64,000 nt of DNA from Micromonospora wenchangensis (GTDB lineage: Bacteria; Actinomycetota; Actinomycetes; Mycobacteriales; Micromonosporaceae): assembly GCF_002210435.1 (NCBI RefSeq), contig NZ_MZMV01000004.1, positions 62,001-126,000 of the forward strand. The letters are read 5' to 3'. The translations under genes and the position numbers were made by a program. Shown one piece after another: positions 1 through 64,000 of the stretch; position 1 is the first letter of the stretch, and each line of letters begins with the position of its first letter. The notes beneath the pieces were generated by a model. It searched no databases and was not told the origin of the DNA. It saw only the letters and a list, made by a program, of their open reading frames with translations.

Positions 1-83
1 ACCCAGCCGATCACGTCGCGGAAGTAGTCGTGCAGGACCTCGGCGTCCAGGTCGAGCAGCTCGATCAGGTGGTCGTGTGCCAT
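1..83 (-). CDS. Class I SAM-dependent methyltransferase, N-terminal fragment (runs off window)
   Basis: The reverse strand reads from an ATG at 83 as MAHDHLIELLDLDAEVLHDY and on without a stop to the window edge. This opening resembles actinomycete proteins annotated as class I methyltransferases that sit head-to-head with XRE-cupin regulators, which is the arrangement here. Only 27 residues are visible and no SAM-binding motif is included, so the assignment rests on the N-terminus and the neighbour. Confidence 0.5.
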   Translation of the reverse strand, partial: MAHDHLIELLDLDAEVLHDYFRDVIGW

Positions 84-117
84 GCGGCGACGGTAGCCGG
101 GCCATGCCCCTACGGCA

Positions 118-131
118 TAGCATCTTGCGCA
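118..131 (+). promoter_or_regulatory. Putative leaderless promoter -10 of the XRE-cupin regulator
   Basis: TAGCAT at 118-123 is a -10-like hexamer ending 7 bases before the ATG at 131. Transcription would therefore start at or next to the start codon, as in leaderless actinomycete mRNAs. No Shine-Dalgarno sequence precedes the ATG. A short inverted repeat (CTTGC at 124-128 and GCAAG at 136-140) brackets the start and could be an autoregulatory site. Confidence 0.35.
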
Positions 132-709
132 TGAAGCAAGACAGGGATCTGGAGGACCTGGTCCGTCAGCGCGTACGCAGCCTGCGGCTGGCCCGCGGCT
201 GGTCGCTGGAGGAGTTGGCCCGGCGCTGCCTGATCAGCCCCTCCACGCTCAGCCGGATCGAGACCGGGCACCGCCGGATCGCCCTGGACCAGGTCGCCAC
301 CATCGCCCGGGTGCTCGGCATCACGCTCGACCGGCTGGTCGAGTCCGACGCCGACGACGACGTCGTGATCCGCCCGCACTGCGACGAGAACCGGGGCGTC
401 ACCACCTGGTTGCTGTCCCGGGACAGCAACCAGACGGTCGCCAAGCTGCGGATCACCCGGGACGTCCCGACCGACCTGCGGGTGCACCCGGGGCGGGACT
501 GGTTCACCGTGCTGTCCGGCACGATCGTCCTGCGCCTCGGCGAGCGGACGATCCTCGTCGGCACCAACGAGGCCGCCGAGTTCTCCACCCTGGTCCCGCA
601 CGCGTTCGGCGCGCACGACGGCCCGGCCGAGATCCTCTGCATCCTCGACCACGAGGGTGAGCGCAGTCACCTGGGCCCGCACCACCACCCGCCGCCGGTC
701 AGCCGGTGA
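131..709 (+). CDS. XRE-family transcriptional regulator with C-terminal cupin domain
   Basis: This 192-aa protein has an N-terminal helix-turn-helix of the XRE/Cro type (about residues 10-65, with motif SPSTLSRIETGHRRIALDQV) and a C-terminal cupin barrel (about 85-180, with HPGRDWFTVLSGTIVLRLGE). XRE-cupin proteins are usually one-component repressors that sense a small ligand in the cupin. It diverges from the methyltransferase gene at 83 with under 50 bp between them, so it probably controls that gene. The ATG at 131 was chosen because the helix-turn-helix lies shortly after it and the -10 spacing suggests leaderless translation. ATG at 104 in the same frame is an alternative. Confidence 0.85.
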   Translation: MKQDRDLEDLVRQRVRSLRLARGWSLEELARRCLISPSTLSRIETGHRRIALDQVATIARVLGITLDRLVESDADDDVVIRPHCDENRGVTTWLLSRDSNQTVAKLRITRDVPTDLRVHPGRDWFTVLSGTIVLRLGERTILVGTNEAAEFSTLVPHAFGAHDGPAEILCILDHEGERSHLGPHHHPPPVSR

Positions 710-845
710 TCACCGGCCAGGCGTAGGCCAGCAGGGCGCACGCCGCCCCGAGCAGGGCGAGCGAGACGCCACGGCTGGGAATGGGCAGCGCGGCGAGCAC
801 GAGCAGGATGACCGCGACGACATAGAGGAACGCCTGTACCGACAT
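699..845 (-). CDS. Small hydrophobic membrane protein (48 aa)
   Basis: The reverse strand carries a 48-codon frame from ATG at 845, preceded by a good ribosome binding site (GAGGAGAG), to TGA at 699-701. The product starts MSVQAFLYVVAVILLVLAAL and has a second hydrophobic stretch, SLALLGAACALLAYAWPVI, so two transmembrane helices separated by a short PIPSRG turn are predicted. Small two-helix proteins of this kind are common and uncharacterised in actinomycetes. Its last 11 bases overlap the end of the convergent XRE-cupin gene. Function unknown. Confidence 0.65.
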   Translation of the reverse strand: MSVQAFLYVVAVILLVLAALPIPSRGVSLALLGAACALLAYAWPVITG

Positions 846-960
846 GACACTCTCCTCGACGGTGGGCTGACGGACGGTGCCGTCTCTACCCCCGCCGCCC
901 CGGTCGGGAAACCCGCTCCCGGCACCGAACCGGAGCCCCGACCCTCCGGATCGGACGGTG

Positions 961-990
961 CCGGCCGGGGACCGCTCGGCCCCCGGCCGG
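961..990 (-). terminator. Rho-independent-type hairpin downstream of the Cip1-like gene
   Basis: A perfect 10-bp stem (CCGGCCGGGG at 961-970 with CCCCGGCCGG at 981-990) and a 10-base loop lie 50-80 bases past the stop of the reverse-strand gene ending at 1040. There is no U-tract, which is usual for actinomycete terminators. Confidence 0.6.
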
Positions 991-1014
991 TCCGCCCGTC
1001 GGCGGTCGGTCGCC

Positions 1015-1042
1015 GCAGCCGGGTGTCAGCAGCCGGGTGTCA
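1015..1042. repeat. Tandem duplication of 14 bp spanning a stop codon
   Basis: GCAGCCGGGTGTCA occurs twice in direct succession (1015-1028 and 1029-1042), followed by a partial third copy. The second copy holds the TGA stop of the Cip1-like gene, so the last Cys codon and stop have been duplicated into the 3' flank. Confidence 0.7.
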
Positions 1043-1813
1043 GCAGCCGAGCCGCCTGGTGGACAGCGCGATGTCGTCGATCCAGAGGTTGAACTCACCA
1101 GGCGTCGTGCCGCCCTGGTAGAGCTGCCAGCCGATCTTCACGGTGTCCACCGCCGGCAGGACGAACGGGACGTCGTTGCCGCCGTGGTCGGTGGTGGAGG
1201 CGGTCAGCTCCGGGTTCGCCACCCCGTCGATCCACACCGCGACCCGGTTGTCCGTCGGGTCGAGCTTCCACTCGAAGCACTGCCAGGTGTCCTCGGTGAC
1301 CGGGGCCGACTCCCGCCAGTTGGTCCAGTCGCCGGTCGGGCCACCGTCCGCGCCCACCCCCCAGAAGGTGCCGGGGACGGTGGGCGCGTACTGGCCGCCG
1401 ATCGGGCGGACGACCTCCGCGCTGCCGCTGCCGGTCGCCTCCACCAGCGTGAAGTGCGCCCAGTCCGGGGCGGTCGGGAAGGCGTCGACGCGCAGCCGCA
1501 TCCGCCCGTAGAAACGGTTGCCCGGCGCGGCGAAGTCGTCGACCCGCAGGAAGGCCCGGCCGTTGTCGACGGTCCGGACGTGCAGCACCTGGTTGCCGTG
1601 CCTGGCGCGCTCGACGGTCAGCGTGCCGTGGCGGGTGTCGACGCCCCACTTCAGCGTGCTGGGGCCCCCGGGCGGCAGGCGCTCGAAGTCCTCGCAGAAC
1701 AACAGGTCGCGGTGGCACGAGCGCGGGGCGGCGTCCGAGACACCGGCCGGGACGCTGCCGGCGGTGACGCCGAGGATCAGGGCCGCGGTGAGAACCGCGA
1801 GGGAACTGCGCAT
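1040..1813 (-). CDS. Secreted Cip1-like jelly-roll protein (putative polysaccharide lyase or binding protein)
   Basis: This 257-aa protein has a Sec signal peptide (MRSSLAVLTAALILGVTAGS then an Ala-rich cleavage region near residue 28) and one extracellular domain of about 225 residues. Motifs such as LLFCEDFERLPPG, TWQCFEWKLDPTDN and FNLWIDDIALS are typical of concanavalin-A-like jelly rolls. The overall pattern resembles bacterial relatives of fungal Cip1, a cellulase-co-regulated protein for which lyase activity on glucuronan has been proposed. Four cysteines could form disulfides. The ATG at 1813 is preceded by GGAGG and opens directly into the signal peptide. Its place beside xylanase, esterase and protease genes fits plant-biomass breakdown. 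The exact activity is not established by the sequence. Confidence 0.6.
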   Translation of the reverse strand: MRSSLAVLTAALILGVTAGSVPAGVSDAAPRSCHRDLLFCEDFERLPPGGPSTLKWGVDTRHGTLTVERARHGNQVLHVRTVDNGRAFLRVDDFAAPGNRFYGRMRLRVDAFPTAPDWAHFTLVEATGSGSAEVVRPIGGQYAPTVPGTFWGVGADGGPTGDWTNWRESAPVTEDTWQCFEWKLDPTDNRVAVWIDGVANPELTASTTDHGGNDVPFVLPAVDTVKIGWQLYQGGTTPGEFNLWIDDIALSTRRLGC

Positions 1814-2106
1814 GGTCGTCCTCCATGGGGGATCGCTGCCGGTGGGCGGGGCCGGTGGAACTGCCGGCCGGCGGGTCGACTGCCCGTCGTCGTGGCGATG
1901 GCCCGGCGTACGGCACGCACCGTCCGAGGCGGCGTGCTGCCGGCACCGCGCTGCTCCCGCGCACACCGGTTCCCCAGCGCGGTTGCCCCCGTGCTGCGGT
2001 GCTGTGAGCCATTCCAGCACGCCCGTCCCGCCCTAGCAATATCGACAACCGTCAGTGCAGCTCACCCCGGCGGAGCGGGCCGGCCGGGTCGACCGACGGC
2101 ACGGGC
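1814..2106. other. Intergenic region upstream of the Cip1-like gene
   Basis: About 290 bp of non-coding sequence between the Cip1-like start and the terminator of the protease gene. It must contain the Cip1-like promoter. An AT-richer patch near 2030-2055 is the likeliest site, but no convincing -35/-10 pair or operator could be assigned. Confidence 0.4.
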
Positions 2107-2139
2107 GAGGGCCCCGCCGGTCAGCCCGGCGGGGCCCTC
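2107..2139 (-). terminator. Strong hairpin terminator of the S1 protease-CBM2 gene
   Basis: A perfect 14-bp GC-rich stem (GAGGGCCCCGCCGG at 2107-2120 with its complement at 2126-2139) and a 5-base loop lie about 45 bp after the protease stop at 2181. Confidence 0.8.
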
Positions 2140-2180
2140 GGGTGCTCACCCGCTGCGGCGTCCCACCGCAGCCGGACCGG

Positions 2181-3728
2181 TCAGTTGCAGGTGGTGCCGT
2201 TGAGCGTGAAGGGCACCGGGACGGCGGGGGAACCGTCGGCGGTGAAGCCGAAGCTCACCGCGCCGTTGGTCGGGATGTTGGCGTTGTGGCTCTCGTTGCC
2301 CACCGTGACCGCCGCGCCGGTCTGCTGGAAGACGCCGTTCCAGTGACCCTGGATGAGCTGGCTGCCGGGGAAGGTCCAGCCGAGCGACCAGCCGTTGACG
2401 GCCGGGCCGTCGTTGTAGACGGTGACGCTGGCGTTGAAGCCGGTGCCCCACGAGCTGGTCACCACGTACGAGACGCGGCAGGTGCTCGCCAGTGCGGTCG
2501 CCGGCCGGATGTCGCCGTAGTCGTCCCGGGCGGTGGCGAAGTCCTGGAAACCGAAGCCGGGACCGGCCGACCGGGTGGTGGTGCCCGCCGCGAGGACGGT
2601 GCCGTTGGGGTTGACGTAGTAGACCGGCCCGCCGCTGTCGCCGCCCCGGGCCGACTCGTCGCCGTCGAGCTGGGTGGCCTCGACCAGGTCCTCGATGTCG
2701 TCGTAGTGGAACTCGACCCGCAGGTTGCAGACCGGCCCGCCGAGCTCACCGGCCGAGGTGTACCCCGACTGGCAGAGCAGCTGCCCGGGGAAGACCTCGG
2801 TCCAGCCGGTCACCTCGGCGCGCACCTCGTCGTTCTGCCCGCCGACGTAGATGTGGCTACCCGGCGAGGAGGTGGAGACCAGCATGGTGTCGTGGTCGTC
2901 GTTGCTGGCGACCGAGTAGCCGACCAGCGTGCCGGTGTTGGTGCTCGTGTTCCAGGCGACGTGCCAGGGCTGCCCGATCGGGCCGCAGTGTTCCGCGGTG
3001 AGCAGGTAGCCCACGTTGGTGGTGTGGTTGCGGACGCCGAAACCGGCGGTGCAGCCGTAGGTGGTCAGGCCGATGCCGATCCCGCCGTCGTACGGCGCGG
3101 CGTCGTTGTACCGGGACCGCTCGACCATCCGCTCCCGGACGACGGTGCGGGTGGCGACCCCGGTCGCCGGTAGTTTCGGCTGCCTGGCGCTGATCTTCGG
3201 GTCGACGGCGACCTCGATTCCGGAGCCGTCGGTACGCAGCCGGACGGCGTGCGCGGCGTCCTTCGGGTCGGCGTCCACCACGGGGGCGAGCTTCGCCGCC
3301 GCCCGCTTCAACTCGGTGCGGGAGTACGTGGCCCCGACGACCTCGACCGGGGCGGTACGGCGGGCGGTGGCCACCGCCGCCGCGACGTCACCGGGCAGGG
3401 CGCCCTTCCACCAGAGGGTGACGTGGTCGTCCACCAGTCCGATGCCGGCGTAGCCACGCGGCGCGCCGGCCTCGACGGCGGTGCGCACGACGTTGGCCGC
3501 GTCGACCAGCGGGGCCTGGGCGAGCATCCGGTCCCGGGCCTGCGCCGGGATCAGGTCGAGCAGGGAGCGGTCGTTCCCGGCCGTCGGCGCGGTCGCCGAC
3601 GCGCCGAACGGCTGGCTGGGGGCGGCGTTCGAGGGTGCCGTCAGCGGACCGACCACCACCGTGGCGCCGAGCAGCACGCCGGCGACCACCGAGCGGCGGG
3701 TCGCGTTCCAGGTTTGCGTCATGACCAT
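2181..3728 (-). CDS. Secreted S1 (streptogrisin/alpha-lytic-like) serine protease with C-terminal CBM2
   Basis: This 515-aa precursor has a signal peptide with an RR pair (about residues 1-35), a long propeptide (about 40-210) and a chymotrypsin-fold protease domain. The catalytic triad is visible as His in TAEHC (about 246), Asp in SNDDHDT (about 277) and Ser in GDSGGP (about 364). A family-2 cellulose-binding module with flanking Cys and conserved Trp residues (SSWGTGFNASV, GWSLGWTF, GHWNGVF) fills the last 100 residues, after a very short linker. Propeptides of this class act as folding chaperones and inhibitors. The CBM2 probably tethers proteolysis to cellulose or chitin surfaces. ATG at 3728 was taken; ATG at 3722 is equally possible and neither has a strong ribosome binding site. 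Confidence 0.9.
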   Translation of the reverse strand: MVMTQTWNATRRSVVAGVLLGATVVVGPLTAPSNAAPSQPFGASATAPTAGNDRSLLDLIPAQARDRMLAQAPLVDAANVVRTAVEAGAPRGYAGIGLVDDHVTLWWKGALPGDVAAAVATARRTAPVEVVGATYSRTELKRAAAKLAPVVDADPKDAAHAVRLRTDGSGIEVAVDPKISARQPKLPATGVATRTVVRERMVERSRYNDAAPYDGGIGIGLTTYGCTAGFGVRNHTTNVGYLLTAEHCGPIGQPWHVAWNTSTNTGTLVGYSVASNDDHDTMLVSTSSPGSHIYVGGQNDEVRAEVTGWTEVFPGQLLCQSGYTSAGELGGPVCNLRVEFHYDDIEDLVEATQLDGDESARGGDSGGPVYYVNPNGTVLAAGTTTRSAGPGFGFQDFATARDDYGDIRPATALASTCRVSYVVTSSWGTGFNASVTVYNDGPAVNGWSLGWTFPGSQLIQGHWNGVFQQTGAAVTVGNESHNANIPTNGAVSFGFTADGSPAVPVPFTLNGTTCN

Positions 3729-3804
3729 GAGTCAAGTGATTCCGCCGCCCCGGGAACAGGCAGAAGCACCGGCAAGAATCGACAGGCGGCGCGCCGCCGA
3801 CCGT

Positions 3805-3828
3805 GGCCCGGAGCGGGTGCTCCGGGCC
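3805..3828 (-). terminator. Hairpin terminator of the xylanase gene
   Basis: A perfect 10-bp stem (GGCCCGGAGC at 3805-3814 with GCTCCGGGCC at 3819-3828) and a GGGT loop lie 25-50 bases after the GH10 stop at 3854. It separates the xylanase gene from the protease promoter. Confidence 0.75.
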
Positions 3829-3853
3829 CGGCCGGCGTCGGGACGGCCCGCCG

Positions 3854-5680
<1,827 letters not shown>

Positions 5681-7075
5681 TCAGCGGGTACGGGCCCGCC
5701 TGGCCGCCAACTCCGTACGGTTACGGACGCCGAGCTTGCGGAAGATGTTGCCCAGGTGGAACTCGATCGTCTTCACCGAGACGAAGAGCCGCTGCGCCGC
5801 CTCCCGGTTGCTGAGCCCGTTGGCGATCGCGGTGGCGACCCGGGCCTCGGCCTCGGTCAGCGTCGGCCCACCGGCCGGCACCGGGAACGGCGGGTCGACG
5901 ACCAGCGGGGTACCGGCACCCGCCGGGGTCGTACCGAGGGACCGCAGATCCCGCATCACCAGCGTGAGCATCCCGGCGGCACCGGTCCGGGCGTACCCCG
6001 CGCACGCCTGCTCCAGCAGCCGGGCCGCCTCGCCCCGCCGGCCGGCCCGCCCGTGGTGCACGCCCAGCAGCCAGGCCACCCGGGCGGCGAGCAACTGCTC
6101 GACCGGGCGGGTCAGCAGCTCCACCGCCGCCGTGAGGGTCGCCGTGGTGGCCGTGCCCGGGTCGAGGATCCAGGCCCGCCACGCCGGCAGCACCGGTCCG
6201 CCCGGCCACGAGGCGGGCGGGTCGTCGACCCCGGCGAGCAGGTCGCCGGCCAGCCGGGAGCGGCCGGCGAGGGCGTGGTGGGTGGCCAACTCCCAGCGGT
6301 GCTCGTACTGGAGGCCGGCGGTCACCCCGACGTCCCTGGCCACCACGAGTTCGAGCAGCCCGGCCCAGGTCTCCCGGTCACCCCGGACGAACGCCAGCGC
6401 GGCCGTGCACTCGGGCAGGTGGCGGGCCACCCAGGCCGAACCGACCTGCGCGGCCAGCTCGCGGGCCTGGTCCAGGTGGACGGCGGCATCGTCCAGGTCA
6501 CCGCGCAACGCGTCGCACTTGGCCAGCCAGGAGGTCGCCTCGGCCTGCACGTCCGGGGTGCCGCACTGGGCGGCCAGCCGGGCCGCCTCCCGCAACTCGG
6601 CCTGGCCCCGGACCAGGTTGCCCGCCCAGCAGTCACCGACCCCGACCAGGGCGAGCAGCCGGGCCCGGTCGGCGGGCGGCAGGTCCAGGCCGGCGAGCAG
6701 CGGGGCGAACCGGCGCGCCTCGTCCGGACGCATCAGCGTCATCACGGCGGTCAACGCGCACTCCACCAGCACCGGGTCGTCGCCGAAGGCGTGCTCGTCG
6801 AAGATCCGGACGGCGGCGTCGAGGTGCTCCGGGCCCTCGGCGAGGCCGGCCCGGGTGGCCGCCGTCCCCGCCAGGGTGCGGTAGATCAGTGCGGTACGCG
6901 CCGAGCCGCTCGCCTCGTGGGCCTGCCGCACCCGGGTCAGCAGCGGAAGCAACTGGTCGCTGTCGGCGGTGCGGGACAGCGTGAGGAAGGCCCGGAACAG
7001 CAGGCGCGCGGCCTCGTCCGGGTCGGCACGGTCGGCCGCCGACAGCAGGCGCTCGGCCGTGATCTCGGTGGACAC
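5681..7075 (-). CDS. LuxR-family transcriptional regulator (464 aa, TPR-like N-terminus)
   Basis: The C-terminus (about residues 400-464) is a LuxR/FixJ DNA-binding domain with motifs LTEAEARVATAIANGLSNRE and TIEFHLGNIFRKLGVRNRTE. The preceding 390 residues are Ala/Leu-rich helical repeats like the TPR region of large LuxR regulators, but no Walker A NTPase domain is present. The GTG at 7075 was chosen because longer frames would run through the divergent precursor peptide gene at 7208. It stands divergent from the RiPP operon across 132 bp containing a LuxR-type box, so it is the likely pathway activator. Confidence 0.8.
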   Translation of the reverse strand: MSTEITAERLLSAADRADPDEAARLLFRAFLTLSRTADSDQLLPLLTRVRQAHEASGSARTALIYRTLAGTAATRAGLAEGPEHLDAAVRIFDEHAFGDDPVLVECALTAVMTLMRPDEARRFAPLLAGLDLPPADRARLLALVGVGDCWAGNLVRGQAELREAARLAAQCGTPDVQAEATSWLAKCDALRGDLDDAAVHLDQARELAAQVGSAWVARHLPECTAALAFVRGDRETWAGLLELVVARDVGVTAGLQYEHRWELATHHALAGRSRLAGDLLAGVDDPPASWPGGPVLPAWRAWILDPGTATTATLTAAVELLTRPVEQLLAARVAWLLGVHHGRAGRRGEAARLLEQACAGYARTGAAGMLTLVMRDLRSLGTTPAGAGTPLVVDPPFPVPAGGPTLTEAEARVATAIANGLSNREAAQRLFVSVKTIEFHLGNIFRKLGVRNRTELAARRARTR

Positions 7076-7103
7076 CGGCTGAGCGTAGAACCCGGGGCCA
7101 ACC

Positions 7104-7119
7104 CTGGGGATTTCCCTGG
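7104..7119. promoter_or_regulatory. LuxR-type operator candidate in the RiPP divergent promoter
   Basis: CTGGGGATTTCCCTGG differs at one position from the CTVGGGAWWTCCCBAG consensus described for PimM-type (PAS-LuxR) regulators. It lies between the divergent LuxR gene and the precursor peptide gene, where an activator site would be expected. The local regulator has no evident PAS domain, so only the DNA-binding domain would be shared. Confidence 0.5.
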
Positions 7120-7207
7120 TGCCCAGGTCACCCCGGGCCGCCCAGACTGCATGCACCTGCCGGTCCAGCCGGCCGGTGGGCGTTCGCGAACGGATAGAGG
7201 TAGCACC

Positions 7208-7381
7208 ATGAAGCGTAGGACCGTGGAGATCGACACCATTCCCGCCGACGGGGTGGAGCTGGCCGACGACCAGCTCGCCCGGATGCTCGGTGGGCTGCCC
7301 CGCAACGGGGCGGGCTCGTCGAAGACCATCGACGACATCCCCGGCGGGGGTCGACCGGACACCGACACCGACTTCGACTGA
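7208..7381 (+). CDS. RiPP precursor peptide, putative graspetide (omega-ester peptide) type
   Basis: This 57-aa peptide starts at ATG 7208 behind an AGAGG ribosome binding site. Residues 1-29 look like a leader ending in the double-glycine motif LARMLGG, the usual cut site of C39 peptidase exporters; one is encoded three genes downstream. Cleavage there leaves a 28-residue core starting LPRNGAGSSKTIDDIPGGG and ending in an alternating Asp/Thr tail (DTDTDFD). The core has Ser37, Ser38, Thr40, Thr52 and Thr54 as hydroxyl donors, Lys39 as a possible amine donor, and six Asp residues as acceptors. That fits macrolactone or macrolactam formation by the adjacent ATP-grasp enzyme. No cysteines are present, which argues against a lanthipeptide. 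Confidence 0.8.
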   Translation: MKRRTVEIDTIPADGVELADDQLARMLGGLPRNGAGSSKTIDDIPGGGRPDTDTDFD

Positions 7382-7449
7382 TCCGTCACCGTCGGCGGTC
7401 CGGCCCACCGAGGTGGCCGGACGTCGGCGGCCCCCCGCCCGGAGCACTC

Positions 7450-8433
7450 ATGATCCTCATCCTGACCGCCCCCGACGACGTGCACGCCGACGCGGCCGAG
7501 GTGGAGCTGGGCCGGCGTGGCGTCAGCTGGGTCCGCTTCGACCCGGCCGACGTGCCGTCCCGCGCCTCACTGTCGGTGACCATCCGGGACGGTCGGCTGA
7601 CCCGTACCCTGGTCCGGCACGCCGGCCCGGGCGGGACCGTCGACCTCGACGCGGTGACCGCCGTCTGGTTCCGCCGGCCCGGCGTCCCGGTCGCCCCGCC
7701 CCACCTGGGCGAACCCCACGCCGGCTTCGTGGTCCAGGAGAGCCGGCAGTTCGTCGGCGACGTCTGGGAGACCCTCGACGTGCCGGCGCTGCCCGCCGCC
7801 CGGCCGGTGGTGCTGCGGGCCCAGCAGAAGGTCCGCCAGCTCCAGCTCGCCCTGCGCCTCGGCTTCGACGTGCCGGCGACCGCCGTCGGCAACGACCCCC
7901 GCGACGTGCTCGACCTGTTCACGCACACCGGCGGCCGGATGATCACCAAGCAGGTCGGGCTGACCAGCCTCCGCGACGAACTGATGCGCTTCACCGAACC
8001 GGTCACCCACCGCGACGTCGGCCACGTCGACGGGGTACGCCACTGCCCCCTCATCGCGCAGGAACGGGTGCCCAAGCGGGTCGAGCTGCGGGTCACCGTC
8101 GTCGGCGACCGGGTGTTCACCGCCGCCATCGACTCCCAGCGGTCCAACCACGCCCGGCACGACTGGCGTCGCCAGGACGACCGGAACACCCCGCTGAGCC
8201 GCTACGACCTGCCCGACGACGTCGCCGCCAGGTGCAAGGCGCTGACCCGCGCGCTCGGCCTGCGCTACAGCGCCCTCGACCTGATCGTCACCCCCGACGG
8301 CCGGTACGTCTACATCGAGATCAACCCCACCGGCCAGTACCTGTGGGTGGAGGAGGAGACCGGGCTGCCCATCACCGCCGCCGTGGTCGACCTGCTCACC
8401 ACGCCCGCCCCCACCAACGGAGCCACCACGTGA
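7450..8433 (+). CDS. ATP-grasp peptide ligase, MvdD/graspetide synthetase-like
   Basis: This 327-aa protein has the pre-ATP-grasp N-terminal domain (about residues 1-110) and a C-terminal ATP-grasp fold (about 115-320) ending in the Mg/ATP motif YVYIEINPTGQYLWVEEE, which is a hallmark of microviridin/graspetide ligases. These enzymes activate Asp or Glu side-chain carboxylates with ATP and join them to Ser/Thr hydroxyls or Lys amines of a precursor peptide. The ATG at 7450 follows GGAGCACTC, 68 bp after the precursor stop. Its stop overlaps the next gene's GTG by 4 bp, showing translational coupling. Confidence 0.85.
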   Translation: MILILTAPDDVHADAAEVELGRRGVSWVRFDPADVPSRASLSVTIRDGRLTRTLVRHAGPGGTVDLDAVTAVWFRRPGVPVAPPHLGEPHAGFVVQESRQFVGDVWETLDVPALPAARPVVLRAQQKVRQLQLALRLGFDVPATAVGNDPRDVLDLFTHTGGRMITKQVGLTSLRDELMRFTEPVTHRDVGHVDGVRHCPLIAQERVPKRVELRVTVVGDRVFTAAIDSQRSNHARHDWRRQDDRNTPLSRYDLPDDVAARCKALTRALGLRYSALDLIVTPDGRYVYIEINPTGQYLWVEEETGLPITAAVVDLLTTPAPTNGATT

Positions 8434-9422
8434 CCACCCTGGACCCGGCCCTGCTCGACGCCGCCGTCACCCTCGTACGGGAGCTGACCGTCGACCGCGC
8501 CGGCCTGCCCGAGGCCCGCCGACGCCTCACCCCGCTGCGGGAACGCTGGCCCGGTGCCGATCCGGCGGTCGTGCGCGACGAGGAGGTGGCCGACGGGTCC
8601 GTCTCCTTCGACGTGCTGCTGCGCGAACCCGCCGGCACGGTCTCCGTGGCGTACAGCCCGACGCCGGCACTGCCCTGGCCGCTGCGCGGGGCGGTCCGGC
8701 ACTCCGACCACCACCTCGCCCGGGTCGGCACCCGCACGCTGCGGGTGGGCGAGGCGCTCACCGCCCTCGACTTCCTCTGGTACGACCACGAGGTGCTCGC
8801 CCGGCTGGTCGACACCGGCCTGGTAGCCGAGGAGCTGGAGCAGCACCCGGTCGAGGTCGACGACGACGAGCTCCAGGCGGCGGCCGACGCGTACCGCCGG
8901 GCCAAGGGGCTGCTCGACGCCGAGTCGACCGCGCGGTGGCTCGCCGACCGGGGGCTCACCGCCGAGGACTTCGCCGACCTGATCGCGCACACCGTGGCGG
9001 TCGCCCGGCTCCGTGCCCGGGTGGTGGGTGACCGGCTGCCGGAGTGGTTCGCCGCGCACCGGTCCACGTTCGACCGGCTCCTGATCGCCTGGACCGCCGA
9101 GGGGACGCCCCCCGCCGACCGCGCGACGGCGCTCGCGGCGGTGGCCGACGCCGTCCGTGCCGGCCGGGCCGCCGGCACCCTGCGGACGGTGGCGGTCGCG
9201 GCCCCGCCGGAGCTGCGCGACGCCACCGGGCCGGTGCCGACCACCATCGCCGGTACGGCGGTGACGGCGGTGGTGGTCGACCGCGAGCCGGCCGTCCTCG
9301 ACGACGACACCCGGGCGCTGGTCGAGCGGGCCATGTTCGACGAGTGGCTGGCGCAGCGACGGGCCGGCACCGACGTCGAGTGGTTCTGGCTGCCCCGGGA
9401 CCGGACGACCCGGGTCCGGTGA
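8430..9422 (+). CDS. Putative peptide maturation protein related to PpiC-type isomerases
   Basis: This 330-aa cytoplasmic protein has no signal peptide. Its C-terminal half has the helical SurA-like region plus parvulin-like pattern seen in the group annotated as putative peptide maturation system protein (PpiC-related), which is found with ATP-grasp enzymes and C39 exporters in actinomycete RiPP loci. The N-terminal 130 residues are an alpha/beta region that may contact the leader peptide. It starts at GTG 8430, overlapping the ligase stop, and its stop overlaps the exporter's GTG. The catalytic role, if any, is unknown; chaperoning the precursor is an inference. Confidence 0.6.
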   Translation: MTTLDPALLDAAVTLVRELTVDRAGLPEARRRLTPLRERWPGADPAVVRDEEVADGSVSFDVLLREPAGTVSVAYSPTPALPWPLRGAVRHSDHHLARVGTRTLRVGEALTALDFLWYDHEVLARLVDTGLVAEELEQHPVEVDDDELQAAADAYRRAKGLLDAESTARWLADRGLTAEDFADLIAHTVAVARLRARVVGDRLPEWFAAHRSTFDRLLIAWTAEGTPPADRATALAAVADAVRAGRAAGTLRTVAVAAPPELRDATGPVPTTIAGTAVTAVVVDREPAVLDDDTRALVERAMFDEWLAQRRAGTDVEWFWLPRDRTTRVR

Positions 9423-11572
9423 CCGGCCGGCGACGGGTGCCGGTGGTGCTCCAGGTCGCCGCCACCGACTGTGGGCCCAGCGCGCTGGCCATGCTGCTCG
9501 CCGCCCACGGCCGGGCGGTCCCGGTGTCGTACCTGCGGGCCCGGCTCGACGTCGGCCGGGACGGCCTGAGCCTGCGCGACCTGCGCGACGAGGCGCAGCA
9601 GCACGGGCTGCGTTGCCGGGCGATCGCCCTGCCGGCGCTACGCGTGGACGCCACCCGGCTGGGCGAGCTGCCGATGCCGCTGCTGGCCCACTGGAACGGC
9701 GACCACTACCTGGTGGTGGAGCGGACCGGCCGCCACGGCGTCGACGTGGTCGACCCGGCCGTTGGCCGCCGACGGCTCTCCCCCGCCCAGTTCTGCGCCG
9801 GCACCACCGGGGTGGTGCTGCTGGCCGCACCCGACGGTCCCGCTCCGCCGGCACCGGCGGCACCGTCGCCGGTGCGCGACCTGCTGGTGCCGGTGCTGCG
9901 CCGGCACACCGGGCTGCTCGCGCTGCTGGCGGCGACCTCGGTGCTGCTCACCGCGACCGGCCTGGCCGTGCCGTGGGCGACCGCCGCGCTCATCGACGCC
10001 GCCGCGCCCCCGGCGGCGACCTGGCTCGCCGCCGTCGCCGCGCTGGCCCTGCTCACCGGGGCGTTGTCCCTGGCCCGGGGGCTGACCGTGACCAGCCTGC
10101 AACGGCGCATCGGCAGCCGGCTCGGCACCGAGACGGTGCACCGGCTGTTCGAGGTGGTCTACCGGTACTTCCACCGCCGGTCGGCCGGCGACCTGGTCGA
10201 CCGGGTCCGGGCGGTGGCCGGCGTCCGGGACCTGCTGGCGTCGGCGCTGGTCGCCACCGCCCTGGACGGGCTGCTGGTGGTCGGCTACCTGACCGTGGTG
10301 ACCGTGCTGGCGCCGGTGCTGGGGCTGGTGGCCGCCGCCGTGATCGCGGTGCAGGCGGGCACGGCGCTGTGGGTCGGCCGCCGCTCCGGCGCGCTGCAAC
10401 GGGAGGAACTGCTCGCCTCCGGTGAGGAGGCGGCCCGGCTCTCCGAGGCGGTGCAGGGCATGGCGGCGATCCGGGTCGCCGGGGCCCAGCAGCGGGTGCG
10501 GGAGCGCTGGCAGGAGTCGTTCGACCGGGGTGTGTCGGCGGCGCACCGGCTGGCCCGGCTGGCGGCGGTCTCGGACGCGCTGCTCGCCGCCTGGTCGATG
10601 GCGTGCCCGGTGCTGATGCTGCTGGTCGCGGTCCGGCAGGCCGACTCGCCGGGCCGGGCCGCCGGCCTGTCCGCGCTGGCGGTCGCCGCGATCACCCCGG
10701 CGGTCGCGCTGGCCCAGCGGCTGCCGTCGTTCACCCTGCTCGCCCCCACCATGGACCGGCTGGCCGACATCGTGGACGCACCTGTCGAGCAGCCCACCCC
10801 TGGTGCGCCCGCGCCCCGGCTGACCGGGCTGGTCACCCTCACCAGGGTGGGTTTCCGGTACGACCGGCGCTCGCCCTGGGCGCTGCGCGACGTCACCGCC
10901 GTGATCCGGCCCGGCAGCAAGGTGGCGGTGGTGGGCGGCTCCGGCAGCGGCAAGAGCACCCTGGTCGGCCTGCTGACCGGCCTGTACGCCCCGACCGAGG
11001 GCCGCATCCACGTCGACGGCCACGACCTCGCCACGCTTGACCTGTCCTCGGTGCGCCGGCAGATCGGGGTGGTCCTGCAGGAGACCTACCTCGGCGCGGG
11101 CACCCTGCGCGAGGCGTTGACGCTGTCCCGCCCGGACGCCTCCGACGCGGCCGTCGACCGGGCGGTCCGGCTGGCCGCGCTGCACGACGACGTGGCGGCC
11201 CTGCCGATGGGGCTGCACACCCACCTCGGCGACGGCGGTGTCGGACTGTCCGGCGGGCAGCGGCAGCGGGTCGCGCTGGCCCGCGCGTTGCTGGCCGACC
11301 CGGCCCTGCTCATCCTGGACGAGGCGACAAGCGCGCTGGACACGGTGACGGAGGCGGCCGTCGAGGCGAGCCTGCGGACGCTGCCGGTGACCCGGCTGGT
11401 GATCGCGCACCGGCTGTCGACGGTCGCGGACGCCGACCTGGTGCTGGTGCTCGACCGGGGACGGCTGGTGGAGAGCGGACCGCCGGGGGTGCTGCTGGCC
11501 GCCGGTGGGCCGTTCGCCCGACTGGCCGGGGTGCCCGGCGCGGCCCGGCCCTGGCCCGACCCGGTCCGCTGA
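9419..11572 (+). CDS. Peptidase-containing ABC exporter (C39 protease, membrane and ATPase domains)
   Basis: This 717-aa protein has three domains. The C39 cysteine peptidase (about residues 1-140) has its catalytic Cys in ATDCGPSAL and its His in HWNGDHYLVV. A transmembrane domain of about six helices (about 160-450) follows. The nucleotide-binding domain (about 480-715) has Walker A GGSGSGKST, signature LSGGQRQR and Walker B LLILDEATSALD. PCAT-type transporters cut leaders after Gly-Gly while exporting the core, matching the LGG site of the peptide at 7208. The GTG at 9419 overlaps the upstream stop by 4 bp and places the peptidase Cys about 17 residues in. It ends 5 bp before a convergent gene. 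Confidence 0.9.
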   Translation: MTGRRRVPVVLQVAATDCGPSALAMLLAAHGRAVPVSYLRARLDVGRDGLSLRDLRDEAQQHGLRCRAIALPALRVDATRLGELPMPLLAHWNGDHYLVVERTGRHGVDVVDPAVGRRRLSPAQFCAGTTGVVLLAAPDGPAPPAPAAPSPVRDLLVPVLRRHTGLLALLAATSVLLTATGLAVPWATAALIDAAAPPAATWLAAVAALALLTGALSLARGLTVTSLQRRIGSRLGTETVHRLFEVVYRYFHRRSAGDLVDRVRAVAGVRDLLASALVATALDGLLVVGYLTVVTVLAPVLGLVAAAVIAVQAGTALWVGRRSGALQREELLASGEEAARLSEAVQGMAAIRVAGAQQRVRERWQESFDRGVSAAHRLARLAAVSDALLAAWSMACPVLMLLVAVRQADSPGRAAGLSALAVAAITPAVALAQRLPSFTLLAPTMDRLADIVDAPVEQPTPGAPAPRLTGLVTLTRVGFRYDRRSPWALRDVTAVIRPGSKVAVVGGSGSGKSTLVGLLTGLYAPTEGRIHVDGHDLATLDLSSVRRQIGVVLQETYLGAGTLREALTLSRPDASDAAVDRAVRLAALHDDVAALPMGLHTHLGDGGVGLSGGQRQRVALARALLADPALLILDEATSALDTVTEAAVEASLRTLPVTRLVIAHRLSTVADADLVLVLDRGRLVESGPPGVLLAAGGPFARLAGVPGAARPWPDPVR

Positions 11573-11577
11573 GCCGG

Positions 11578-12273
11578 TCACGGCGCGTGCGGGACGGCGG
11601 CGAACTCGACGAGGTCGAGGCGGCCGTGGACGGGCACGTAACGGGTGAGTGAGGTGTTGGCGACCGGGGTGGTGGCGAGGATCGCGTCGAGGTCGGCGAA
11701 CGACAGCCCCTCCAGGACGTGCCGGGCGGCGACGACCACGGCGTCGTGGGCCACCACCCACACCCGCCGGCCGGCGTGCCGGCGGTGCAGGTCGGCCAGG
11801 GCGGCGCGGACGCGGGCGGCGACGTCGTCGAACGTCTCGCCGCCGGGTGGCCGGTAGGCGTGGAGGCCGTCGGCGGCGAGCCGGGCCGCCTCGGCGGGGA
11901 ACCGTTCGGCGATCATGAGCGGGGTCAGGAGTTCCAGCTCGCCCATGAGCCGGTCGACCAGCCGCCCGTCGAGGTCGACCGGGGCCGGGGCGACACCGAG
12001 GGCGGCAACGGTGTCCGCCACCCGCGCCCAGGTCTGCCGGGCCCGCCGGTACGGGGAGCAGACCACGTGGTCGGGACGCCGGTCGGCGGGTTGCGCCGCG
12101 AGCCAGCGGCCGAGCCGGGTGGCCTGTCGCCGGCCCAGCGGCGACAGCGGGACGTCGGCGTCGCGCCCGGTGAGCCCGTGGGTGGCGACGCCCCGCGCGT
12201 GGGCCTCGGCGAACGCGACGTTGGCGACGCTCTGCCCGTGCCGGACGATGGTCAGCTCCGCGACGGTGTCCAC
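11578..12273 (-). CDS. Histidine phosphatase (phosphoglycerate mutase-like) family protein
   Basis: This 231-aa protein carries the RHG signature near the N-terminus (ELTIVRHGQSVANVAF, catalytic His about residue 11) and the second conserved His in VWVVAHDAVVVAARH, plus PLSPLGRRQATRLGRWL. It is a cytosolic phosphomonoesterase of unknown substrate, and the family ranges from mutases to housecleaning phosphatases. The GTG at 12273 is used because it puts the RHG motif at its usual distance; an upstream extension would be Pro/Arg-rich and run into the promoter of the divergent CE4 gene. It is convergent with the exporter and probably unrelated to the RiPP pathway. Confidence 0.85.
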   Translation of the reverse strand: MDTVAELTIVRHGQSVANVAFAEAHARGVATHGLTGRDADVPLSPLGRRQATRLGRWLAAQPADRRPDHVVCSPYRRARQTWARVADTVAALGVAPAPVDLDGRLVDRLMGELELLTPLMIAERFPAEAARLAADGLHAYRPPGGETFDDVAARVRAALADLHRRHAGRRVWVVAHDAVVVAARHVLEGLSFADLDAILATTPVANTSLTRYVPVHGRLDLVEFAAVPHAP

Positions 12274-12367
12274 GGCTCCACTGTGCGGCGGTAGCCGGCG
12301 CGGGGCGACCCGGGACGGCGGGGGCGACGGCGGTACGCGGCCGTCCCGACCACCCCGACCTGACACG

Positions 12368-12420
12368 TTTCCGAAAAGTTTCCGAAAGTCGTTGACGCGT
12401 TCGAAATCCCGCTGCAATAC
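12368..12420 (+). promoter_or_regulatory. Promoter with duplicated TTTCCGAAA operator upstream of the CE4 gene
   Basis: TTTCCGAAA occurs at 12368-12376 and again at 12379-12387, centres 11 bp apart, directly before a -35-like TTGACG (12392-12397) and, after 17 bp, a -10-like CAATAC (12415-12420). Similar GAAA/TTTC palindromic repeats occur upstream of actinomycete xylan and cellulose genes. The placement suggests binding on one DNA face just upstream of the polymerase. Confidence 0.5.
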
Positions 12421-12496
12421 TCCGATTCACAGCGACATCAATGCATCTCGATAGAACCCCCGCCCCAGGTAGCACCGCCCCCAGGAGGACCTGCGC

Positions 12497-13555
12497 ATGA
12501 TCTCCAGCACCGGTGGCTCCGGCCACCCGTCCCGCTCCCGAGCCTCCCGCCTGACCGTCCGGCTGGCGGTGCTCGCCACCACCGTGGCGCTGGGCGCCGT
12601 CGGCGTCGCGGTCTCCGCCACCCCGTCCAGCGCCGCCGCCTGCAACGGCTACGTCGGTCTCACCTTCGACGACGGCCCGACCGGCAGCACCGGCACGCTG
12701 CTGAACGTGCTGCGTGCCAACAACGTCCGGGCGACCATGTTCAACGTCGGGCAGAACGTCCAGGGCAACCCGTCCGCCGCCCGGGCTCAGGTCGACGCCG
12801 GCATGTGGATCGGCAACCACAGCTGGAACCACGCGCACATGACCTCGATGGGTCAGAGCCAGATGCAGTCCGACCTCTCCCAGACCAACTCGGCGATCCA
12901 GTCGGCGACCGGCGTACGGCCGCAGTTGTTCCGCCCGCCCTACGGCGAGACCAACTCGACCCTCCAGTCGGTCGCCTCGTCGCTCGGCATGCGCCAGGTG
13001 ATCTGGGACGTCGACTCCCAGGACTGGAACGGCGCGAGCGTCAGCCAGATCGTCTCCAACGCCGGCCGGCTCCAGGACGGCCAGGTGATCCTGATGCACG
13101 ACGGCATCCAGAACACCCGCGACGCGATCCCGCAGATCATGGCCAACCTGAACAGCCGCGGCCTCTGCCCCGGCATGATCTCGCCGAGCACCGGCCGGGC
13201 GGTGGCCCCGGACGGCACCCCGCCGACCGGTACCCCGACCACCCCGCCCACCGGCACCCCGACCACCCCGCCGGCCGGTGGCGGGTGCACCGCGACGGCG
13301 ACGTACCCCAACGTGTGGGGCGACCGGTACAACACCTCGGTGACGGTCCAGGGCGGCAGCAACTGGACGGTGGTGGTCGCGCTGACCGCGCCGCAGCGGG
13401 TCAACACCACCTGGAACGGCACCCCCAGCTGGGACAGCTCCGGTTACGTGATGACGATGCGGTCCAACGGCAGCGGCAACACCTTCGGCTTCACCACGAT
13501 GATGAACGGCAACAGCAGCGCCCGGCCGCAGATCCGCTCCTGCACCGCGAGCTGA
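12497..13555 (+). CDS. Secreted CE4 polysaccharide deacetylase (acetylxylan esterase-like) with CBM2
   Basis: This 352-aa precursor has a signal peptide (about residues 1-45), a NodB/CE4 domain (about 48-235) and, after a TGTPTTPP linker, a C-terminal CBM2-like module of about 90 residues. The metal-binding Asp-His-His set is visible as TFDDGP (about 55) and NHSWNHAHM (about 107-111). Further motifs are RPPYGETNST, VIWDVDSQDW and VILMHDG. The catalytic domain closely resembles Streptomyces acetylxylan esterase AxeA, so O-deacetylation of xylan is likeliest; chitin is an alternative. The ATG at 12497 follows GGAGGACC. A perfect hairpin ends the unit. It complements the nearby GH10 xylanase. 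Confidence 0.9.
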   Translation: MISSTGGSGHPSRSRASRLTVRLAVLATTVALGAVGVAVSATPSSAAACNGYVGLTFDDGPTGSTGTLLNVLRANNVRATMFNVGQNVQGNPSAARAQVDAGMWIGNHSWNHAHMTSMGQSQMQSDLSQTNSAIQSATGVRPQLFRPPYGETNSTLQSVASSLGMRQVIWDVDSQDWNGASVSQIVSNAGRLQDGQVILMHDGIQNTRDAIPQIMANLNSRGLCPGMISPSTGRAVAPDGTPPTGTPTTPPTGTPTTPPAGGGCTATATYPNVWGDRYNTSVTVQGGSNWTVVVALTAPQRVNTTWNGTPSWDSSGYVMTMRSNGSGNTFGFTTMMNGNSSARPQIRSCTAS

Positions 13556-13620
13556 CCGACGGACGGCCGCGAGCCACGGGCCCCCGGGCCGTACCGCCCT
13601 CCGGCCCGTCCGCGACCACC

Positions 13621-13655
13621 GGCCCTCCCCGGACGCCTGGCGTCCGGGGAGGGCC
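13621..13655 (+). terminator. Hairpin terminator of the CE4 deacetylase gene
   Basis: A perfect 15-bp stem (13621-13635 paired with 13641-13655, GGCCCTCCCCGGACG and its complement) with a 5-base loop lies 66 bp after the stop codon. Confidence 0.8.
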
Positions 13656-13683
13656 GCCGCGTACCCGCCCGTCGAGGTGGGCT

Positions 13684-13718
13684 CCGAAACTATCGGGTAA
13701 CACGCTCGAAACTACCGG
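13684..13718 (+). promoter_or_regulatory. Repeated CGAAACT-type operator candidate upstream of the polyester hydrolase gene
   Basis: CCGAAACTATCGGG (13684-13697, an imperfect palindrome) and TCGAAACTACCGG (13706-13718) sit 22 bp apart, two helical turns, about 105-135 bp before the gene start. They resemble the GAAA/TTTC repeats upstream of the CE4 gene, so both may be read by the same carbohydrate-responsive regulator. Confidence 0.4.
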
Positions 13719-13749
13719 TTGAAAACCCCGGGATTACCTGCCAACCTGA

Positions 13750-15243
<1,494 letters not shown>

Positions 15244-15288
15244 CGGTCCGCCCGGCCCCGGCCGGCGACCGTCTCCGCACCACGCGGA

Positions 15289-15329
15289 CCGTGCCGGTGT
15301 CCCCCGTACCCGGGGTGGCACCGGCACGG
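15289..15329 (+). terminator. Hairpin terminator of the polyester hydrolase gene
   Basis: An 11-bp stem (CCGTGCCGGTG at 15289-15299 with CACCGGCACGG at 15319-15329) encloses an inner CCCC/GGGG stem, about 45 bp after the stop. Confidence 0.75.
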
Positions 15330-15427
15330 CCGTACGCCGCGTAGGTGACTTCCGCTCGGATCCGGGCGTTCGCTCCGCTAATCGACGTTGGCGGGACAAG
15401 CCGTGTCCGGTTTGCGAGGCTTATCGG

Positions 15428-17866
15428 GTGCGGAGGGATGATCCCGCGCCACACCCGACAGCCGGGGGTCGGCGTCTGGTGGCCCGTGACCCCGGGGCCA
15501 TCGGCGATGTGAGCTGGGTCGAGCTCTTCGTCGATCTGCTCTTCGTGTTCGCGTTCCTGGCCGTCACCACGCTGATGGGCGAGCATTTCAGCCCCCTCGG
15601 GCTGGTCCAGGGCGCGCTCGTGATCCTGCTCATCTGGCACTGCTGGACGCCGTGCGTCTGGCTCGGCAACGTGGTGCACCTCGACCGGGGGATCATGCCC
15701 CCGGTCATGCTCGGCATCTCCGCCGCCCTGCTGGTGATCGGGGTCGCGATACCCGAGGCGTTCACCGACCGGCCGGGCGGGCTGCCCGGCCCACTGGTGC
15801 TGATCTGCGGCTATCTGCTCATCCGGGCGACCACCATGGTCGTCCTGACCTTCGTCCGCCACCGGGGCGAGAGTGGACGGCGGTCGGCGGGCGTCGCCTG
15901 GTTGATCTTCATCGCCGGCGGGCTGGTGCTGCTCGCCTCCGCCCTGGTGCCGCCCCTGCTGCCGCCGCACGTCGACCCCGCACTGGTGCAGGTGGCGCTG
16001 TTCGCGGGCGCTCTCCTGATCGACTCTCTCATCCTCGTGGTGGCCAGCAGGGGCGGCTGGCGGGTCGTCTCGCCGTGGCACCTGGCCGAACGGCACGCCC
16101 TGATCGTGCTCATCGCGCTCGGCGAGACCATCATCTCGATCGGCGCCAGCGAGGGGCTCGGGGTGGACCGCCCGGTGACCTCCCAGTTGGCCGTCGGGGC
16201 CGTGCTGGGCATCACCGTGGTCTTCGCGCTGTGGTGGAGCTACTTCGACCTGGCCAAGGTGATCATCGAACGGGCCCTGAAGGCCAGCGCCGGCAGGGCC
16301 CGCGCCCGGGTCGGTCGCGATGTCTACAGCGGGCTGCACCTGCCGATGATCGGCGGGTTGATCTTCTTCGCGCTGGGACTCAAACACCTCAACACGCACA
16401 CCACCCCGAAGAGCAACCATCCGTGGCCGTCGGCCGGCATCGCCGTCCTGTACGGCGGCGTGCTGCTCTACCTGGGGGCGCTCGTCGCGGTGGAGTGGCG
16501 GTCGGTCCGGCTGCTGGGTCGGGGTCCGCTGACGGGGGTGGCGCTGCTGACGGCGCTGCTGACGGTGGTCGGTCGGATAACCGAGGTGCAGGCGCTTGTG
16601 GTGCTGGTCGTCGCCACATGCGCGATGTTGGTGCTGGACAACACCGCCTTCCGGCAGCGGCACCGGCAGCTCCACGAGGCGGTCGAGTCGGAGAAGATCC
16701 ATGTCGGGACGGTCGACCCCCGGGAACTCTTCGTCGACCTCGTGTTCGTGTACGCCTTCATCGAGGTCACCGCGTTGATGAACCGCTTCCCGACCCTGCT
16801 CGGGCTGGCCCAGGGCATGATCCTGCTGGCCCTGCTCTGGTGGGCCTGGACGTCGTACACCTGGCTCGCCAACGCCGTCCGGCACGACAGCACGGTGGTA
16901 CGGCTGAGCACGGCGGGCATCATGACCGCGGTGCTGCTGATCGGCCTGGCGATCCCGCAGGCCTTCGTCCCCCTGCCCGACAGCCTGCCCGGCCCGCTGC
17001 TGGTCATCGGGTGTTACATCGCCATCCAGCTCATGCAGGCGTTGATCTTCCGGCAGATCGTCCGGGAGAACTCCGACCTGCACGGCGCCCGCAACCGGTT
17101 CCTTGCCACCGGGGCGACCATCGTCATCCTGCTGGCGATCGCCGTCGTCGAGCTGACCGCCCCCGACACGGTGACCCGGCACCCCGCCATGACGCTGCCC
17201 TGGGTGGCCGCGCTGCTCGTGCAGTACGTCGCCGGGTACCGGGCCGGTGGGCGGCTGTGGCGGATCAGGCTGGTGCGGCACTGGGCCGACCGGCACGCCC
17301 TGGTCATCCTGATCGCCTTCGGCGAGGCGGTCCTCTCCGTCGGTGTCGCGATCGACGACGAACCGATCGCCGCGCCCACGTTGGTGGTCGTCGTCGCGTC
17401 CGTGGTCGCCCTCGGCACCATCTGGTGGAGTTACTTCACCGGCATCGACGCGGCCCGGATCGCCCTCGGGGAGTACGAGGGGGACCGCCGGATCCGCGCC
17501 GCGCGGGACGCGTACACCTATCTGCACCTGCCGATGGTGGCCGGCATCGTCCTGGTCGCCTACGGCCTGCACCAGACCCTGGCCGCGTCCCAGGACCGGG
17601 ACAGTGCCCTGCTGGGTCACTACACGTTGTTCCTCGGCGTGGCGTTGTACCTGTTCAGCAACCAGATGTTCTGGCTGCGGATCTTCCGGACCGTCAGTCC
17701 CCACCGGCTCGTCGGCGCGGGCATGGTCACCGTCCTGGCACCGGTGACCGTCGCCCTGCCGTCCGTCGTCTCACTGGTGCTGCTGACCGTCCTCGGCGTC
17801 GTCTTCGCCGTCGTCGAGGCGGTGCAGGCAGGTGACCCACGGACCCGCCGGCCCGCCCGGACGTGA
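15428..17866 (+). CDS. Tandem-duplicated low-temperature-requirement A (LtrA) family membrane protein
   Basis: The 812-aa product contains two LtrA-like halves of about 400 residues. The family's opening motif appears twice, as SWVELFVDLLFVFAF (about residue 28) and PRELFVDLVFVYAF (about 435). The mid-domain signature also recurs, as ADRHALVILIAFGEAV in the second half and AERHALIVLIALGETI in the first. Each half has many hydrophobic segments, so roughly 20 membrane helices are expected. LtrA proteins are single units of about 400 residues with no firmly known biochemical role. The GTG at 15428 lacks a clear ribosome binding site, so the start is less certain than the frame. The gene is convergent with the FnIII-CBM2 gene. 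Confidence 0.85.
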   Translation: MRRDDPAPHPTAGGRRLVARDPGAIGDVSWVELFVDLLFVFAFLAVTTLMGEHFSPLGLVQGALVILLIWHCWTPCVWLGNVVHLDRGIMPPVMLGISAALLVIGVAIPEAFTDRPGGLPGPLVLICGYLLIRATTMVVLTFVRHRGESGRRSAGVAWLIFIAGGLVLLASALVPPLLPPHVDPALVQVALFAGALLIDSLILVVASRGGWRVVSPWHLAERHALIVLIALGETIISIGASEGLGVDRPVTSQLAVGAVLGITVVFALWWSYFDLAKVIIERALKASAGRARARVGRDVYSGLHLPMIGGLIFFALGLKHLNTHTTPKSNHPWPSAGIAVLYGGVLLYLGALVAVEWRSVRLLGRGPLTGVALLTALLTVVGRITEVQALVVLVVATCAMLVLDNTAFRQRHRQLHEAVESEKIHVGTVDPRELFVDLVFVYAFIEVTALMNRFPTLLGLAQGMILLALLWWAWTSYTWLANAVRHDSTVVRLSTAGIMTAVLLIGLAIPQAFVPLPDSLPGPLLVIGCYIAIQLMQALIFRQIVRENSDLHGARNRFLATGATIVILLAIAVVELTAPDTVTRHPAMTLPWVAALLVQYVAGYRAGGRLWRIRLVRHWADRHALVILIAFGEAVLSVGVAIDDEPIAAPTLVVVVASVVALGTIWWSYFTGIDAARIALGEYEGDRRIRAARDAYTYLHLPMVAGIVLVAYGLHQTLAASQDRDSALLGHYTLFLGVALYLFSNQMFWLRIFRTVSPHRLVGAGMVTVLAPVTVALPSVVSLVLLTVLGVVFAVVEAVQAGDPRTRRPART

Positions 17867-17896
17867 CCCGGGTCCGCCGGCCCGCCGGTGCGGGGC

Positions 17897-19123
17897 TCAG
17901 CCGAGCGTGCAGGGGCCGCCGTTGAGCGCGAAGCCGGTCGGCGGCGCGTTGCTGGCGTTCCAGCTGCCCTGGATGCCGAAGCTGACCGAGCCGTTCGCCG
18001 GGACGACGCGGTTCCAGTCGACGTTGCGGGCCGTCACCGAGGCCCCGCTCTGGCTGGTCGTCGCGTTCCAGGCGGAGGTGATCCGCTGGTCCCCCCGGAA
18101 GCCGAAGGTGAGCGTCCAGCCCTCCACCGGCGTGGTCGCGGTGTTCTGGACCGTCACGACGGTGACGAACCCGCCCTGCCACTCGGACTGGTTCTGGTAG
18201 GTCACCCGGCAGGTGGGCGGCGGCGGCATCGGCGTCGTCGGCGGGGTGGGCGTCGTCGGCGCGTAGACCGTGTTGGAGGCGATCGAGACGTTGCCGGCCG
18301 CGTCCCGGGCCCGCACGTAGAACTGGTAACGCAGCGGCGTCGACGGCGGCGGTGGCGGCGGGAGCGCGATCGTGTACGTAGTCGTGGGCACGGTGGCGAC
18401 CAGGAACGAGGTGAACCAGCCGTCGAAGCGGTAGACGTTGTAGCCGCTCACCCCGACGTCGTCGGTCGACGGCGACCAGGAGAGCGTGGCGGTCGAGTCG
18501 GTCACGTCGCCGAGGGTCAGCTTCTGCGGGGCGCTCGGTGGGGTGGTGTCCGGCCCGGTGTCGGTGACCGGGGTGACCACGGTCACCGGCTCCGACGCCA
18601 GCGAGCGGTGCCCGACGACGTCCCGGGCGGAGACCCGGAACGAGTACTGCCGGCCCGCGCTGATGTAGTTGCTGATCGTGGTGGTGGTGACGTTGCCGAC
18701 GCTCGCCGACATGACGACGTCGTCGAAGGGGCTGTAGTACGTGATGTCGTAGCCGGCGATGGCGCAGCAGCCGGGGGCCGCAGCCGTCCAGGTGAGGGTG
18801 ACGGACCCCGTACGGACCTGGCTGGCGGTGACGTTCGTGGGCACGCCCGGCGGGAAGGGCGAGGTGTCAGGTGTGCCCGGCGGGGTGGTGGGTGCCGCGG
18901 TCGGCGGCGGCGTCGTGGCCGTTCCCGTCAGGGGCGCCGCGGCGGGTGCGGGCGCGACCCCGGGGAGTCCACCGGCGGCCGGTGCGTGGGGCGTCGTGGT
19001 TCCGGCGTCGGCGGCCGGTACGGCCATCGACCCCATACCGAACACGGCGACCGACGAGACGACGGCGGCGAGCAGACCGGGCCGCACGCGGCGGCGCGGC
19101 ACGGACGAACGGACCCCTGACAT
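17897..19123 (-). CDS. Secreted FnIII-FnIII-CBM2 protein without a recognised catalytic domain
   Basis: This 408-aa protein has a signal peptide (about residues 1-40), a Pro/Ala/Thr-rich spacer, two fibronectin type III domains (about 95-185 with VTLTWTAAAPG, and about 195-290 with ATLSWSPSTDDVGVSGYNVY), a PTTP linker and a C-terminal CBM2 (about 305-408, with SEWQGGFVTVV and GWTLTFGF). No glycosidase, esterase or oxidase motif was found in the remaining sequence, so it is likely a substrate-binding accessory protein. The ATG at 19123 begins the signal peptide. It is divergent from the vWA gene across 216 bp, in which a consensus -35 (TTGACA, reverse strand, 19160-19155) is visible without a convincing -10. 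Confidence 0.8.
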   Translation of the reverse strand: MSGVRSSVPRRRVRPGLLAAVVSSVAVFGMGSMAVPAADAGTTTPHAPAAGGLPGVAPAPAAAPLTGTATTPPPTAAPTTPPGTPDTSPFPPGVPTNVTASQVRTGSVTLTWTAAAPGCCAIAGYDITYYSPFDDVVMSASVGNVTTTTISNYISAGRQYSFRVSARDVVGHRSLASEPVTVVTPVTDTGPDTTPPSAPQKLTLGDVTDSTATLSWSPSTDDVGVSGYNVYRFDGWFTSFLVATVPTTTYTIALPPPPPPSTPLRYQFYVRARDAAGNVSIASNTVYAPTTPTPPTTPMPPPPTCRVTYQNQSEWQGGFVTVVTVQNTATTPVEGWTLTFGFRGDQRITSAWNATTSQSGASVTARNVDWNRVVPANGSVSFGIQGSWNASNAPPTGFALNGGPCTLG

Positions 19124-19339
19124 ACGTCAACCGTGCGGCAGCACATCGATGGTTGTCAACGACTTGCACCATCCGGTGCGCGGATCCGGCCCGCCTCGGC
19201 CCGACCGGGTCCGACGCCGGCCGCGCGACCGGTCCGGACCGCGCCGACGACCGCCGGACGGTGCGTCGCGGACCGCCATCGCCACATAGACACACAGTGT
19301 TACGTTGAGCTCGTCCACTGACGACGGTTGGGGGTACGC

Positions 19340-20017
19340 ATGGCGGAGACTGCCGGGCGGGTGCTGCCGGTCTACCTGGTGGCGGACGAGTCCGTCTCCA
19401 TGACACCGGTGGTGGGTGAGCTGAACGCCGGGCTCCAGTCGCTGCACGACGCCCTGCTGCGCGAACCCCTCGCGGCGGCGAAGGTCAGGTTCTCGATCAT
19501 CGGCTTCTCCGACGACGTGATCGTCCACTCGGCCCTGTCCGACCTGCGCAACGAGACGGCGCTGCCGCAGTTGTCGGTGCGCGCCGGTACCGCCTACGGC
19601 GTCGCGTTCAGTCTGCTGGTCGACCGGATCCCGGCCGACGTGCGGGCCCTCAAGCGGGAGGGCTTCGCGGTGCACCGGCCGGCGGTGTTCTTCCTCAGCG
19701 ACGGGCAGCCGACCGACCCGGGCCAGTGGGAGCCGGTCTACGCCGAGCTGACCGACCGGGAGCGCACCCCGACCGCACCCAACATCATCGCGTGTGGCAT
19801 CGGTGAGGCGCGGGCCGAGACGATCCTGCACGTGGCGACCCGGCCCGAGTTCGCGTTCGTGGCCACGCCGGGGGTGGAGGTGGGCTTCGCGATCGCCGAG
19901 TTCTGCACCGCCCTGACCCGCAGCGTCATCAGGTCGGGGCAGGCCGTCGGGGGTGACACCGCAGAGCTGGTCGTGGAGCGACCGGACAGCTTCCGGATGG
20001 CCGTGGACGTGGTGTGA
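19340..20017 (+). CDS. TerY-like von Willebrand factor A domain protein
   Basis: This 225-aa protein is a single vWA domain. The MIDAS metal site is DESVSM near residue 15 (DxSxS pattern), with the Thr motif in RAGTAYGVAF and the late Asp in FFLSDGQPTDP. It resembles TerY of tellurite-resistance neighbourhoods. The ATG at 19340 follows GGGGGTACGC. Its stop overlaps the PP2C start, and the next gene is a kinase, so these three form the vWA-phosphatase-kinase triad known from comparative genomics as a TerY-P system. In that model the vWA protein is a scaffold whose phosphorylation state is set by the other two. Confidence 0.85.
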   Translation: MAETAGRVLPVYLVADESVSMTPVVGELNAGLQSLHDALLREPLAAAKVRFSIIGFSDDVIVHSALSDLRNETALPQLSVRAGTAYGVAFSLLVDRIPADVRALKREGFAVHRPAVFFLSDGQPTDPGQWEPVYAELTDRERTPTAPNIIACGIGEARAETILHVATRPEFAFVATPGVEVGFAIAEFCTALTRSVIRSGQAVGGDTAELVVERPDSFRMAVDVV

Positions 20018-20868
20018 GCTTCGACTGGGCACCGCCGCTGATCGGGGTGCCGGGCCCGCAGACGCCGGCCCGCGCCCCGCAGACGCAGCCGTACCGGCCG
20101 GACACCGTGGCCGACGGCTGGGCGGCGGCCGGTTTCGAGGTACGGGCGGCCTCGGTGCGCGGCCCCGGCCACCGGGCGTCCGGCGTACCCCGGCAGGACG
20201 ACTTCGCGCTGGCCACGGCGGCCGGTTCGGTGATCGCGGTGGTGGCCGACGGGGTCTCCAACGCCCCGCTGTCCCACCTGGGCGCGACAATGGTGTGCCG
20301 GACGGTCGTCGACTACCTGCAACGCGCCGCCGACCCCGTCGACTGGCACGACCTGCTGCGCTGCGCGGGCTGGGCGCTGGTCGAGTACGCCGGGCGGCAA
20401 CTGGGCGAGACCGATCCGCAGCGGGCCGAGACGCTGCTCGCCAGCACCGTGGTCGTCGCCCTGGTCCGCCCGGACGGCCCCGGACGGGCGGTCGCCCACC
20501 TGGTCCGGGTCGGCGACTCGACCGCCTGGCGGCTGCGCGACGGCGGCTGGGAGCCACTGTTCACCGACCCGGCCGACCCGGGGGGCGAACTGCTCCCCGA
20601 CGGCGTCGCCGCCCTGCCCCGGGTGCCCGCCGAGGTCGACCCGGTGGCGGTGACGCTCGCCGCGGACGACGTGCTGGTGCTGGCCACCGACGGCTTCGCC
20701 GAGCCGCTCGGCCCCGGCACCGGGGACCTCGGACGGCTGTTCGGCGACGCGCTGACCACGCCGCCCGCGATGACCCGGCTCGCCTGGATGCTCGACTTCA
20801 CCGGCGGGTCGTGGGACGACGACCGCACGGTGCTGGCCGTCTGGCCGGTGCCGCCCGAGCCGTCATGA
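20014..20868 (+). CDS. PP2C-family Ser/Thr protein phosphatase (TerY-P triad)
   Basis: This 284-aa protein has the PP2C metal motifs in order: RQDDF (about residue 66), VVADGVSN (about 80), the middle VGDSTAWRL, LVLATDGFAEP and the final WDDDRTVLA. The N-terminal 35 residues are a Pro-rich extension with no homology seen. There is no membrane segment. It starts at GTG 20014, overlapping the vWA stop by 4 bp, and its own stop overlaps the kinase start, so the three are expected to be made in fixed proportion. Confidence 0.85.
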   Translation: MSFDWAPPLIGVPGPQTPARAPQTQPYRPDTVADGWAAAGFEVRAASVRGPGHRASGVPRQDDFALATAAGSVIAVVADGVSNAPLSHLGATMVCRTVVDYLQRAADPVDWHDLLRCAGWALVEYAGRQLGETDPQRAETLLASTVVVALVRPDGPGRAVAHLVRVGDSTAWRLRDGGWEPLFTDPADPGGELLPDGVAALPRVPAEVDPVAVTLAADDVLVLATDGFAEPLGPGTGDLGRLFGDALTTPPAMTRLAWMLDFTGGSWDDDRTVLAVWPVPPEPS

Positions 20869-22478
20869 CCGGTCCGCTGCCGCCCGAGGTGAGCCTGTCC
20901 GCGCTCGGCCCGCGTACCCGGATCGGCACCGGCGGCCAGGGCACCGTCTACGCCCTCACCGAGGACCCCCGGTGGGTCTACAAGGAGTACGCGACCCGGT
21001 TCGTCGACGACGTCGACGTCACCACGTTGAACCGCTTCGTCCGGCTCGCCGCCGGGGCCGGACCGGATGCGGAGACGCTGCTCGGTCTCGCCGCCTGGCC
21101 CACCGCGGTCGTCCGTAAGGAGGGCGTGGTCCGGGGGTTCCTGATGCCCCGGGTACCCGACCGGTTCCGGGTCCGCATCCAACTGCCACGCGGGCCGGAC
21201 ACCGTCCTGGCCCAGGTGCAGTACCTGTTGAACAGCGACGCCTACCTGCTCGACCGTGGGCTGCACGTCGACGACCGGATGCGCCTGGAACTGCTGCGGG
21301 ACACCGGCGAGGCGTTGACGCTGCTGCACCGGCTCGGCGTCTGCGTCGGCGACCTGTCACCGAACAACCTGCTGTTCAGCCTCGACTCCCGGCCCCGGTG
21401 CTACTTCATCGACTGCGACGCGATGCGGCTGGACGGCGACTCGGTGCTGGCGCAGGCCGAGACCCCCGAGTGGCACGTGCCGGACGCGGACGCCGAGGAG
21501 CTGGCCACGCCCGCCACCGACGCGTACAAGTTCGGGCTGCTCGCGGTGCGCCTGTTCGCCGGTGACCAGCAGACCCGTGACCCTCAGGCGGCCCGGCCCC
21601 GGCTCGACCGGCAGCTGGTCACCCTCGCCGGCCGGAGCCTGGACCCCGCCCCGCACCTGCGACCCGCCCCGCAGCAGTGGTCGGACGCCCTGGAGCGGAG
21701 CATCCGCCGCACCCCACCGACGCCACCGCCGCGCCGGGCGGCTCCCCCGACCGGCCCGGAGCCGACCCGCCCGGCCGCCGCCCGTGCGGACCCGGTACGC
21801 CCCGTCGTCCCCGCCCCTGCGGTGGCCGGTTCCCGACCGACCGGCCGGGGTTGGGGTCTGGCCGTCGCGGCACTGGCCGCGGTCGCGGTGCTGGCCGGCC
21901 TGCTCAGTGGCAACGACGACTCCCCGGGCAGGCCCTACCCGACCAGGCCGGTTCTGCCGACCGGACTTCTCGGGCAGCCGTCCTATCCCCCGTTGCCGAC
22001 GGGGATCCCGGGTCTGACCCGGCCCACCGGCGGTGCGGCCGGGGCGACCCGTTATCCCGACCTGCCCCTGCGGACCACCCTCGATCTGAGGGAACTCATT
22101 CCGCTGACCCGGGTCTGTCTCTTCACCGACGTCCGGGTGGGCACCGGTCTGGACCGGACGTCCACCCGGACGAAGTCCTCGGTCACCGCCGTACGCGGCT
22201 TCCTGTGCGAGATCAACACCGACGAACCGGATCTGGACGACCGGAGCCGGACCCAGCTCGCCCGGGCCGCCACCCTCACGAAGAACGGTCCGTTCCCCGT
22301 GGCGACGATCATCGGCATCCGCACCGCGACCGGCGGCCCTCAGGTCAACGTGGTGTTCGACCCGGACGGCGACGGCTCGTCGTCCGGCTGCTGGCGTTCC
22401 CGGTTGTCGCTCGTCACCGACGACGACGGATACCACGTCGGCTCGCTCTCCGCGCCGACCCGGTCGTACTGCCCGTGA
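20865..22478 (+). CDS. Membrane-anchored protein kinase of the TerY-P triad
   Basis: This 537-aa protein has an N-terminal kinase domain (about residues 1-280): Gly loop GTGGQGTVY, lysine in WVYKEY, catalytic loop VCVGDLSPNNLLF (Asp and Asn retained, HRD absent) and FIDCDAM in place of DFG. A Pro/Arg-rich stretch follows, then one transmembrane helix near 325-345 (WGLAVAALAAVAVLAGLL) and an external region of about 170 residues with two Cys. It is a divergent eukaryotic-like kinase, as usual in this triad. The ATG at 20865 overlaps the PP2C stop. The last 139 bp overlap the end of the convergent membrane protein gene. Confidence 0.8.
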   Translation: MTGPLPPEVSLSALGPRTRIGTGGQGTVYALTEDPRWVYKEYATRFVDDVDVTTLNRFVRLAAGAGPDAETLLGLAAWPTAVVRKEGVVRGFLMPRVPDRFRVRIQLPRGPDTVLAQVQYLLNSDAYLLDRGLHVDDRMRLELLRDTGEALTLLHRLGVCVGDLSPNNLLFSLDSRPRCYFIDCDAMRLDGDSVLAQAETPEWHVPDADAEELATPATDAYKFGLLAVRLFAGDQQTRDPQAARPRLDRQLVTLAGRSLDPAPHLRPAPQQWSDALERSIRRTPPTPPPRRAAPPTGPEPTRPAAARADPVRPVVPAPAVAGSRPTGRGWGLAVAALAAVAVLAGLLSGNDDSPGRPYPTRPVLPTGLLGQPSYPPLPTGIPGLTRPTGGAAGATRYPDLPLRTTLDLRELIPLTRVCLFTDVRVGTGLDRTSTRTKSSVTAVRGFLCEINTDEPDLDDRSRTQLARAATLTKNGPFPVATIIGIRTATGGPQVNVVFDPDGDGSSSGCWRSRLSLVTDDDGYHVGSLSAPTRSYCP

Positions 22479-23314
22479 CCGCTGGCACCCTTGTGCAGCA
22501 GGTCGTTGACGGCGGCAGCGGTCGACGGCGACAGCGGACGCCCCGGCTCGACCGGGAAGCCCAGCTCGGCGACCAGGCCGCGGTGCCGCAGGTCGACGGT
22601 CGCCTCCACGATGTCGGCGAACAGGCCCGCCGCCGACCGGGCCCGCCACCAGCAGACGGCACCGAGGGTCACGCCGAGCGCCGCCGCCGGCCACCACCAC
22701 GGGGTCAGCGCGAGACAGAGCACCGCCCAGCCGGCCCCGGCGACGGCCCGGTCGAGCCGGTCACGCGCCTGCATCACGTCGGTGCGCCCCTCGGGCGTGA
22801 GCAGCAGCCACAGGCGCGGCCAGATCAGGCCCAGGCGGAGCCCGTACTGCGCGGTCACCCGGTCGTCGGCGAGCCGGATCCGGTCGCCGATCCAGGTGGG
22901 TCGGGCCGGCAGGTACACCGCCGGAACCACCCGCCCACGGGCGGCCAACCGGCGCGCGGCGGCGGCACGGCGGCGGGCGGTCAGCGCGGTCGCCAGCCGG
23001 CGGGCCGGGCCGGCCCAGGTGCCCAGCCAGACGAGGCGGACGGCTGCGGCGGCCGCCTGGGCGCAGGCGGCGGCCGCCGCCGCGGCCGCGACGACGAGCG
23101 CCCCGACCACCAGGGCCAGGCCGATCCGCTGCCGCAGGTGGTCGACGGCGTCGGCGGCGGCGAGCGCCGCCCCGGGCACGTCGAAGACGCCACCACGCCC
23201 CGGCAGGACGGCGAAGGCGGCCACCGCGAGCCACAGCAGGGCCGGGCCGAGCGCCCGGGTCAGCCAGCGGTCGTTGATCCGCCGTCCGACCTCGCCCAGC
23301 AGCACCTCGATCAT
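22340..23314 (-). CDS. Uncharacterised multi-pass membrane protein (324 aa)
   Basis: Not recognised. The sequence shows hydrophobic segments at about residues 20-38 (ALGPALLWLAVAAFAVLP), 60-90 (ALVVGALVVAAAAAAAACAQ) and 190-230 (two helices around LALTPWWWPAAALGVTLGA), separated by an Arg-rich cytosolic stretch. The start ATG overlaps the stop of the 122-aa gene upstream (ATGA), so the two are co-translated. Residues beyond about 285 are polar, of low complexity, and lie in the 139-bp overlap with the kinase gene, so the natural C-terminus is open to doubt. It sits between the TerY-P triad and a CHAT protease gene and may belong to either. Confidence 0.6.
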   Translation of the reverse strand: MIEVLLGEVGRRINDRWLTRALGPALLWLAVAAFAVLPGRGGVFDVPGAALAAADAVDHLRQRIGLALVVGALVVAAAAAAAACAQAAAAAVRLVWLGTWAGPARRLATALTARRRAAAARRLAARGRVVPAVYLPARPTWIGDRIRLADDRVTAQYGLRLGLIWPRLWLLLTPEGRTDVMQARDRLDRAVAGAGWAVLCLALTPWWWPAAALGVTLGAVCWWRARSAAGLFADIVEATVDLRHRGLVAELGFPVEPGRPLSPSTAAAVNDLLHKGASGHGQYDRVGAESEPTWYPSSSVTSDNRERQQPDDEPSPSGSNTTLT

Positions 23315-23679
23315 GGCTCGGACCGGTACGTCATCGCCGTGTCGGCCAGCGCGCAGTGCGGCACCCGGCCCCGGTCGTCGCGGTGGGCCCGGCGCGAGCA
23401 GCGGTGCAGCGGGCAGCGGTAGTCGCCGTCGAGCACCACCGGCGCGAGACCCTCCAGCCGGGCGCCTCCGGCGTGGTCCGCCGGGTCGACGCCGACGCTG
23501 CGCTCGGTCCCGGTCCCGGTCGTCCAGCCGAGCTGCCGGCAGACCTCCTCCACCGGCCTGCCGGCGGCCAGTTCGTCGAGGAGTTCGTCGAGCAGGTCGC
23601 TCCACGCCCCCGCCTCCGCACGTTCCCGCAGGGTCGGCACGGCGGCGCACAACGCGGCCAGCAGACGGCGTTGCTCCAT
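23311..23679 (-). CDS. Hypothetical protein (122 aa), coupled to the membrane protein gene
   Basis: Not recognised. The N-terminal 50 residues are helical and acidic (MEQRRLLAALCAAV, then SDLLDELLDELAAGRPVEEV), and the C-terminal half holds several Cys and His (CPLHRCSRRAH, PHCALAD) that could bind a metal. The ATG at 23679 is used because GGGAG lies 8 bases upstream; an ATG at 23694 has no such site. It diverges from the CHAT gene by only 53 bp and overlaps the membrane protein gene downstream. The helical N-terminus could be an adaptor or effector-associated domain, which is a guess from context. Confidence 0.6.
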   Translation of the reverse strand: MEQRRLLAALCAAVPTLRERAEAGAWSDLLDELLDELAAGRPVEEVCRQLGWTTGTGTERSVGVDPADHAGGARLEGLAPVVLDGDYRCPLHRCSRRAHRDDRGRVPHCALADTAMTYRSEP

Positions 23680-23732
23680 GTACGACACTCCCATCGGTTG
23701 ACGCCCGAGCTGCCGTCGAATCTACTGAGTCG

Positions 23733-26597
23733 GTGCCATCGCCGGAGCGGTCCATCGATGCGGTGGATCCGCTCATCGTCGCCTACAACGACAGTGGCGA
23801 CGAGTCGCTGCTGGTCCGGGCCGAGGGCGTGGCGCGGGAGCTGCTCGCGGCGGACCCGTCCCGGGTGGACGTGCTCGCCGCGCTCTCCACCGTCCTGATG
23901 TTGCGGGGCCGCACCTCGGATCCGAAGCAGCTCGACGCCGCCGTGGCCGCCGCCGGGAGGGCGACGGCGCTGACCCCACCCGACGATCCGTGGTGGCCGT
24001 ACGTCAACGCCCAGCTCGCCATGGTCGTCGGTTTCCGGTTCGAACAGCGGCGCGAGGTGTCGGACCTATCCACGGCGAAGCGGCACGCGGACGTCGCGGT
24101 GGCCGCCGTCGACGAGGACGACCCGGTCCGGATCGACGTGCTGATCCGCTGCGTGAACGTGTACCGGCTCAGTTTCGAGCGGTTCGGCCAGCTCGCGGAC
24201 ATCGACACGGCCGTGCGCCTCAGCCGGGAGGTGCACCGCTCGACCGACCCGGACCACGTGCTCACCGCCCACCAACTGCTGGCGCTCTGCCTGGTCATGC
24301 GGTTCGTCCGGACCGGTGGCCAGGGTGACATCGACGAGGCGGTCGAGCACTGCCGCAGCGGTCTGGCCGACATGCCCGCGCGGCACGTCGACCGGGCCGC
24401 CCTCAACGGTGTGCTGGTGATCGCGCTGGTGCAACGCTGGGTGAGCCGCGACGGCGGCGACGACACCGACCTGCACGAGGCGGTCCGGGTCAGCCGGCAG
24501 GTCGTCGCCGACCTGCCGAGCATCGGCACGGTCCGCGCGCAACTGCTGTCCACCCACGGCGCCCTGCTGGTCATGCACGGCCTCAGCAGCAACTCGCCGG
24601 CGCACCTGGACGAGGCGATCCGCAGTTCCAGGCAGGCCGTCGACGCGCCGACGGCCGGCACCCAACGGGCCGGCCACCTGGTCAGCCTGGCCCACTCGCT
24701 GCTCATCCGGGCCCGGATGAGCAGCGACCCGGCCGGGGTCAGCGACGCCGTCGACACCGGCATGGCCGCCCTGGCCGGGTTCTCGCCCGGCCACCCGGAC
24801 CGGGCACGGGCCCTCAACGTGCTCGGCACGGCCCTGCGGATCCGCTACCTGATCGATCACGACCCGGCCGACCTCGACGCCGCGGTCGGCATGTGGCGGT
24901 CGTCGTCGGCGTCCCGGGCGGGAGCCGTCGAGATCCGGATGACCGCGGCCCGCACCTGGGCGCAGACCGCCGCCGAGGCCGGGAACGCGGAGCTGGCCCT
25001 GGAGGCGTACGGCACCGCCGTGGGTCTGCTGCCGCTGCTGGCGTGGCGGGGCCTGGACCGTACCGTACAGGAGAAACGGCTGGCCGCGGTGTCCGGGCTG
25101 GCCGGTGACGCGGCCGCCTGGGCGCTCGCCGCCGGGCAGCCGCACCGCGCGGTGGAGCTGCTGGAGCAGGGCCGTCAGGTGTTGTGGTCGCAGGCCCTGC
25201 AGACCCGCAGCGACCTGTCCGCGCTGGCCGCGGTCGCACCCGCGCTCGCCGACGAACTCGACCGGACGCGCCGGGAGCTGGACGGCACCGGGGCGACCGT
25301 CGAGCTGCCGGCCCGTCCCGGCTGGGAGCTGGGCCGCGACCTGCTGAGCAGCGCGTTGGGCGGACCGCACCGCGCCGAGGCCGAGGACGCCGGTCACCGC
25401 CGCCGGTTGGCGGAACGCTGGGAGCAGCTCGCGGCCGAGGCCCGCCGGCTGCCGGGCTTCGAGAACTTCCTGCACCCGCCGTCGTTCGCCGCCCTCCAGC
25501 CGGCCACCACGGGCGGGGCGGCGGTGCTGGTCAACACGTCGCGCTGGCGCAGCGACGCGATCATCGTCACCGCCGACGGGATACGCGCCGTGCCGCTCCC
25601 GTGGCTGTCCCACGACACGGCACAGCGCCGCGCCTCGGCGTTCCTCGAGGTGCAGCGGGCGGTGGAGGAGGGCGGCGGACCGGTCGAACGGGCCGCGCTG
25701 CACCAGACGCTGGTGGCCCTGCAACGGTGGCTCTGGGACACCGTCGGGGAGTCCGTCTGCGCGGCCCTCGACGACATCCTCGGTGGTGGGCCGCAGGAGC
25801 GGCACCGGGTGTGGTGGTGCCCTACCGGGCCGCTGACGATGCTGCCGCTGCACGCCGCCGGCCGGTTCGGCGCGAGCGCTCCACTCGCCGCGAGACGCCG
25901 GATCTCGGTAGCCGCCCGCTGCGTGTCGTCCTACACCCCGAGCCTGTCCGCGCTGCTGCGCGCCCGCGCCACCCCCACGCCTGACGCAGCGCCGCAGGCG
26001 TTCGCGGTGGGGCTCGGCACCCTCCCCGGCCAGGCGCCGCTGCCCGCGGTCAGCGACGAGCTGCGCGCGGTCAGCTCGCACGTGCCCGGCCTGCGGGTGC
26101 TCTCCGGCCGCAGCGCCACCGTCGGGAGCGTGCTGACCGCGCTCGAACAGCACAGTTGGGCCCACTTCGCCTGCCACGGCGACCAGGACTTCCAGCGGCC
26201 CAGCGCCGCCTCCCTCCGCCTGGTCGACGGCAGGCTCAGCGTCCTGGACCTGGCCGGCCGGCTCGCCACCCGCAGCCAGTCGGCAGGCGGTTGCGACCTG
26301 GCCTACCTGTCCGCGTGTCGTACCGCGGCCGGTGGTCGGGACCTGCCCGACGAGGGCATCCATCTCACCGCGGCGTTGCAGATGGCCGGCTTCCGGCACG
26401 TCATCGGCAGCCAGTGGGCGGTCGCCGACCGGGTGGCGGCCCAGGTCGCCGACGACGTCTACGCCGGGCTGAGGACGGGGGGACGGCTGGACGCCGACGG
26501 CGCGGCCGCCGCGCTGGACCGGGCCATCGACCGGGTACGACGTTCGCACCCGGACCGCCCGGAGGTGTGGGCGGCGCTGATCCACACCGGTCCGTAG
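23733..26597 (+). CDS. TPR-repeat CHAT-domain (caspase-like) protease
   Basis: This protein of about 954 aa has an N-terminal helical TPR array (about residues 20-500, many A-x-x-A-V and LAxxL repeats) and a C-terminal CHAT peptidase domain (about 640-950). The catalytic dyad is visible as His in HFACHGDQDF (about 814) and Cys in YLSACRTAAG (about 861), followed by HLTAALQMAGFRHVIGSQWAV, typical of the family. CHAT proteins are caspase-fold cysteine proteases often deployed in conflict or cell-death systems, activated through their repeat region. The GTG at 23733 is the first start clear of the divergent gene; GTG at about 23766 is an alternative. Confidence 0.85.
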   Translation: MPSPERSIDAVDPLIVAYNDSGDESLLVRAEGVARELLAADPSRVDVLAALSTVLMLRGRTSDPKQLDAAVAAAGRATALTPPDDPWWPYVNAQLAMVVGFRFEQRREVSDLSTAKRHADVAVAAVDEDDPVRIDVLIRCVNVYRLSFERFGQLADIDTAVRLSREVHRSTDPDHVLTAHQLLALCLVMRFVRTGGQGDIDEAVEHCRSGLADMPARHVDRAALNGVLVIALVQRWVSRDGGDDTDLHEAVRVSRQVVADLPSIGTVRAQLLSTHGALLVMHGLSSNSPAHLDEAIRSSRQAVDAPTAGTQRAGHLVSLAHSLLIRARMSSDPAGVSDAVDTGMAALAGFSPGHPDRARALNVLGTALRIRYLIDHDPADLDAAVGMWRSSSASRAGAVEIRMTAARTWAQTAAEAGNAELALEAYGTAVGLLPLLAWRGLDRTVQEKRLAAVSGLAGDAAAWALAAGQPHRAVELLEQGRQVLWSQALQTRSDLSALAAVAPALADELDRTRRELDGTGATVELPARPGWELGRDLLSSALGGPHRAEAEDAGHRRRLAERWEQLAAEARRLPGFENFLHPPSFAALQPATTGGAAVLVNTSRWRSDAIIVTADGIRAVPLPWLSHDTAQRRASAFLEVQRAVEEGGGPVERAALHQTLVALQRWLWDTVGESVCAALDDILGGGPQERHRVWWCPTGPLTMLPLHAAGRFGASAPLAARRRISVAARCVSSYTPSLSALLRARATPTPDAAPQAFAVGLGTLPGQAPLPAVSDELRAVSSHVPGLRVLSGRSATVGSVLTALEQHSWAHFACHGDQDFQRPSAASLRLVDGRLSVLDLAGRLATRSQSAGGCDLAYLSACRTAAGGRDLPDEGIHLTAALQMAGFRHVIGSQWAVADRVAAQVADDVYAGLRTGGRLDADGAAAALDRAIDRVRRSHPDRPEVWAALIHTGP

Positions 26598-26616
26598 CCC
26601 TGCCCGGGTCGGCCGG

Positions 26617-26907
26617 TCAGCCTGCCCGGGGCGGGTCGTCCGGCGTGCGGGGGAGCCGGACCGTGACCGTGAGACCTCCGTCGGGGCGGGCGGCGTGGGC
26701 GCGCACGATGTCCGGGCCGGGTCCGAAGCCGGCGTGTTCGTCGGTGCGGACCCGTTCCGTGCCGCGCCGGAACGGTTCGGTGAGGGCGGGGACCAGCTCG
26801 GGCGGCAGCCGGCGACCGGTGTTCTCGATCCGCAGCGGGCTCGTGCCGCCGGACGCCCCGGCGTGGACCGTCACGGTGCCGGTGGCGTTGACCAGCTCCT
26901 TACTGCT
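26617..26907 (-). pseudogene. Remnant of a sensor histidine kinase (ATPase domain C-terminus)
   Basis: Reading on the reverse strand gives KELVNATGTVTV, then PLRIENTGRRLPPELVPALT, EPFRRGTERVRTDEHAGFGP and GLTVTVRLP. These are the N, G1, F and G2 region of a HATPase domain of actinomycete two-component kinases. A TAA at 26908-26910 cuts the frame, and no dimerisation, HAMP or membrane region is upstream. G2 residues are altered (GFGPGPDIVR for the usual GLGLGLSIVR). This is a decayed 3' end; the rest was apparently lost where the GntR operon begins. Confidence 0.75.
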
Positions 26908-26940
26908 TTACTAGTTACCTAGTAGAGCAGTAAGGAGCTG
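26893..26940. promoter_or_regulatory. 48-bp near-perfect palindrome containing the GntR ribosome binding site
   Basis: Arms of 22 bp (26893-26914 and 26919-26940) pair with one mismatch around a TTAC loop. The outer ends are CAGCTCCTTACTGCT and AGCAGTAAGGAGCTG, and the centre is ACTAGTTACCTAGT. The right arm contains AAGGAG, the ribosome binding site of the GTG at 26943. As DNA the AT-rich centre resembles operators of YtrA-type GntR repressors. As RNA the hairpin would bury the Shine-Dalgarno sequence. Confidence 0.8.
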
Positions 26941-26942
26941 CC

Positions 26943-27338
26943 GTGTTCGTCTTCCGGCTCGACACCCACTCCGGTGTGCCGCCGTACCTGCAACTCGTGC
27001 AGCAGGTCCGCCAGGCGGTGCTGCTGGGCTTCCTGCAACCCGGCGACCGCCTTCCGCTCATCCGCGAGGTGGTCGAACACCTGGCGATCAACCCGAACAC
27101 CGTCGCCAAGGCGTACCGGCAGATGGAGCAGGAGAACCTGGTCACCGGCCGGCCCGGCCAGGGCACGTTCGTCAACGAGCAGCAGTCGGCGGCGATGCCG
27201 GCGTCGACGTACACCTCGCTGCGTCGCGGCCTCGCGACCTGGCTGCGCCGCGCCTACGCGGCCGGCCTCGACGAACAGGCGGTCACCGCGCTCTTCACCA
27301 GCGTCCACCAGCAGACGAGGAACGAGGACGTGGCATGA
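26943..27338 (+). CDS. GntR-family (YtrA-like) transcriptional regulator
   Basis: This 131-aa protein has an N-terminal winged helix (about residues 8-78: VPPYLQLVQQVRQAVLLGFL, GDRLPLIREVVEHL, NPNTVAKAYRQMEQENLV, RPGQGTFV) and only a short helical C-terminal tail for dimerisation, as in the YtrA subfamily. Such regulators repress the ABC transporter genes that follow them and respond to cell-envelope stress. The GTG at 26943 sits 6 bases after AAGGAG, inside the 48-bp palindrome. Its stop overlaps the ABC ATPase ATG. Confidence 0.9.
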   Translation: MFVFRLDTHSGVPPYLQLVQQVRQAVLLGFLQPGDRLPLIREVVEHLAINPNTVAKAYRQMEQENLVTGRPGQGTFVNEQQSAAMPASTYTSLRRGLATWLRRAYAAGLDEQAVTALFTSVHQQTRNEDVA

Positions 27339-28234
27339 CGGCCACCGGGATCGCGCTGCGCACCGACGGGGTGGGCAAGCGTTACCGCAAGGGCTGGGCG
27401 CTGCGCGACTGCACCCTGACCCTGCCGGCGGGCGGCGTGACCGCCCTGGTCGGGCCGAACGGCGCGGGCAAGACCACGCTGCTGCGCCTGGTCGTCGGGT
27501 TGCTGACGCCGAGCACCGGGACGGTGGAGGTTCTCGGCCACGACGTCACCGCCAGCACCCCGCAGACGCTGTCCCGGGTCGGGTTCCTGGCCCAGGACCA
27601 CCCGCTGTACAAACGCTTCACCGTCGCCGAGATGCTCCGCTTCGGGCGGGCCTGCAACCTGCGCTTCGACCAGAAGCTGGCCGAACGCCGGCTGGCGAGG
27701 CTGGGCATCCCGCTCGACCGGAGGGCCGGTGCGCTCTCCGGCGGGCAGCAGGCCCAGGTGGCGTTGGCGCTGGCCCTGGCGAAGCGACCGGATCTGCTCG
27801 TCCTCGACGAACCGGTGGCCAGCCTCGACCCGCTGGCCCGGCACGAGTTCCTCCAGGTCCTGATGGGCGCGGTGGCCGAGGGCGGGGTGAGCATCCTGTT
27901 CTCCTCCCACGTCGTGCACGAACTGGAACGCGTCTGCGACCACCTGGTCGTGCTCAACCACGGCCGGGTCACCCTCACCGGCGACATCGACACCCTCCTC
28001 GCCGAACACCGGCTGCTCGTCGGCCCGCGCACGGCCACCGACGTGGACCGGGCCGACACCGTCGTGCAGGCCGTCCACAGCGACCGGCACACCACCCTGC
28101 TGGTACGCGACCGCGCGCTCCCCACCGCGCCCGGGTGGCAGGCCCAGCCCGTCGCCTTGGAGGACCTGGTACTGGCCTACCTGCGCCACCCCTGCGGGCC
28201 GGACGCGGCGACCACCCCGGAGGTGCCGGCATGA
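27335..28234 (+). CDS. ABC transporter ATP-binding protein
   Basis: This 299-aa ATPase has Walker A GPNGAGKTT (about residue 45), signature LSGGQQAQV (about 135), Walker B DLLVLDEPVASLDP (about 155) and an H-loop His in LFSSHVVHELER. The C-terminal extension of about 90 residues is typical of antibiotic/lipid-type ABC-2 exporters. It is the second gene of the GntR-ATPase-permease operon, overlapping both neighbours by 4 bp. Substrate is unknown; export of an envelope-active compound is the usual role of this operon type. Confidence 0.9.
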   Translation: MTATGIALRTDGVGKRYRKGWALRDCTLTLPAGGVTALVGPNGAGKTTLLRLVVGLLTPSTGTVEVLGHDVTASTPQTLSRVGFLAQDHPLYKRFTVAEMLRFGRACNLRFDQKLAERRLARLGIPLDRRAGALSGGQQAQVALALALAKRPDLLVLDEPVASLDPLARHEFLQVLMGAVAEGGVSILFSSHVVHELERVCDHLVVLNHGRVTLTGDIDTLLAEHRLLVGPRTATDVDRADTVVQAVHSDRHTTLLVRDRALPTAPGWQAQPVALEDLVLAYLRHPCGPDAATTPEVPA

Positions 28235-29196
28235 CCTGGTTGATCTGGCGGCAGCACCGCACCGAGGTCGGCGTGCTGGGCCTGCTCGTCGGCCTGTTCG
28301 GCATCGCCCTGCTCGTGCTCGGGACGCAGGCGCACGACCTGTTCCCCGGCGGTCCCGCCCGGTGCGCGGGGCAGGCCGCCGTCGACGCGGCCTGCGCGGC
28401 CTCCTTCCGCCTGCTCGACGAGGACTACGGGTACGTCGAGAACCTCCTCGCGGCCTTCTACCTGGTCCCCGTCGTCGTCGGTGCGTTCCTCGGGGCGCCG
28501 CTGCTCGCCCGTGAGCTGGAGGACGGCACCTGGCAGCTCGCCTGGACGCAGGCCGTGCCACGGATGCGCTGGCTCGCGGCCAAGCTCGTGGCACTGGCCG
28601 GCGTCACCGTCGCGCTCACCGGGACGTTCACCGCGGTGCTCACCTGGTTCCGGCAGCCGTTCGACGCGTGGGAGGGGCGGTTCCAGTACGACGCGTTCGA
28701 CCTGGAGGGGCTCGTCCCGGTGGCGTACGCGCTGTTCGCGTTCGCCGTCGCCACCGCCGCCGGGGCGATCCTGCGGCGCAGCCTGCCCGCCTTCGGCGTC
28801 GCGTTCGGGGCGTTCCTCGCCGCCCGGATGTCGGTGGCGCTGGTGGCCCGCCCCGCGTACGCCACCCCGCTCACCGCCATGCAGCCGGTCCCCGTCGGCG
28901 GCACGAACGCCCGGACCGGACCCGGCGTCGCCGACTGGATGATCGAACGCGGCTACGCGGACGCGACCGGGCACAGGCTCAGCTCGACCGAGTACCACGA
29001 GCTTCAGGACGCCGCCGACCGGGCCGGCACCAACCTCAACCAGTTCCTGCACGCCCGGGGCGTCCAGGAGTTCGGGGTCTACCATCCGGCCGACCGGTTC
29101 TGGACGTTCCAGCTCATCGAGGCGGCCCTGTTCGTCGCCGTCGCGGCGGTGCTGATCGGCGTGGTGGTGTGGCGGGTACGACGCCGCATGATCTAG
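28231..29196 (+). CDS. ABC-2-type transporter permease
   Basis: This 321-aa membrane protein begins MTWLIWRQHRTEVGVLGLL and has about six hydrophobic segments (about residues 15-37, 85-105, 130-150, 175-200, 205-225 and 295-317), with a larger external loop between the fifth and sixth. It pairs with the upstream ATPase, whose stop overlaps its ATG (28231, preceded by GGAGGTGCC). Last gene of the operon; a decayed reverse-strand gene fragment abuts its end. Confidence 0.85.
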   Translation: MTWLIWRQHRTEVGVLGLLVGLFGIALLVLGTQAHDLFPGGPARCAGQAAVDAACAASFRLLDEDYGYVENLLAAFYLVPVVVGAFLGAPLLARELEDGTWQLAWTQAVPRMRWLAAKLVALAGVTVALTGTFTAVLTWFRQPFDAWEGRFQYDAFDLEGLVPVAYALFAFAVATAAGAILRRSLPAFGVAFGAFLAARMSVALVARPAYATPLTAMQPVPVGGTNARTGPGVADWMIERGYADATGHRLSSTEYHELQDAADRAGTNLNQFLHARGVQEFGVYHPADRFWTFQLIEAALFVAVAAVLIGVVVWRVRRRMI

Positions 29197-29440
29197 CGGC
29201 CGGTCGCCCACTGCCAGATCGCCTTCCTCGCCAGGTCGGTCACCTCGGCCGGGCCCGCCTCATCCGCGACCCGCCACTGATCGCCCTGCTCGGGTGGTCG
29301 GATGCCTGGAACTCGATGCGCAGTACCTCGCTCTCGGGTGAAGAACGACGGAAGACCATCTTGTCGCGTTCGAAGCCGAACCCGGCGCGGGCGCACTCTC
29401 GGTGGGCCCGGCAACCTACAGCGCGTAGAGGATCGTAGGC
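29193..29440 (-). pseudogene. Frameshifted remnant of a small protein gene (DUF4304-like pattern)
   Basis: Two reverse-strand frames each read like protein over adjacent stretches. Upstream one frame gives RAGFGFERDKMVFRRSSPES then EVLRIEFQASDHPSR. Downstream another gives EQGDQWRVADEAGPAEVTDL then ARKAIWQWATGR before a stop at 29193-29195. A single frameshift near 29285 would join them. No start codon with a ribosome binding site is evident. The pattern resembles DUF4304-type proteins, but this is a weak resemblance. Confidence 0.4.
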
Positions 29441-29620
29441 GGCCTACACCCGCTTTCCACGAATTGCCGCACTGGTTGAGCCAACCCCGGTCAGCCCTCA
29501 CCGCACTCCACATGCCCTCCGCCGCCGGCCTGATCGCCAGCAACCGGGTTGCGCCGGAATCACCAGGCGATAGGCTATCCTGCCCTGGCTCAAAGACTTC
29601 GTACCTACGGGGGCGCGGCG
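29441..29620. other. Upstream region of the GT39-like gene
   Basis: No gene is supported here. GATAGGCTATCC near 29569-29580 contains -10-like hexamers and could be the promoter of the glycosyltransferase gene at 29621. Composition is more AT-rich than the flanks. Confidence 0.35.
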
Positions 29621-31285
29621 GTGCAGCCAGTCAGCAGTGAGCAAATTCGTCATCATGACGTTGCAACTGCCGCCCCCTCGGATGGGCCGAACACCCGAAA
29701 AGCGGCCCGCATCGTGACCCCCGGCCGCCTGGCCACTGCCGTCGGTCTCGCCGGCCTCCTTTATCGGGTCCTCCTGGTGGCGCTTGACGTTCCACCGTCC
29801 AACAGCGATGAAGGCACCGCCGGATTGGCGGCACTGCACATCGGGGAGGGTCGGCACTGGCCGGTATTCTTCTACGGCCAGCACTACATGGGGGCGCTTC
29901 ATTCCTATCTGGCGGCACCCCTGGTCCAGCTTTTCGGCACGCAATGGTGGGTAATCCGGGTGCCGGCCCTGGTCATGTACGCGTTGTTCCTGTTGGCACT
30001 CTACCAATTGACGAAGACTCTCTACACGCCATGGTTCGCCACCTTCGCTGTAACGATCATGGCATTCGGGTCGGATCGTGTCGTGAAAGATCAGGTACTC
30101 GGTGTCGGTGGATACTCCGACGTAGCCACGGCCACGGCGGCGTTGATGGCGGCATCGGCACTCCTGGCGTTGCGCCGGGCGCGCGGGCCGGGAATCTACT
30201 TCGGTTGGGGGCTACTAGCCGGCTACGTCGTGTGGACCCACTGGCTTGCACTGCCCTACGTAGCCACGGCCGTGTTCCTGGCAGGTTGGGCAGGCCGAGA
30301 GGTGTTGACCAAAGGGCGGCTCCTCCTTGCCGCCACCGGCTTCGCCCTCGGGGTGGCTCCCCTGATCTGGGACAACCTCCGACCCGGCAACCCCGACTCA
30401 CTGTCGGTCCTGCTTTCCGTCAGCGGCACCGCCGAGCCGGCCCCGTTGGTCGACCGACTGCACGGAGCAGTTCTTCTCGGTCTACCACTGAGTTCCGGCG
30501 TGTGTGGCCCGAGCCACTGCGAAACGTGGCAAATGTGGTGGGGGCCCGTCTACCTGATTCTGCTGATCGCGGCGACCATGATGGCGGCCGTTTCGTTTCG
30601 TCGGGCCGACACCCGGGATCGACGGCTACACGCCGGCCGGCTCGCTCTCCTCGCCGGTGGTGGGCTGACCCTGATCGCCTACGTGCTCAGCGCCTCATCA
30701 GCACTGACCCCCGTGGAGAGCGCCCGCTATCTCCACTACGGGCTCGTCTCGCTGCCAGCACTTCTCTGGCCGCTGTGGGCCGGCCTGAGTTCCGCAGCAC
30801 CGGGCAACCCCGGTGCGAACCATCTGACGACGGTGCGAGAGGTAGGCGGCTGCTTCGCGTTGACTGTCGCCCGGGTCGCGACGATCGGTGCGCTGGTGGG
30901 CAGCCTACTGGTCGCCAGCGGACAACTAGTTGTTCATCAGCCACAGTACGCGGCAGAGGCGGACAACGAGAGGCAATTGAAGGATCAGCTGCTCGCCGCC
31001 GGTCTCACCCGGATCTACACCGAATATTGGACCTGCGACAGACTGGCCTACGCGAGCGCGGAAGAGATTCGTTGCGCCGTGGTTGATGACAACCTGAACC
31101 GGGGGCACGATCGGTACCGACCGTATCGCGCCCAGGTGGAACGGGCGGATCGGGTGGCATACGTACTGCCCCGCGCGAGCGGACTTGCGGACACCTTTGC
31201 ACGATCGATCCCCACCGGGGTTCAGGTAATCGAAATCCGGGACATCGGGGGGTATCGAGTTTACGTCTGCCACCAACGTCAGTAG
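29621..31285 (+). CDS. Polytopic membrane glycosyltransferase, GT39/ArnT-like
   Basis: This 554-aa membrane protein has about ten hydrophobic segments and the early acidic motif PPSNSDEGTAGLAALHIGEG in the first loop. That matches the catalytic Asp/Glu loop of GT-C enzymes (PMT, ArnT and family-39/83 relatives), which transfer sugars from polyprenyl-phosphate donors on the outer membrane face. A periplasmic C-terminal domain of about 110 residues follows the last helix. The GTG at 29621 was chosen ahead of an upstream TTG that would add a non-helical stretch. Codon use is less GC-biased than in surrounding genes, suggesting later acquisition. Acceptor unknown; no cell-wall operon is adjacent. 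Confidence 0.7.
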   Translation: MQPVSSEQIRHHDVATAAPSDGPNTRKAARIVTPGRLATAVGLAGLLYRVLLVALDVPPSNSDEGTAGLAALHIGEGRHWPVFFYGQHYMGALHSYLAAPLVQLFGTQWWVIRVPALVMYALFLLALYQLTKTLYTPWFATFAVTIMAFGSDRVVKDQVLGVGGYSDVATATAALMAASALLALRRARGPGIYFGWGLLAGYVVWTHWLALPYVATAVFLAGWAGREVLTKGRLLLAATGFALGVAPLIWDNLRPGNPDSLSVLLSVSGTAEPAPLVDRLHGAVLLGLPLSSGVCGPSHCETWQMWWGPVYLILLIAATMMAAVSFRRADTRDRRLHAGRLALLAGGGLTLIAYVLSASSALTPVESARYLHYGLVSLPALLWPLWAGLSSAAPGNPGANHLTTVREVGGCFALTVARVATIGALVGSLLVASGQLVVHQPQYAAEADNERQLKDQLLAAGLTRIYTEYWTCDRLAYASAEEIRCAVVDDNLNRGHDRYRPYRAQVERADRVAYVLPRASGLADTFARSIPTGVQVIEIRDIGGYRVYVCHQRQ

Positions 31286-31407
31286 CTCTGGGCAGACGAA
31301 CCGGCTGCTCCTCGACAGGCCGGGAGACCGAGAGGCGATGAGGTGTCAGCGCTGCCCGGGCGTCCGCCGAGCCGCCGCCGGCCTGGAGGCGGCGATGGCC
31401 GGCGCTG

Positions 31408-32148
31408 TCATCTGTCCAGCTCTCCCGTACTCGCCCGGACGAAATCCGCCACGCCGCGCTGGGCGGGCGACATCCACGCGTATGTTGCGTCCACCGCGTA
31501 CAGGTAGAGACCGACAGCACCACGCGCGGCGGTCCAGTGCTCGGACGGCAGGACCCGAGCGAGCGCCTCGAACCACCTGGGGTCGCCGGCGGTGCCGTGC
31601 CACAAGGCATTCTCGCTGGTGAACAACTCGTGACGCGCGGCGGCCATGACGGGCGTCAGGTGGACCGCGATCAACTGCGCCTGGGCAGCCGCCGCGACGT
31701 CCCTGCGGTCACGGATCGCCGCCATGAGCTTCAGCGCCTCCTCGGCGAAGCCGGTGACCGTCTCAGCCGCCCACTGCTCCAGCCGCCCCTGCACCAGCGG
31801 CCAGTCCCACGCCTGAGCCTGGGCCCGCACAGAGGCGGCGACTCCGTCCGGATCGTGCAGGATCCGTGCGGTACGCCACGAGGGCACAGCCTGGGCGCAG
31901 ATCGCAGGGTCGAGAAGGTCCCCCTGCGCCTGGGTCACCGATTTCCCCTGCAACGCCACCAGGCGCGAGTCCCACACCGTCAGCTCGTACTCCGGAAGAT
32001 CGTTGCCGAGGCAGATGACGTCCAGATCGGAGAGCGCGTGCTGCTCGCCACGGGCGAAGCTGCCCACCAGGACGATGCCCTCGACGTCGGGACGGGTGGC
32101 CCGAACTGCATCGACGATCTTGTCCACGTTGTAGTTGTCACTGTTCAC
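31408..32148 (-). CDS. Nucleotidyltransferase-fold protein (aminoglycoside-adenylyltransferase-like)
   Basis: This protein of about 246 aa has the pol-beta-type nucleotidyltransferase signature GSFARGEQHALSDLDVICLG near residue 30 (GS plus DxD metal site). The remainder is helical, as in proteins that adenylylate aminoglycosides or protein targets. The true substrate cannot be read from sequence. The GTG at 32148 gives a compact start (VNSDNYNVDKIVDAVR); GTGs at 32154 and 32163 are alternatives and none has a strong ribosome binding site. It lies downstream of the erythromycin-esterase fusion on the same strand, 70 bp apart. Confidence 0.7.
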   Translation of the reverse strand: MNSDNYNVDKIVDAVRATRPDVEGIVLVGSFARGEQHALSDLDVICLGNDLPEYELTVWDSRLVALQGKSVTQAQGDLLDPAICAQAVPSWRTARILHDPDGVAASVRAQAQAWDWPLVQGRLEQWAAETVTGFAEEALKLMAAIRDRRDVAAAAQAQLIAVHLTPVMAAARHELFTSENALWHGTAGDPRWFEALARVLPSEHWTAARGAVGLYLYAVDATYAWMSPAQRGVADFVRASTGELDR

Positions 32149-32218
32149 GGCCACCGAATCCACTCTGCCCGGGTCTGCACGCCTGTGGGAGCCGGCGGGC
32201 TCGCAGCGCGTACTTCGA

Positions 32219-33805
32219 TCATCGGTTCCTGCGGTGCTCGCGATCAGCGGCGCGGGCACGTGCCTGATCCAGCAGTCGTTCCACCTCTTCCGCGGTGGCC
32301 GGGCCCGGGTTGACCACGCAGACCCAGCCCTGCACGGCGTAGGCGGGATGGGGCATCAGCTGGTCGGTCTGCGTGAAGTCGAGTTCGTCGCTGTGCGCGG
32401 CGAACTCCTCCGGCCCGTAGCCGAACAGGTTGCGGAACTCGGCGCGCCCGACCTCGATGTTGAGCCGGTATCGTCCGGGCCCGGACAGCCGGGACCGTTC
32501 GTCGAAACCGGGCACGTCGTGCCCGACGATCGTGGCGAACGGCCGCATCCGGTCCTCGCCGGCGAAGAAGAACCGGTCGCCCCAGGTGTAGGACGGCATC
32601 TCGGAGCCGGCTTCGATCCGCGTCTCGGTCACTGCGGGACGGCCGGCGATCCGGGCCGCGTCAGCCGCGCCGGGTTCCGAGCCGATGTGCAGGATCGCGT
32701 CGCAGGTCTCGATCGTGGCCGTGTCCAGCGGGAAGTACCCGAGCAGGTCCGTCACGCGTGGGCGCAGGCCGCTGCCGTCGGGCGGTGCGAAGACACCGGT
32801 CTGCGGGCCGAGGCGTTCCTCGTAGGTGCCGACTTCCGGTTGGCCGAGGCCGACCGGTCCGCTCGCCCCGAGGCTGCCGGCCACGTACAGGTATCTGCCG
32901 CCGAGCAGTGGCGACACGATCGAGCCGGCGCCGTTCCACTGTGCTGCGAGGTCCTGACCATCCCAGTGGGTGTCCCACCGGCTCGGGTGCCGCTGGAGGT
33001 GGGCGTTGTTGGCGGAGACCAGTACCGGTCCGCGGTCGCGTTCCAGGGCGAGGATGTCGAGCAGATTCTGCGCCATCAGCGCGTCCCGTGCCGCGAGCAG
33101 GCGGCCGATCCGCTGGGACTGGGTGCCCGGCTCGGCCATTGCGCCGTGGTAGGTGAGCAGGCCGATCGCCGTGGTGGCGAGCACCCTGGCTCGGTTCCAA
33201 GCCTCGACGGAGGTGTCGCCGATGAGACGGGGCGCGTCGGCGTACAGCTGGGATCGTAGGTCCTCGGCCAGGCCGCGTAGCGCGGCGGCCTGCGGTGAGC
33301 GGCCCGGTGAACGCGACGCGTCATACATGATCTCCGGGGCGCTCCAGCGGTCTTCCTCGCCGACCAGGCGGTCGAGATCGGTCGTCGCCGCGCCGAGGTA
33401 TTCGCACAGCTCACGCAGCAGCGGGCCGGGACTCGGCGCACCGGTGATCTCGGTCGGGGCGTCGAAGCCATGGAAGGTGACGCGCTCTGCCGGTGGCAGT
33501 TTCTCGTTGTGTTCGCGCAACCAGTCCACCAGTTCACGGGTGGCCGGGTGAGCACCCCAGCCGTGACTGATGCCGGTGCTCAGGTCCACCTCGTCGCGCC
33601 GACCCTGGACGTAGTCGTCGACGGCGAGGCCGGCGGCCCGGTCCGATTCGATCGCGATCGACCGGAAGCCGCGCCCGACGAGGGTTTCGAGGATCCGGTT
33701 ACGCAGACGGGGGAACGCCGGCTCCCCGTGGTAGGGCTCACCGATCGCGAGCAGGCGCGGCCGGCGGGCACGGACAAGGGACAGCAACTCGGCGTCGAAA
33801 GCCAT
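32219..33805 (-). CDS. Erythromycin esterase-like protein fused to a DUF6194-like domain
   Basis: The 528-aa product has an N-terminal erythromycin-esterase fold (about residues 10-370; IGEPYHGEPAFPRLRNRILE, IAIESDRAAG and SANNAHLQRH carry the conserved Glu and His). A C-terminal domain of about 150 residues (about 375-525: IVGHDVPGFDERSRL, YRLNIEVGR, PHPAYAVQGWVCVVNPGP) matches the pattern of DUF6194 proteins. Erythromycin esterases open macrolactones, though many relatives have other or unknown substrates. It starts at ATG 33805, 65 bp from the divergent TioE-type regulator, which probably controls it. Confidence 0.8.
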   Translation of the reverse strand: MAFDAELLSLVRARRPRLLAIGEPYHGEPAFPRLRNRILETLVGRGFRSIAIESDRAAGLAVDDYVQGRRDEVDLSTGISHGWGAHPATRELVDWLREHNEKLPPAERVTFHGFDAPTEITGAPSPGPLLRELCEYLGAATTDLDRLVGEEDRWSAPEIMYDASRSPGRSPQAAALRGLAEDLRSQLYADAPRLIGDTSVEAWNRARVLATTAIGLLTYHGAMAEPGTQSQRIGRLLAARDALMAQNLLDILALERDRGPVLVSANNAHLQRHPSRWDTHWDGQDLAAQWNGAGSIVSPLLGGRYLYVAGSLGASGPVGLGQPEVGTYEERLGPQTGVFAPPDGSGLRPRVTDLLGYFPLDTATIETCDAILHIGSEPGAADAARIAGRPAVTETRIEAGSEMPSYTWGDRFFFAGEDRMRPFATIVGHDVPGFDERSRLSGPGRYRLNIEVGRAEFRNLFGYGPEEFAAHSDELDFTQTDQLMPHPAYAVQGWVCVVNPGPATAEEVERLLDQARARAADREHRRNR

Positions 33806-33833
33806 GACCTCAACCGTATCGTTGAACCAACCT

Positions 33834-33845
33834 GTGAAACTTCAC
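33834..33845. promoter_or_regulatory. Palindromic operator candidate between esterase fusion and TioE-like gene
   Basis: GTGAAACTTCAC (5-bp inverted repeats around AC) lies in the only 65 bp separating the divergent genes. MerR-type regulators bind such dyads within their own divergent promoters. Confidence 0.45.
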
Positions 33846-33870
33846 TCGATTCCTGCTCGGAGACTGCCAC

Positions 33871-34578
33871 GTGAAGCCTCAAACTGCGAGGTACCGGCCG
33901 GTGGATCTGGGCCGGGCAGTCGGGCTGTCCGCGCAGGCGGTCCGCAACTACGAGCAGGCCGGGACGATCCCGCCCGCCGCCCGCACGGCCACCGGCTACC
34001 GGGTCTACACCGATGACCACGTGCGCGCGCTGACCGCCTACGTCGCGCTCATCGCGGGATACGGCCACCGCGCCGCCGGGGAGATCATGAAATCCGTGCT
34101 CGGCGACGACCTCCCGACGGCGCTGGCCGCGCTCGACACCGCGCACATACAGCTTCACCGCGACCGGGAGACCGTGGAACGAGTCGCCGCAGCGGTCGTC
34201 CTACTCGCCTCCGGCCCGCCGGCCACGCTGACCTCAGATCGGCCCATCACGATCGGAGTCCTCGCCCATCGGCTCGGTGTCACCCCGGCCACCCTGCGTA
34301 AATGGGAACGAGCCGGAATCCTGGCCCCAGCCCGGTCACGGACCGCCCGCACCTACCACGCCGACGACGTACGCGACGCCGAACTCGCCCACCTGCTGCG
34401 CCGAGGCGGCTACCCGCTGCAGCACATCGCGGCCGTGATCGAGCAAGTCCACGCTGCCGGCGGCCCCGGCCCGCTGGCAGCGTCGATCGACCAGTGGCGC
34501 GAACGGATCACAGCCCGCGGTCGGGCGATGCTCACCGGCTCGGCCCGCCTCGCGGACTACCTGTCCTCCTCGACCTGA
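33871..34578 (+). CDS. TioE-family MerR-type regulator with two helix-turn-helix domains
   Basis: This 235-aa protein has an N-terminal MerR helix-turn-helix (about residues 10-75: RPVDLGRAVGLSAQAVRNYE, GYRVYTDDHVRAL) and a second MerR-like DNA-binding domain (about 120-190: ITIGVLAHRLGVTPATLRKW, RTYHADDVRDAELA). Two MerR headpieces in one chain is the layout of TioE, the regulator in the thiocoraline locus. The start is GTG 33871. Transcribed away from the esterase fusion, it probably senses a compound that the esterase acts on. Confidence 0.85.
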   Translation: MKPQTARYRPVDLGRAVGLSAQAVRNYEQAGTIPPAARTATGYRVYTDDHVRALTAYVALIAGYGHRAAGEIMKSVLGDDLPTALAALDTAHIQLHRDRETVERVAAAVVLLASGPPATLTSDRPITIGVLAHRLGVTPATLRKWERAGILAPARSRTARTYHADDVRDAELAHLLRRGGYPLQHIAAVIEQVHAAGGPGPLAASIDQWRERITARGRAMLTGSARLADYLSSST

Positions 34579-34600
34579 CGCACAACAACGCGTGAAGCCA

Positions 34601-34660
34601 TCAGCCCACCAGGATGATGGCCGATACGGCACCGGTCGCGACGATCATTCTTGCGTCCAC
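34601..34660 (-). CDS. Possible 19-residue hydrophobic peptide
   Basis: GTG at 34660 follows GAAGGAGAAGACG on the reverse strand (good Shine-Dalgarno spacing) and encodes VDARMIVATGAVSAIILVG before TGA. A longer in-frame start would give about 32 residues. It could be a tiny membrane peptide or the tail of a lost gene; no homologue is recognised. Confidence 0.25.
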   Translation of the reverse strand: MDARMIVATGAVSAIILVG

Positions 34661-34844
34661 CGTCTTCTCCTTCAGGTCGGCCGCGGCGGAAACCAACACG
34701 GCGCCCACCTCGTCACATTTACTATCGCCGATTACTTTATTCGAGCCGCCTGAGAGACGACGCCCGGAATTCCGCAACTCGGGGGACCACGAGTTTCCCT
34801 TGGTTGGAACCAAGGGGGCAGGCCAGTGTCAGTGACCCAACGCG

Positions 34845-35020
34845 TCCGGCGGCCCTGGCCTTGCGGCCCTGTTGGAGTTGGAAGAACGACGGTCGGGCGG
34901 CGAGGAGAGCGACGCACCGTTCGGTCGGGACGTGGCCGGCGCGCAGCAGGGTGGCGCAGCCGGCCAGGATCTGGGCGAATCCGTCGGCGAGACCGGTCAG
35001 GTCGCGGTGTGAGGTTGCCC
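34845..35020 (-). pseudogene. Unidentified gene fragment
   Basis: One reverse-strand frame reads DLTGLADGFAQILAGCATLL and then RAGHVPTERCVALLAARPSF and FQLQQGRKARAAG, which has normal protein character. It has no start codon with a ribosome binding site and is not continuous with the NRPS. The family was not recognised. Probably a relic at the cluster edge. Confidence 0.3.
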
Positions 35021-35099
35021 TTGTCCGGACCGCTGGACACGGCCCTGGCCGCGCGGGGGCTCAGCCGGCGGGTCGGCGTCGCGGGGACCGGTGATCGGG

Positions 35100-38000
35100 T
35101 CAGCCGGGCCGACCGGCGGCCATCGTGGCGGCCAGACCGGCGACCGTGGGATCGGAGAACAGCGTCCGGATCGGTAGGTCGATGCCGTAGTCGGCGCGGA
35201 TCCGGGCCATCAACCGGGCCGCCGTCAGCGAGTGCCCGCCGAGGGCGAAGAAGTTGTCCCGCACGCCGACCGGTGCCGGTAGCAGCAGCAACTCTGCCAT
35301 GATCGCGGCCAGTCGGGCCTCGACCGGTGTGCGCGGGGCGACCCGCTCCCTGCTCGACGACGCGTTCCAGTCGGGCTCGGGCAGGTTGCGGTGGTCGACC
35401 TTGCCGCTGCGCGTGAGCGGCAACGTGGGCAGCACCACGTACGCGGCCGGAACCATGTAGTCGGGAAGCGTCCGCCGCAGGTGTTCGCCGAGCCCGGCGG
35501 GCGGCTGGTCGGCACCGTTCGCGGTGACGACGTAGCCGACGAGGCGCACGTCGTCACCACCGCCACGCACCGACACCACGGCCTCGGCGACGTCAGGGTG
35601 GCTTCGTAGGGCCGCCTCGACCTCGCCGCTCTCGATCCGGTACCCGCGGATCTTGATCTGCCGGTCGACCCGGCCCGCCAGCTCGATCCGGCCGGTCCGG
35701 CGCCACCGGCCGACATCACCGGTCCGGTACAGGCGGGCGCCCGGTCGCGGGTCGAACGGGTCGGGCAGGAAGCGGGCCGCGGTCATCCCGGGCGAACCGT
35801 GATAGCCGAGGGCCACCCCGGCTCCGCCGATGCAGACCTCCCCGAAGACGCCGGGCGGGACCGGCCGCTGCCGGGCGTCGAGCACGTACAGCCGGGTCCC
35901 GGCGATGATCGAGCCGATCTCGATCGGGGCCGGCGATCCGGCGACGGCCGCACCGCCGGAGTAGACCGTTGTCTCGGTCGGGCCGTACAGGTTCCACACG
36001 CGCGTTCCTGGGCCCGCCCCCAGCACGTCGGCGAGGTCCCGGGGCAGCGGCTCCCCGGCGGTCATCCGCAGCGACACGGTGTCCGGAACGCCACCGGCGT
36101 CGACGAGCATCCGCCAGCCGGTCGGCGTGGCCTGCATGGCGGTCGCGCCGCTGTCGATCAGCAGTTCGCGCAGTCGGGCCGGGTCCTTGACCTGATCGGT
36201 GTCGGCGACCACGACGCGTCCGCCGGCCAGTACCGGCGCGATCAGCTCGACCAGGGCGATGTCGAACGCGAACGTCGACACGGCGACGAACCGCTCCCAC
36301 GGGCCGAGGGCCAGCTTCGGCCCGACCGCGTCGAGCAGCGCCGCGATACCGCCCTGGGTCACGGTGACCGCCTTGGGCCGGCCGGTCGACCCCGAGGTGA
36401 AGATGGTCACGGCCGGGGCAGACGGCGGCCCGTCGAGTACCGGCTCGGGTCGTTCGGGGCCGGCAGGGAGCGCGGCCAGGTCGACGACCGGTATCGGCAC
36501 CGCCGTCGGCGGGAGGGTCGGCGCGCCCGGTACGCCGCTGTCGACCACGATCGCAGCCGCTTCGGCGTCGGCCAGCATCATGGCGATGCGCTGTTCCGGA
36601 TAGATCGCGTCCAGCGGTATGTAGGCCGCGCCTATCGACCAGACGCCGAGGATCGTGGGCAGAAGCCGGGCACCTCGGGGCAGCAGGATCGCCACCCGGT
36701 CGGACGCGCCGACGCCACGGTCGGCCAAGGCGGCGGCGGTCCGCCGGGCCTGGTCGCGCACCTGAGTGCCGGTCAGCTCGCCGTCGCTGCCGGCGACGAC
36801 GACCGAGTGACCGTCACATGCCGCGTGCAGTCTGGCCACCGCCGTCGCGTCCGGGTCGAGGTGTGGGCCGGCGTCCGGCCAGCGGTCGGTGACCAGGGTC
36901 GACAGATCGGAAGACATGATCTCCGCGTCGGCGACGCCCCGGTCCGGGTGGTCGGCGAGACAACGCAGGACCGCTTGGAAGCCGTCGGTCACGAGGCGGC
37001 CGGTCGCGTCGTGGAAGAGGTCGCGGTGGTAGTTGACCCGCACCTGGGGGCCGTCCGCCGCCTCGGTGACGGTCAGCTCGATCTCGAACTTCGTCGTGCC
37101 GTTCTCCACCAGCTCGGGTCGCCAGTGGAGCCCGCCGCGGTCGGGGACGGCCCAGGACTCCTCCATCGCGAACATCACCTGGGTCAGCGTGAACCGGGCC
37201 GGATCGCGGTCGGGGCGCAGCAGCTCCACCATCCGCTCGAACGGCAGCTCCTGATGGGCCAGCGCCCGTACGGTCGCGCGGTGGACGGATCGCACCAGGT
37301 CGCCGAGCGTGGCGTCCCGGTCGATCCGGACCCGGATCGGCACAGTGTTCATCAGCAGGCCGACCATGGTCTCGGTCTCCGGCCGGGTCCGGGCGGCCAT
37401 CGGTACCGCGATCACCAGGTCGTCACTGTCGGTCAGGCGGGACAACACGACCGCGTAGGCGGCCAGCAGGACGGCGAACATCGTGGTGCCCTGGCGGGCC
37501 GCGAGCTGCCGGAGCGCCTCGGCCAGGCCGTTGTCCAGCGTGGTGTGGTTGGACCGGCCGGCGAAGGTCTGGCGGGCCGGGTACGGCTCGTCGTTCGGCA
37601 ACGACAGCGCCGACGGCGCGTCGGCCAGCTCGCTCTGCCAGAACCGGCTGGCCGGCGCGTACCCGCCGTCCTCGGCGTGCCCGAGCTGCCAGATGGCGTA
37701 GTCGGCGTACTGGATCGCCGGCTCCGCGACGGTCGGGGCGCTGTCGCGGACGATCGCCTCGTAGTCGGTGGACAGCTCGTCGAAGAGGACGCGGAACGAC
37801 CAGCCGTCGGCCACGATGTGGTGGGCCACGATCGCGAGGACATGGGCTTCCGGCGACATCCGGACCAGGGTGGCGACGGCGAGCGGCCCGGTCGCCACAT
37901 CGAAGGTGACGCCGGCCATGTCGCGGATCAGCGCCCGGGCGGCAGGTACCCGTTCGCCGTCGGGCCGGTCCTCGACCGAGGTGATCAGCAGCGGTCGCGG

Positions 38001-38237
38001 ATCCGGCTCGTCGTCGATGATCTGCACGGGCACGCCGGCCTCGTGGCGAAACGTGGTGCGCAGGGATTCGTGCCGGGCCAGGGCCGCGTCCCAGGCTCCC
38101 TGCAGCGCGTCGACGTCGAGCGGTCCGTCCAGCCAGACCGCCCAGGAGATGTTGTACGTGGGCAGGTCGGGGTCCATCTCGACCAGCAGCCACATCCGCC
38201 GCTGGGCGAACGACGTCGGGAGCTCGTACACGGTCAC
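35100..38237 (-). CDS. Nonribosomal peptide synthetase module, C-A-PCP
   Basis: The 1045-aa protein has a condensation domain (about residues 5-430, active site HHIVADGW near 138), an adenylation domain (about 460-940, with FTSGSTGRPKAV, NLYGPTETTVY and YRTGDVGRW) and a carrier domain (about 955-1040, phosphopantetheine Ser in NFFALGGHSLTAARL). No thioesterase, reductase or epimerase follows. My reading of the specificity pocket is D-I-V-Q-M-A-L-V-Y, which has some likeness to glycine codes (D-I-L-Q-L-G-L-I-W) but is not a clear match. The GTG at 38237 lies 3 bp after the stop of the larger NRPS, so the two are co-translated. It likely acts as the downstream module of that protein. Confidence 0.9.
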   Translation of the reverse strand: MTVYELPTSFAQRRMWLLVEMDPDLPTYNISWAVWLDGPLDVDALQGAWDAALARHESLRTTFRHEAGVPVQIIDDEPDPRPLLITSVEDRPDGERVPAARALIRDMAGVTFDVATGPLAVATLVRMSPEAHVLAIVAHHIVADGWSFRVLFDELSTDYEAIVRDSAPTVAEPAIQYADYAIWQLGHAEDGGYAPASRFWQSELADAPSALSLPNDEPYPARQTFAGRSNHTTLDNGLAEALRQLAARQGTTMFAVLLAAYAVVLSRLTDSDDLVIAVPMAARTRPETETMVGLLMNTVPIRVRIDRDATLGDLVRSVHRATVRALAHQELPFERMVELLRPDRDPARFTLTQVMFAMEESWAVPDRGGLHWRPELVENGTTKFEIELTVTEAADGPQVRVNYHRDLFHDATGRLVTDGFQAVLRCLADHPDRGVADAEIMSSDLSTLVTDRWPDAGPHLDPDATAVARLHAACDGHSVVVAGSDGELTGTQVRDQARRTAAALADRGVGASDRVAILLPRGARLLPTILGVWSIGAAYIPLDAIYPEQRIAMMLADAEAAAIVVDSGVPGAPTLPPTAVPIPVVDLAALPAGPERPEPVLDGPPSAPAVTIFTSGSTGRPKAVTVTQGGIAALLDAVGPKLALGPWERFVAVSTFAFDIALVELIAPVLAGGRVVVADTDQVKDPARLRELLIDSGATAMQATPTGWRMLVDAGGVPDTVSLRMTAGEPLPRDLADVLGAGPGTRVWNLYGPTETTVYSGGAAVAGSPAPIEIGSIIAGTRLYVLDARQRPVPPGVFGEVCIGGAGVALGYHGSPGMTAARFLPDPFDPRPGARLYRTGDVGRWRRTGRIELAGRVDRQIKIRGYRIESGEVEAALRSHPDVAEAVVSVRGGGDDVRLVGYVVTANGADQPPAGLGEHLRRTLPDYMVPAAYVVLPTLPLTRSGKVDHRNLPEPDWNASSSRERVAPRTPVEARLAAIMAELLLLPAPVGVRDNFFALGGHSLTAARLMARIRADYGIDLPIRTLFSDPTVAGLAATMAAGRPG

Positions 38238-38240
38238 GCC

Positions 38241-41200
38241 TCAGCCCTCCTCACTCTGGTCAGCCGTCTTCTGATCCACTGCGACCAGGCGCAGTTCGCT
38301 GGTGTAACGCTGGCCGTCGGCATCGACCAGCCAGGCCTGATCCGGTTCCGGCAGCATCTCGACGACGGTCACCGTCGCCTCGGCCCCGGCGCGGTGGCGA
38401 CAGCGTCGGACCGACCGGGAGATCAGGTCGATCGACACCGGGCTGGTCAGGTCCGCGTAGATCGGCTTGCGCTCGCCGGTGAACCGGAGGAACACGTGTC
38501 GGGGCAGTCCGTGGCCGGTCGCCCAGCCCCGGGCTTGCAGGTACCGGATGCTCTCGTCGGCCGTTCCGGCGAACGCGAGGTCGGCAGCGGCGAACGTCCA
38601 CCGCTCCCGGCCGACCACGAGATCGTCGATGGTGACACGGGGCGTGTGGGCGGCGGGCGGTACCGGGTCGAAACTGTTGACGATCACGCTCATGATCAGG
38701 TCACCGAGGACCGGGAGCAGGTCGCGTTCGAAGGTGCCGTCGCGGTGTCGGACCCGCAGCCCGGTCGGCGAGTCGACCACGTCGCAGTCACCCACGGCCA
38801 GGGTCGTGGCCGGGTCGTAACCGTTGGCGTCGTGTGACCAGACGAGCCACCGGTCGCCCGGAGACACCAGCACACCGGCCTGCCGGGTGGCGCTGCCGCC
38901 GATCTCGGCCGTCTCGGCCTGCCAGACGACCGGTCCGGCGAGGTCGTGCCGCATGGCCGCGTGGTAGCCGTCCGGGTCGTCGTGCAGCTCCAGCCACGTG
39001 CCGTAGCGGGCGGTGACCCTGCTGGGGTGGACCTCGCCCAGCACCCAGGTGAACCGCCCGCCGGCGGCGGCGTCCGCTCCGGCGATCATCAGGTCCGGGC
39101 TGTGGAACACGGCCGTCGGCCACGGCCGCGGTGGGGCCGGGAACCGGTTGGCGGCCCGTCGCCGCAGGTCGGTCGAGCGTAGCTGGACCCGCCGGGAGCC
39201 CTCGGGCAGATCGAGGATCGCCGACCAGTGCTCCTGCAGCGCCGTGACCGCCGGCTGGATGAGGGTCGGTGCCCGGTGGAACAGGGCGTCGTTGACGAGC
39301 AGCCAGAAATCGGCGAACGGCACGACGTCGGTGCCGAGCTCGGTGGCCCGCTTCCGGTGGGCCGCCTCGAAGTGGCCGGTGTACGCCTCGGCACAGGCGC
39401 CGAGGAACCATCGGGCACTGTCGAGCACCAGCGCCAGCGCCTCGCGGATCCCGTCCAGGGTGTCGGCACCGAGCCGCACGGTGTCGGCGCGTCGGCACTC
39501 CTCGTAGGCGACCGTACGGCCGGCGTACAGTTCGCCGGCCCGTCGGGTGGGTGGGACGCCGGCCAGGCGGGTGAACGTCGCCTCCAGGCCGGCCATGGCC
39601 GCAGCCAACCTGTCCGGGTCGCCGGCCGCGCCGGCCAGCTCGTCCCGGGCGGCGGTCAGCTCGTCGAGCGCCCGGGTGGCCGCCGCTCGGACGTCGTCGT
39701 CGGTGACCCGGGCCAGCAGCGCCCGCATGGTCCGCTCCGGATGGATGTCGGGCGGGGATATCTCGACCTGCCAGGCCAGCCGACGCTGGTCGGCCAGCCG
39801 GGCCAGCACAGCGAGAACGTCGTCGACGTCACGTAGCCCGGCCGACTCGTCAGCGAGTGCCAGGGCAGCGACCGCGCCGGCGTCACGCCCACCGTCGACG
39901 GCCCGCAGGACCGCCGCCTCGGCCGGGGTCAGCGGCACCGGCGGTGCCAGCGGCACGCGGAGCCGGGTGTCGTCGAGACCGACGAACGGCATCCGCCGCG
40001 GTACGAGCCAGGGACGGAGGGCGGTGGTGTGGTCGGCCAGGATCGCGGCCACCGCCCAGCCCTCCAGGTAGGTGATGCGATCGGCCAGGAACCGCCCCGC
40101 CGGGTCGTACCTGATCCGGATGCCGGTGCCGTCGTCGATCTGTGACCAGTTCACCGGGCCGAAGAAGCCGATGGTGTCGTTCTTCGCGCAGTACCGCTGC
40201 AGGTAGCTCGCGATGAGCGCCTCGTGCTGGCGGGCCTTGGTGTCCCGCCTGGCCGGCTCCGGCCCGCGCCGGACGACCGGATCGAGGCCGGTCGTCAGCG
40301 CGTGCCGGTTCTGCCAGGCGACGGCTTCTCGCAGCGCCGGCCGGCTGGCCGCCTCGTGCAGGGTCGCGGACTGGCGTCGCACCGCCGCGGCGAACTCGGC
40401 GGAGTAGGCGGCCATGGCCGGCTCGCCCGCGGCCACGACGGCGTCGGCCGCCTCGGCCAGGTCGGCGGCACCGAGGCTGGCCAGTAGGTGGACCGGAAAG
40501 CCGGCCCCCCGCAGGCAGACCGTCCGCCACAGTGCCCAGTCGCCGCCCAGGTGGACCAGGTGCGGCGCGGTCTTCCGGCCCGGCGGCGGGCCGGGGGCGG
40601 GGGCGCGGAAGGCCCGGCGGTCCTGGCGGCCGATGGCGGCCGGGCGTACCGGACCGGGTGCGGCCCGGTCGCGGGCGGCGTCGATCGCGGCGGCACAGTC
40701 GACGAGCGTGGGCTTCTCGTAGAAGGTGGCCATGCGCAGCTCGACGTCGAACACCTCGCGGATCCGGAACATCAGGCGCGACGCCAGGAGCGAGTTGCCG
40801 CCGAGGGCGAAGAAGCTGTCCTCGCGACCGATGTCGCCGTCGTACGGGCCCCGGGCGGGCAGCAGCCGCCGCCAGGTGTCGGCCAACCGCTCCTCGGTGC
40901 CGCCCCGCGGCGGGGTGACCGGCCCGCGGGTCTGGGCCTCCGGCGCGGGCAACGCGGCCCGGTCGATCTTGCCGTTGGCGTTGAGCGGGAACCGGTCGAG
41001 GGCTCTGAACCCGGTGGGTACCAGGTACTCCGGCAGACGATCGACCAGGAAGTCACGCAACGAGGCCGGCCGAAGGGTGCCCGGGTCGACACCGTCGGCC
41101 GGTGTCACGTACGCGATCAGGTGCCGCTGCGCCCCCTGACCGGCCACCAGGACGACCGCGTCGCCCACGTCCGGATGCGTGCGCAGGACCGACGTGACCT

Positions 41201-44200
41201 CACCGGGCTCGACCCGGAAGCCACGGATCTTGATCTGGTCGTCGGCGCGGCCGACGAACTCGAGTGTCCCGTCGGCGCGCCAGCGGGCCAGGTCCCCGGT
41301 CCGGTACAGACGCGTGCCGTACCCGCAGGGATCGGGCACGAAGGCCCGTGCGGTGGCCGAGGCGTTGCCGACATAACCGCGGGCGAGGCCCTCCCCACCG
41401 GTGAACAGCTCGCCGGCCACACCGACCGGCACCGGCTGACCGCTCTCGTCGAACAGGTGCACGGTGGTGCCCTGGATCGGGCGGCCGATGGGCACCGTCG
41501 ACGCCACCTGGTCCGGGTCGTGCATGACGTGGCACGTGGTGAACGTGGTGTTCTCGGTCGGGCCGTAACCGTTGACCAGCGGCCGGCGGCCGCGGGCCGA
41601 CAGCACGGCGCGCACCGTGGTGGGGCTGAGCGCGTCGCCGCCGGCCAGGAGGACGGGGACACCGGCGACGGCCTCGAGATCCGCCTCGGCAAGCTGGTGG
41701 AACAGGCCGGCGGTGAGCCACGCGACCGTCACGTCGGCGGTGCGCAGCAGGGCGGCGATCTCCGGCAGCCCGAGCGGACCGGGCGGCGCGATCACCGCCG
41801 TCGCGCCGGTCAGCAGCGCACCCCACAGTTCCCACGTGGACGCGTCGAACGCGACCGGGGCGAGGTGCAGGAGGCGCTGGCCCGGGCCGAGCGGGGCGAA
41901 CGACGGGTCGTGGACGAGCCGTGCCACCCCGCGGTGTGGCACGGCGACACCCTTCGGTACCCCGGTCGAGCCCGAGGTGAAGCTGATGTAGGCCAGGCTG
42001 TCCGGGTGGGACAGGTCCGGCGGCGCCGTGCGCTCGGCGGCGGCGCCGGTGGGCTCGGCGTCGACGTACACCGTGTCCACCCCGGGTAATGCGGCCCGGT
42101 CGGTGGCCCGGGTGGCCAGCCGGAGCCGGACGCCCGCGGCGGCGATCATGGCCGCCGCCCTGGGCGCCGGGCTGTCCGCGTCGATCGGCAGGTACGCGCC
42201 GCCGGCCTTCGACACGGCCAACAGGGCCACCACGAGGTCGACGCCGCGCTCTACCGTCACCGCGACCGGCACGTCGGCGACTACCCCGTGGCGGCGCAGC
42301 CGCCAGGCCAGGGCGTTGCTGCGCCGGTCCAGCTCCGCATAGGTCATGGATCCGGCGCCGAAGACCAGCGCCGTCGCGTCCGGCCGGACCGCGACCTGGG
42401 CCGCGAACAGTGCGGGGATCGTGCCACCCGATTCGGTGTCGGGCAGCCCGGGCCCACGGTTCCAGGGCTGGAGCCGCCGTGACTCGTCGTCGGACATGAG
42501 CCGCAGCCCGTCGATCGGGGTGTCCGGTCGGGCCAGGGCGTCGGCGAGCAGGTTCAGGTAGTGCTCGACCAGCCGGGACATGGTCGACGCATCGAACAGA
42601 TCGGTCGAGTACTCCCAGATCAGGTGCAGGTCGTCGTCCTCGGGCCGGGACTCCCGGCCCGCCCGCTGCGCCCCCCGCGGCACCACGATGACGTTGAGGT
42701 CGGCCTTGGCCGAGCCGTTTGCCCGCTCGGTGACCGCACCGGTGAGCCCACCGAAGTCGAGGTCGGGCACGGCCGAGTCGTGGAAGCTGAACATGACCTG
42801 GAACAGCGGGAGCCGCGCGGAGTCGCGTTCCGGCCCGATCGCGTCGATCACGGTGTCCAGCGGGGTGTCCGACCAGGCCAGCGCGTCGAGCACGGTTTCC
42901 TGGACCTGGTCGAGCAGGTCGGTGAACGACATTCGGCCGTGCGGCCGGGTCCGCAGGACGACCGTGTTGACGATCATGCCGAGCAGCGGCTGGAGCTCGG
43001 GCAGGCTCCGGTTGGCCATGCCGGTGCCGACCAGCAGGTCCTGCTGCCCGGTGTACCGGTGCAGCAGGGCGGCGAAGGCGGTGTACATGGTCGAGAACAG
43101 CGACACCCGGCGCCGCCGGCTGAACGCGCGCAGTGCGCGGGCCAACTCGGTCGGGACGGTGATCCGCGGTGCCGCACCACGCAGGCTCATGACCGGTGGC
43201 CGTGGGCGGTCGGCCGGCAGCTCCAGCCGGTCGGACGCGCCGGCGAGCCGGGCGGTCCAGTGGTTGACGTGGGCCTTGAGCACGTCGCCGTCCATCCACT
43301 CCCGCTGCCAGATCGCGTAGTCCGCGTACTGGATGGTCAGCTCCGGCAGGGGCGACGGCTGACCGGCGGCGAACGCCGGATACAGGGCCGACAGTTCGGA
43401 CAGGAACACCGCGAGCGACCAGCCGTCGTGGACGAAGTGGTGTTCGACGTGGACCAGCGTGTTCTCGCCGTCCCCGTGGCGCAGGAGGAGCCAGCGGGCC
43501 AGCGGCGCGCTGGTCAGGTCGAACGGCTGGGCCAGCTCGACGGCGAGCACGTCGTCGGCCTGTTCGCGCGGTACGTCCAGGACGCGCAGGGGGGCGCACA
43601 CGCCGGCGACCGGCTGCTGCACCGGGACGCCGTCGACGCTGACGAAGGCGGTCCGCAGCATCTCGTGCCGGCGCACGATCTCGTCGAGCGCGGCGCGGAG
43701 CGCGCCGGTGTCGACGTCGCCGTGCAGCGACACCGTGGCCTGGAAGTTGTAGGCGATGTTGTCCGGGGCCAGTTGCGCGAAGAACCACACCCGTCGCTGC
43801 TGGAACGACAGGGGAATCGGCTGGTCGCGGTCGGCCCGGGTGATCGACGGCGGGGTCGGTGGGACCGGGGAGTTCAGGTCCGGGTCGGTGGCCACCTCGG
43901 ATCGGCCGGTCCGCCCGTCGACCAGGTCGGCGAACGCGGCGATCGTCCGGGCGCGGGCCAGCTCGGCCAGGCTGAGCTTCGCGTCGAGTTCGACGCCGAT
44001 CCGGGTCGCGAGCCGGCCGACCAGCAGCGAGGTGCCGCCGAGGGCGAAGAAGTCGTCGTCGGCGCCGACCGCCACGCCACCGAGCAGGTCGGACACGATC
44101 CGGGCCACCGCGCCCTGGGTCGGCGTGCGCAGCGGTGCGGTCACCGCGGTCAGGCCGGCGGCCACCCGGTCGGGCGCGGGCAACGCAGTCCGGTCCACCT

Positions 44201-45611
44201 TGTCGTTGGGCGTCATCGGCAGCGCGGGCAGTACGACGACGGCCGCAGGCACCATGTACTCGGGCAGCCGGGCCCCCACGAAGGCGATCAGCTCGGCCGG
44301 CGTGGCGTCCGCGGCGACGTAGGCGTGCAGCACCGGGTCCGCGCACCCGGTGCGCTGGGCGGCCACGTAGGACTCCCGAACGGCCGGGTGCTGCCGCAGG
44401 ACGGCCGCGATCTCGCCGGGCTCGATCCGGAATCCGCGGATCTTGACTTGGTCGTCGAGCCGGCCGAGGTACTCGTAGGTCCCGTCGGGCCGGCGGCGGA
44501 CCAGGTCACCGGTGCGGTACATGCGCTGACCCGGGACCGCTACGTCGGGCACGAACGACCGCGCGGTGGCAACCGGATCGTTCAGGTAGCCCCGGGCTAC
44601 GCACGCACCGGCCAGGCACATCTCGCCGGGACTACCGTCAGGCACCACGTCGGAGCCGTCGAGCACGTAGCAGCGCACGCCGTCGAGGGGCACGCCGATG
44701 GGCGGCGGCACCGGCCCGCCCGACGGCACCGTGGCGGTCGTCGCGGCCACCGTGCACTCGGCCGGCCCGTACACGTTGACCAGGGTGAACGGCAGACCGG
44801 GCGGCAGGCTGCGCTGCAGCGCGGAACCGCCGGTGTGCAGCCACCGCAGCGCGGTGTGCGCCGGCCACGGCACGTCGAGCACCGCCTCGGCCAGCGGCGT
44901 GGGCAGGAAGGTCGCGGTGATCCGCTCGTCGGCCAGCCAGCCGACCAGGTCCGGTGGGGAGGCGCGCACGGCCGCCGGTGGCACCACCAGCGTGCCACCG
45001 GCCGCCAACGTGGGCCAGGTGTCCCACACCGAGACGTCGAATCCGGGGGCGCACAGCAGCGTCGTGCGGTCCCCCGGGCCCAGGCCGAAGGCGCTCTCGT
45101 GCCAGCGCATGAGGTTCGCGAGGCTGCCGTGACGTACCGCGGCCGCCTTGGGCCGACCCGTCGATCCCGACGTGAAGATGACGTAGGCCAGCGCGTCGTC
45201 GTCCGGTCGTGGGACCGGCTCGTAGCGTGCGGCGGGCGTCTGCGCCAGGTCGACGACCTCGGGGTCGCCGAGCTGCACGCCGGCCGACAGGCGCGACGGG
45301 CTGGTGATCACGGCGGCGGCCCCGGACAGGCCCAGCAGCTCCGTGGTCCGGGCGGCCGGATGGGCCGGATCGAGCGGTACGTACGCCGCGCCGGCCAGCA
45401 GCACCGCCAGCTCGGCGACGACGATCTCGGCCGACCGGTCGATGTGAACGGCGACCACGTCACCCGGTCGGACCCCACGCCGGGCGAGCCGGGCCGCCAG
45501 GCCGCAGGCGTGTCCGGCCAACTCCAGGTAGGTGAGCAGCCGGTCGCCATCCTGTACGGCGATCGCATCAGGCGCCTGGGTCACGCGGGAATGGAATTGA
45601 TCGAGGATCAT
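38241..45611 (-). CDS. NRPS A-PCP-C-A-PCP fused to a LanB-type (lantibiotic dehydratase N-terminal/PEARL-like) domain
   Basis: The 2456-aa protein begins with adenylation domain 1 (about residues 10-490, IFTSGSTGRPKAA near 150; pocket read as D-V-W-F-H-G-V-V-A) and carrier 1 (Ser in FFALGGTSL, about 522). Condensation follows (HHFVHDGW about 724), then adenylation 2 (about 1060-1560) with pocket D-A-W-W-L-G-G-T-F, very close to known valine codes, and carrier 2 (FFALGGNSL, about 1604). The last 800 residues match LanB glutamylation domains, with RHALTTGLDPVV (about 1775) and YCAKNDTIGFFGPVNW (about 1814). Such domains use aminoacyl-tRNA. No separate elimination (SpaB_C) domain is visible, as in PEARL amino-acid ligases. 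It starts at ATG 45611, or the adjacent GTG at 45614, behind AGAGGAA. Confidence 0.85.
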   Translation of the reverse strand: MILDQFHSRVTQAPDAIAVQDGDRLLTYLELAGHACGLAARLARRGVRPGDVVAVHIDRSAEIVVAELAVLLAGAAYVPLDPAHPAARTTELLGLSGAAAVITSPSRLSAGVQLGDPEVVDLAQTPAARYEPVPRPDDDALAYVIFTSGSTGRPKAAAVRHGSLANLMRWHESAFGLGPGDRTTLLCAPGFDVSVWDTWPTLAAGGTLVVPPAAVRASPPDLVGWLADERITATFLPTPLAEAVLDVPWPAHTALRWLHTGGSALQRSLPPGLPFTLVNVYGPAECTVAATTATVPSGGPVPPPIGVPLDGVRCYVLDGSDVVPDGSPGEMCLAGACVARGYLNDPVATARSFVPDVAVPGQRMYRTGDLVRRRPDGTYEYLGRLDDQVKIRGFRIEPGEIAAVLRQHPAVRESYVAAQRTGCADPVLHAYVAADATPAELIAFVGARLPEYMVPAAVVVLPALPMTPNDKVDRTALPAPDRVAAGLTAVTAPLRTPTQGAVARIVSDLLGGVAVGADDDFFALGGTSLLVGRLATRIGVELDAKLSLAELARARTIAAFADLVDGRTGRSEVATDPDLNSPVPPTPPSITRADRDQPIPLSFQQRRVWFFAQLAPDNIAYNFQATVSLHGDVDTGALRAALDEIVRRHEMLRTAFVSVDGVPVQQPVAGVCAPLRVLDVPREQADDVLAVELAQPFDLTSAPLARWLLLRHGDGENTLVHVEHHFVHDGWSLAVFLSELSALYPAFAAGQPSPLPELTIQYADYAIWQREWMDGDVLKAHVNHWTARLAGASDRLELPADRPRPPVMSLRGAAPRITVPTELARALRAFSRRRRVSLFSTMYTAFAALLHRYTGQQDLLVGTGMANRSLPELQPLLGMIVNTVVLRTRPHGRMSFTDLLDQVQETVLDALAWSDTPLDTVIDAIGPERDSARLPLFQVMFSFHDSAVPDLDFGGLTGAVTERANGSAKADLNVIVVPRGAQRAGRESRPEDDDLHLIWEYSTDLFDASTMSRLVEHYLNLLADALARPDTPIDGLRLMSDDESRRLQPWNRGPGLPDTESGGTIPALFAAQVAVRPDATALVFGAGSMTYAELDRRSNALAWRLRRHGVVADVPVAVTVERGVDLVVALLAVSKAGGAYLPIDADSPAPRAAAMIAAAGVRLRLATRATDRAALPGVDTVYVDAEPTGAAAERTAPPDLSHPDSLAYISFTSGSTGVPKGVAVPHRGVARLVHDPSFAPLGPGQRLLHLAPVAFDASTWELWGALLTGATAVIAPPGPLGLPEIAALLRTADVTVAWLTAGLFHQLAEADLEAVAGVPVLLAGGDALSPTTVRAVLSARGRRPLVNGYGPTENTTFTTCHVMHDPDQVASTVPIGRPIQGTTVHLFDESGQPVPVGVAGELFTGGEGLARGYVGNASATARAFVPDPCGYGTRLYRTGDLARWRADGTLEFVGRADDQIKIRGFRVEPGEVTSVLRTHPDVGDAVVLVAGQGAQRHLIAYVTPADGVDPGTLRPASLRDFLVDRLPEYLVPTGFRALDRFPLNANGKIDRAALPAPEAQTRGPVTPPRGGTEERLADTWRRLLPARGPYDGDIGREDSFFALGGNSLLASRLMFRIREVFDVELRMATFYEKPTLVDCAAAIDAARDRAAPGPVRPAAIGRQDRRAFRAPAPGPPPGRKTAPHLVHLGGDWALWRTVCLRGAGFPVHLLASLGAADLAEAADAVVAAGEPAMAAYSAEFAAAVRRQSATLHEAASRPALREAVAWQNRHALTTGLDPVVRRGPEPARRDTKARQHEALIASYLQRYCAKNDTIGFFGPVNWSQIDDGTGIRIRYDPAGRFLADRITYLEGWAVAAILADHTTALRPWLVPRRMPFVGLDDTRLRVPLAPPVPLTPAEAAVLRAVDGGRDAGAVAALALADESAGLRDVDDVLAVLARLADQRRLAWQVEISPPDIHPERTMRALLARVTDDDVRAAATRALDELTAARDELAGAAGDPDRLAAAMAGLEATFTRLAGVPPTRRAGELYAGRTVAYEECRRADTVRLGADTLDGIREALALVLDSARWFLGACAEAYTGHFEAAHRKRATELGTDVVPFADFWLLVNDALFHRAPTLIQPAVTALQEHWSAILDLPEGSRRVQLRSTDLRRRAANRFPAPPRPWPTAVFHSPDLMIAGADAAAGGRFTWVLGEVHPSRVTARYGTWLELHDDPDGYHAAMRHDLAGPVVWQAETAEIGGSATRQAGVLVSPGDRWLVWSHDANGYDPATTLAVGDCDVVDSPTGLRVRHRDGTFERDLLPVLGDLIMSVIVNSFDPVPPAAHTPRVTIDDLVVGRERWTFAAADLAFAGTADESIRYLQARGWATGHGLPRHVFLRFTGERKPIYADLTSPVSIDLISRSVRRCRHRAGAEATVTVVEMLPEPDQAWLVDADGQRYTSELRLVAVDQKTADQSEEG

Positions 45612-45659
45612 CACGCACGCTTCCTCTGGTGGTGGCGGCTTGACTCGTGGCCTCGCGGG

Positions 45660-45854
45660 TCAGGTGCCCGACGCCATGGCGCGGCGCAGGCTCAGCGGAC
45701 GCATGTCGGTCCAGATCTCCTCGATGTGGGCCAGGCAGTCGGCCTCGGGGCCACGGAAGCCCTCACCCCGCCACCCGGCCGGCAGGTCACGGTTGGCGTC
45801 CCAGATCGAGTACTGCTCCTCGTCGTTGACGACCACGAGGTAGGTGCGGTCCAT
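45660..45854 (-). CDS. MbtH-family NRPS accessory protein
   Basis: This 64-aa protein shows the family signature: [20 protein letters not shown], then PAGWRGEGF and the terminal [11 protein letters not shown]. MbtH proteins bind adenylation domains and are needed for their folding or activity. It lies directly upstream of the large NRPS in the same operon and 2 bp after the kinase gene stop, so it probably serves the NRPS proteins of this cluster. Confidence 0.95.
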
Positions 45855-45856
45855 CG

Positions 45857-46717
45857 TCAGTTCCCCTTTCGCGCGGACCGGTCGGCCGTTGACTGGGCAC
45901 CGGCCATGGTCACCGTCGTCCCGGCCCCGGCCAGAGCGCGGCTGATTGGTTCGGGCACCCGTCCGTCGGCGATCCGCACCGAGGTCACCCCGCCGGCCAG
46001 GGCCTCACGGGCGGCGACGAGTTTGAGCGCCATGCCGCCGGCGACGGATCCGGGCGCGCCCGCCGGGGGCACCGCGTAGGTGCTGTGCATGCTGGTCTCG
46101 TCCCCGGCGTCGGCGAGCACACCCGGCGCGCCGGTCAGCAGCACCAGCCGGTCGGCGCCGAGCGCCACCGTGAGCGCCGCCGCCACCCGGTCGGCGTTGA
46201 CGTTCACCGGCTGGTCGTGCTCGTTGATCGCGGGCGGCGACACCACCGGTACGAAACCGGACCGCAGCAGCCCCTCCAGCAGGTCGGTACGAACGGCGGC
46301 GATCTGTCCGCCGTGGTTGTCACGCACCAGCACGGTCCGGCCGTCGACCATCGCCCGGACGGCCGGTTTGCGGCGGGCCCGCAGCATGCCGCCGTCGAGT
46401 CCGGTGAGGCCGACGGCGGGCGCCCCGAGGCCGGACAGCGCGGCGACGATCGCCGGTTTGACCGCCCCGGCCAGCGCGAGCACGACGACCTCCAGCATCG
46501 CCGGATCGGTGTACCGGGCCGACACGCCGTCCGGGGCGACCAGGGTGCGCTGCGGCACCCCCAGCTTCCCGGCCAGCCGGGCGATCTCGCCGGAGCCGCC
46601 GTGCACCAGGACGACGGACTCGCCCCGGTGGACGAGCCGGGCGACGTCGGCGCAGATGCCCCGGGAGTCCACAGCCGGGTTTCCGCCGCACTTCACGACC
46701 GTCAGCAGTCTGGTCAC
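45857..46717 (-). CDS. lysZ: LysW-dependent amino-acid kinase (LysZ/ArgB-like)
   Basis: The 286-aa protein is an amino-acid kinase of the N-acetylglutamate kinase group: [11 protein letters not shown] at the N-terminus, [10 protein letters not shown] near 40, and the ATP site [12 protein letters not shown] near 195 with [10 protein letters not shown] near 230. In the carrier-protein pathway LysZ phosphorylates the side-chain carboxylate of glutamate or aminoadipate attached to LysW. The presence of LysW, LysX, LysY and LysK in the same cluster supports this over ordinary arginine synthesis. The GTG at 46717 lies 7 bp after the LysY stop. Confidence 0.85.
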
Positions 46718-46724
46718 GGCTCTC

Positions 46725-47744
46725 CTAGACGGGGTGCAGGCCGGGAAAGGACAGGCCGAGGTTCTCCGGCCAGCCCATGCGGATGTTCAGGCACTGGACC
46801 GCGTTGCCGGCGCCCCCCTTCATGAGGTTGTCCAGCGCCGCGATGGTGGTCAGCCGGCCGGTGTCCTCGTCGAATGCGAACCCGACGTCGCAGAAGTTCG
46901 AGCCCGACAGGATCTTCGGCTCCGGGTACCGGTACCGGCCGCGGTGCTGCGCGACCAGCCGGACGAACGGCTCGTCGCGGTACCGCTCGCGGAACGCCCG
47001 GCGTACCGCCTTCTCGTCGACGCCGGGTTTCGGGGTGACGTGGCAGACCGTCTGCACGCCCCGCACCGCCTCGACCCCGGTCGCGGTCATGGTGACCCGT
47101 ACGCCGACGTGCCGGGCGATCTCCGCTTCGTGCCGGTGTCCGGTGGGCGCGAACACCCGCATCGCCCCGCTGCGGAACGCGTGCAGGTTGTCCTCGCCGG
47201 CGGTGGCCCCGGAGCCGCTGGATCCGGTGCGCGCGTCCAGGTGGGCTTCCGGTCCGATCAGGTCTCGGATCGGGTGGAGCGAGAGCGTGCCGGCCACGGC
47301 CATGCAGCCGGGCACGCTGACCAGGTCGGCACCGCGTAGGCGCTCCCGGTGCAGCTCCGGAATCCCCGGAACGAATTCGCCGAGCAGGTGCGGCGCGACG
47401 TGCGAGGAGCGGTAGTAGCGCTGGAAGACCTCGGTGTCCTCCAGCCGGAAGTCGCCGGTGAGGTCGATGACCTGCTTGCTGTGTCCGGTCCAGCGCTCGA
47501 TCTGGGCCATCGCGGCGCCGTGCGGGGTGGCCAGGAAGACGGTGTCGTACTCGTCCACGTCGTCCGCCGGACAGAACGTCAGGTCGGTGGCGGATCGCAG
47601 GTTCGGGTGGACACCGTCGACCCGTTTGCCGGCGAACCGGGAGGAGACTGCGGCCGTCACCTCGACCTCGGGGTGGCCGACGAGTAGTCGCAGCAGTTCC
47701 CCGCCGATAAACCCGGCCGCGCCGACAACAGCGACGCGGATCAC
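46725..47744 (-). CDS. lysY: LysW-dependent acyl-phosphate reductase (LysY/ArgC-like)
   Basis: This 339-aa NADPH-dependent reductase has the Rossmann motif VAVVGAAGFIGGELLRLL at the N-terminus, the catalytic Cys in SVPGCMAVAGTLSL (about 152) and GSSGSGA. It reduces the LysW-bound acyl phosphate made by LysZ to a semialdehyde. GTG at 47744 overlaps the TGA of lysW, so carrier and reductase are translationally coupled. In this cluster the aldehyde is the expected acceptor for the split transketolase downstream. Confidence 0.85.
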   Translation of the reverse strand: MIRVAVVGAAGFIGGELLRLLVGHPEVEVTAAVSSRFAGKRVDGVHPNLRSATDLTFCPADDVDEYDTVFLATPHGAAMAQIERWTGHSKQVIDLTGDFRLEDTEVFQRYYRSSHVAPHLLGEFVPGIPELHRERLRGADLVSVPGCMAVAGTLSLHPIRDLIGPEAHLDARTGSSGSGATAGEDNLHAFRSGAMRVFAPTGHRHEAEIARHVGVRVTMTATGVEAVRGVQTVCHVTPKPGVDEKAVRRAFRERYRDEPFVRLVAQHRGRYRYPEPKILSGSNFCDVGFAFDEDTGRLTTIAALDNLMKGGAGNAVQCLNIRMGWPENLGLSFPGLHPV

Positions 47745-47905
47745 TCGCCCCAGTCCTCTTCGATCTCGGGGGCGAGCGCGAGCACCGTCGGGCTCAGGGC
47801 GACGATCTCCAGTTCGTTCCGGCAGCCGGCACACTCGACGATCTCGTTGAGCCGTGCCGAATCGCTGATCGACACCTCGTCCGTGCATTGTGGACAGTCC
47901 GACAT
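47741..47905 (-). CDS. lysW: LysW-type amino-group carrier protein (54 aa)
   Basis: The reverse strand carries a 54-codon gene from ATG 47905 to TGA 47741-47743. Two zinc-binding CxxC pairs are present, CPQC at residues 4-7 and CAGC at 25-28. The C-terminus is acidic and ends in the diagnostic EEDWGE, whose last Glu is the attachment point for the substrate amino group. LysW carriers protect the alpha-amine as an isopeptide while LysZ, LysY and later enzymes act. A ribosome binding-like GAAAGGACG precedes it by about 14 bases. It overlaps the lysY start by 4 bp. Its small size makes it easy to miss, yet it defines the pathway. Confidence 0.9.
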   Translation of the reverse strand: MSDCPQCTDEVSISDSARLNEIVECAGCRNELEIVALSPTVLALAPEIEEDWGE

Positions 47906-47930
47906 GGTGGTCAAGGGTGACGTCCTTTCG

Positions 47931-48878
47931 CTAGTGGGTCCCGAAGCGAGCTGTCGCGTCGAGTGCGGTGCGGACCATGGTCACGATCCGTTCCGCCGTG
48001 ATGTCGTAGTACGTGAGTAGGTACTCCTGGTTGCCGACCGCGTCGGCGAACTGGTCCGGCATCCCCAGCCGCAGGACCTTCGTCGGCGCTGCCTCGGCCA
48101 GGGCCTCGGTCACTGCGCCGCCGAGGCCGCCGCCGCACCAGTGCTCCTCGACCGTCACCACGAGCGCGGCCGCCCGTGCCGCGTCGATCAGCGCCTCGGT
48201 GTCGAGGGGGCGCACCGTGTGCAGGTTCAGCACGGCGGTTTCGATGCCGTGCCCGGCGAGGGTGTCCGCCGCGGCGAGGCAGGCCAGTGTCGGGTAGGGG
48301 CCGCAGCAGGCGAGGACCACGTCGCCGCCCGGTCGCAGCGTCTGCGCGCGGCCGATGACCGGGGCCGGGGCCGGCGGCAGCGGCGGGGACGGTTTGCGGT
48401 CGAGCCGGACGTAGAGCGGTCCGGGCAGGCTCAGGCTCTGCGCGACGAACGCCTCCGTGGCCGTCGCGTCGACCGGCACCACCACGGTCATCCCGGGGAG
48501 CACCCGCAGCACGGCGAGGTCCTCCAGGGCCTGGTGCGTCGGGCCGAGGTGGCCTGCGGCGAGGCCGCCGTGGGTGGCCATGATCCGGACCGGCAGCCGG
48601 TTGTACGCGATGTCGATCTTGATGGCTTCCAGCGCACGCGAGGTGGCGAACGCGGCCATCGTGTTCACGAACGGTGTGCGCCCGCACGCGGCCATCCCGG
48701 CGGCGATCCCCATCAGGTTGTGCTCGGCGATGCCGAGGTTGAGGTACTGGTCCCCGGCCGCCGAGACGTGCTCCGGGCGGAACAGGCCGGTATCGGTGTC
48801 CAGGCAGATCACCTCCGGGTGCCGGTCCAGCAGGGAGAGCAGGCAGTCCCGGTACGCCTCCCGGACGGCGCGGCTCAT
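47931..48878 (-). CDS. Transketolase C-terminal subunit
   Basis: This 315-aa protein matches the pyrimidine-binding and C-terminal domains of transketolase: the catalytic Glu in LGIAEHNLMGIAAGMAACG (about 50), THGGLAAGHLGPTHQ near 105, and VEEHWCGGGLGGAV near 240. Together with the next gene it makes a two-chain thiamine-diphosphate enzyme. In vazabitide-type pathways a split transketolase adds a two-carbon ketol unit to the LysW-bound semialdehyde, giving the seven-carbon diol skeleton. The start ATG at 48878 overlaps the N-subunit stop. Confidence 0.85.
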   Translation of the reverse strand: MSRAVREAYRDCLLSLLDRHPEVICLDTDTGLFRPEHVSAAGDQYLNLGIAEHNLMGIAAGMAACGRTPFVNTMAAFATSRALEAIKIDIAYNRLPVRIMATHGGLAAGHLGPTHQALEDLAVLRVLPGMTVVVPVDATATEAFVAQSLSLPGPLYVRLDRKPSPPLPPAPAPVIGRAQTLRPGGDVVLACCGPYPTLACLAAADTLAGHGIETAVLNLHTVRPLDTEALIDAARAAALVVTVEEHWCGGGLGGAVTEALAEAAPTKVLRLGMPDQFADAVGNQEYLLTYYDITAERIVTMVRTALDATARFGTH

Positions 48879-49705
48879 CGGGCGGCATCCGTGGCTGCCA
48901 ACGCGGCGAGCGCCCGGGCATGGTTGCGCGGCGACAGCGTCACGTAGTGGCTGTCGGTCCGGCCGGCGAGGAACGAGAGCCCGTGCCCCTTGACCGTGCG
49001 GGCGATCAGCACGCTCGGCCGGCCCGGCTCCCACGGTGCGGCAGCGAGGTGGTCGGCCAGTCGGATCGCGTCGTGGCCGTCCACCTCGCGTACCGCCCAG
49101 CCGAAGCTGCGCCAGCGTTCGGCAAGCGGTTCCATCGGCGCGATCCGCTCGGCCGGACCCGTCAGTTGCAGCCCGTTGCGGTCCACGACGGCGACCAGCC
49201 GGTCCAGCCGCAGCGATGCGGCTGCGATGGCCGCCTCCCAGACCGAACCCTCCTGGAGTTCGCCGTCGCCGAGGAGCACGAAGCTGCGCGAGTCGCGGCC
49301 GGCGTACCGGTTGGCCAGCGCGAACCCACAGGACAGCGCGAGCCCGTGGCCGAGTGATCCGGTGGGCAGCTCGACGCCGGGCACCGCGCGTACCGGGTGG
49401 CCCATCAACCGGCTGCCCGGCCGACCGTATCCGGCAAGCTCCCCGACCGGAAAGAAGCCCCGCTCGGCGAGCGTCGCGTACAGGGCCAGGGCGGCGTGAC
49501 CCTTGCTGAGCAGGAAGCGGTCGCGGTCCGGGTGGCCCGGCTGCCGCGGGTCCACCCTGAGCACCGAGAAGTACAGTGCGCTGAGCACCTCGACGCAGGA
49601 CAACGCGCCGCCGAGGTGGCCGCCTTCCGGCCCAGCGCACATGTCGACGACGTGCGTGCGGATGCGGGCCGCGACCGCCTCCAGCGTGTCCTCGGCCGTC
49701 GTCAT
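48875..49705 (-). CDS. Transketolase N-terminal subunit
   Basis: This 276-aa protein carries the thiamine diphosphate/Mg site [20 protein letters not shown] (about 145) and substrate-site histidines in [16 protein letters not shown] (about 30), [12 protein letters not shown] and TGSLGHGL. Length fits a stand-alone N-subunit of about 270 residues. ATG 49705 overlaps the aminotransferase stop, and its stop overlaps the C-subunit start, giving equal synthesis. It is not next to pentose-phosphate genes, which supports a specialised role on the carrier-bound aldehyde. Confidence 0.85.
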
Positions 49706-50994
49706 GACGCCGCCGCCGCGAGCGTCGCCACCGTATCGCGATTCGCCCAGACCTTCTCGAACGCGTCCGCGTAGAGGCCCAGCAGTTCGCCCGATCCTGG
49801 ATTGAGGTGACGCTTCTGGAGGGTGAGGGAGTCGGCGACGATCGCGCGGGCCACCGGGTGGTCCGCGTCCGGGGCCGCGTCGCCGGTCACGGTCCACGGA
49901 TAGCCGGCGCCGAAGCCGACGCGGTCGACGAACACCTTCTGGTCGGGCAGCGGCATGAGCTGGTACTGCGACATCGGCACGCCTTCGGCGCGCAACAGCC
50001 GCCGCAGCACCGAGCGCAGCGCCGCCGGCCGTACGTCGTCGGAGAGGCCGAACCCGGCCCGCTCGAACCGGAACCGCAGGATGTGCCAGACGTGTGTGGT
50101 GCCCGGGAGCGCGGTCGGTACGCGCAGGCCGGGAAGTGCCGCGAGCCGCGCGAGGAATTCGGTGACGTTGCATTGCCGCTGGCGTTCGTACTCGTCGAAC
50201 CGAGCGAGCTGCGCGGTGGTGAAGGCGGCCTGGATCGCGTTCATCTTGTGATTCCAGCCCACGCCGTGGGACACGTAGTCACGGTCGCGGCCACTCTCGA
50301 TCACCTCGCCGAACTGCCGGGCCCGGCGGACCGCCTCGGCCAGCTCGGCGCGGCCGGTTACGAGCAGCCCGCCTTCGCCGCAGGTCGGAATGTTCTTCGT
50401 GACCTGCAGGCTGAACGCGCCCGCGTCGCCGATCCCGCCGACCGGCCGGCCCCGGTGGGTCGCGCCGGGGGCCTGGGCCGCGTCCTCGACCACCGCGAGG
50501 CCGTGCCGGTGCGCGATGTCGAGGATCCGGTCCATGTCGGCGGGCGCGCCGTGCAGGTGCACCGGGATGATCGCCGCTGTTCTCGGCGTGATCCGACGTG
50601 CGACGTCGTCCGGGTCGAGGTTGAACGTGACCGGGTCGACGTCGGCGAACACGGGAACGGCCATCTGGTGTACCGGCGCGAGACCGGTGGCGATGAAGCT
50701 GAGCGCGGGCACGATCACCTCGTCACCCGGTCCGATCCCGAGCCCGGCCAGCGCCAGGGACAGCGCGGCCGTACCGGTGGACACCCCGACGCAGTGGTCG
50801 AAGCCGAACCGCCGTGCCCAGTTCGCCTCAAGGATGGCGACCGGGTTCACGCCCTCGGTGTTGGACACCAGCCGGCCCCCGTCGAGTGTGTCGAGGACGG
50901 CCTTGCGGTCCTCGTCCTCGATCAGCGGCCAGTCCACGCCGCGCCGGTCCTTCGGCACGACGACCGGGCCGCCGAACGCTGCCAGCTTGCTCAT
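49702..50994 (-). CDS. DegT/DnrJ/EryC1-family PLP aminotransferase
   Basis: This 430-aa fold-type I enzyme has the sugar-aminotransferase pattern: [49 protein letters not shown] and the PLP lysine in [15 protein letters not shown] (about 198). In the LysW route it would aminate the ketone created by the transketolase to give the second amine of diaminodihydroxyheptanoate. ATG 50994 follows GGGGGAGA. It is co-transcribed with the transketolase genes by a 4-bp overlap. Confidence 0.85.
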
Positions 50995-51014
50995 CGCTGT
51001 CTCCCCCAGGGTGG

Positions 51015-52037
51015 TCAGATCGCCGCGCTGACGGCGTCGACGGCGTACGCGTACTTGCCACGCAGGACGGTGGCGTGGTGGGCGATGTCGGCGGCGACCG
51101 CCCGGGCGTCGGCGATCCCGTGCGCGCCGGTGATGCGCAGTCCGGTCCAGGCGTGGGCGACCGCCTCGACGGCCCGTCCGGCCCCGGCGAGGGCCGGATC
51201 GCCCCACTCCCGGCCGCAGCGGCGTAGGAGCTCGCCGTGCAGCGACGCCTGCGCCTGCATGCCCCAGCCGAACGGGTACAGCTCACGCAGCGCGGCGGCG
51301 TCCCCGGCCCGGCATCTCCCGACCAGTTCCCCGGCGAACGCGTCGAACCCGGCGAGGCCGGTGCGGGCGGCGGTGGCGGTGGTGAATCCGTCGACGTCGA
51401 CGCGCAGGTAACCACCGAGCAGTTCGGGGGTCAGCGACGCGGGCTGGGCGCCGAGCCGGACGTCGAGACAGCGCCGGCCGATCCGCGAGTCGCTGAAGAA
51501 CGCGTCCTGCACGTCGGCCGGGTTGGCCGAACCCCAACTGTTCGAGAACTCCTCGATCGGAACCGGACCGCGGTAGGCCGGCGGCATCGCGTCGGAGACG
51601 TACACGAGTCCGCGGTCCTCGTCCAGGCCGTAGACCACCACAAGGTGGGCGGCGTGCACGTCGCGGTAGGCGGGCCGGAACGGCAGGTAGAAGTTGTCCA
51701 CCGCGGCGACGACCGGCTGGTCGCGGGCCAGTGACTCGCGGACCTCCCGCCACACGTCGTCCTCGTCGGCCGGCTGCCACCAGCGGGCCCGCAGCTCGTG
51801 GTGCGGGGCCAGGGCCGCGCCGAGGTCGCTGTCCGGGCAGGGGTAGTAGAACTCGTCGAACCGGACGTCCCCCGGCAGGTGCAGGAACCGCCAGCCCGCT
51901 CCGAGCACGGCCAGCGGGTCGGCGCCCAGCCTGGCCACCAGCGTGCCGAACGTGGCCTGCAGGCAGCTGATCAGGTCGCGGTACCACATTTCCGGCTCGG
52001 CGATCAGGCAGGTCCGGGTCGACACCTCACCGGTCAT
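51015..52037 (-). CDS. BtrH N-terminal-domain protein, candidate aziridine-forming subunit
   Basis: The 340-aa protein resembles BtrH-type cysteine-protease-fold proteins: [20 protein letters not shown] with an early Cys (about residue 25), [18 protein letters not shown] (His about 138) and YVSDAMPP. The C-terminal 150 residues are helical and Ala-rich. BtrH itself is an acyltransferase in butirosin synthesis. In azabicycle clusters a pair of otherwise obscure proteins (AziU3/AziU2 in azinomycin) closes the aziridine by displacing sulfate. Position beside a sulfotransferase and an overlapping small partner makes this the best candidate for the large subunit, by context and not by alignment. 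Confidence 0.6.
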
Positions 52038-52617
52038 GACCGGCCTCCGCGTGTTCGAGAGTGACCGCGAAGATGTGCATCGCGACGTTGCGCGGCAGGC
52101 GGATGCCGACGAGGTCGGCCCGCCGGGTGACCGGCACCCGTTGGGCCCACATGACCGCCGGCACTCCCTGCTGCACGTGGTGCGGGTAGTGCATGACCGG
52201 GCTCCGGAACGCCAGGAGTTCGCCGAACCAGGCCGGTGCCGCCCAGAAGTCGGAGATCCGCAGCGGCTCGGCGTCGACCGAGCCGTCACCGAAGTGCAGC
52301 TCCACGGTGTCCTCGCAGCGCCGCTCGGCCGCGGCCAGGACGTGTATCCAGTCGTAACGGCTCTCCGTCACGGGGACGAACTGTCCTTCGCAGCGGACGT
52401 TGTCCGGGCCGGCGCAGACCGGCGGGAACCGGAAGGGTACGCCTGCCACGTGGACGAGGCTTCCGCCGGCCGGCAGGTGCTCGGCAGCGAACGAGTTGCC
52501 CCACACGTTGAAGTGACCGGCCTTCGTCGCCGTCGCCGACGAGATGGCGATGTTGTTGCGGTGACGGGATATGTCGACCGGATCACGCTGGCGGGAAACG
52601 GTACTGGAGACGGTCAT
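52027..52617 (-). CDS. Beta-rich protein of unknown function, partner of the BtrH-like protein
   Basis: The 196-aa protein has no signal peptide and is predicted mostly beta-sheet: NNIAISSATATKAGHFNVWG, SFAAEHLPAGGSLVHVAGVP, then RYDWIHVLAAAERR and LRISDFWAAP. Actinomycete proteins with this pattern are annotated only as hypothetical. ATG 52617 follows GGGAGAG. Its last 11 bases overlap the BtrH-like gene, implying a complex. It could be the small subunit of an AziU3/AziU2-like cyclase, which is an inference from order and coupling. Confidence 0.55.
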   Translation of the reverse strand: MTVSSTVSRQRDPVDISRHRNNIAISSATATKAGHFNVWGNSFAAEHLPAGGSLVHVAGVPFRFPPVCAGPDNVRCEGQFVPVTESRYDWIHVLAAAERRCEDTVELHFGDGSVDAEPLRISDFWAAPAWFGELLAFRSPVMHYPHHVQQGVPAVMWAQRVPVTRRADLVGIRLPRNVAMHIFAVTLEHAEAGHDR

Positions 52618-52765
52618 GTCTCTCCCTCGCTGGTACGCACTGCGATGGCACCAATCTAGGCCGCCGAATCCCTCGTTTCGTCTGCACGGTGATTACCGCG
52701 AATGGCCTGATCGGCCCCTCGAAGTACTCCCCAGGTAATCCCGCTGACTATTTCCGGGCCGGTGG
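52618..52765. other. Probable promoter region inside the reverse-strand biosynthetic block
   Basis: This 148-bp gap separates the sulfotransferase gene from the long overlapping run of genes starting at 52617. It is AT-richer near 52680-52755 (GATTACCGCGAATGG, GACTATTTCC) and may hold the operon promoter. No clear -35/-10 pair was assigned. Confidence 0.35.
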
Positions 52766-53500
52766 TCAGGGCCGGAGCGCGACCTCCCGCAACCGCTCGT
52801 AGTACGGCAGGTGGTAATCGCGGTAGCCCCGCAGCACCGGATTCGCGTCGACCACCGCGGCACCGTCGCCGGCCTCACGCCGCCCGAAACCCGCGGTCAG
52901 ACTCGTCGACCGGTGCCACCGGCCGGTCGCCTGCCACTCCGGCCGCATGCCCGGTTGCCAGCTCAACGCCGCCGGCACGAACGGGATGCCCACCGCCGCG
53001 CAGTACGCCCGCACGGTGTCCTCCGGCCGGTCCAGCAGGTCGTCCGAGTCGATCACGGTCGGTGTCGTTCCGGTCGCCGATCGCACCGCTTCGAAGACCT
53101 CGTACAGCCAGGCGAAGCCGATCTCGTCGCGGCCCAGGTTCGGGTTCAGGGCGAAGTGCGAGGCGATGGCCTCGGTTGGGTGGCGGACGATGAACGTGTG
53201 GGTGGCGGCCGTCAGGAATGCCTGGTCGGCGAGCAGTTCCGGGTAGTGGAAGTCCATGGTGTCCTTGAAGAACACCGGCCGCTCGGCGGCGACCGCGCGC
53301 AGGGCGTCGAGCACGCCCTGCGGGGTGCGCACGACCCGGTCACCCACCTTCGCCTCGCCGAAGTCGACCACCTGGGAGAACGGTTCGTGCACCACGAGGC
53401 GGTCGTTGCGCTCCGCCATCATCCGGGCGAAGGCGGTGGAGCGGCTGCGCGGCGCGCTCCACAGCGCGAGCACCGGTATCCGTTCGAGCGTGTCTTCCAT
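52766..53500 (-). CDS. Sulfotransferase family protein
   Basis: This 244-aa protein has the PAPS 5'-phosphosulfate loop variant LWSAPRSRSTAFARMM at its N-terminus, then LVVHEPFSQVVDFGE, FFKDTMDFHY and the 3'-phosphate motif FIVRHPTEAIASHFAL. It would transfer sulfate from PAPS to a hydroxyl. In azabicycle pathways sulfation turns a hydroxyl of the carrier-bound diol into a leaving group for aziridine closure. ATG 53500 is used because AAGGAATCAC precedes it; an upstream in-frame start lacks one. It is the first gene of the reverse block, divergent from lysX. Confidence 0.8.
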   Translation of the reverse strand: MEDTLERIPVLALWSAPRSRSTAFARMMAERNDRLVVHEPFSQVVDFGEAKVGDRVVRTPQGVLDALRAVAAERPVFFKDTMDFHYPELLADQAFLTAATHTFIVRHPTEAIASHFALNPNLGRDEIGFAWLYEVFEAVRSATGTTPTVIDSDDLLDRPEDTVRAYCAAVGIPFVPAALSWQPGMRPEWQATGRWHRSTSLTAGFGRREAGDGAAVVDANPVLRGYRDYHLPYYERLREVALRP

Positions 53501-53702
53501 GTGATTCCTTCCGCTGTGACGCATTGAACGCCGCCCATTGTCGTACGGGCCGGACGGGACCGGGTAAGCGAAATGCGCAACCCGCGGTCGGGGATATCAA
53601 TGCAGTGCGTCGCACCGGATGAACCTCGCGCGGACGCGTTCGTGGTCGGGCCGCCCGTAGCGTCACCAGGCAGCCGAATTGTGCCGTCCTATTACGGAGG
53701 TC
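53501..53702. promoter_or_regulatory. Divergent promoter region between the two halves of the cluster
   Basis: About 200 bp separate sulfotransferase (reverse) and lysX (forward). The AT-rich word GGGATATCAATGC near 53593-53605 and CCTATTACGG near 53688 are the likeliest promoter elements. No regulator gene of the cluster is in the window, so its operator could not be identified. Confidence 0.4.
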
Positions 53703-54584
53703 ATGGTGCCATCGATTCCAGCGCGCCCCGACGGCGACCGGATCGCCGTGTTGGCCAGCCGGATCGGCGCGGACGAGAAGCGACTGTTCGAGGCGCTCGA
53801 TCGGCGTGGTGTCGCCTTCGACCAGGTCGACACGCGGCGGCGTTGGTTCGCGGCCGGGCAGCGCGACCTGCCCTGGCGGCTCGTGCTGAACCGGGAGATC
53901 GGCCAGGTCCGGGCCGAGTACGCGGCCCGCTGCCTCACCTGGGCCGGCGTCGACGTGGTCAACAGCGCCGACGCGACCGCGGTGTGCGGGGACAAGTGGC
54001 GTACCACCATGGCGTTGCAGGCGGCCGGGCTGCCCGTGCCCCGCACCGCGCTCGGTCTCACCCCCGAGGCCGCGCTCGACGCGTTGGATGCGATCGGCTA
54101 CCCGGCGCTGGTCAAACCGCTGGTCGGGTCGTGGGGCAGGCTCGTGGTCCGGTTACCCGACCGGGCGGCCGCGGAAGGCGTGTTCGAGTACGTCGCCGCG
54201 CTGTCCGGCCCTCGGGCGCACCTCGGCTACGTGCAGGAACTCATCGACAAGCCAGACCGGGACATTCGGACGGTCATGGTCGGTGGGGAACTGTTGGGCG
54301 CCGTCTACCGGGTCGGCGAGGTGTGGCGGACCAACGTGGCGCTCGGCGGGCGGACCCGGCCGTGCGAGCCGACACCCGAGATCACCAAGCTGTCGACCGA
54401 CGCCGCGGCCGCGGTCGGCGCCGACATCGCTGGCGTCGACCTGATCGAGGACAGCGACGGTCGGCTGCTGGTCCTGGAGGTCAACCACCGGGTCGAGTTC
54501 TCCGGCTTCGAGGCCGCGCTGGGCGACCGCGTCGACGTCGCGGACCACATCGTGGAACACCTACTGGAACGAGAGCGCCGATGA
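53703..54584 (+). CDS. lysX: LysX-type ATP-grasp ligase (glutamate to LysW)
   Basis: This 293-aa RimK-like ATP-grasp protein has the LysX pattern: LNREIGQVRAEYAARCLTWA near 65, CGDKWRTTMALQAAGLPVP near 100, LVKPLVGSWGRLVVRL near 145 and the metal motif LVLEVNHRVEFSGFE near 265. It joins the alpha-amine of glutamate (or aminoadipate) to the C-terminal Glu of LysW, the first committed step. The ATG at 53703 is only 2 bases after GGAGG, so GTG 53706 may be the real start. Its stop overlaps lysK by 4 bp. Confidence 0.85.
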   Translation: MVPSIPARPDGDRIAVLASRIGADEKRLFEALDRRGVAFDQVDTRRRWFAAGQRDLPWRLVLNREIGQVRAEYAARCLTWAGVDVVNSADATAVCGDKWRTTMALQAAGLPVPRTALGLTPEAALDALDAIGYPALVKPLVGSWGRLVVRLPDRAAAEGVFEYVAALSGPRAHLGYVQELIDKPDRDIRTVMVGGELLGAVYRVGEVWRTNVALGGRTRPCEPTPEITKLSTDAAAAVGADIAGVDLIEDSDGRLLVLEVNHRVEFSGFEAALGDRVDVADHIVEHLLERERR

Positions 54585-55699
54585 ACTTCGCATTCACCTC
54601 GTCGGGCGCGGTCACCGAGACGTACGCCGTCGGCCTGCTACGCGGAATGCTGGAGGTCCCGTCCCCCTCCTACCAGGAGCGCGCGCTGGCCGACTTCCTG
54701 GCCGACGCCATGGCGGTCCTGGGTTTCCGGTCGCACATCGACGCGGTCGGCAACGTCATCGGCGTGATCGAACGGGGCGACGGACCGACCCTGATGCTGC
54801 TGGGACACCTCGACACCATCCCGGGCGAGATCCCGGTCCACTGCGAGGACGGCAAGCTCTACGGCCGGGGCGCGGTCGACGCGAAGGGTCCCCTCGCGGC
54901 GATGATCTGCGCCGCGGCCAGCGCGGTGGACTTCCCCGGCCGGCTCGTGGTGGTAGGCGCCGTGGAGGAGGAGACCCCGTGCTCGCGCGGGGCGGTGGCG
55001 ATCCGGGTCACCCACGACCAGCCGGACGCGTTGATCGTCGGCGAGCCGAGCGGCTGGTCGAGCGTGGTGCTCGGCTACAAGGGCAAGCTCGACCTGCGCT
55101 ACACGGTCAGACTTCCGTCCACCCACCCGAGCAACCCGGCGCCGAAGGCCTCCGACCTCGCGGTCGCCTGTTGGGCCGCGCTGGTCGACCTGCTCGGGCC
55201 GGACGCGAGCCTCGGCGTGTTCGACCGGCCTGGCGCGACGCTGTGCCAGCTCAACGCGGACCTGACCACGGCGACCGTCGACCTCAGTATCCGCACCCCA
55301 CCCGGTCACGACGGCGAAGCGCTGGTCCGCGACCTGCGTGACCGCCTACCGGTCGGCGAGATCGAGGTGCTGAACTCGGTCGCGGCCTGCCGGACGGGCC
55401 GGTCCACGCCGGTGGCGCGCGCGCTGGTGTCCGGTATCCGGCGGCTGCACGGCCAGCCGCGGTTCCTGGTGAAGACCGCCACCTCGGACATGAACACCCT
55501 CGCCGAGGTCTGGGACGTTCCGATGGCCACGTACGGCCCCGGCGACAGCCGGCTCGACCACGCCGACGCCGAGCACATCGTGTTGTCGGACTACCTGCGC
55601 GGCATCGACGTGCTGTCCATCGCCATCTCGGAGTTGGCGCACCTGCCCGTCCGGTCGGGCGGCGATCAGCAACCGGTTCCCGAGAAGGCTCTCCAATGA
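54581..55699 (+). CDS. lysK: LysK-type carrier-releasing metallopeptidase
   Basis: The 372-aa M20-family zinc hydrolase has LLGHLDTIPGEIPV (zinc His and catalytic Asp, about 68), YGRGAVDAKGPLAAM (bridging Asp, about 95), VVGAVEEETPCSRGA (catalytic Glu pair, about 128) and ATSDMNTLAEVWDVP near 307. LysK hydrolyses the isopeptide to release the finished amino acid from LysW. Overlap with lysX implies coupled use. It completes the LysW-X-Z-Y-K set and lies just before an NRPS gene that could take up the released residue. Confidence 0.85.
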   Translation: MNFAFTSSGAVTETYAVGLLRGMLEVPSPSYQERALADFLADAMAVLGFRSHIDAVGNVIGVIERGDGPTLMLLGHLDTIPGEIPVHCEDGKLYGRGAVDAKGPLAAMICAAASAVDFPGRLVVVGAVEEETPCSRGAVAIRVTHDQPDALIVGEPSGWSSVVLGYKGKLDLRYTVRLPSTHPSNPAPKASDLAVACWAALVDLLGPDASLGVFDRPGATLCQLNADLTTATVDLSIRTPPGHDGEALVRDLRDRLPVGEIEVLNSVAACRTGRSTPVARALVSGIRRLHGQPRFLVKTATSDMNTLAEVWDVPMATYGPGDSRLDHADAEHIVLSDYLRGIDVLSIAISELAHLPVRSGGDQQPVPEKALQ

Positions 55700-55730
55700 T
55701 CGCTTCGACCAACCTGAGGGGGAGCTTCGC

Positions 55731-58700
55731 GTGAGTTCAGACCTGGGATCAGTGCCGAAGAGTGCCGTCGGCGGCAAGAAGCAGTCGCTGGCCGCGATGC
55801 TGGCCAACGCGCGTGCGCGGGTCACCGACGGGCCGCGGCCCCGACAGGATCGCGACTACGTGCCGTTGTCCTATTCGCAGAACACCTTGTGGTTCGTGGA
55901 CCAGCTGCAGCCGGGGGAGACGACCTACAACGTCGCGTTCGCGTTCCGGCTCGACGGCGAGCTGCACGCCGACGCCCTCGCCGCGGCGCTCGCCAGCATC
56001 GTCGCGCGCCACGAGGCGCTCCGGACCTACGTCCTCGTCGAGAACGACGAGTTCTTCCAGGGGATCGTCGAGGACCCCGAGGTCGTCGTCGAGCGGTCGC
56101 ACGCGGACTCCGAGACCGAAGCGGACCGGATCCTCGCCGACCTCGCCGAGACCCGGTTCACGTTGACGGCGTTCCCGCTGTGGAAGTTCGATCTGGTCAC
56201 CGTCCGTGATGACCTCCACTTCCTGAGCGTGGTCTTCCACCACATCATCTTCGACGGCGTGTCGTCGGCGATCTTCTTCGACGAACTCGTGCGGGAGTAC
56301 AACGCCCGGCGGGCCGGTGCCGTGCCGGAGATCGAGCCGCCGGCCGTCCAGTTCGCCGACTTCAGCGCCTGGCAGCGCAGGCGTCTGCAGGCCGGGGCGT
56401 GGCAGGCCAGCGTCGACTACTGGACCGAGACCCTACGCGACGTCGAGGTCATGGACATACCCGGTGATCGTCCACTGCCACCCGACGCGACCTACCCCGG
56501 CAACTCGGAGACGAGCGGCTGGCAGGGAGTCGCGGCCGACGTCAAGCGCCTCGCCCTGGCCCTGTCGACCACACCGGCGACGGTGTACGCGACGGCCATG
56601 GCCTGCGTGTACCACCGGTACTCCGGGTCCGAGGACGTCATCTTCGGGATGCCCAACGCGAACCGCGGCGAGATCGAGACCGAGCGGACCATCGGCTTCT
56701 TCATCAACATGCTGCCGCTCCGATGCCCGGTCGCACCGGACGAGACGTTCCGAGAATGCCTGGCGCGGGTCCAGCAGCGGCTGCGCGGCGCCCAGGCGCA
56801 CGGTTACCTTCCGCTTGAGGAGATCATCGCGCACACGAACGTCCAGCGGGACTCCTCGCGGTCGACGCTGCTGCAGTACACGCTGACGATCAACGAGTGG
56901 ACCGACCAGCTCGAACTCCTCGACGGCGTCTCGCTGACCGGCATCCTGCCCAGGACGACCCGCGCGAAGTTCTTCCAGCAGTGGACGCTCAACCAGGCCG
57001 ACGAGGACCTGGACGTCAATACCGTGTACAACACGGACATCTTCGACCTGGCGACGATCCAGACCATGCAGCGGGTGTTCGTCGGGTTCCTGCGCCGGGC
57101 GCTGGCCGCGCCGGACGTCAGCATGCAGCAGCTCTGGGACTCCGACGAGGAGTCCCGTCAGCTACAGGCCCGTCTCGGCGTCGGCACCCGGACGTCGGTG
57201 CCCACCGGCAACGTCTTCGCGCACTTCCGCGACGTCGTCGACGAGCACGAACACCGCATCGCGGTCAGCACGCCCACGGCGCGGCTGACCTACGGACAGC
57301 TCCTCCGCCGGGTCGACCTGCTGCGCGCCCGCCTGAGCGCGGCCGGGGTCGGTGCCGGCAGCCGGGTGGGCGTCGCGCTCGAACCGTCGCCCGATTTCCC
57401 GGCGACCGTACTGGCCCTGATGTCGCTGGGCGCGGTCTACGTCCCGATCGACGCGATGAACCCGCGCGGCCGGATCGAGGCGATCATCGACGACGCCGAC
57501 CTGTTGCACGTGGTCTGCGATGCGAACACGGCCGGGATCGCACCGGCGCTGGAGTGGCGGTTGCCGGCCGACGCCGACCCCCCGGCCGACCGGCCGGACG
57601 TGACCCACGGCGGGGACGCGGTCGCCTACCTGATGTACACCTCGGGCAGCACGGGGACGCCCAAGGGCGTGCTCATCAGCCACGACAACATCCTCGGTTT
57701 CATCCGCAACGTGCGGACGCTGTTCGCGCTCTCGCCCTCGGACCGGGTCCTCGGTTACGCGTCCTGTGGGTTCGACGTGTCGATCTTCGAGATGTTCGGT
57801 GCGTTGCTGAACGGCGCGTCGCTTCACCTCGTGCCGTCCGCTCAGCGGCTGAGCATGCCGGATGTCCAGCGGTTCCTGGAGGAGCAGCGGATCACCGTGA
57901 CCGACCTGCCGCCGTCGGTGATGAAGCTGCTCGATCCGGCACCGCTGCACGACCTGCGGATCGTGTTCGTCGGCGGCGAGGCGTTCTCCCACGAACTCGT
58001 CCGGGCGTGGGGCAAGGGCCGCCGCATCTTCAACGGGTACGGCGTGACCGAGTGCACCGTCACCAGCATCGTGAAGGAACTGCGGGAGCCGTTGTCGCCG
58101 GCCGCCCTGCCCATGGGCGGGCCGATGGACAACCACACGGCGTACGTGCTGGACGACCGGCACCGGCCGGTACCCCAGGGGGTCATCGGACAACTGGCGC
58201 TCGGCGGTGTCGGACTGACGTCGGGCTACTGGCGCCGGGACGAGGACAACCGGAAGAGGTTCGTCTCGGACCCGGTCGGTCCCGATCCAACGGCCCGGGT
58301 CTACCTGTCCGGCGACCTGGCGCGGCTCAACGGCGACGGCGATCTCGTGTACGTCGGGCGGCTCGACCGGCAGGTGAAGATCAATGGCGTACGGATCGAG
58401 ATCGGAGAGATCGAGAGCGTGATCCGCGCGGCCGACGGAATCAAGAACGTGTACGTACAGGTCCGGTCGGACGGGGACCAGAAGCGGGTCGTGGCGTACT
58501 GCGCGACCGGGGCGGGCGGCACCGTCTCCGAGGCGGTCCTGCGTGAACACTGCCGCCGGCGCCTCGTGTCCACTATGCGACCCGGCAGCTTCGTCATGCT
58601 GGACGAGCTGCCGGTCAACGCGAGCGGGAAGATCGACGAGCGGGCGCTGCCCGCCGCCGGTCCCGACGCCGTCGTCGAGTCCAGGCCCGTGGAGGAGCTC

Positions 58701-59009
58701 ACCGACGTCGAACGCACCATGCTCACCGAGGCGTTCGGGCCGATCCTGGGCCGCGTCGACTTCTCCAAGCGGGCCAGCTTCTTCGACCTGGGCGGGACGA
58801 GCCTCCAGGCCGTCCAGCTGATGTCCAGGATCAAGAAGCTGTTCTCCACCACGATCTCCCTGGTCGTGTTCTTCAACGACTCAAGCGTGCAGAGCATGGC
58901 CCTGGAGGTCGAGCGGGCCCGGCTGGCCAGCCTGTCGGCCGAGGAGCTCGAAAGGGCCATCGAGCAGATGAGCGAAGAAGACGTGGCCCGACTCCTGGCC
59001 AGCGAGTAG
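55731..59009 (+). CDS. Nonribosomal peptide synthetase module, C-A-PCP
   Basis: The 1092-aa protein starts with a short Ala-rich segment, then a condensation domain (about residues 42-460; HHIIFDGV near 165), adenylation (about 490-985; MYTSGSTGTPKGVLI near 638) and a carrier domain (Ser in FFDLGGTSLQAVQL near 1022). A helical tail, LSAEELERAIEQMSEED, resembles docking segments. The A5 motif is NGYGVTECTV, with Val where Pro is nearly invariant. Pocket residues read D-V-F-D-F-G-G-V-T, not a code I recognise, so an unusual substrate such as the azabicyclic amino acid is plausible. The GTG at 55731 follows GGGGGAG. Confidence 0.9.
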   Translation: MSSDLGSVPKSAVGGKKQSLAAMLANARARVTDGPRPRQDRDYVPLSYSQNTLWFVDQLQPGETTYNVAFAFRLDGELHADALAAALASIVARHEALRTYVLVENDEFFQGIVEDPEVVVERSHADSETEADRILADLAETRFTLTAFPLWKFDLVTVRDDLHFLSVVFHHIIFDGVSSAIFFDELVREYNARRAGAVPEIEPPAVQFADFSAWQRRRLQAGAWQASVDYWTETLRDVEVMDIPGDRPLPPDATYPGNSETSGWQGVAADVKRLALALSTTPATVYATAMACVYHRYSGSEDVIFGMPNANRGEIETERTIGFFINMLPLRCPVAPDETFRECLARVQQRLRGAQAHGYLPLEEIIAHTNVQRDSSRSTLLQYTLTINEWTDQLELLDGVSLTGILPRTTRAKFFQQWTLNQADEDLDVNTVYNTDIFDLATIQTMQRVFVGFLRRALAAPDVSMQQLWDSDEESRQLQARLGVGTRTSVPTGNVFAHFRDVVDEHEHRIAVSTPTARLTYGQLLRRVDLLRARLSAAGVGAGSRVGVALEPSPDFPATVLALMSLGAVYVPIDAMNPRGRIEAIIDDADLLHVVCDANTAGIAPALEWRLPADADPPADRPDVTHGGDAVAYLMYTSGSTGTPKGVLISHDNILGFIRNVRTLFALSPSDRVLGYASCGFDVSIFEMFGALLNGASLHLVPSAQRLSMPDVQRFLEEQRITVTDLPPSVMKLLDPAPLHDLRIVFVGGEAFSHELVRAWGKGRRIFNGYGVTECTVTSIVKELREPLSPAALPMGGPMDNHTAYVLDDRHRPVPQGVIGQLALGGVGLTSGYWRRDEDNRKRFVSDPVGPDPTARVYLSGDLARLNGDGDLVYVGRLDRQVKINGVRIEIGEIESVIRAADGIKNVYVQVRSDGDQKRVVAYCATGAGGTVSEAVLREHCRRRLVSTMRPGSFVMLDELPVNASGKIDERALPAAGPDAVVESRPVEELTDVERTMLTEAFGPILGRVDFSKRASFFDLGGTSLQAVQLMSRIKKLFSTTISLVVFFNDSSVQSMALEVERARLASLSAEELERAIEQMSEEDVARLLASE

Positions 59010-59015
59010 GCCGGC

Positions 59016-61619
59016 ATGGATGACGGTAAGCGCCTCAGCACCTACCTCAGTTCGAGGTCGACGGTGACCGGTGTCCCCGGCCTCGTCGAGATGAGCCGGC
59101 CGGACCACGCCGGGCGGGTCCTCCTGTTCGCGCATCCGGTCGGCGGCAGCCTCCTCGCGCTCCAGCCGCTGGTGCGCAGGTTCCCCAACCAACGGTGCGT
59201 CGGGCTGGAGGCGTCGCTGGCGGTCCTCGTCGACGGGGAACCGGCCTCGTCGATGCAGGAGCTCGCGCGGCGGTACGTGGCGGGCTTCGGCGACCGGTGC
59301 CCCGACGTCGACGTGGTGTGCGGCTGGTCGTTCGGCGGCGGCCTCGCCTGGGAGGTCGCCTGCCTGCTGGCGCAGCAAGGAATCCGCCCGAAGGTGGTCC
59401 TGCTCGACTCGACGTGGCGGTTCCGCGACTACGAGGAGCCCCTGCCGGGCGAGCGGTTGCAGGAGTTCGTCGGCGACGCGCTGAGGTCGGGCGGCCAGGA
59501 CGGCGAGTGGCTGGCCGACTCGCCGGCGGCAGCCGCCGAGACCCTGGGCATGGACATGGAGACGTTCTCGGAACGCTTCGAGATCTTCGTGCACAACTCC
59601 CGCCTCATCGGCACCTGGTGGCCCACGCCCGGCGATCTCGACATCGTCTCGGTCCGCGCCACCCAGTCCTCCAAGTCGGACTGGGGGGCGGTGACGTCGG
59701 GCGACGTCGAACTCCATGACCTTCCCGGCGGCCACTACGACCTGCTCAACGATCCCGAGAACCGCACCGCCATCGAAAAGATCATCCGGCACGCTCTTCC
59801 GGCCGCGGGTCCCGTCGCGGGCACGGACACGGGCGACGGGGACGCCGCGCCCGCACTGTTCGCCTCGCTGACCGAGCTGATCGGCACGGCACGGTGGCGC
59901 GACCTCGTGATCCGGTCCCGCCGGATGGACGGGCACGCCATCGCCGAGGCGTACCGGGAACTCGGTCGACGTGGTCTGCTCACCCCGGACTGGCCGCGCG
60001 AGTTCGGCGGCTCGGGGACGCCGACGTGGGTGAGCGTCGCGCTGTTCGAGCGGTTCATCGCGACCGGCCTGCCCGACCTCGTGTACGCGCTCACCGTGCA
60101 GATCGTCGGCTACTTCGTGCTGAAGTCCGGCTCCGACCGGTTGAAGCGCGAACTGCTCCCGCGCATCAGCCGGGGCGAGGAGTTCGCCACCGTGCTCTAC
60201 AGCGAGCCGGGCGCGGGCAGCGACCTCGCCGCGCTCCGCACGCGGGCCGAGCGCCGTGGCGACCGGTATGTTCTCAACGGCGTCAAGGTGTTCAGCATCT
60301 ACAGCGACATCTCGGGTTCCGCGCTGGTGGCCGCTCGTACCGGGACGGACGGCAACAGGTACGACGGCATCACCCTCTTCGTCGTCGACCTGGCCGCGCC
60401 CGGCGTGACCGTCGAGCTCGTCGAGACGATCCAGCCCGAACGCATGTGCCGGGTGACGCTGCGCGACGTCGAGGTCGAGAGCTGGCGCCGGATCGGTGCG
60501 GACGGCCGCGGGTGGGGACTGCTCGACGGTGCCCTGGCCATCGAACGCACCGGCATCGACCACGTCGTCCGGGCGGCCCGGTGGCTGGGCGCGCTCCGTG
60601 CGGCGACCGGCCGGCCCGACGACCTCCGACTGCTCGATGGGAAGGTCGAGTGCGCCACGACGGTGGCCCGCGCGGCGACCGAGGTGTTCCTGCGGGCCGA
60701 TGTCGCGGCGACCGACACCGCCGTGGCCAAGTTGTACACGAGCGAGACCTGCCAGCAGGTCGGCCACGAGGTACTCCGCCGCTGGCGGACGCTCGCGGAC
60801 CGGACCGACCTCGACGATCTCGTCCGCGAGGAGCTGTACTCCGCGCTCACCGAGTCGCCCGGGCTCACGCTGTCGGCCGGCTCGTCGGAGATCATGCTGT
60901 CGACCATCAAGGTGGACCTCGGCGAGGAGTACTCCCGCCGCTGTCGGGAGATTGCCCTCCGCTTCGGGTCGGAGCTGGTCGACACCCTGGTGGAGGTCCT
61001 CGAACCGGTCGGCGCAGGCGTCCGGGTGCAGCCCTTGTTCGCCTCCTCGCCGACCCGCCGCACGGCGCTGGCGGACACCCTGGCCGAACTGGGGTTCGAC
61101 CGCGTGGAGCGCCCCGAGGACGAGGGCGGTCTCGGGCTCGGGCTCACCGCCGGGTGCGCCATCAGCCTGAGCCTCGGATACCTCGGTTACGAGAACGCCT
61201 ACCGACCCGGTCCGACCGGGTCCCGCGAGGACCGCGTACGCCACGCGGCGTACGTGCTGGGCCTCGGCGTCGGGCTGTTCCGCACGGCCTGGAGGTACGC
61301 GTCCGGCCGCGAACAGTTCGGTCGACGTCTGGTCGACCTCGACGCGTTGATGTTCCCGCTCGTGCGCTCCTACGCCGAGATGCACGCGGTGGGCACGCGC
61401 CTGTACGAGATCGCGAACACCGCGGTGCGCCTGGACGAGCGTGCGCTGCGGCGGTTCGAGCTGGTCCAGCAGGACGCGATGGTCCGCGTCGTACGCGCCG
61501 CGATGCAGGTCATGGGCGCCCGGGGCATCACGGAGTGGTCGGTCGCGTCGCGCTTCTACATGCGGTGCGCGGAGAACATCGGACTACTCGACCCACGGCC
61601 AGGCAAGGAGACGTGCTGA
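59016..61619 (+). CDS. Fusion of type II-like thioesterase with two acyl-CoA dehydrogenase-like regions
   Basis: The 867-aa protein begins with a thioesterase domain (about residues 1-265; LFAHPVGGSLLAL, nucleophile in CGWSFGGGLAWE near 107, His in LPGGHYDLL near 240). An acyl-CoA dehydrogenase-like domain follows (about 275-640; YSEPGAGSDLAAL near 395, GSSEIMLSTIK near 621). Then comes a second, shorter dehydrogenase-like region (about 645-860; RYASGREQFGRRLVDLDALM, QVMGARGITEWSVASRFYM). Such flavoproteins desaturate carrier-bound acyl or aminoacyl groups in peptide pathways. The paired regions may form an intramolecular dimer. ATG 59016 lies 6 bp after the NRPS stop, and the stop overlaps the P450 start. 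Confidence 0.8.
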   Translation: MDDGKRLSTYLSSRSTVTGVPGLVEMSRPDHAGRVLLFAHPVGGSLLALQPLVRRFPNQRCVGLEASLAVLVDGEPASSMQELARRYVAGFGDRCPDVDVVCGWSFGGGLAWEVACLLAQQGIRPKVVLLDSTWRFRDYEEPLPGERLQEFVGDALRSGGQDGEWLADSPAAAAETLGMDMETFSERFEIFVHNSRLIGTWWPTPGDLDIVSVRATQSSKSDWGAVTSGDVELHDLPGGHYDLLNDPENRTAIEKIIRHALPAAGPVAGTDTGDGDAAPALFASLTELIGTARWRDLVIRSRRMDGHAIAEAYRELGRRGLLTPDWPREFGGSGTPTWVSVALFERFIATGLPDLVYALTVQIVGYFVLKSGSDRLKRELLPRISRGEEFATVLYSEPGAGSDLAALRTRAERRGDRYVLNGVKVFSIYSDISGSALVAARTGTDGNRYDGITLFVVDLAAPGVTVELVETIQPERMCRVTLRDVEVESWRRIGADGRGWGLLDGALAIERTGIDHVVRAARWLGALRAATGRPDDLRLLDGKVECATTVARAATEVFLRADVAATDTAVAKLYTSETCQQVGHEVLRRWRTLADRTDLDDLVREELYSALTESPGLTLSAGSSEIMLSTIKVDLGEEYSRRCREIALRFGSELVDTLVEVLEPVGAGVRVQPLFASSPTRRTALADTLAELGFDRVERPEDEGGLGLGLTAGCAISLSLGYLGYENAYRPGPTGSREDRVRHAAYVLGLGVGLFRTAWRYASGREQFGRRLVDLDALMFPLVRSYAEMHAVGTRLYEIANTAVRLDERALRRFELVQQDAMVRVVRAAMQVMGARGITEWSVASRFYMRCAENIGLLDPRPGKETC

Positions 61620-62830
61620 TGCGAGTCGATCTCGCCGCGCTCGGATCGTCGGAACTCTACGACGAGTCGCGGTATTCGGACCAGGGCATGCACGCGGTGT
61701 GGCGGGAGATGCGCGCGCGTGGTGGCCTCCATCGTCAGGTCACCACCGATGGTCAGGAGTTCTTCGCGGCGGTGCGGCACGCCGACGTCCGGGAGGTGCT
61801 GGGCAACCACACGGCGTTCTCCTCGGCGTACAGCACCATGCTCAGCGTGCGTGGCGACGGGGACGCCGCAGCCGGGGCGGCGATCCATCTCACCGACCCG
61901 CCGGTGCACTCCGAACTCAAGCGCATCTTCACCCCGCTGATGACGGTGCCGGCGACGCAGCGGCTCGCGCAGGGGATCGAGGGGCGCATGCGCGAGTTGT
62001 TCGACACCATCCGGGGTCGTGAATCGTTCGACTTCTGCGCGGAGATGGTCACCCTGCCGATGACGATCACCGGGGCGCTGATGGGCATTCCCAGCAGTGA
62101 GTGGCCGGTCACCGGCCGGGCCACCGTGCGTGCGATGGGCGGAACGGACGCCGCCGAGTCGGACCGCCAGCGTCGGGTCGGCCTCTTCGAGGCGCACACG
62201 ACGATCATGACGGTGCTCGGGGAGGTCCTGGAAGACCCTCCGGCGGGTGACTCGGTGATCGGCCGGTGCCCACGGACCGCGGAAGTGCTCAACGACCCGG
62301 ACCGGGACGTCGCGTTGCTGAACGCCTACGCATTCCTGATGGGGGCGAATCCGACCGTACCCCAGACGATCAATCAGATGCTGATCCTGCTGGCCGGCGA
62401 CGACGACCTGTGGTCGTGGTTCACCCGCCAGGAACGCACGGATCAGAAGTTCGTCGACGAGGCCCTGCGGTGGGCCAGCCCGGTCAACCACGTGCTGCGG
62501 CGTACGACCGCCGAGCTGACGCTCGACGGAACCGAGATCGCGGCCGGGTCGTTGGTCACCGCGTGGCTCGCCTCGGCCAACCGCGACGAGGAGGTGTTCC
62601 CGCAGCCGTTCCGGTTCGTCCCTGACCGTTCCCCGAACCAGCACACCGCGTTCGGGTTCGGCGTCCACCGGTGTATCGGCCAGCATGTGGCCGTCGCCGG
62701 AATGAAAACGTTCTTCGATCTCTGGCGCGAGAGCGTCCGATCCGTTTCCCTTGCTGGTGAGCCCAGGCATCTCGTGTCGAACTTCCTGAACGGCGTCGTG
62801 AGCCTGCCGCTCTCGGTCAACTGGAGATAG
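61619..62830 (+). CDS. Cytochrome P450
   Basis: This 403-aa P450 has the heme-binding loop FGFGVHRCIGQ (Cys about 352), K-helix EALR in FVDEALRWASPVNHVLRR (ExxR), and the meander FRFVPDRSPNQH. The I-helix reads FLMGANPTVPQTIN, lacking the usual acidic-Thr pair (AGxD/ETT), so oxygen activation may depend on substrate groups, as in some P450s acting on carrier-bound amino acids. ATG 61619 overlaps the dehydrogenase stop. It is likely a tailoring enzyme that hydroxylates or desaturates a peptide intermediate. Confidence 0.85.
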   Translation: MRVDLAALGSSELYDESRYSDQGMHAVWREMRARGGLHRQVTTDGQEFFAAVRHADVREVLGNHTAFSSAYSTMLSVRGDGDAAAGAAIHLTDPPVHSELKRIFTPLMTVPATQRLAQGIEGRMRELFDTIRGRESFDFCAEMVTLPMTITGALMGIPSSEWPVTGRATVRAMGGTDAAESDRQRRVGLFEAHTTIMTVLGEVLEDPPAGDSVIGRCPRTAEVLNDPDRDVALLNAYAFLMGANPTVPQTINQMLILLAGDDDLWSWFTRQERTDQKFVDEALRWASPVNHVLRRTTAELTLDGTEIAAGSLVTAWLASANRDEEVFPQPFRFVPDRSPNQHTAFGFGVHRCIGQHVAVAGMKTFFDLWRESVRSVSLAGEPRHLVSNFLNGVVSLPLSVNWR

Positions 62831-62860
62831 GCGGCGACCACGCCGCGGAGAGAAGGACGT

Positions 62861-63439
62861 GTGAGTGACCTGGTGGCATCCGTGGTCGGTCCGGACGACT
62901 GGCCGAGGGTCGACCCGTTCTTCGGCCCGAATGGGCTCGTCGAACACTGCTTCTGCCAGTACTTCCGACTGGAGCGGAAGGACTACTCGGCATGCCGTTC
63001 CACGGCGCGACGGGACCGTCTCGCCGAGCTGATCACCACCGGCGAGCGGGTCGGGGTCCTCGGTGCGATCGACGAGGTACCGGTGGGCTGGATCGGGGTC
63101 GGTCCCCGCCTGGGCTTCGCGCGGCTGCGCACCTCCCGTGCGGCGAAGTTGCTCCCCGGGGACGACCCGACGCGCATCTGGTCCATCGTCTGCGTCTACC
63201 TGGCTCGTGAGCAGCGGCACCAGGGCCTGCTCCGAGTGCTGATCAACCGGGCCGTGGAATGGGCCCGGGACGAAAAGGCCGACCTGATCGAGGCCTATCC
63301 CGAGGACGACCGGGATCCGGCGACCCGAATCGACCGGCGCAGCTTCCGCGGCCGGGTCACCACGTTCGAGGCCTGCGGATTCACGGTGGTCGAGCCCAGG
63401 CTGAAACACCGGGCGCTGATCCGCAAGGACCTTCGATAA
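62861..63439 (+). CDS. GNAT-family N-acetyltransferase
   Basis: This 192-aa protein has GNAT motif A in IWSIVCVYLAREQRHQGLLR (RHQGL acetyl-CoA loop about residue 115), followed by LLRVLINRAVEWARDEKADL, and motif B near FRGRVTTFEACGFTVVEPR. GTG 62861 follows AGAAGGACGT. It could acetylate an amine of the product, either as a tailoring step or to protect the producer by masking a reactive compound. Substrate not determinable. Confidence 0.8.
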   Translation: MSDLVASVVGPDDWPRVDPFFGPNGLVEHCFCQYFRLERKDYSACRSTARRDRLAELITTGERVGVLGAIDEVPVGWIGVGPRLGFARLRTSRAAKLLPGDDPTRIWSIVCVYLAREQRHQGLLRVLINRAVEWARDEKADLIEAYPEDDRDPATRIDRRSFRGRVTTFEACGFTVVEPRLKHRALIRKDLR

Positions 63440-63456
63440 CCTGTTGAGGAGTGCAC

Positions 63457-64000
63457 ATGGGCTTGGGGCGTAGTTTCAACCGCCTGTGGTTGTCGCAGGG
63501 CCTGTCGAACACGGCCGACGGCCTGGTGTCGGCGGCCATGCCGCTGCTCGCCGTGGCGATCACCCGCGACCCGCTGCTGATCGGCGGGATGACCGTGGCG
63601 AACTTCCTGCCGTGGCTGCTGTTCACCCTGCCGTCCGGTGAGCTCGCCGACCGCATCGACCGACGCCTCATCATGGTCGCCGGCAACGTGTTCCGTGCGG
63701 TCGCGTTCGGTCTGCTCGTCCTGACGCTGCTCGCCCACCTGCACAGCATCGCCATCCTCTATCTGGCGGTGTTCCTCTCCGGTGCGGCCGAGACGATGGT
63801 CGACAACGCGGCGCTGACGGTTCCGCCGCGCCTGGTCGAACGCAAGGACCTTGAGCGGGCGAACGGACGCCTGTTCGCCGTCCAGTCGGCCATCAACACG
63901 TTCGTCGGTCCGCCGGTGGGCGCCGTGCTGTTCTCGGTGGCAGCTTGGCTGGTCTTCGCCACCGGTGCCGGGTTGTTCGCGATCGCCGCGCTGGCCCTGA
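63457..64000 (+). CDS. Major facilitator superfamily transporter, N-terminal part (runs off window)
   Basis: ATG 63457 opens a frame of 181 codons to the window edge. It has at least five hydrophobic segments and the MFS loop 2-3 motif ELADRIDRRLIMVAGN. NRLWLSQGLSNTADGL near the N-terminus is typical of drug-efflux-type MFS proteins in actinomycetes. As the last visible gene of the forward operon it is probably the product exporter and a self-resistance element. Confidence 0.8.
   Translation, partial: MGLGRSFNRLWLSQGLSNTADGLVSAAMPLLAVAITRDPLLIGGMTVANFLPWLLFTLPSGELADRIDRRLIMVAGNVFRAVAFGLLVLTLLAHLHSIAILYLAVFLSGAAETMVDNAALTVPPRLVERKDLERANGRLFAVQSAINTFVGPPVGAVLFSVAAWLVFATGAGLFAIAALAL

What the first reader, a model, noticed from the sequence alone, without database searches (positions are those of the whole stretch)
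38241..40700. NRPS with a C-terminal LanB-type, tRNA-dependent domain
After the second carrier domain the same protein continues for about 800 residues with LanB glutamylation-domain motifs (YCAKNDTIGFFGPVNW). No LanA precursor, LanC cyclase or SpaB_C elimination domain is nearby. Small LanBs without elimination domains include PEARLs, which add an amino acid from aminoacyl-tRNA to a peptide C-terminus. A covalent fusion suggests a hybrid line in which a carrier-bound peptide is extended or dehydrated using aminoacyl-tRNA. I know of no characterised example of this fusion.
Basis: partly seen in the sequence, partly recalled or inferred. Interest (0 to 1): 0.92.

Follow-up and report, generated by a model that had tools for sequence, protein, structure and literature searches.

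The report
NRPS fused to tRNA-dependent amide ligase
A Micromonospora enzyme that builds peptides without ribosomes carries at its end a domain that very likely takes an extra amino acid from a transfer RNA and adds it to the "wrong" end of the growing chain, joining in one protein two machines known so far as separate proteins.

Summary
One 2457-aa ORF (38241-45614, minus) reads A-T-C-A-T followed by a ~760-aa LanB-glutamylation-like domain. It is no artefact: two other genomes carry it at 88-91% identity amid the same genes. The domain is not a dehydratase: it keeps five ATP-site residues of peptide aminoacyl-tRNA ligases (PEARLs), present in 55 of 55 aligned sequences, each absent from 20 of 20 LanBs. 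The C domain has the ureido signature EHHFVHDG. The protein therefore looks like a covalent version of SnaA (A-T-Curea-A-T) plus SnaE (PEARL-like), characterised in 2024 as separate proteins. Most likely Curea reverses the chain and leaves amino acid 1 with a free carboxylate; the chain stays on T2, and the adjoining PEARL adds one amino acid from tRNA to that carboxylate. In a tree of 126 such domains the 34 fused ones fall in one clade; most have another C domain in place of A-T-Curea, so the window version looks like a domain swap. The cluster also encodes a LysW-dependent amino-acid pathway resembling azinomycin/vazabitide aziridine biosynthesis. The substrate carboxylate and the tRNA amino acid are not shown. 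A new variant of a known kind.

The parts
38241..45614 (-). NRPS-PEARL gene, 2457 aa: A1-T1-Curea-A2-T2-PEARL
44175..45614 (-). A1 domain; code DVWFHGVVA, no match among codes I recall
   Evidence: Pfam; code (positions recalled)
43890..44117 (-). T1 carrier, active-site motif LGGTSL
42465..43820 (-). Curea condensation domain, EHHFVHDG at 43422-43445
40950..42419 (-). A2 domain, Val-like code DAWWLGGTF
   Evidence: specificity recalled
40671..40892 (-). T2 carrier (LGGNSL), directly before the PEARL domain
   Evidence: carrier-protein fold in the didomain model
40566..40664 (-). T2-PEARL linker; residues 1655-1676 have pLDDT under 50
38280..40565 (-). PEARL (LanB glutamylation-like) domain; ATP-site residues D2174, E2194, H2196, R2336, K2383, E2440, R2442; tRNA residues Y1804, R1807, R2033
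39762..40007 (-). RRE-like winged-helix part of the PEARL domain
   Evidence: PqqD match E 0.0068; TbiB1 RRE Z 7.7 over 77 residues, weak
35100..38237 (-). next NRPS: C (AHHIVADG, ordinary)-A (DIVQMALVY)-T
45660..45854 (-). MbtH-like protein
45857..46717 (-). LysZ/ArgB-like acyl kinase
   Evidence: over NCBIfam cut-off
46725..47744 (-). ArgC/LysY-like acyl-phosphate reductase (start approximate)
47741..47905 (-). LysW-like amino-group carrier protein, C-terminus EDWGE
   Evidence: below that model's cut-off; PF21344 E 2.6e-12
47931..48860 (-). transketolase, pyrimidine-binding and C-terminal half (start approximate)
48875..49714 (-). transketolase, N-terminal half (start approximate)
49702..50994 (-). 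DegT-type aminotransferase
51015..52037 (-). BtrH_N-like protein (start approximate)
52766..53524 (-). sulfotransferase
53679..54584 (+). LysX/RimK-like ATP-grasp ligase
54584..55699 (+). M20 family peptidase/deacylase
55731..59009 (+). third NRPS: C-A (DVFDFGGVT)-T
59016..61619 (+). thioesterase-acyl-CoA dehydrogenase fusion

Best explanation
The protein is a ureido-forming NRPS with its own PEARL. A1 and A2 load two amino acids on T1 and T2 (A2 probably Val). The Curea domain joins their amino groups through a carbonyl, so amino acid 1 leaves T1 with a free carboxylate while the chain stays on T2 as a thioester. The PEARL domain, tethered next to T2, activates that carboxylate with ATP, lets the amino group of an aminoacyl-tRNA attack it, and so adds one amino acid opposite to the NRPS direction; the tRNA is then lost. 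The following C-A-T proteins extend the normal end. Shown by computation: domain order, Curea signature and clade, LanB fold, PEARL ATP and tRNA residues. Inferred: all reactions, the exact carboxylate and the amino acid.
For: Five PEARL ATP-site residues (BhaB7 D558, E575, H577, R715, R815; roles from PMC12945691 and PMC11962472) are present in 55 of 55 aligned sequences, window included, and each is absent from 20 of 20 LanBs of the same bacterial family; the tRNA Arg (R208) is present in 55 of 55 and 20 of 20. LanB fold, with weak extra similarity to ATP-grasp synthetases (glutathione synthetase 1m0w Z 5.2). EHHFVHDG is the Curea signature of PMC11212132; 8 rows with it form one clade, 100/100. 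SnaA and SnaE do this chemistry as separate proteins. An EHHXXHDG C domain lies in 5 of 77 PEARL-seeded loci; in L086 and L147 it is an A-T-Curea-A(-T) protein near a stand-alone PEARL. Disordered T2-PEARL linker.
Against: Most NRPS-PEARL fusions that I could read lack Curea and start with another C domain (22 of 28), and the trees put the PEARL fusion before the Curea swap, so the ureido carboxylate cannot be the target in those. Curea NRPSs also occur without a PEARL in the 20 kb taken (5 loci). I could not align BhaB7, TglB or SnaE themselves; residue matching to BhaB7 rests on order and spacing. The 5-of-77 figure has no background rate. No product is known.
Confidence: 0.6

Rival explanations
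1. The domain is a PEARL but acts on another carboxylate: the released end product, a side chain, or the C-terminal Glu of the LysW-like carrier, not the ureido carboxylate on T2.
For: Same catalytic residues as PEARLs; known PEARLs act on carrier peptides, and a LysW carrier is in the cluster. The SnaE paper leaves open whether Thr is added on or off the line. Sister fusions lack Curea.
Against: Relatives of the window's LysW, kinase, reductase and transketolase genes were found near other fusions only in the two orthologues L039 and L040, and in none of the 97 further loci (the 98th, L148, is the window's own DNA; not all 97 hold fusions, and only up to ~22 kb each was seen). LysX should already serve LysW. 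Direct fusion to T2 favours an on-line substrate.
Confidence: 0.22
2. The PEARL-like domain uses aminoacyl-tRNA to take the chain from the T2 thioester (forward extension or release onto tRNA).
For: It sits directly after T2.
Against: A thioester needs no ATP, yet the ATP residues are invariant; C-A-T proteins follow that could extend T2.
Confidence: 0.08
3. It is a LanB glutamylation domain that dehydrates a Ser/Thr on the carrier.
For: LanB fold; the tRNA Arg and the Glu equivalent to BhaB7 E813 are shared with LanBs.
Against: No PF14028 on this contig; the genome's two copies are on contig C14. Five PEARL residues absent from 20 of 20 LanBs are kept.
Confidence: 0.04
4. Sequencing or assembly artefact joining two genes, or a dead domain.
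For: None found.
Against: Same ORF in two other genomes; catalytic residues invariant; 34 of 126 homologous domains fused, in one clade.
Confidence: 0.01

Closest known systems
SnaA/SnaE of the threopeptin (sna) cluster, Stackebrandtia nassauensis (PMC11212132, main text read, not its supplement)
   Same: A-T-Curea-A-T NRPS with EHHXXHDG, MbtH protein, thioesterase, acyl-CoA dehydrogenase, PEARL-like enzyme, no RiPP precursor reported
   Different: There SnaE is a separate protein and a KS-AT-T PKS follows; here the PEARL is fused after T2, C-A-T NRPSs follow, and thioesterase and dehydrogenase are fused. Sequences were not compared
PEARLs TglB, AmmB2, BhaB1/BhaB7 (PMC12945691 section 9, PMC11962472 passages)
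   Same: LanB glutamylation-type, no elimination domain; ATP and tRNA residues
   Different: They are stand-alone and extend ribosomal carrier peptides
Class I LanB-type enzymes NisB, MibB, TbtB
   Same: Fold over about 640 residues; in LanBs of the same family also the tRNA-binding Arg
   Different: LanBs of the same family lack five ATP-site residues and carry an elimination domain; they act on ribosomal precursors
C-A-T-PEARL fusions of Saccharothrix, Salinispora pacifica CNR114, Micromonospora echinofusca and others (this work; no characterisation found)
   Same: A(Val-like)-T-PEARL followed by C-A-T
   Different: N-terminal C domain of HHxxxDGRS type instead of A-T-Curea
Azinomycin/vazabitide aziridine pathway (PMC9570651, passages)
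   Same: kinase, reductase, transketolase, aminotransferase, sulfation, amino-group carrier protein
   Different: No PEARL is mentioned in the passages read; those clusters themselves were not compared

Membership tests
PEARL (peptide aminoacyl-tRNA ligase) | LanB glutamylation-domain homology and fold | tested here: met
   PF04738 E 9.9e-21; TbtB Z 20.6 over 650 residues
PEARL (peptide aminoacyl-tRNA ligase) | ATP-grasp-like ATP-site residues | tested here: met
   5 diagnostic residues in 55 of 55 sequences, 0 of 20 LanBs; matched to BhaB7 by order and spacing, not by aligning BhaB7
PEARL (peptide aminoacyl-tRNA ligase) | tRNA-binding Arg/Tyr | tested here: met
   R1807 in 55 of 55; Y1804 in 53 of 55
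PEARL (peptide aminoacyl-tRNA ligase) | no elimination domain | tested here: met
   PF14028 only on contig C14
PEARL (peptide aminoacyl-tRNA ligase) | ATP- and aminoacyl-tRNA-dependent amide formation at a carboxylate | not testable with these tools
   needs assay
Curea condensation domain | EHHXXHDG active site | tested here: met
   residues 724-731
Curea condensation domain | groups with other EHHXXHDG domains | tested here: met
   8 rows, 100/100; 5 of them had been found with the window's own domain and no characterised Curea was in the tree
Curea condensation domain | forms a ureido bond | not testable with these tools
   needs assay
Class I lanthipeptide dehydratase system | elimination domain with the glutamylation domain | tested here: not met
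   none on contig C4
Class I lanthipeptide dehydratase system | LanC cyclase nearby | tested here: not met
   PF05147 only on C14 and C49
sna-type cluster | KS-AT-T PKS after the ureido NRPS | tested here: inconclusive
   the assembly-line ORFs scanned beside it are C-A-T; not every window ORF was scanned
sna-type cluster | PEARL kin of SnaE | not tested
   SnaE sequence was not at hand
LysW-dependent DADH/aziridine pathway | LysW, LysX, kinase, reductase, transketolase pair, aminotransferase, sulfotransferase | tested here: met
LysW-dependent DADH/aziridine pathway | makes DADH or an aziridine | not testable with these tools
   needs product analysis

The most novel reading that the evidence does not exclude
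A single polypeptide is a two-way assembly line: after ureido chain reversal the carrier-bound chain is extended at one end by NRPS modules and at the other end, in cis, by aminoacyl-tRNA. With a LysW carrier supplying one building block, the pathway uses three carrier systems (LysW, phosphopantetheine, tRNA) to make an aziridine-bearing ureidopeptide.
Probability: 0.45. Interest if true: 0.78.

Novelty: new variant of a known kind. Interest (0 to 1): 0.64.

Why it matters
It would be a covalent link between template-free tRNA-dependent peptide synthesis and NRPS, where a tethered substrate should make the PEARL's target, and its amino-acid choice, easy to read out. The clade of fusions, with swapped front ends, shows how nature plugs a tRNA-dependent module into assembly lines and gives natural test cases for engineering two-way extension. 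It also helps genome miners re-read 'NRPS plus lantibiotic dehydratase' annotations.

Tried and rejected
Dehydratase reading: rejected for lack of an elimination domain and presence of PEARL residues. LysW as PEARL substrate: considered; the other loci searched lack LysW-pathway genes, so kept only inside a rival. In one search one aminotransferase match (L147, 36.7%) and four partial acyl-CoA-dehydrogenase/thioesterase matches (L087, L103, L105, L108; 24-30%) did turn up. Foxicin as the product of the Streptomyces loci with two PEARLs (L117 is S. diastatochromogenes): a term search of PMC5318452 found no 'lantibiotic' in its text; dropped.

Background test for the Curea signature: as a DNA pattern it hit 124 of 300 genomes, with many different middle residues, so the pattern alone is not specific and no co-localisation statistic was made. 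The figure 5 of 77 loci has no proper background, and my ORF picker favours high-GC genes: it gave no PEARL ORF for 4 of the 77 loci (L080, L105, L118, L144).

A single-sequence profile alignment of the genome's own LanB failed (probability 0.1%); it was replaced by a profile of 20 LanBs (probability 98.5%, E 2.8e-15). These 20 were picked by hand from 67 places listed. Of the 20, 18 were later scanned with Pfam and 18 of 18 carry PF14028, one of them only in part (L171; its stretch was cut short); L184 and L186 were not scanned. The 55 rows of the residue table are the window plus 54 of 95 usable homologous domains listed; another set, the 39 (also window included), is likewise invariant at these five residues. 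protein 5 was out of frame (no family); redone in frame. No solved PEARL structure appeared among the fold matches. phmmer of the single domain against the PDB gave no LanB. The first genome-contig scan found nothing.

Labels and dropped rows: 'fused' means an A or T hit of 20 bits or more in the same ORF; matches spanning under 600 aa and identical sequences were left out; the tree is a quick one and some rows are long-branched. In one search the 'Cstar' label was set by motif, and 2 of the 14 rows of that clade are labelled 'C'.

Full report
OBSERVATION. The window is on contig C4 (62001-126000) of a 7.5-Mb genome in 150 contigs. The genus is very probably Micromonospora: contig C111 of a 'same genus' genome (G173; 151,937 bases) has the same length and the same match position as a Micromonospora orduensis contig. 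ORF 38241-45614 (-) is one open frame of 2457 codons. Pfam reads AMP-binding, PP-binding, Condensation, AMP-binding, PP-binding; with the C-terminal 819 residues cut out, it reads Lant_dehydr_N at E = 9.9e-21. The full-length scan did not list that family.

NOT AN ARTEFACT. Two further genomes (G285, same genus; G001, same family) carry the same ORF, 2457 and 2488 aa, at 90.6% and 87.8% identity. The genes around it are also kept: aminotransferase, both transketolase halves, LysW, reductase, kinase, MbtH and the C-A-T protein, and LysX, M20, sulfotransferase, BtrH-like and the other C-A-T protein. The thioesterase-dehydrogenase was seen only in part in G001 and lay outside what I took from G285.

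WHAT THE DOMAIN IS. An AlphaFold2 model of residues 1656-2457 made from 55 sequences has mean pLDDT 91.4. Its PDB matches at E <= 0.001 are 11 chains, all of LanB-type enzymes: TbtB, MibB, GodF, MadB and NisB; VIA-align gives TbtB Z 20.6, rmsd 4.0, 650 aligned, and NisB Z 17.9, rmsd 4.7, 635 aligned. Weaker rows include ATP-grasp enzymes (yeast glutathione synthetase Z 5.2, 283 aligned) and RRE domains (TbiB1 Z 7.7, 77 aligned), among unrelated folds; at those Z values a shared fold is only suggested.

PEARL OR LANB. Published work on BhaB7 and TglB (PMC12945691 section 9; PMC11962472 passages) names residues for ATP (BhaB7 D558, E575, H577, R715, F755, K763, E813, R815), for tRNA (Y205, R208, R429) and R34. 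The window domain has the same residues in the same order, mostly with near-equal spacing: D2174, E2194, H2196, R2336, F2375, K2383, E2440, R2442; Y1804, R1807, R2033; R1702 (the R34-R208 distance differs, 174 against 105). I made this match by eye, since BhaB7 and TglB sequences were not at hand. Two further tRNA residues named for BhaB7, R197 and Q201, are not kept at the expected places (Q1796 and L1800, both variable). In the 55-row table the equivalents of D558, E575, H577, R715, F755, E813 and R815 are present in 55 of 55, K763 is 47 K and 8 R, and R208 is 55 of 55. In 20 LanBs from the same bacterial family, aligned profile to profile, none has the equivalent of D558, E575, H577, R715 or R815, while 20 of 20 keep E813 and R208. 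Eighteen of the 20 were checked for the elimination domain and 18 have it. Single columns of so remote an alignment can be off, but five losing together is hard to get by misplacement. The same genome has a LanB with elimination domain, and a LanC-like protein, on contig C14. So the domain is a PEARL by residues, not a LanB.

UREIDO CONDENSATION. The single C domain reads EHHFVHDG at residues 724-731. Yu and van der Donk (PMC11212132; [quoted passage not shown] passage). In my C-domain tree 8 EHHXXHDG rows form one clade (100/100), with the window and its two orthologues next to an A-T-Curea-A-T protein of G313 (71% identity in the C domain) that has no PEARL in the 20 kb taken.

THE FUSION FAMILY. 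In 300 genomes of the family, 116 have a relative of the domain at E <= 1e-20. A scan of the genome collection confirmed 299 relatives, of which the best 80 gave 77 loci, from Actinomycetota to Acidobacteriota, Chloroflexota and a cyanobacterium. In a tree of 126 domains, 34 lie in an ORF with other NRPS domains, and all 34 fall in one clade of 38 rows (SH-aLRT 99), the other 4 being stand-alone. Of 28 fused ORFs listed (the orthologues) have EHHXXHDG, 22 have an N-terminal C domain with HHxxxDGRS, and 4 show no such motif because the ORF is cut or split. Named hosts of that second type include Saccharothrix species, Salinispora pacifica CNR114 and Micromonospora echinofusca. Where a code could be read, the A domain before the PEARL is Val-like (DALWLGGTF, DLLWLGGTF and similar), or DAWFLGAT[ML] in three (the code positions and the meaning of the codes are recalled). 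The window's PEARL places it with C-A-T-PEARL loci L072, L154 and L155 and the truncated L071, and the C domain of its following C-A-T protein places it with L072, L154 and L155, but its Curea does not. The simplest reading is a domain swap: A-T-Curea replaced the older C domain in front of a kept A-T-PEARL.

MECHANISM. By the SnaA precedent, Curea leaves the chain on T2 and frees the carboxylate of amino acid 1. PEARLs use a carboxylate and ATP, not a thioester. A PEARL tethered to T2 by a linker that the didomain model shows as disordered (residues 1655-1676) could reach that carboxylate directly. Further support: 5 of 77 PEARL-seeded loci also hold an EHHXXHDG C domain (L086, L103, L140, L144, L147); in L147 (Saccharothrix sp. 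ST-888) it is an A-T-Curea-A-T protein near a stand-alone PEARL, and in L086 (Parvularcula) an A-T-Curea-A protein, cut by the locus end, directly follows one. I have no background rate for this. Against it stands the C-A-T-PEARL majority, where no Curea supplies a carboxylate; there the front C domain may attach a diacid, but I have no evidence for that beyond an AMP-ligase gene upstream in L154.

THE CLUSTER. From 35100 to 61619 the genes fit one pathway: LysW carrier (54 aa, ends EDWGE), LysX, kinase, reductase, two transketolase halves, aminotransferase, sulfotransferase, M20 enzyme, BtrH-like protein, MbtH, three NRPS proteins, and a thioesterase-acyl-CoA dehydrogenase. A review (PMC9570651, passages) describes the same chemistry for azinomycin, with vazabitide as the carrier-protein precedent: kinase, reductase, two-carbon extension by transketolase, amination to DADH, sulfation, and aziridine closure. 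I therefore expect a ureidopeptide with a DADH-derived unit, which is inference. The thioesterase and acyl-CoA dehydrogenase recall SnaD and SnaO.

NOVELTY. My searches of the open-access library (listings) showed no description of an A-T-Curea-A-T-PEARL protein or an assayed NRPS-PEARL fusion; most subscription papers are not held, and supplements were not read. Parts and reaction logic are known; the covalent form and its union with a LysW pathway are new to me: a new variant of a known kind.

Noticed in passing
window 7450-8433 (+) and 9044-11572 (+): An MvdD-type ATP-grasp protein (PF21068 E 1.6e-8) next to a Peptidase_C39 ABC exporter: looks like a graspetide-type RiPP locus, more than 20 kb from the NRPS genes.
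   Followed up: no
L036:8913-12077 and 11744-14422 (genome contig C53): Two PEARL-like genes side by side near NRPS genes; similar adjacent pairs recur in many same-genus genomes. Function unknown to me.
   Followed up: partly
L035:4682-7960 (genome contig C118): A second NRPS-PEARL fusion in the same genome (57% identity), cut by the contig end, followed by C-A-T.
   Followed up: partly
L117, L121, L124, L126, L130, L133, L137, L141 and similar Streptomyces loci: Clusters with two stand-alone PEARL-like genes, many with an A-domain protein or a small carrier protein between or beside them.
   Followed up: no
window 51015-52037 (-): BtrH_N-like protein inside a LysW/NRPS cluster; possibly an acyl transferase from a carrier.
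   Followed up: no
window 22491-26597 (+): 1368-aa protein with a C-terminal CHAT domain.
   Followed up: no
window 31408-33805 (-): Nucleotidyltransferase-like and erythromycin-esterase-like genes beside the cluster; possible self-resistance genes, untested.
   Followed up: no
L069 (genome contig C14:89000-108999): Class I lanthipeptide-type genes in the same genome: LanB with elimination domain, LanC-like protein and a second elimination-domain protein. No precursor was looked for.
   Followed up: no
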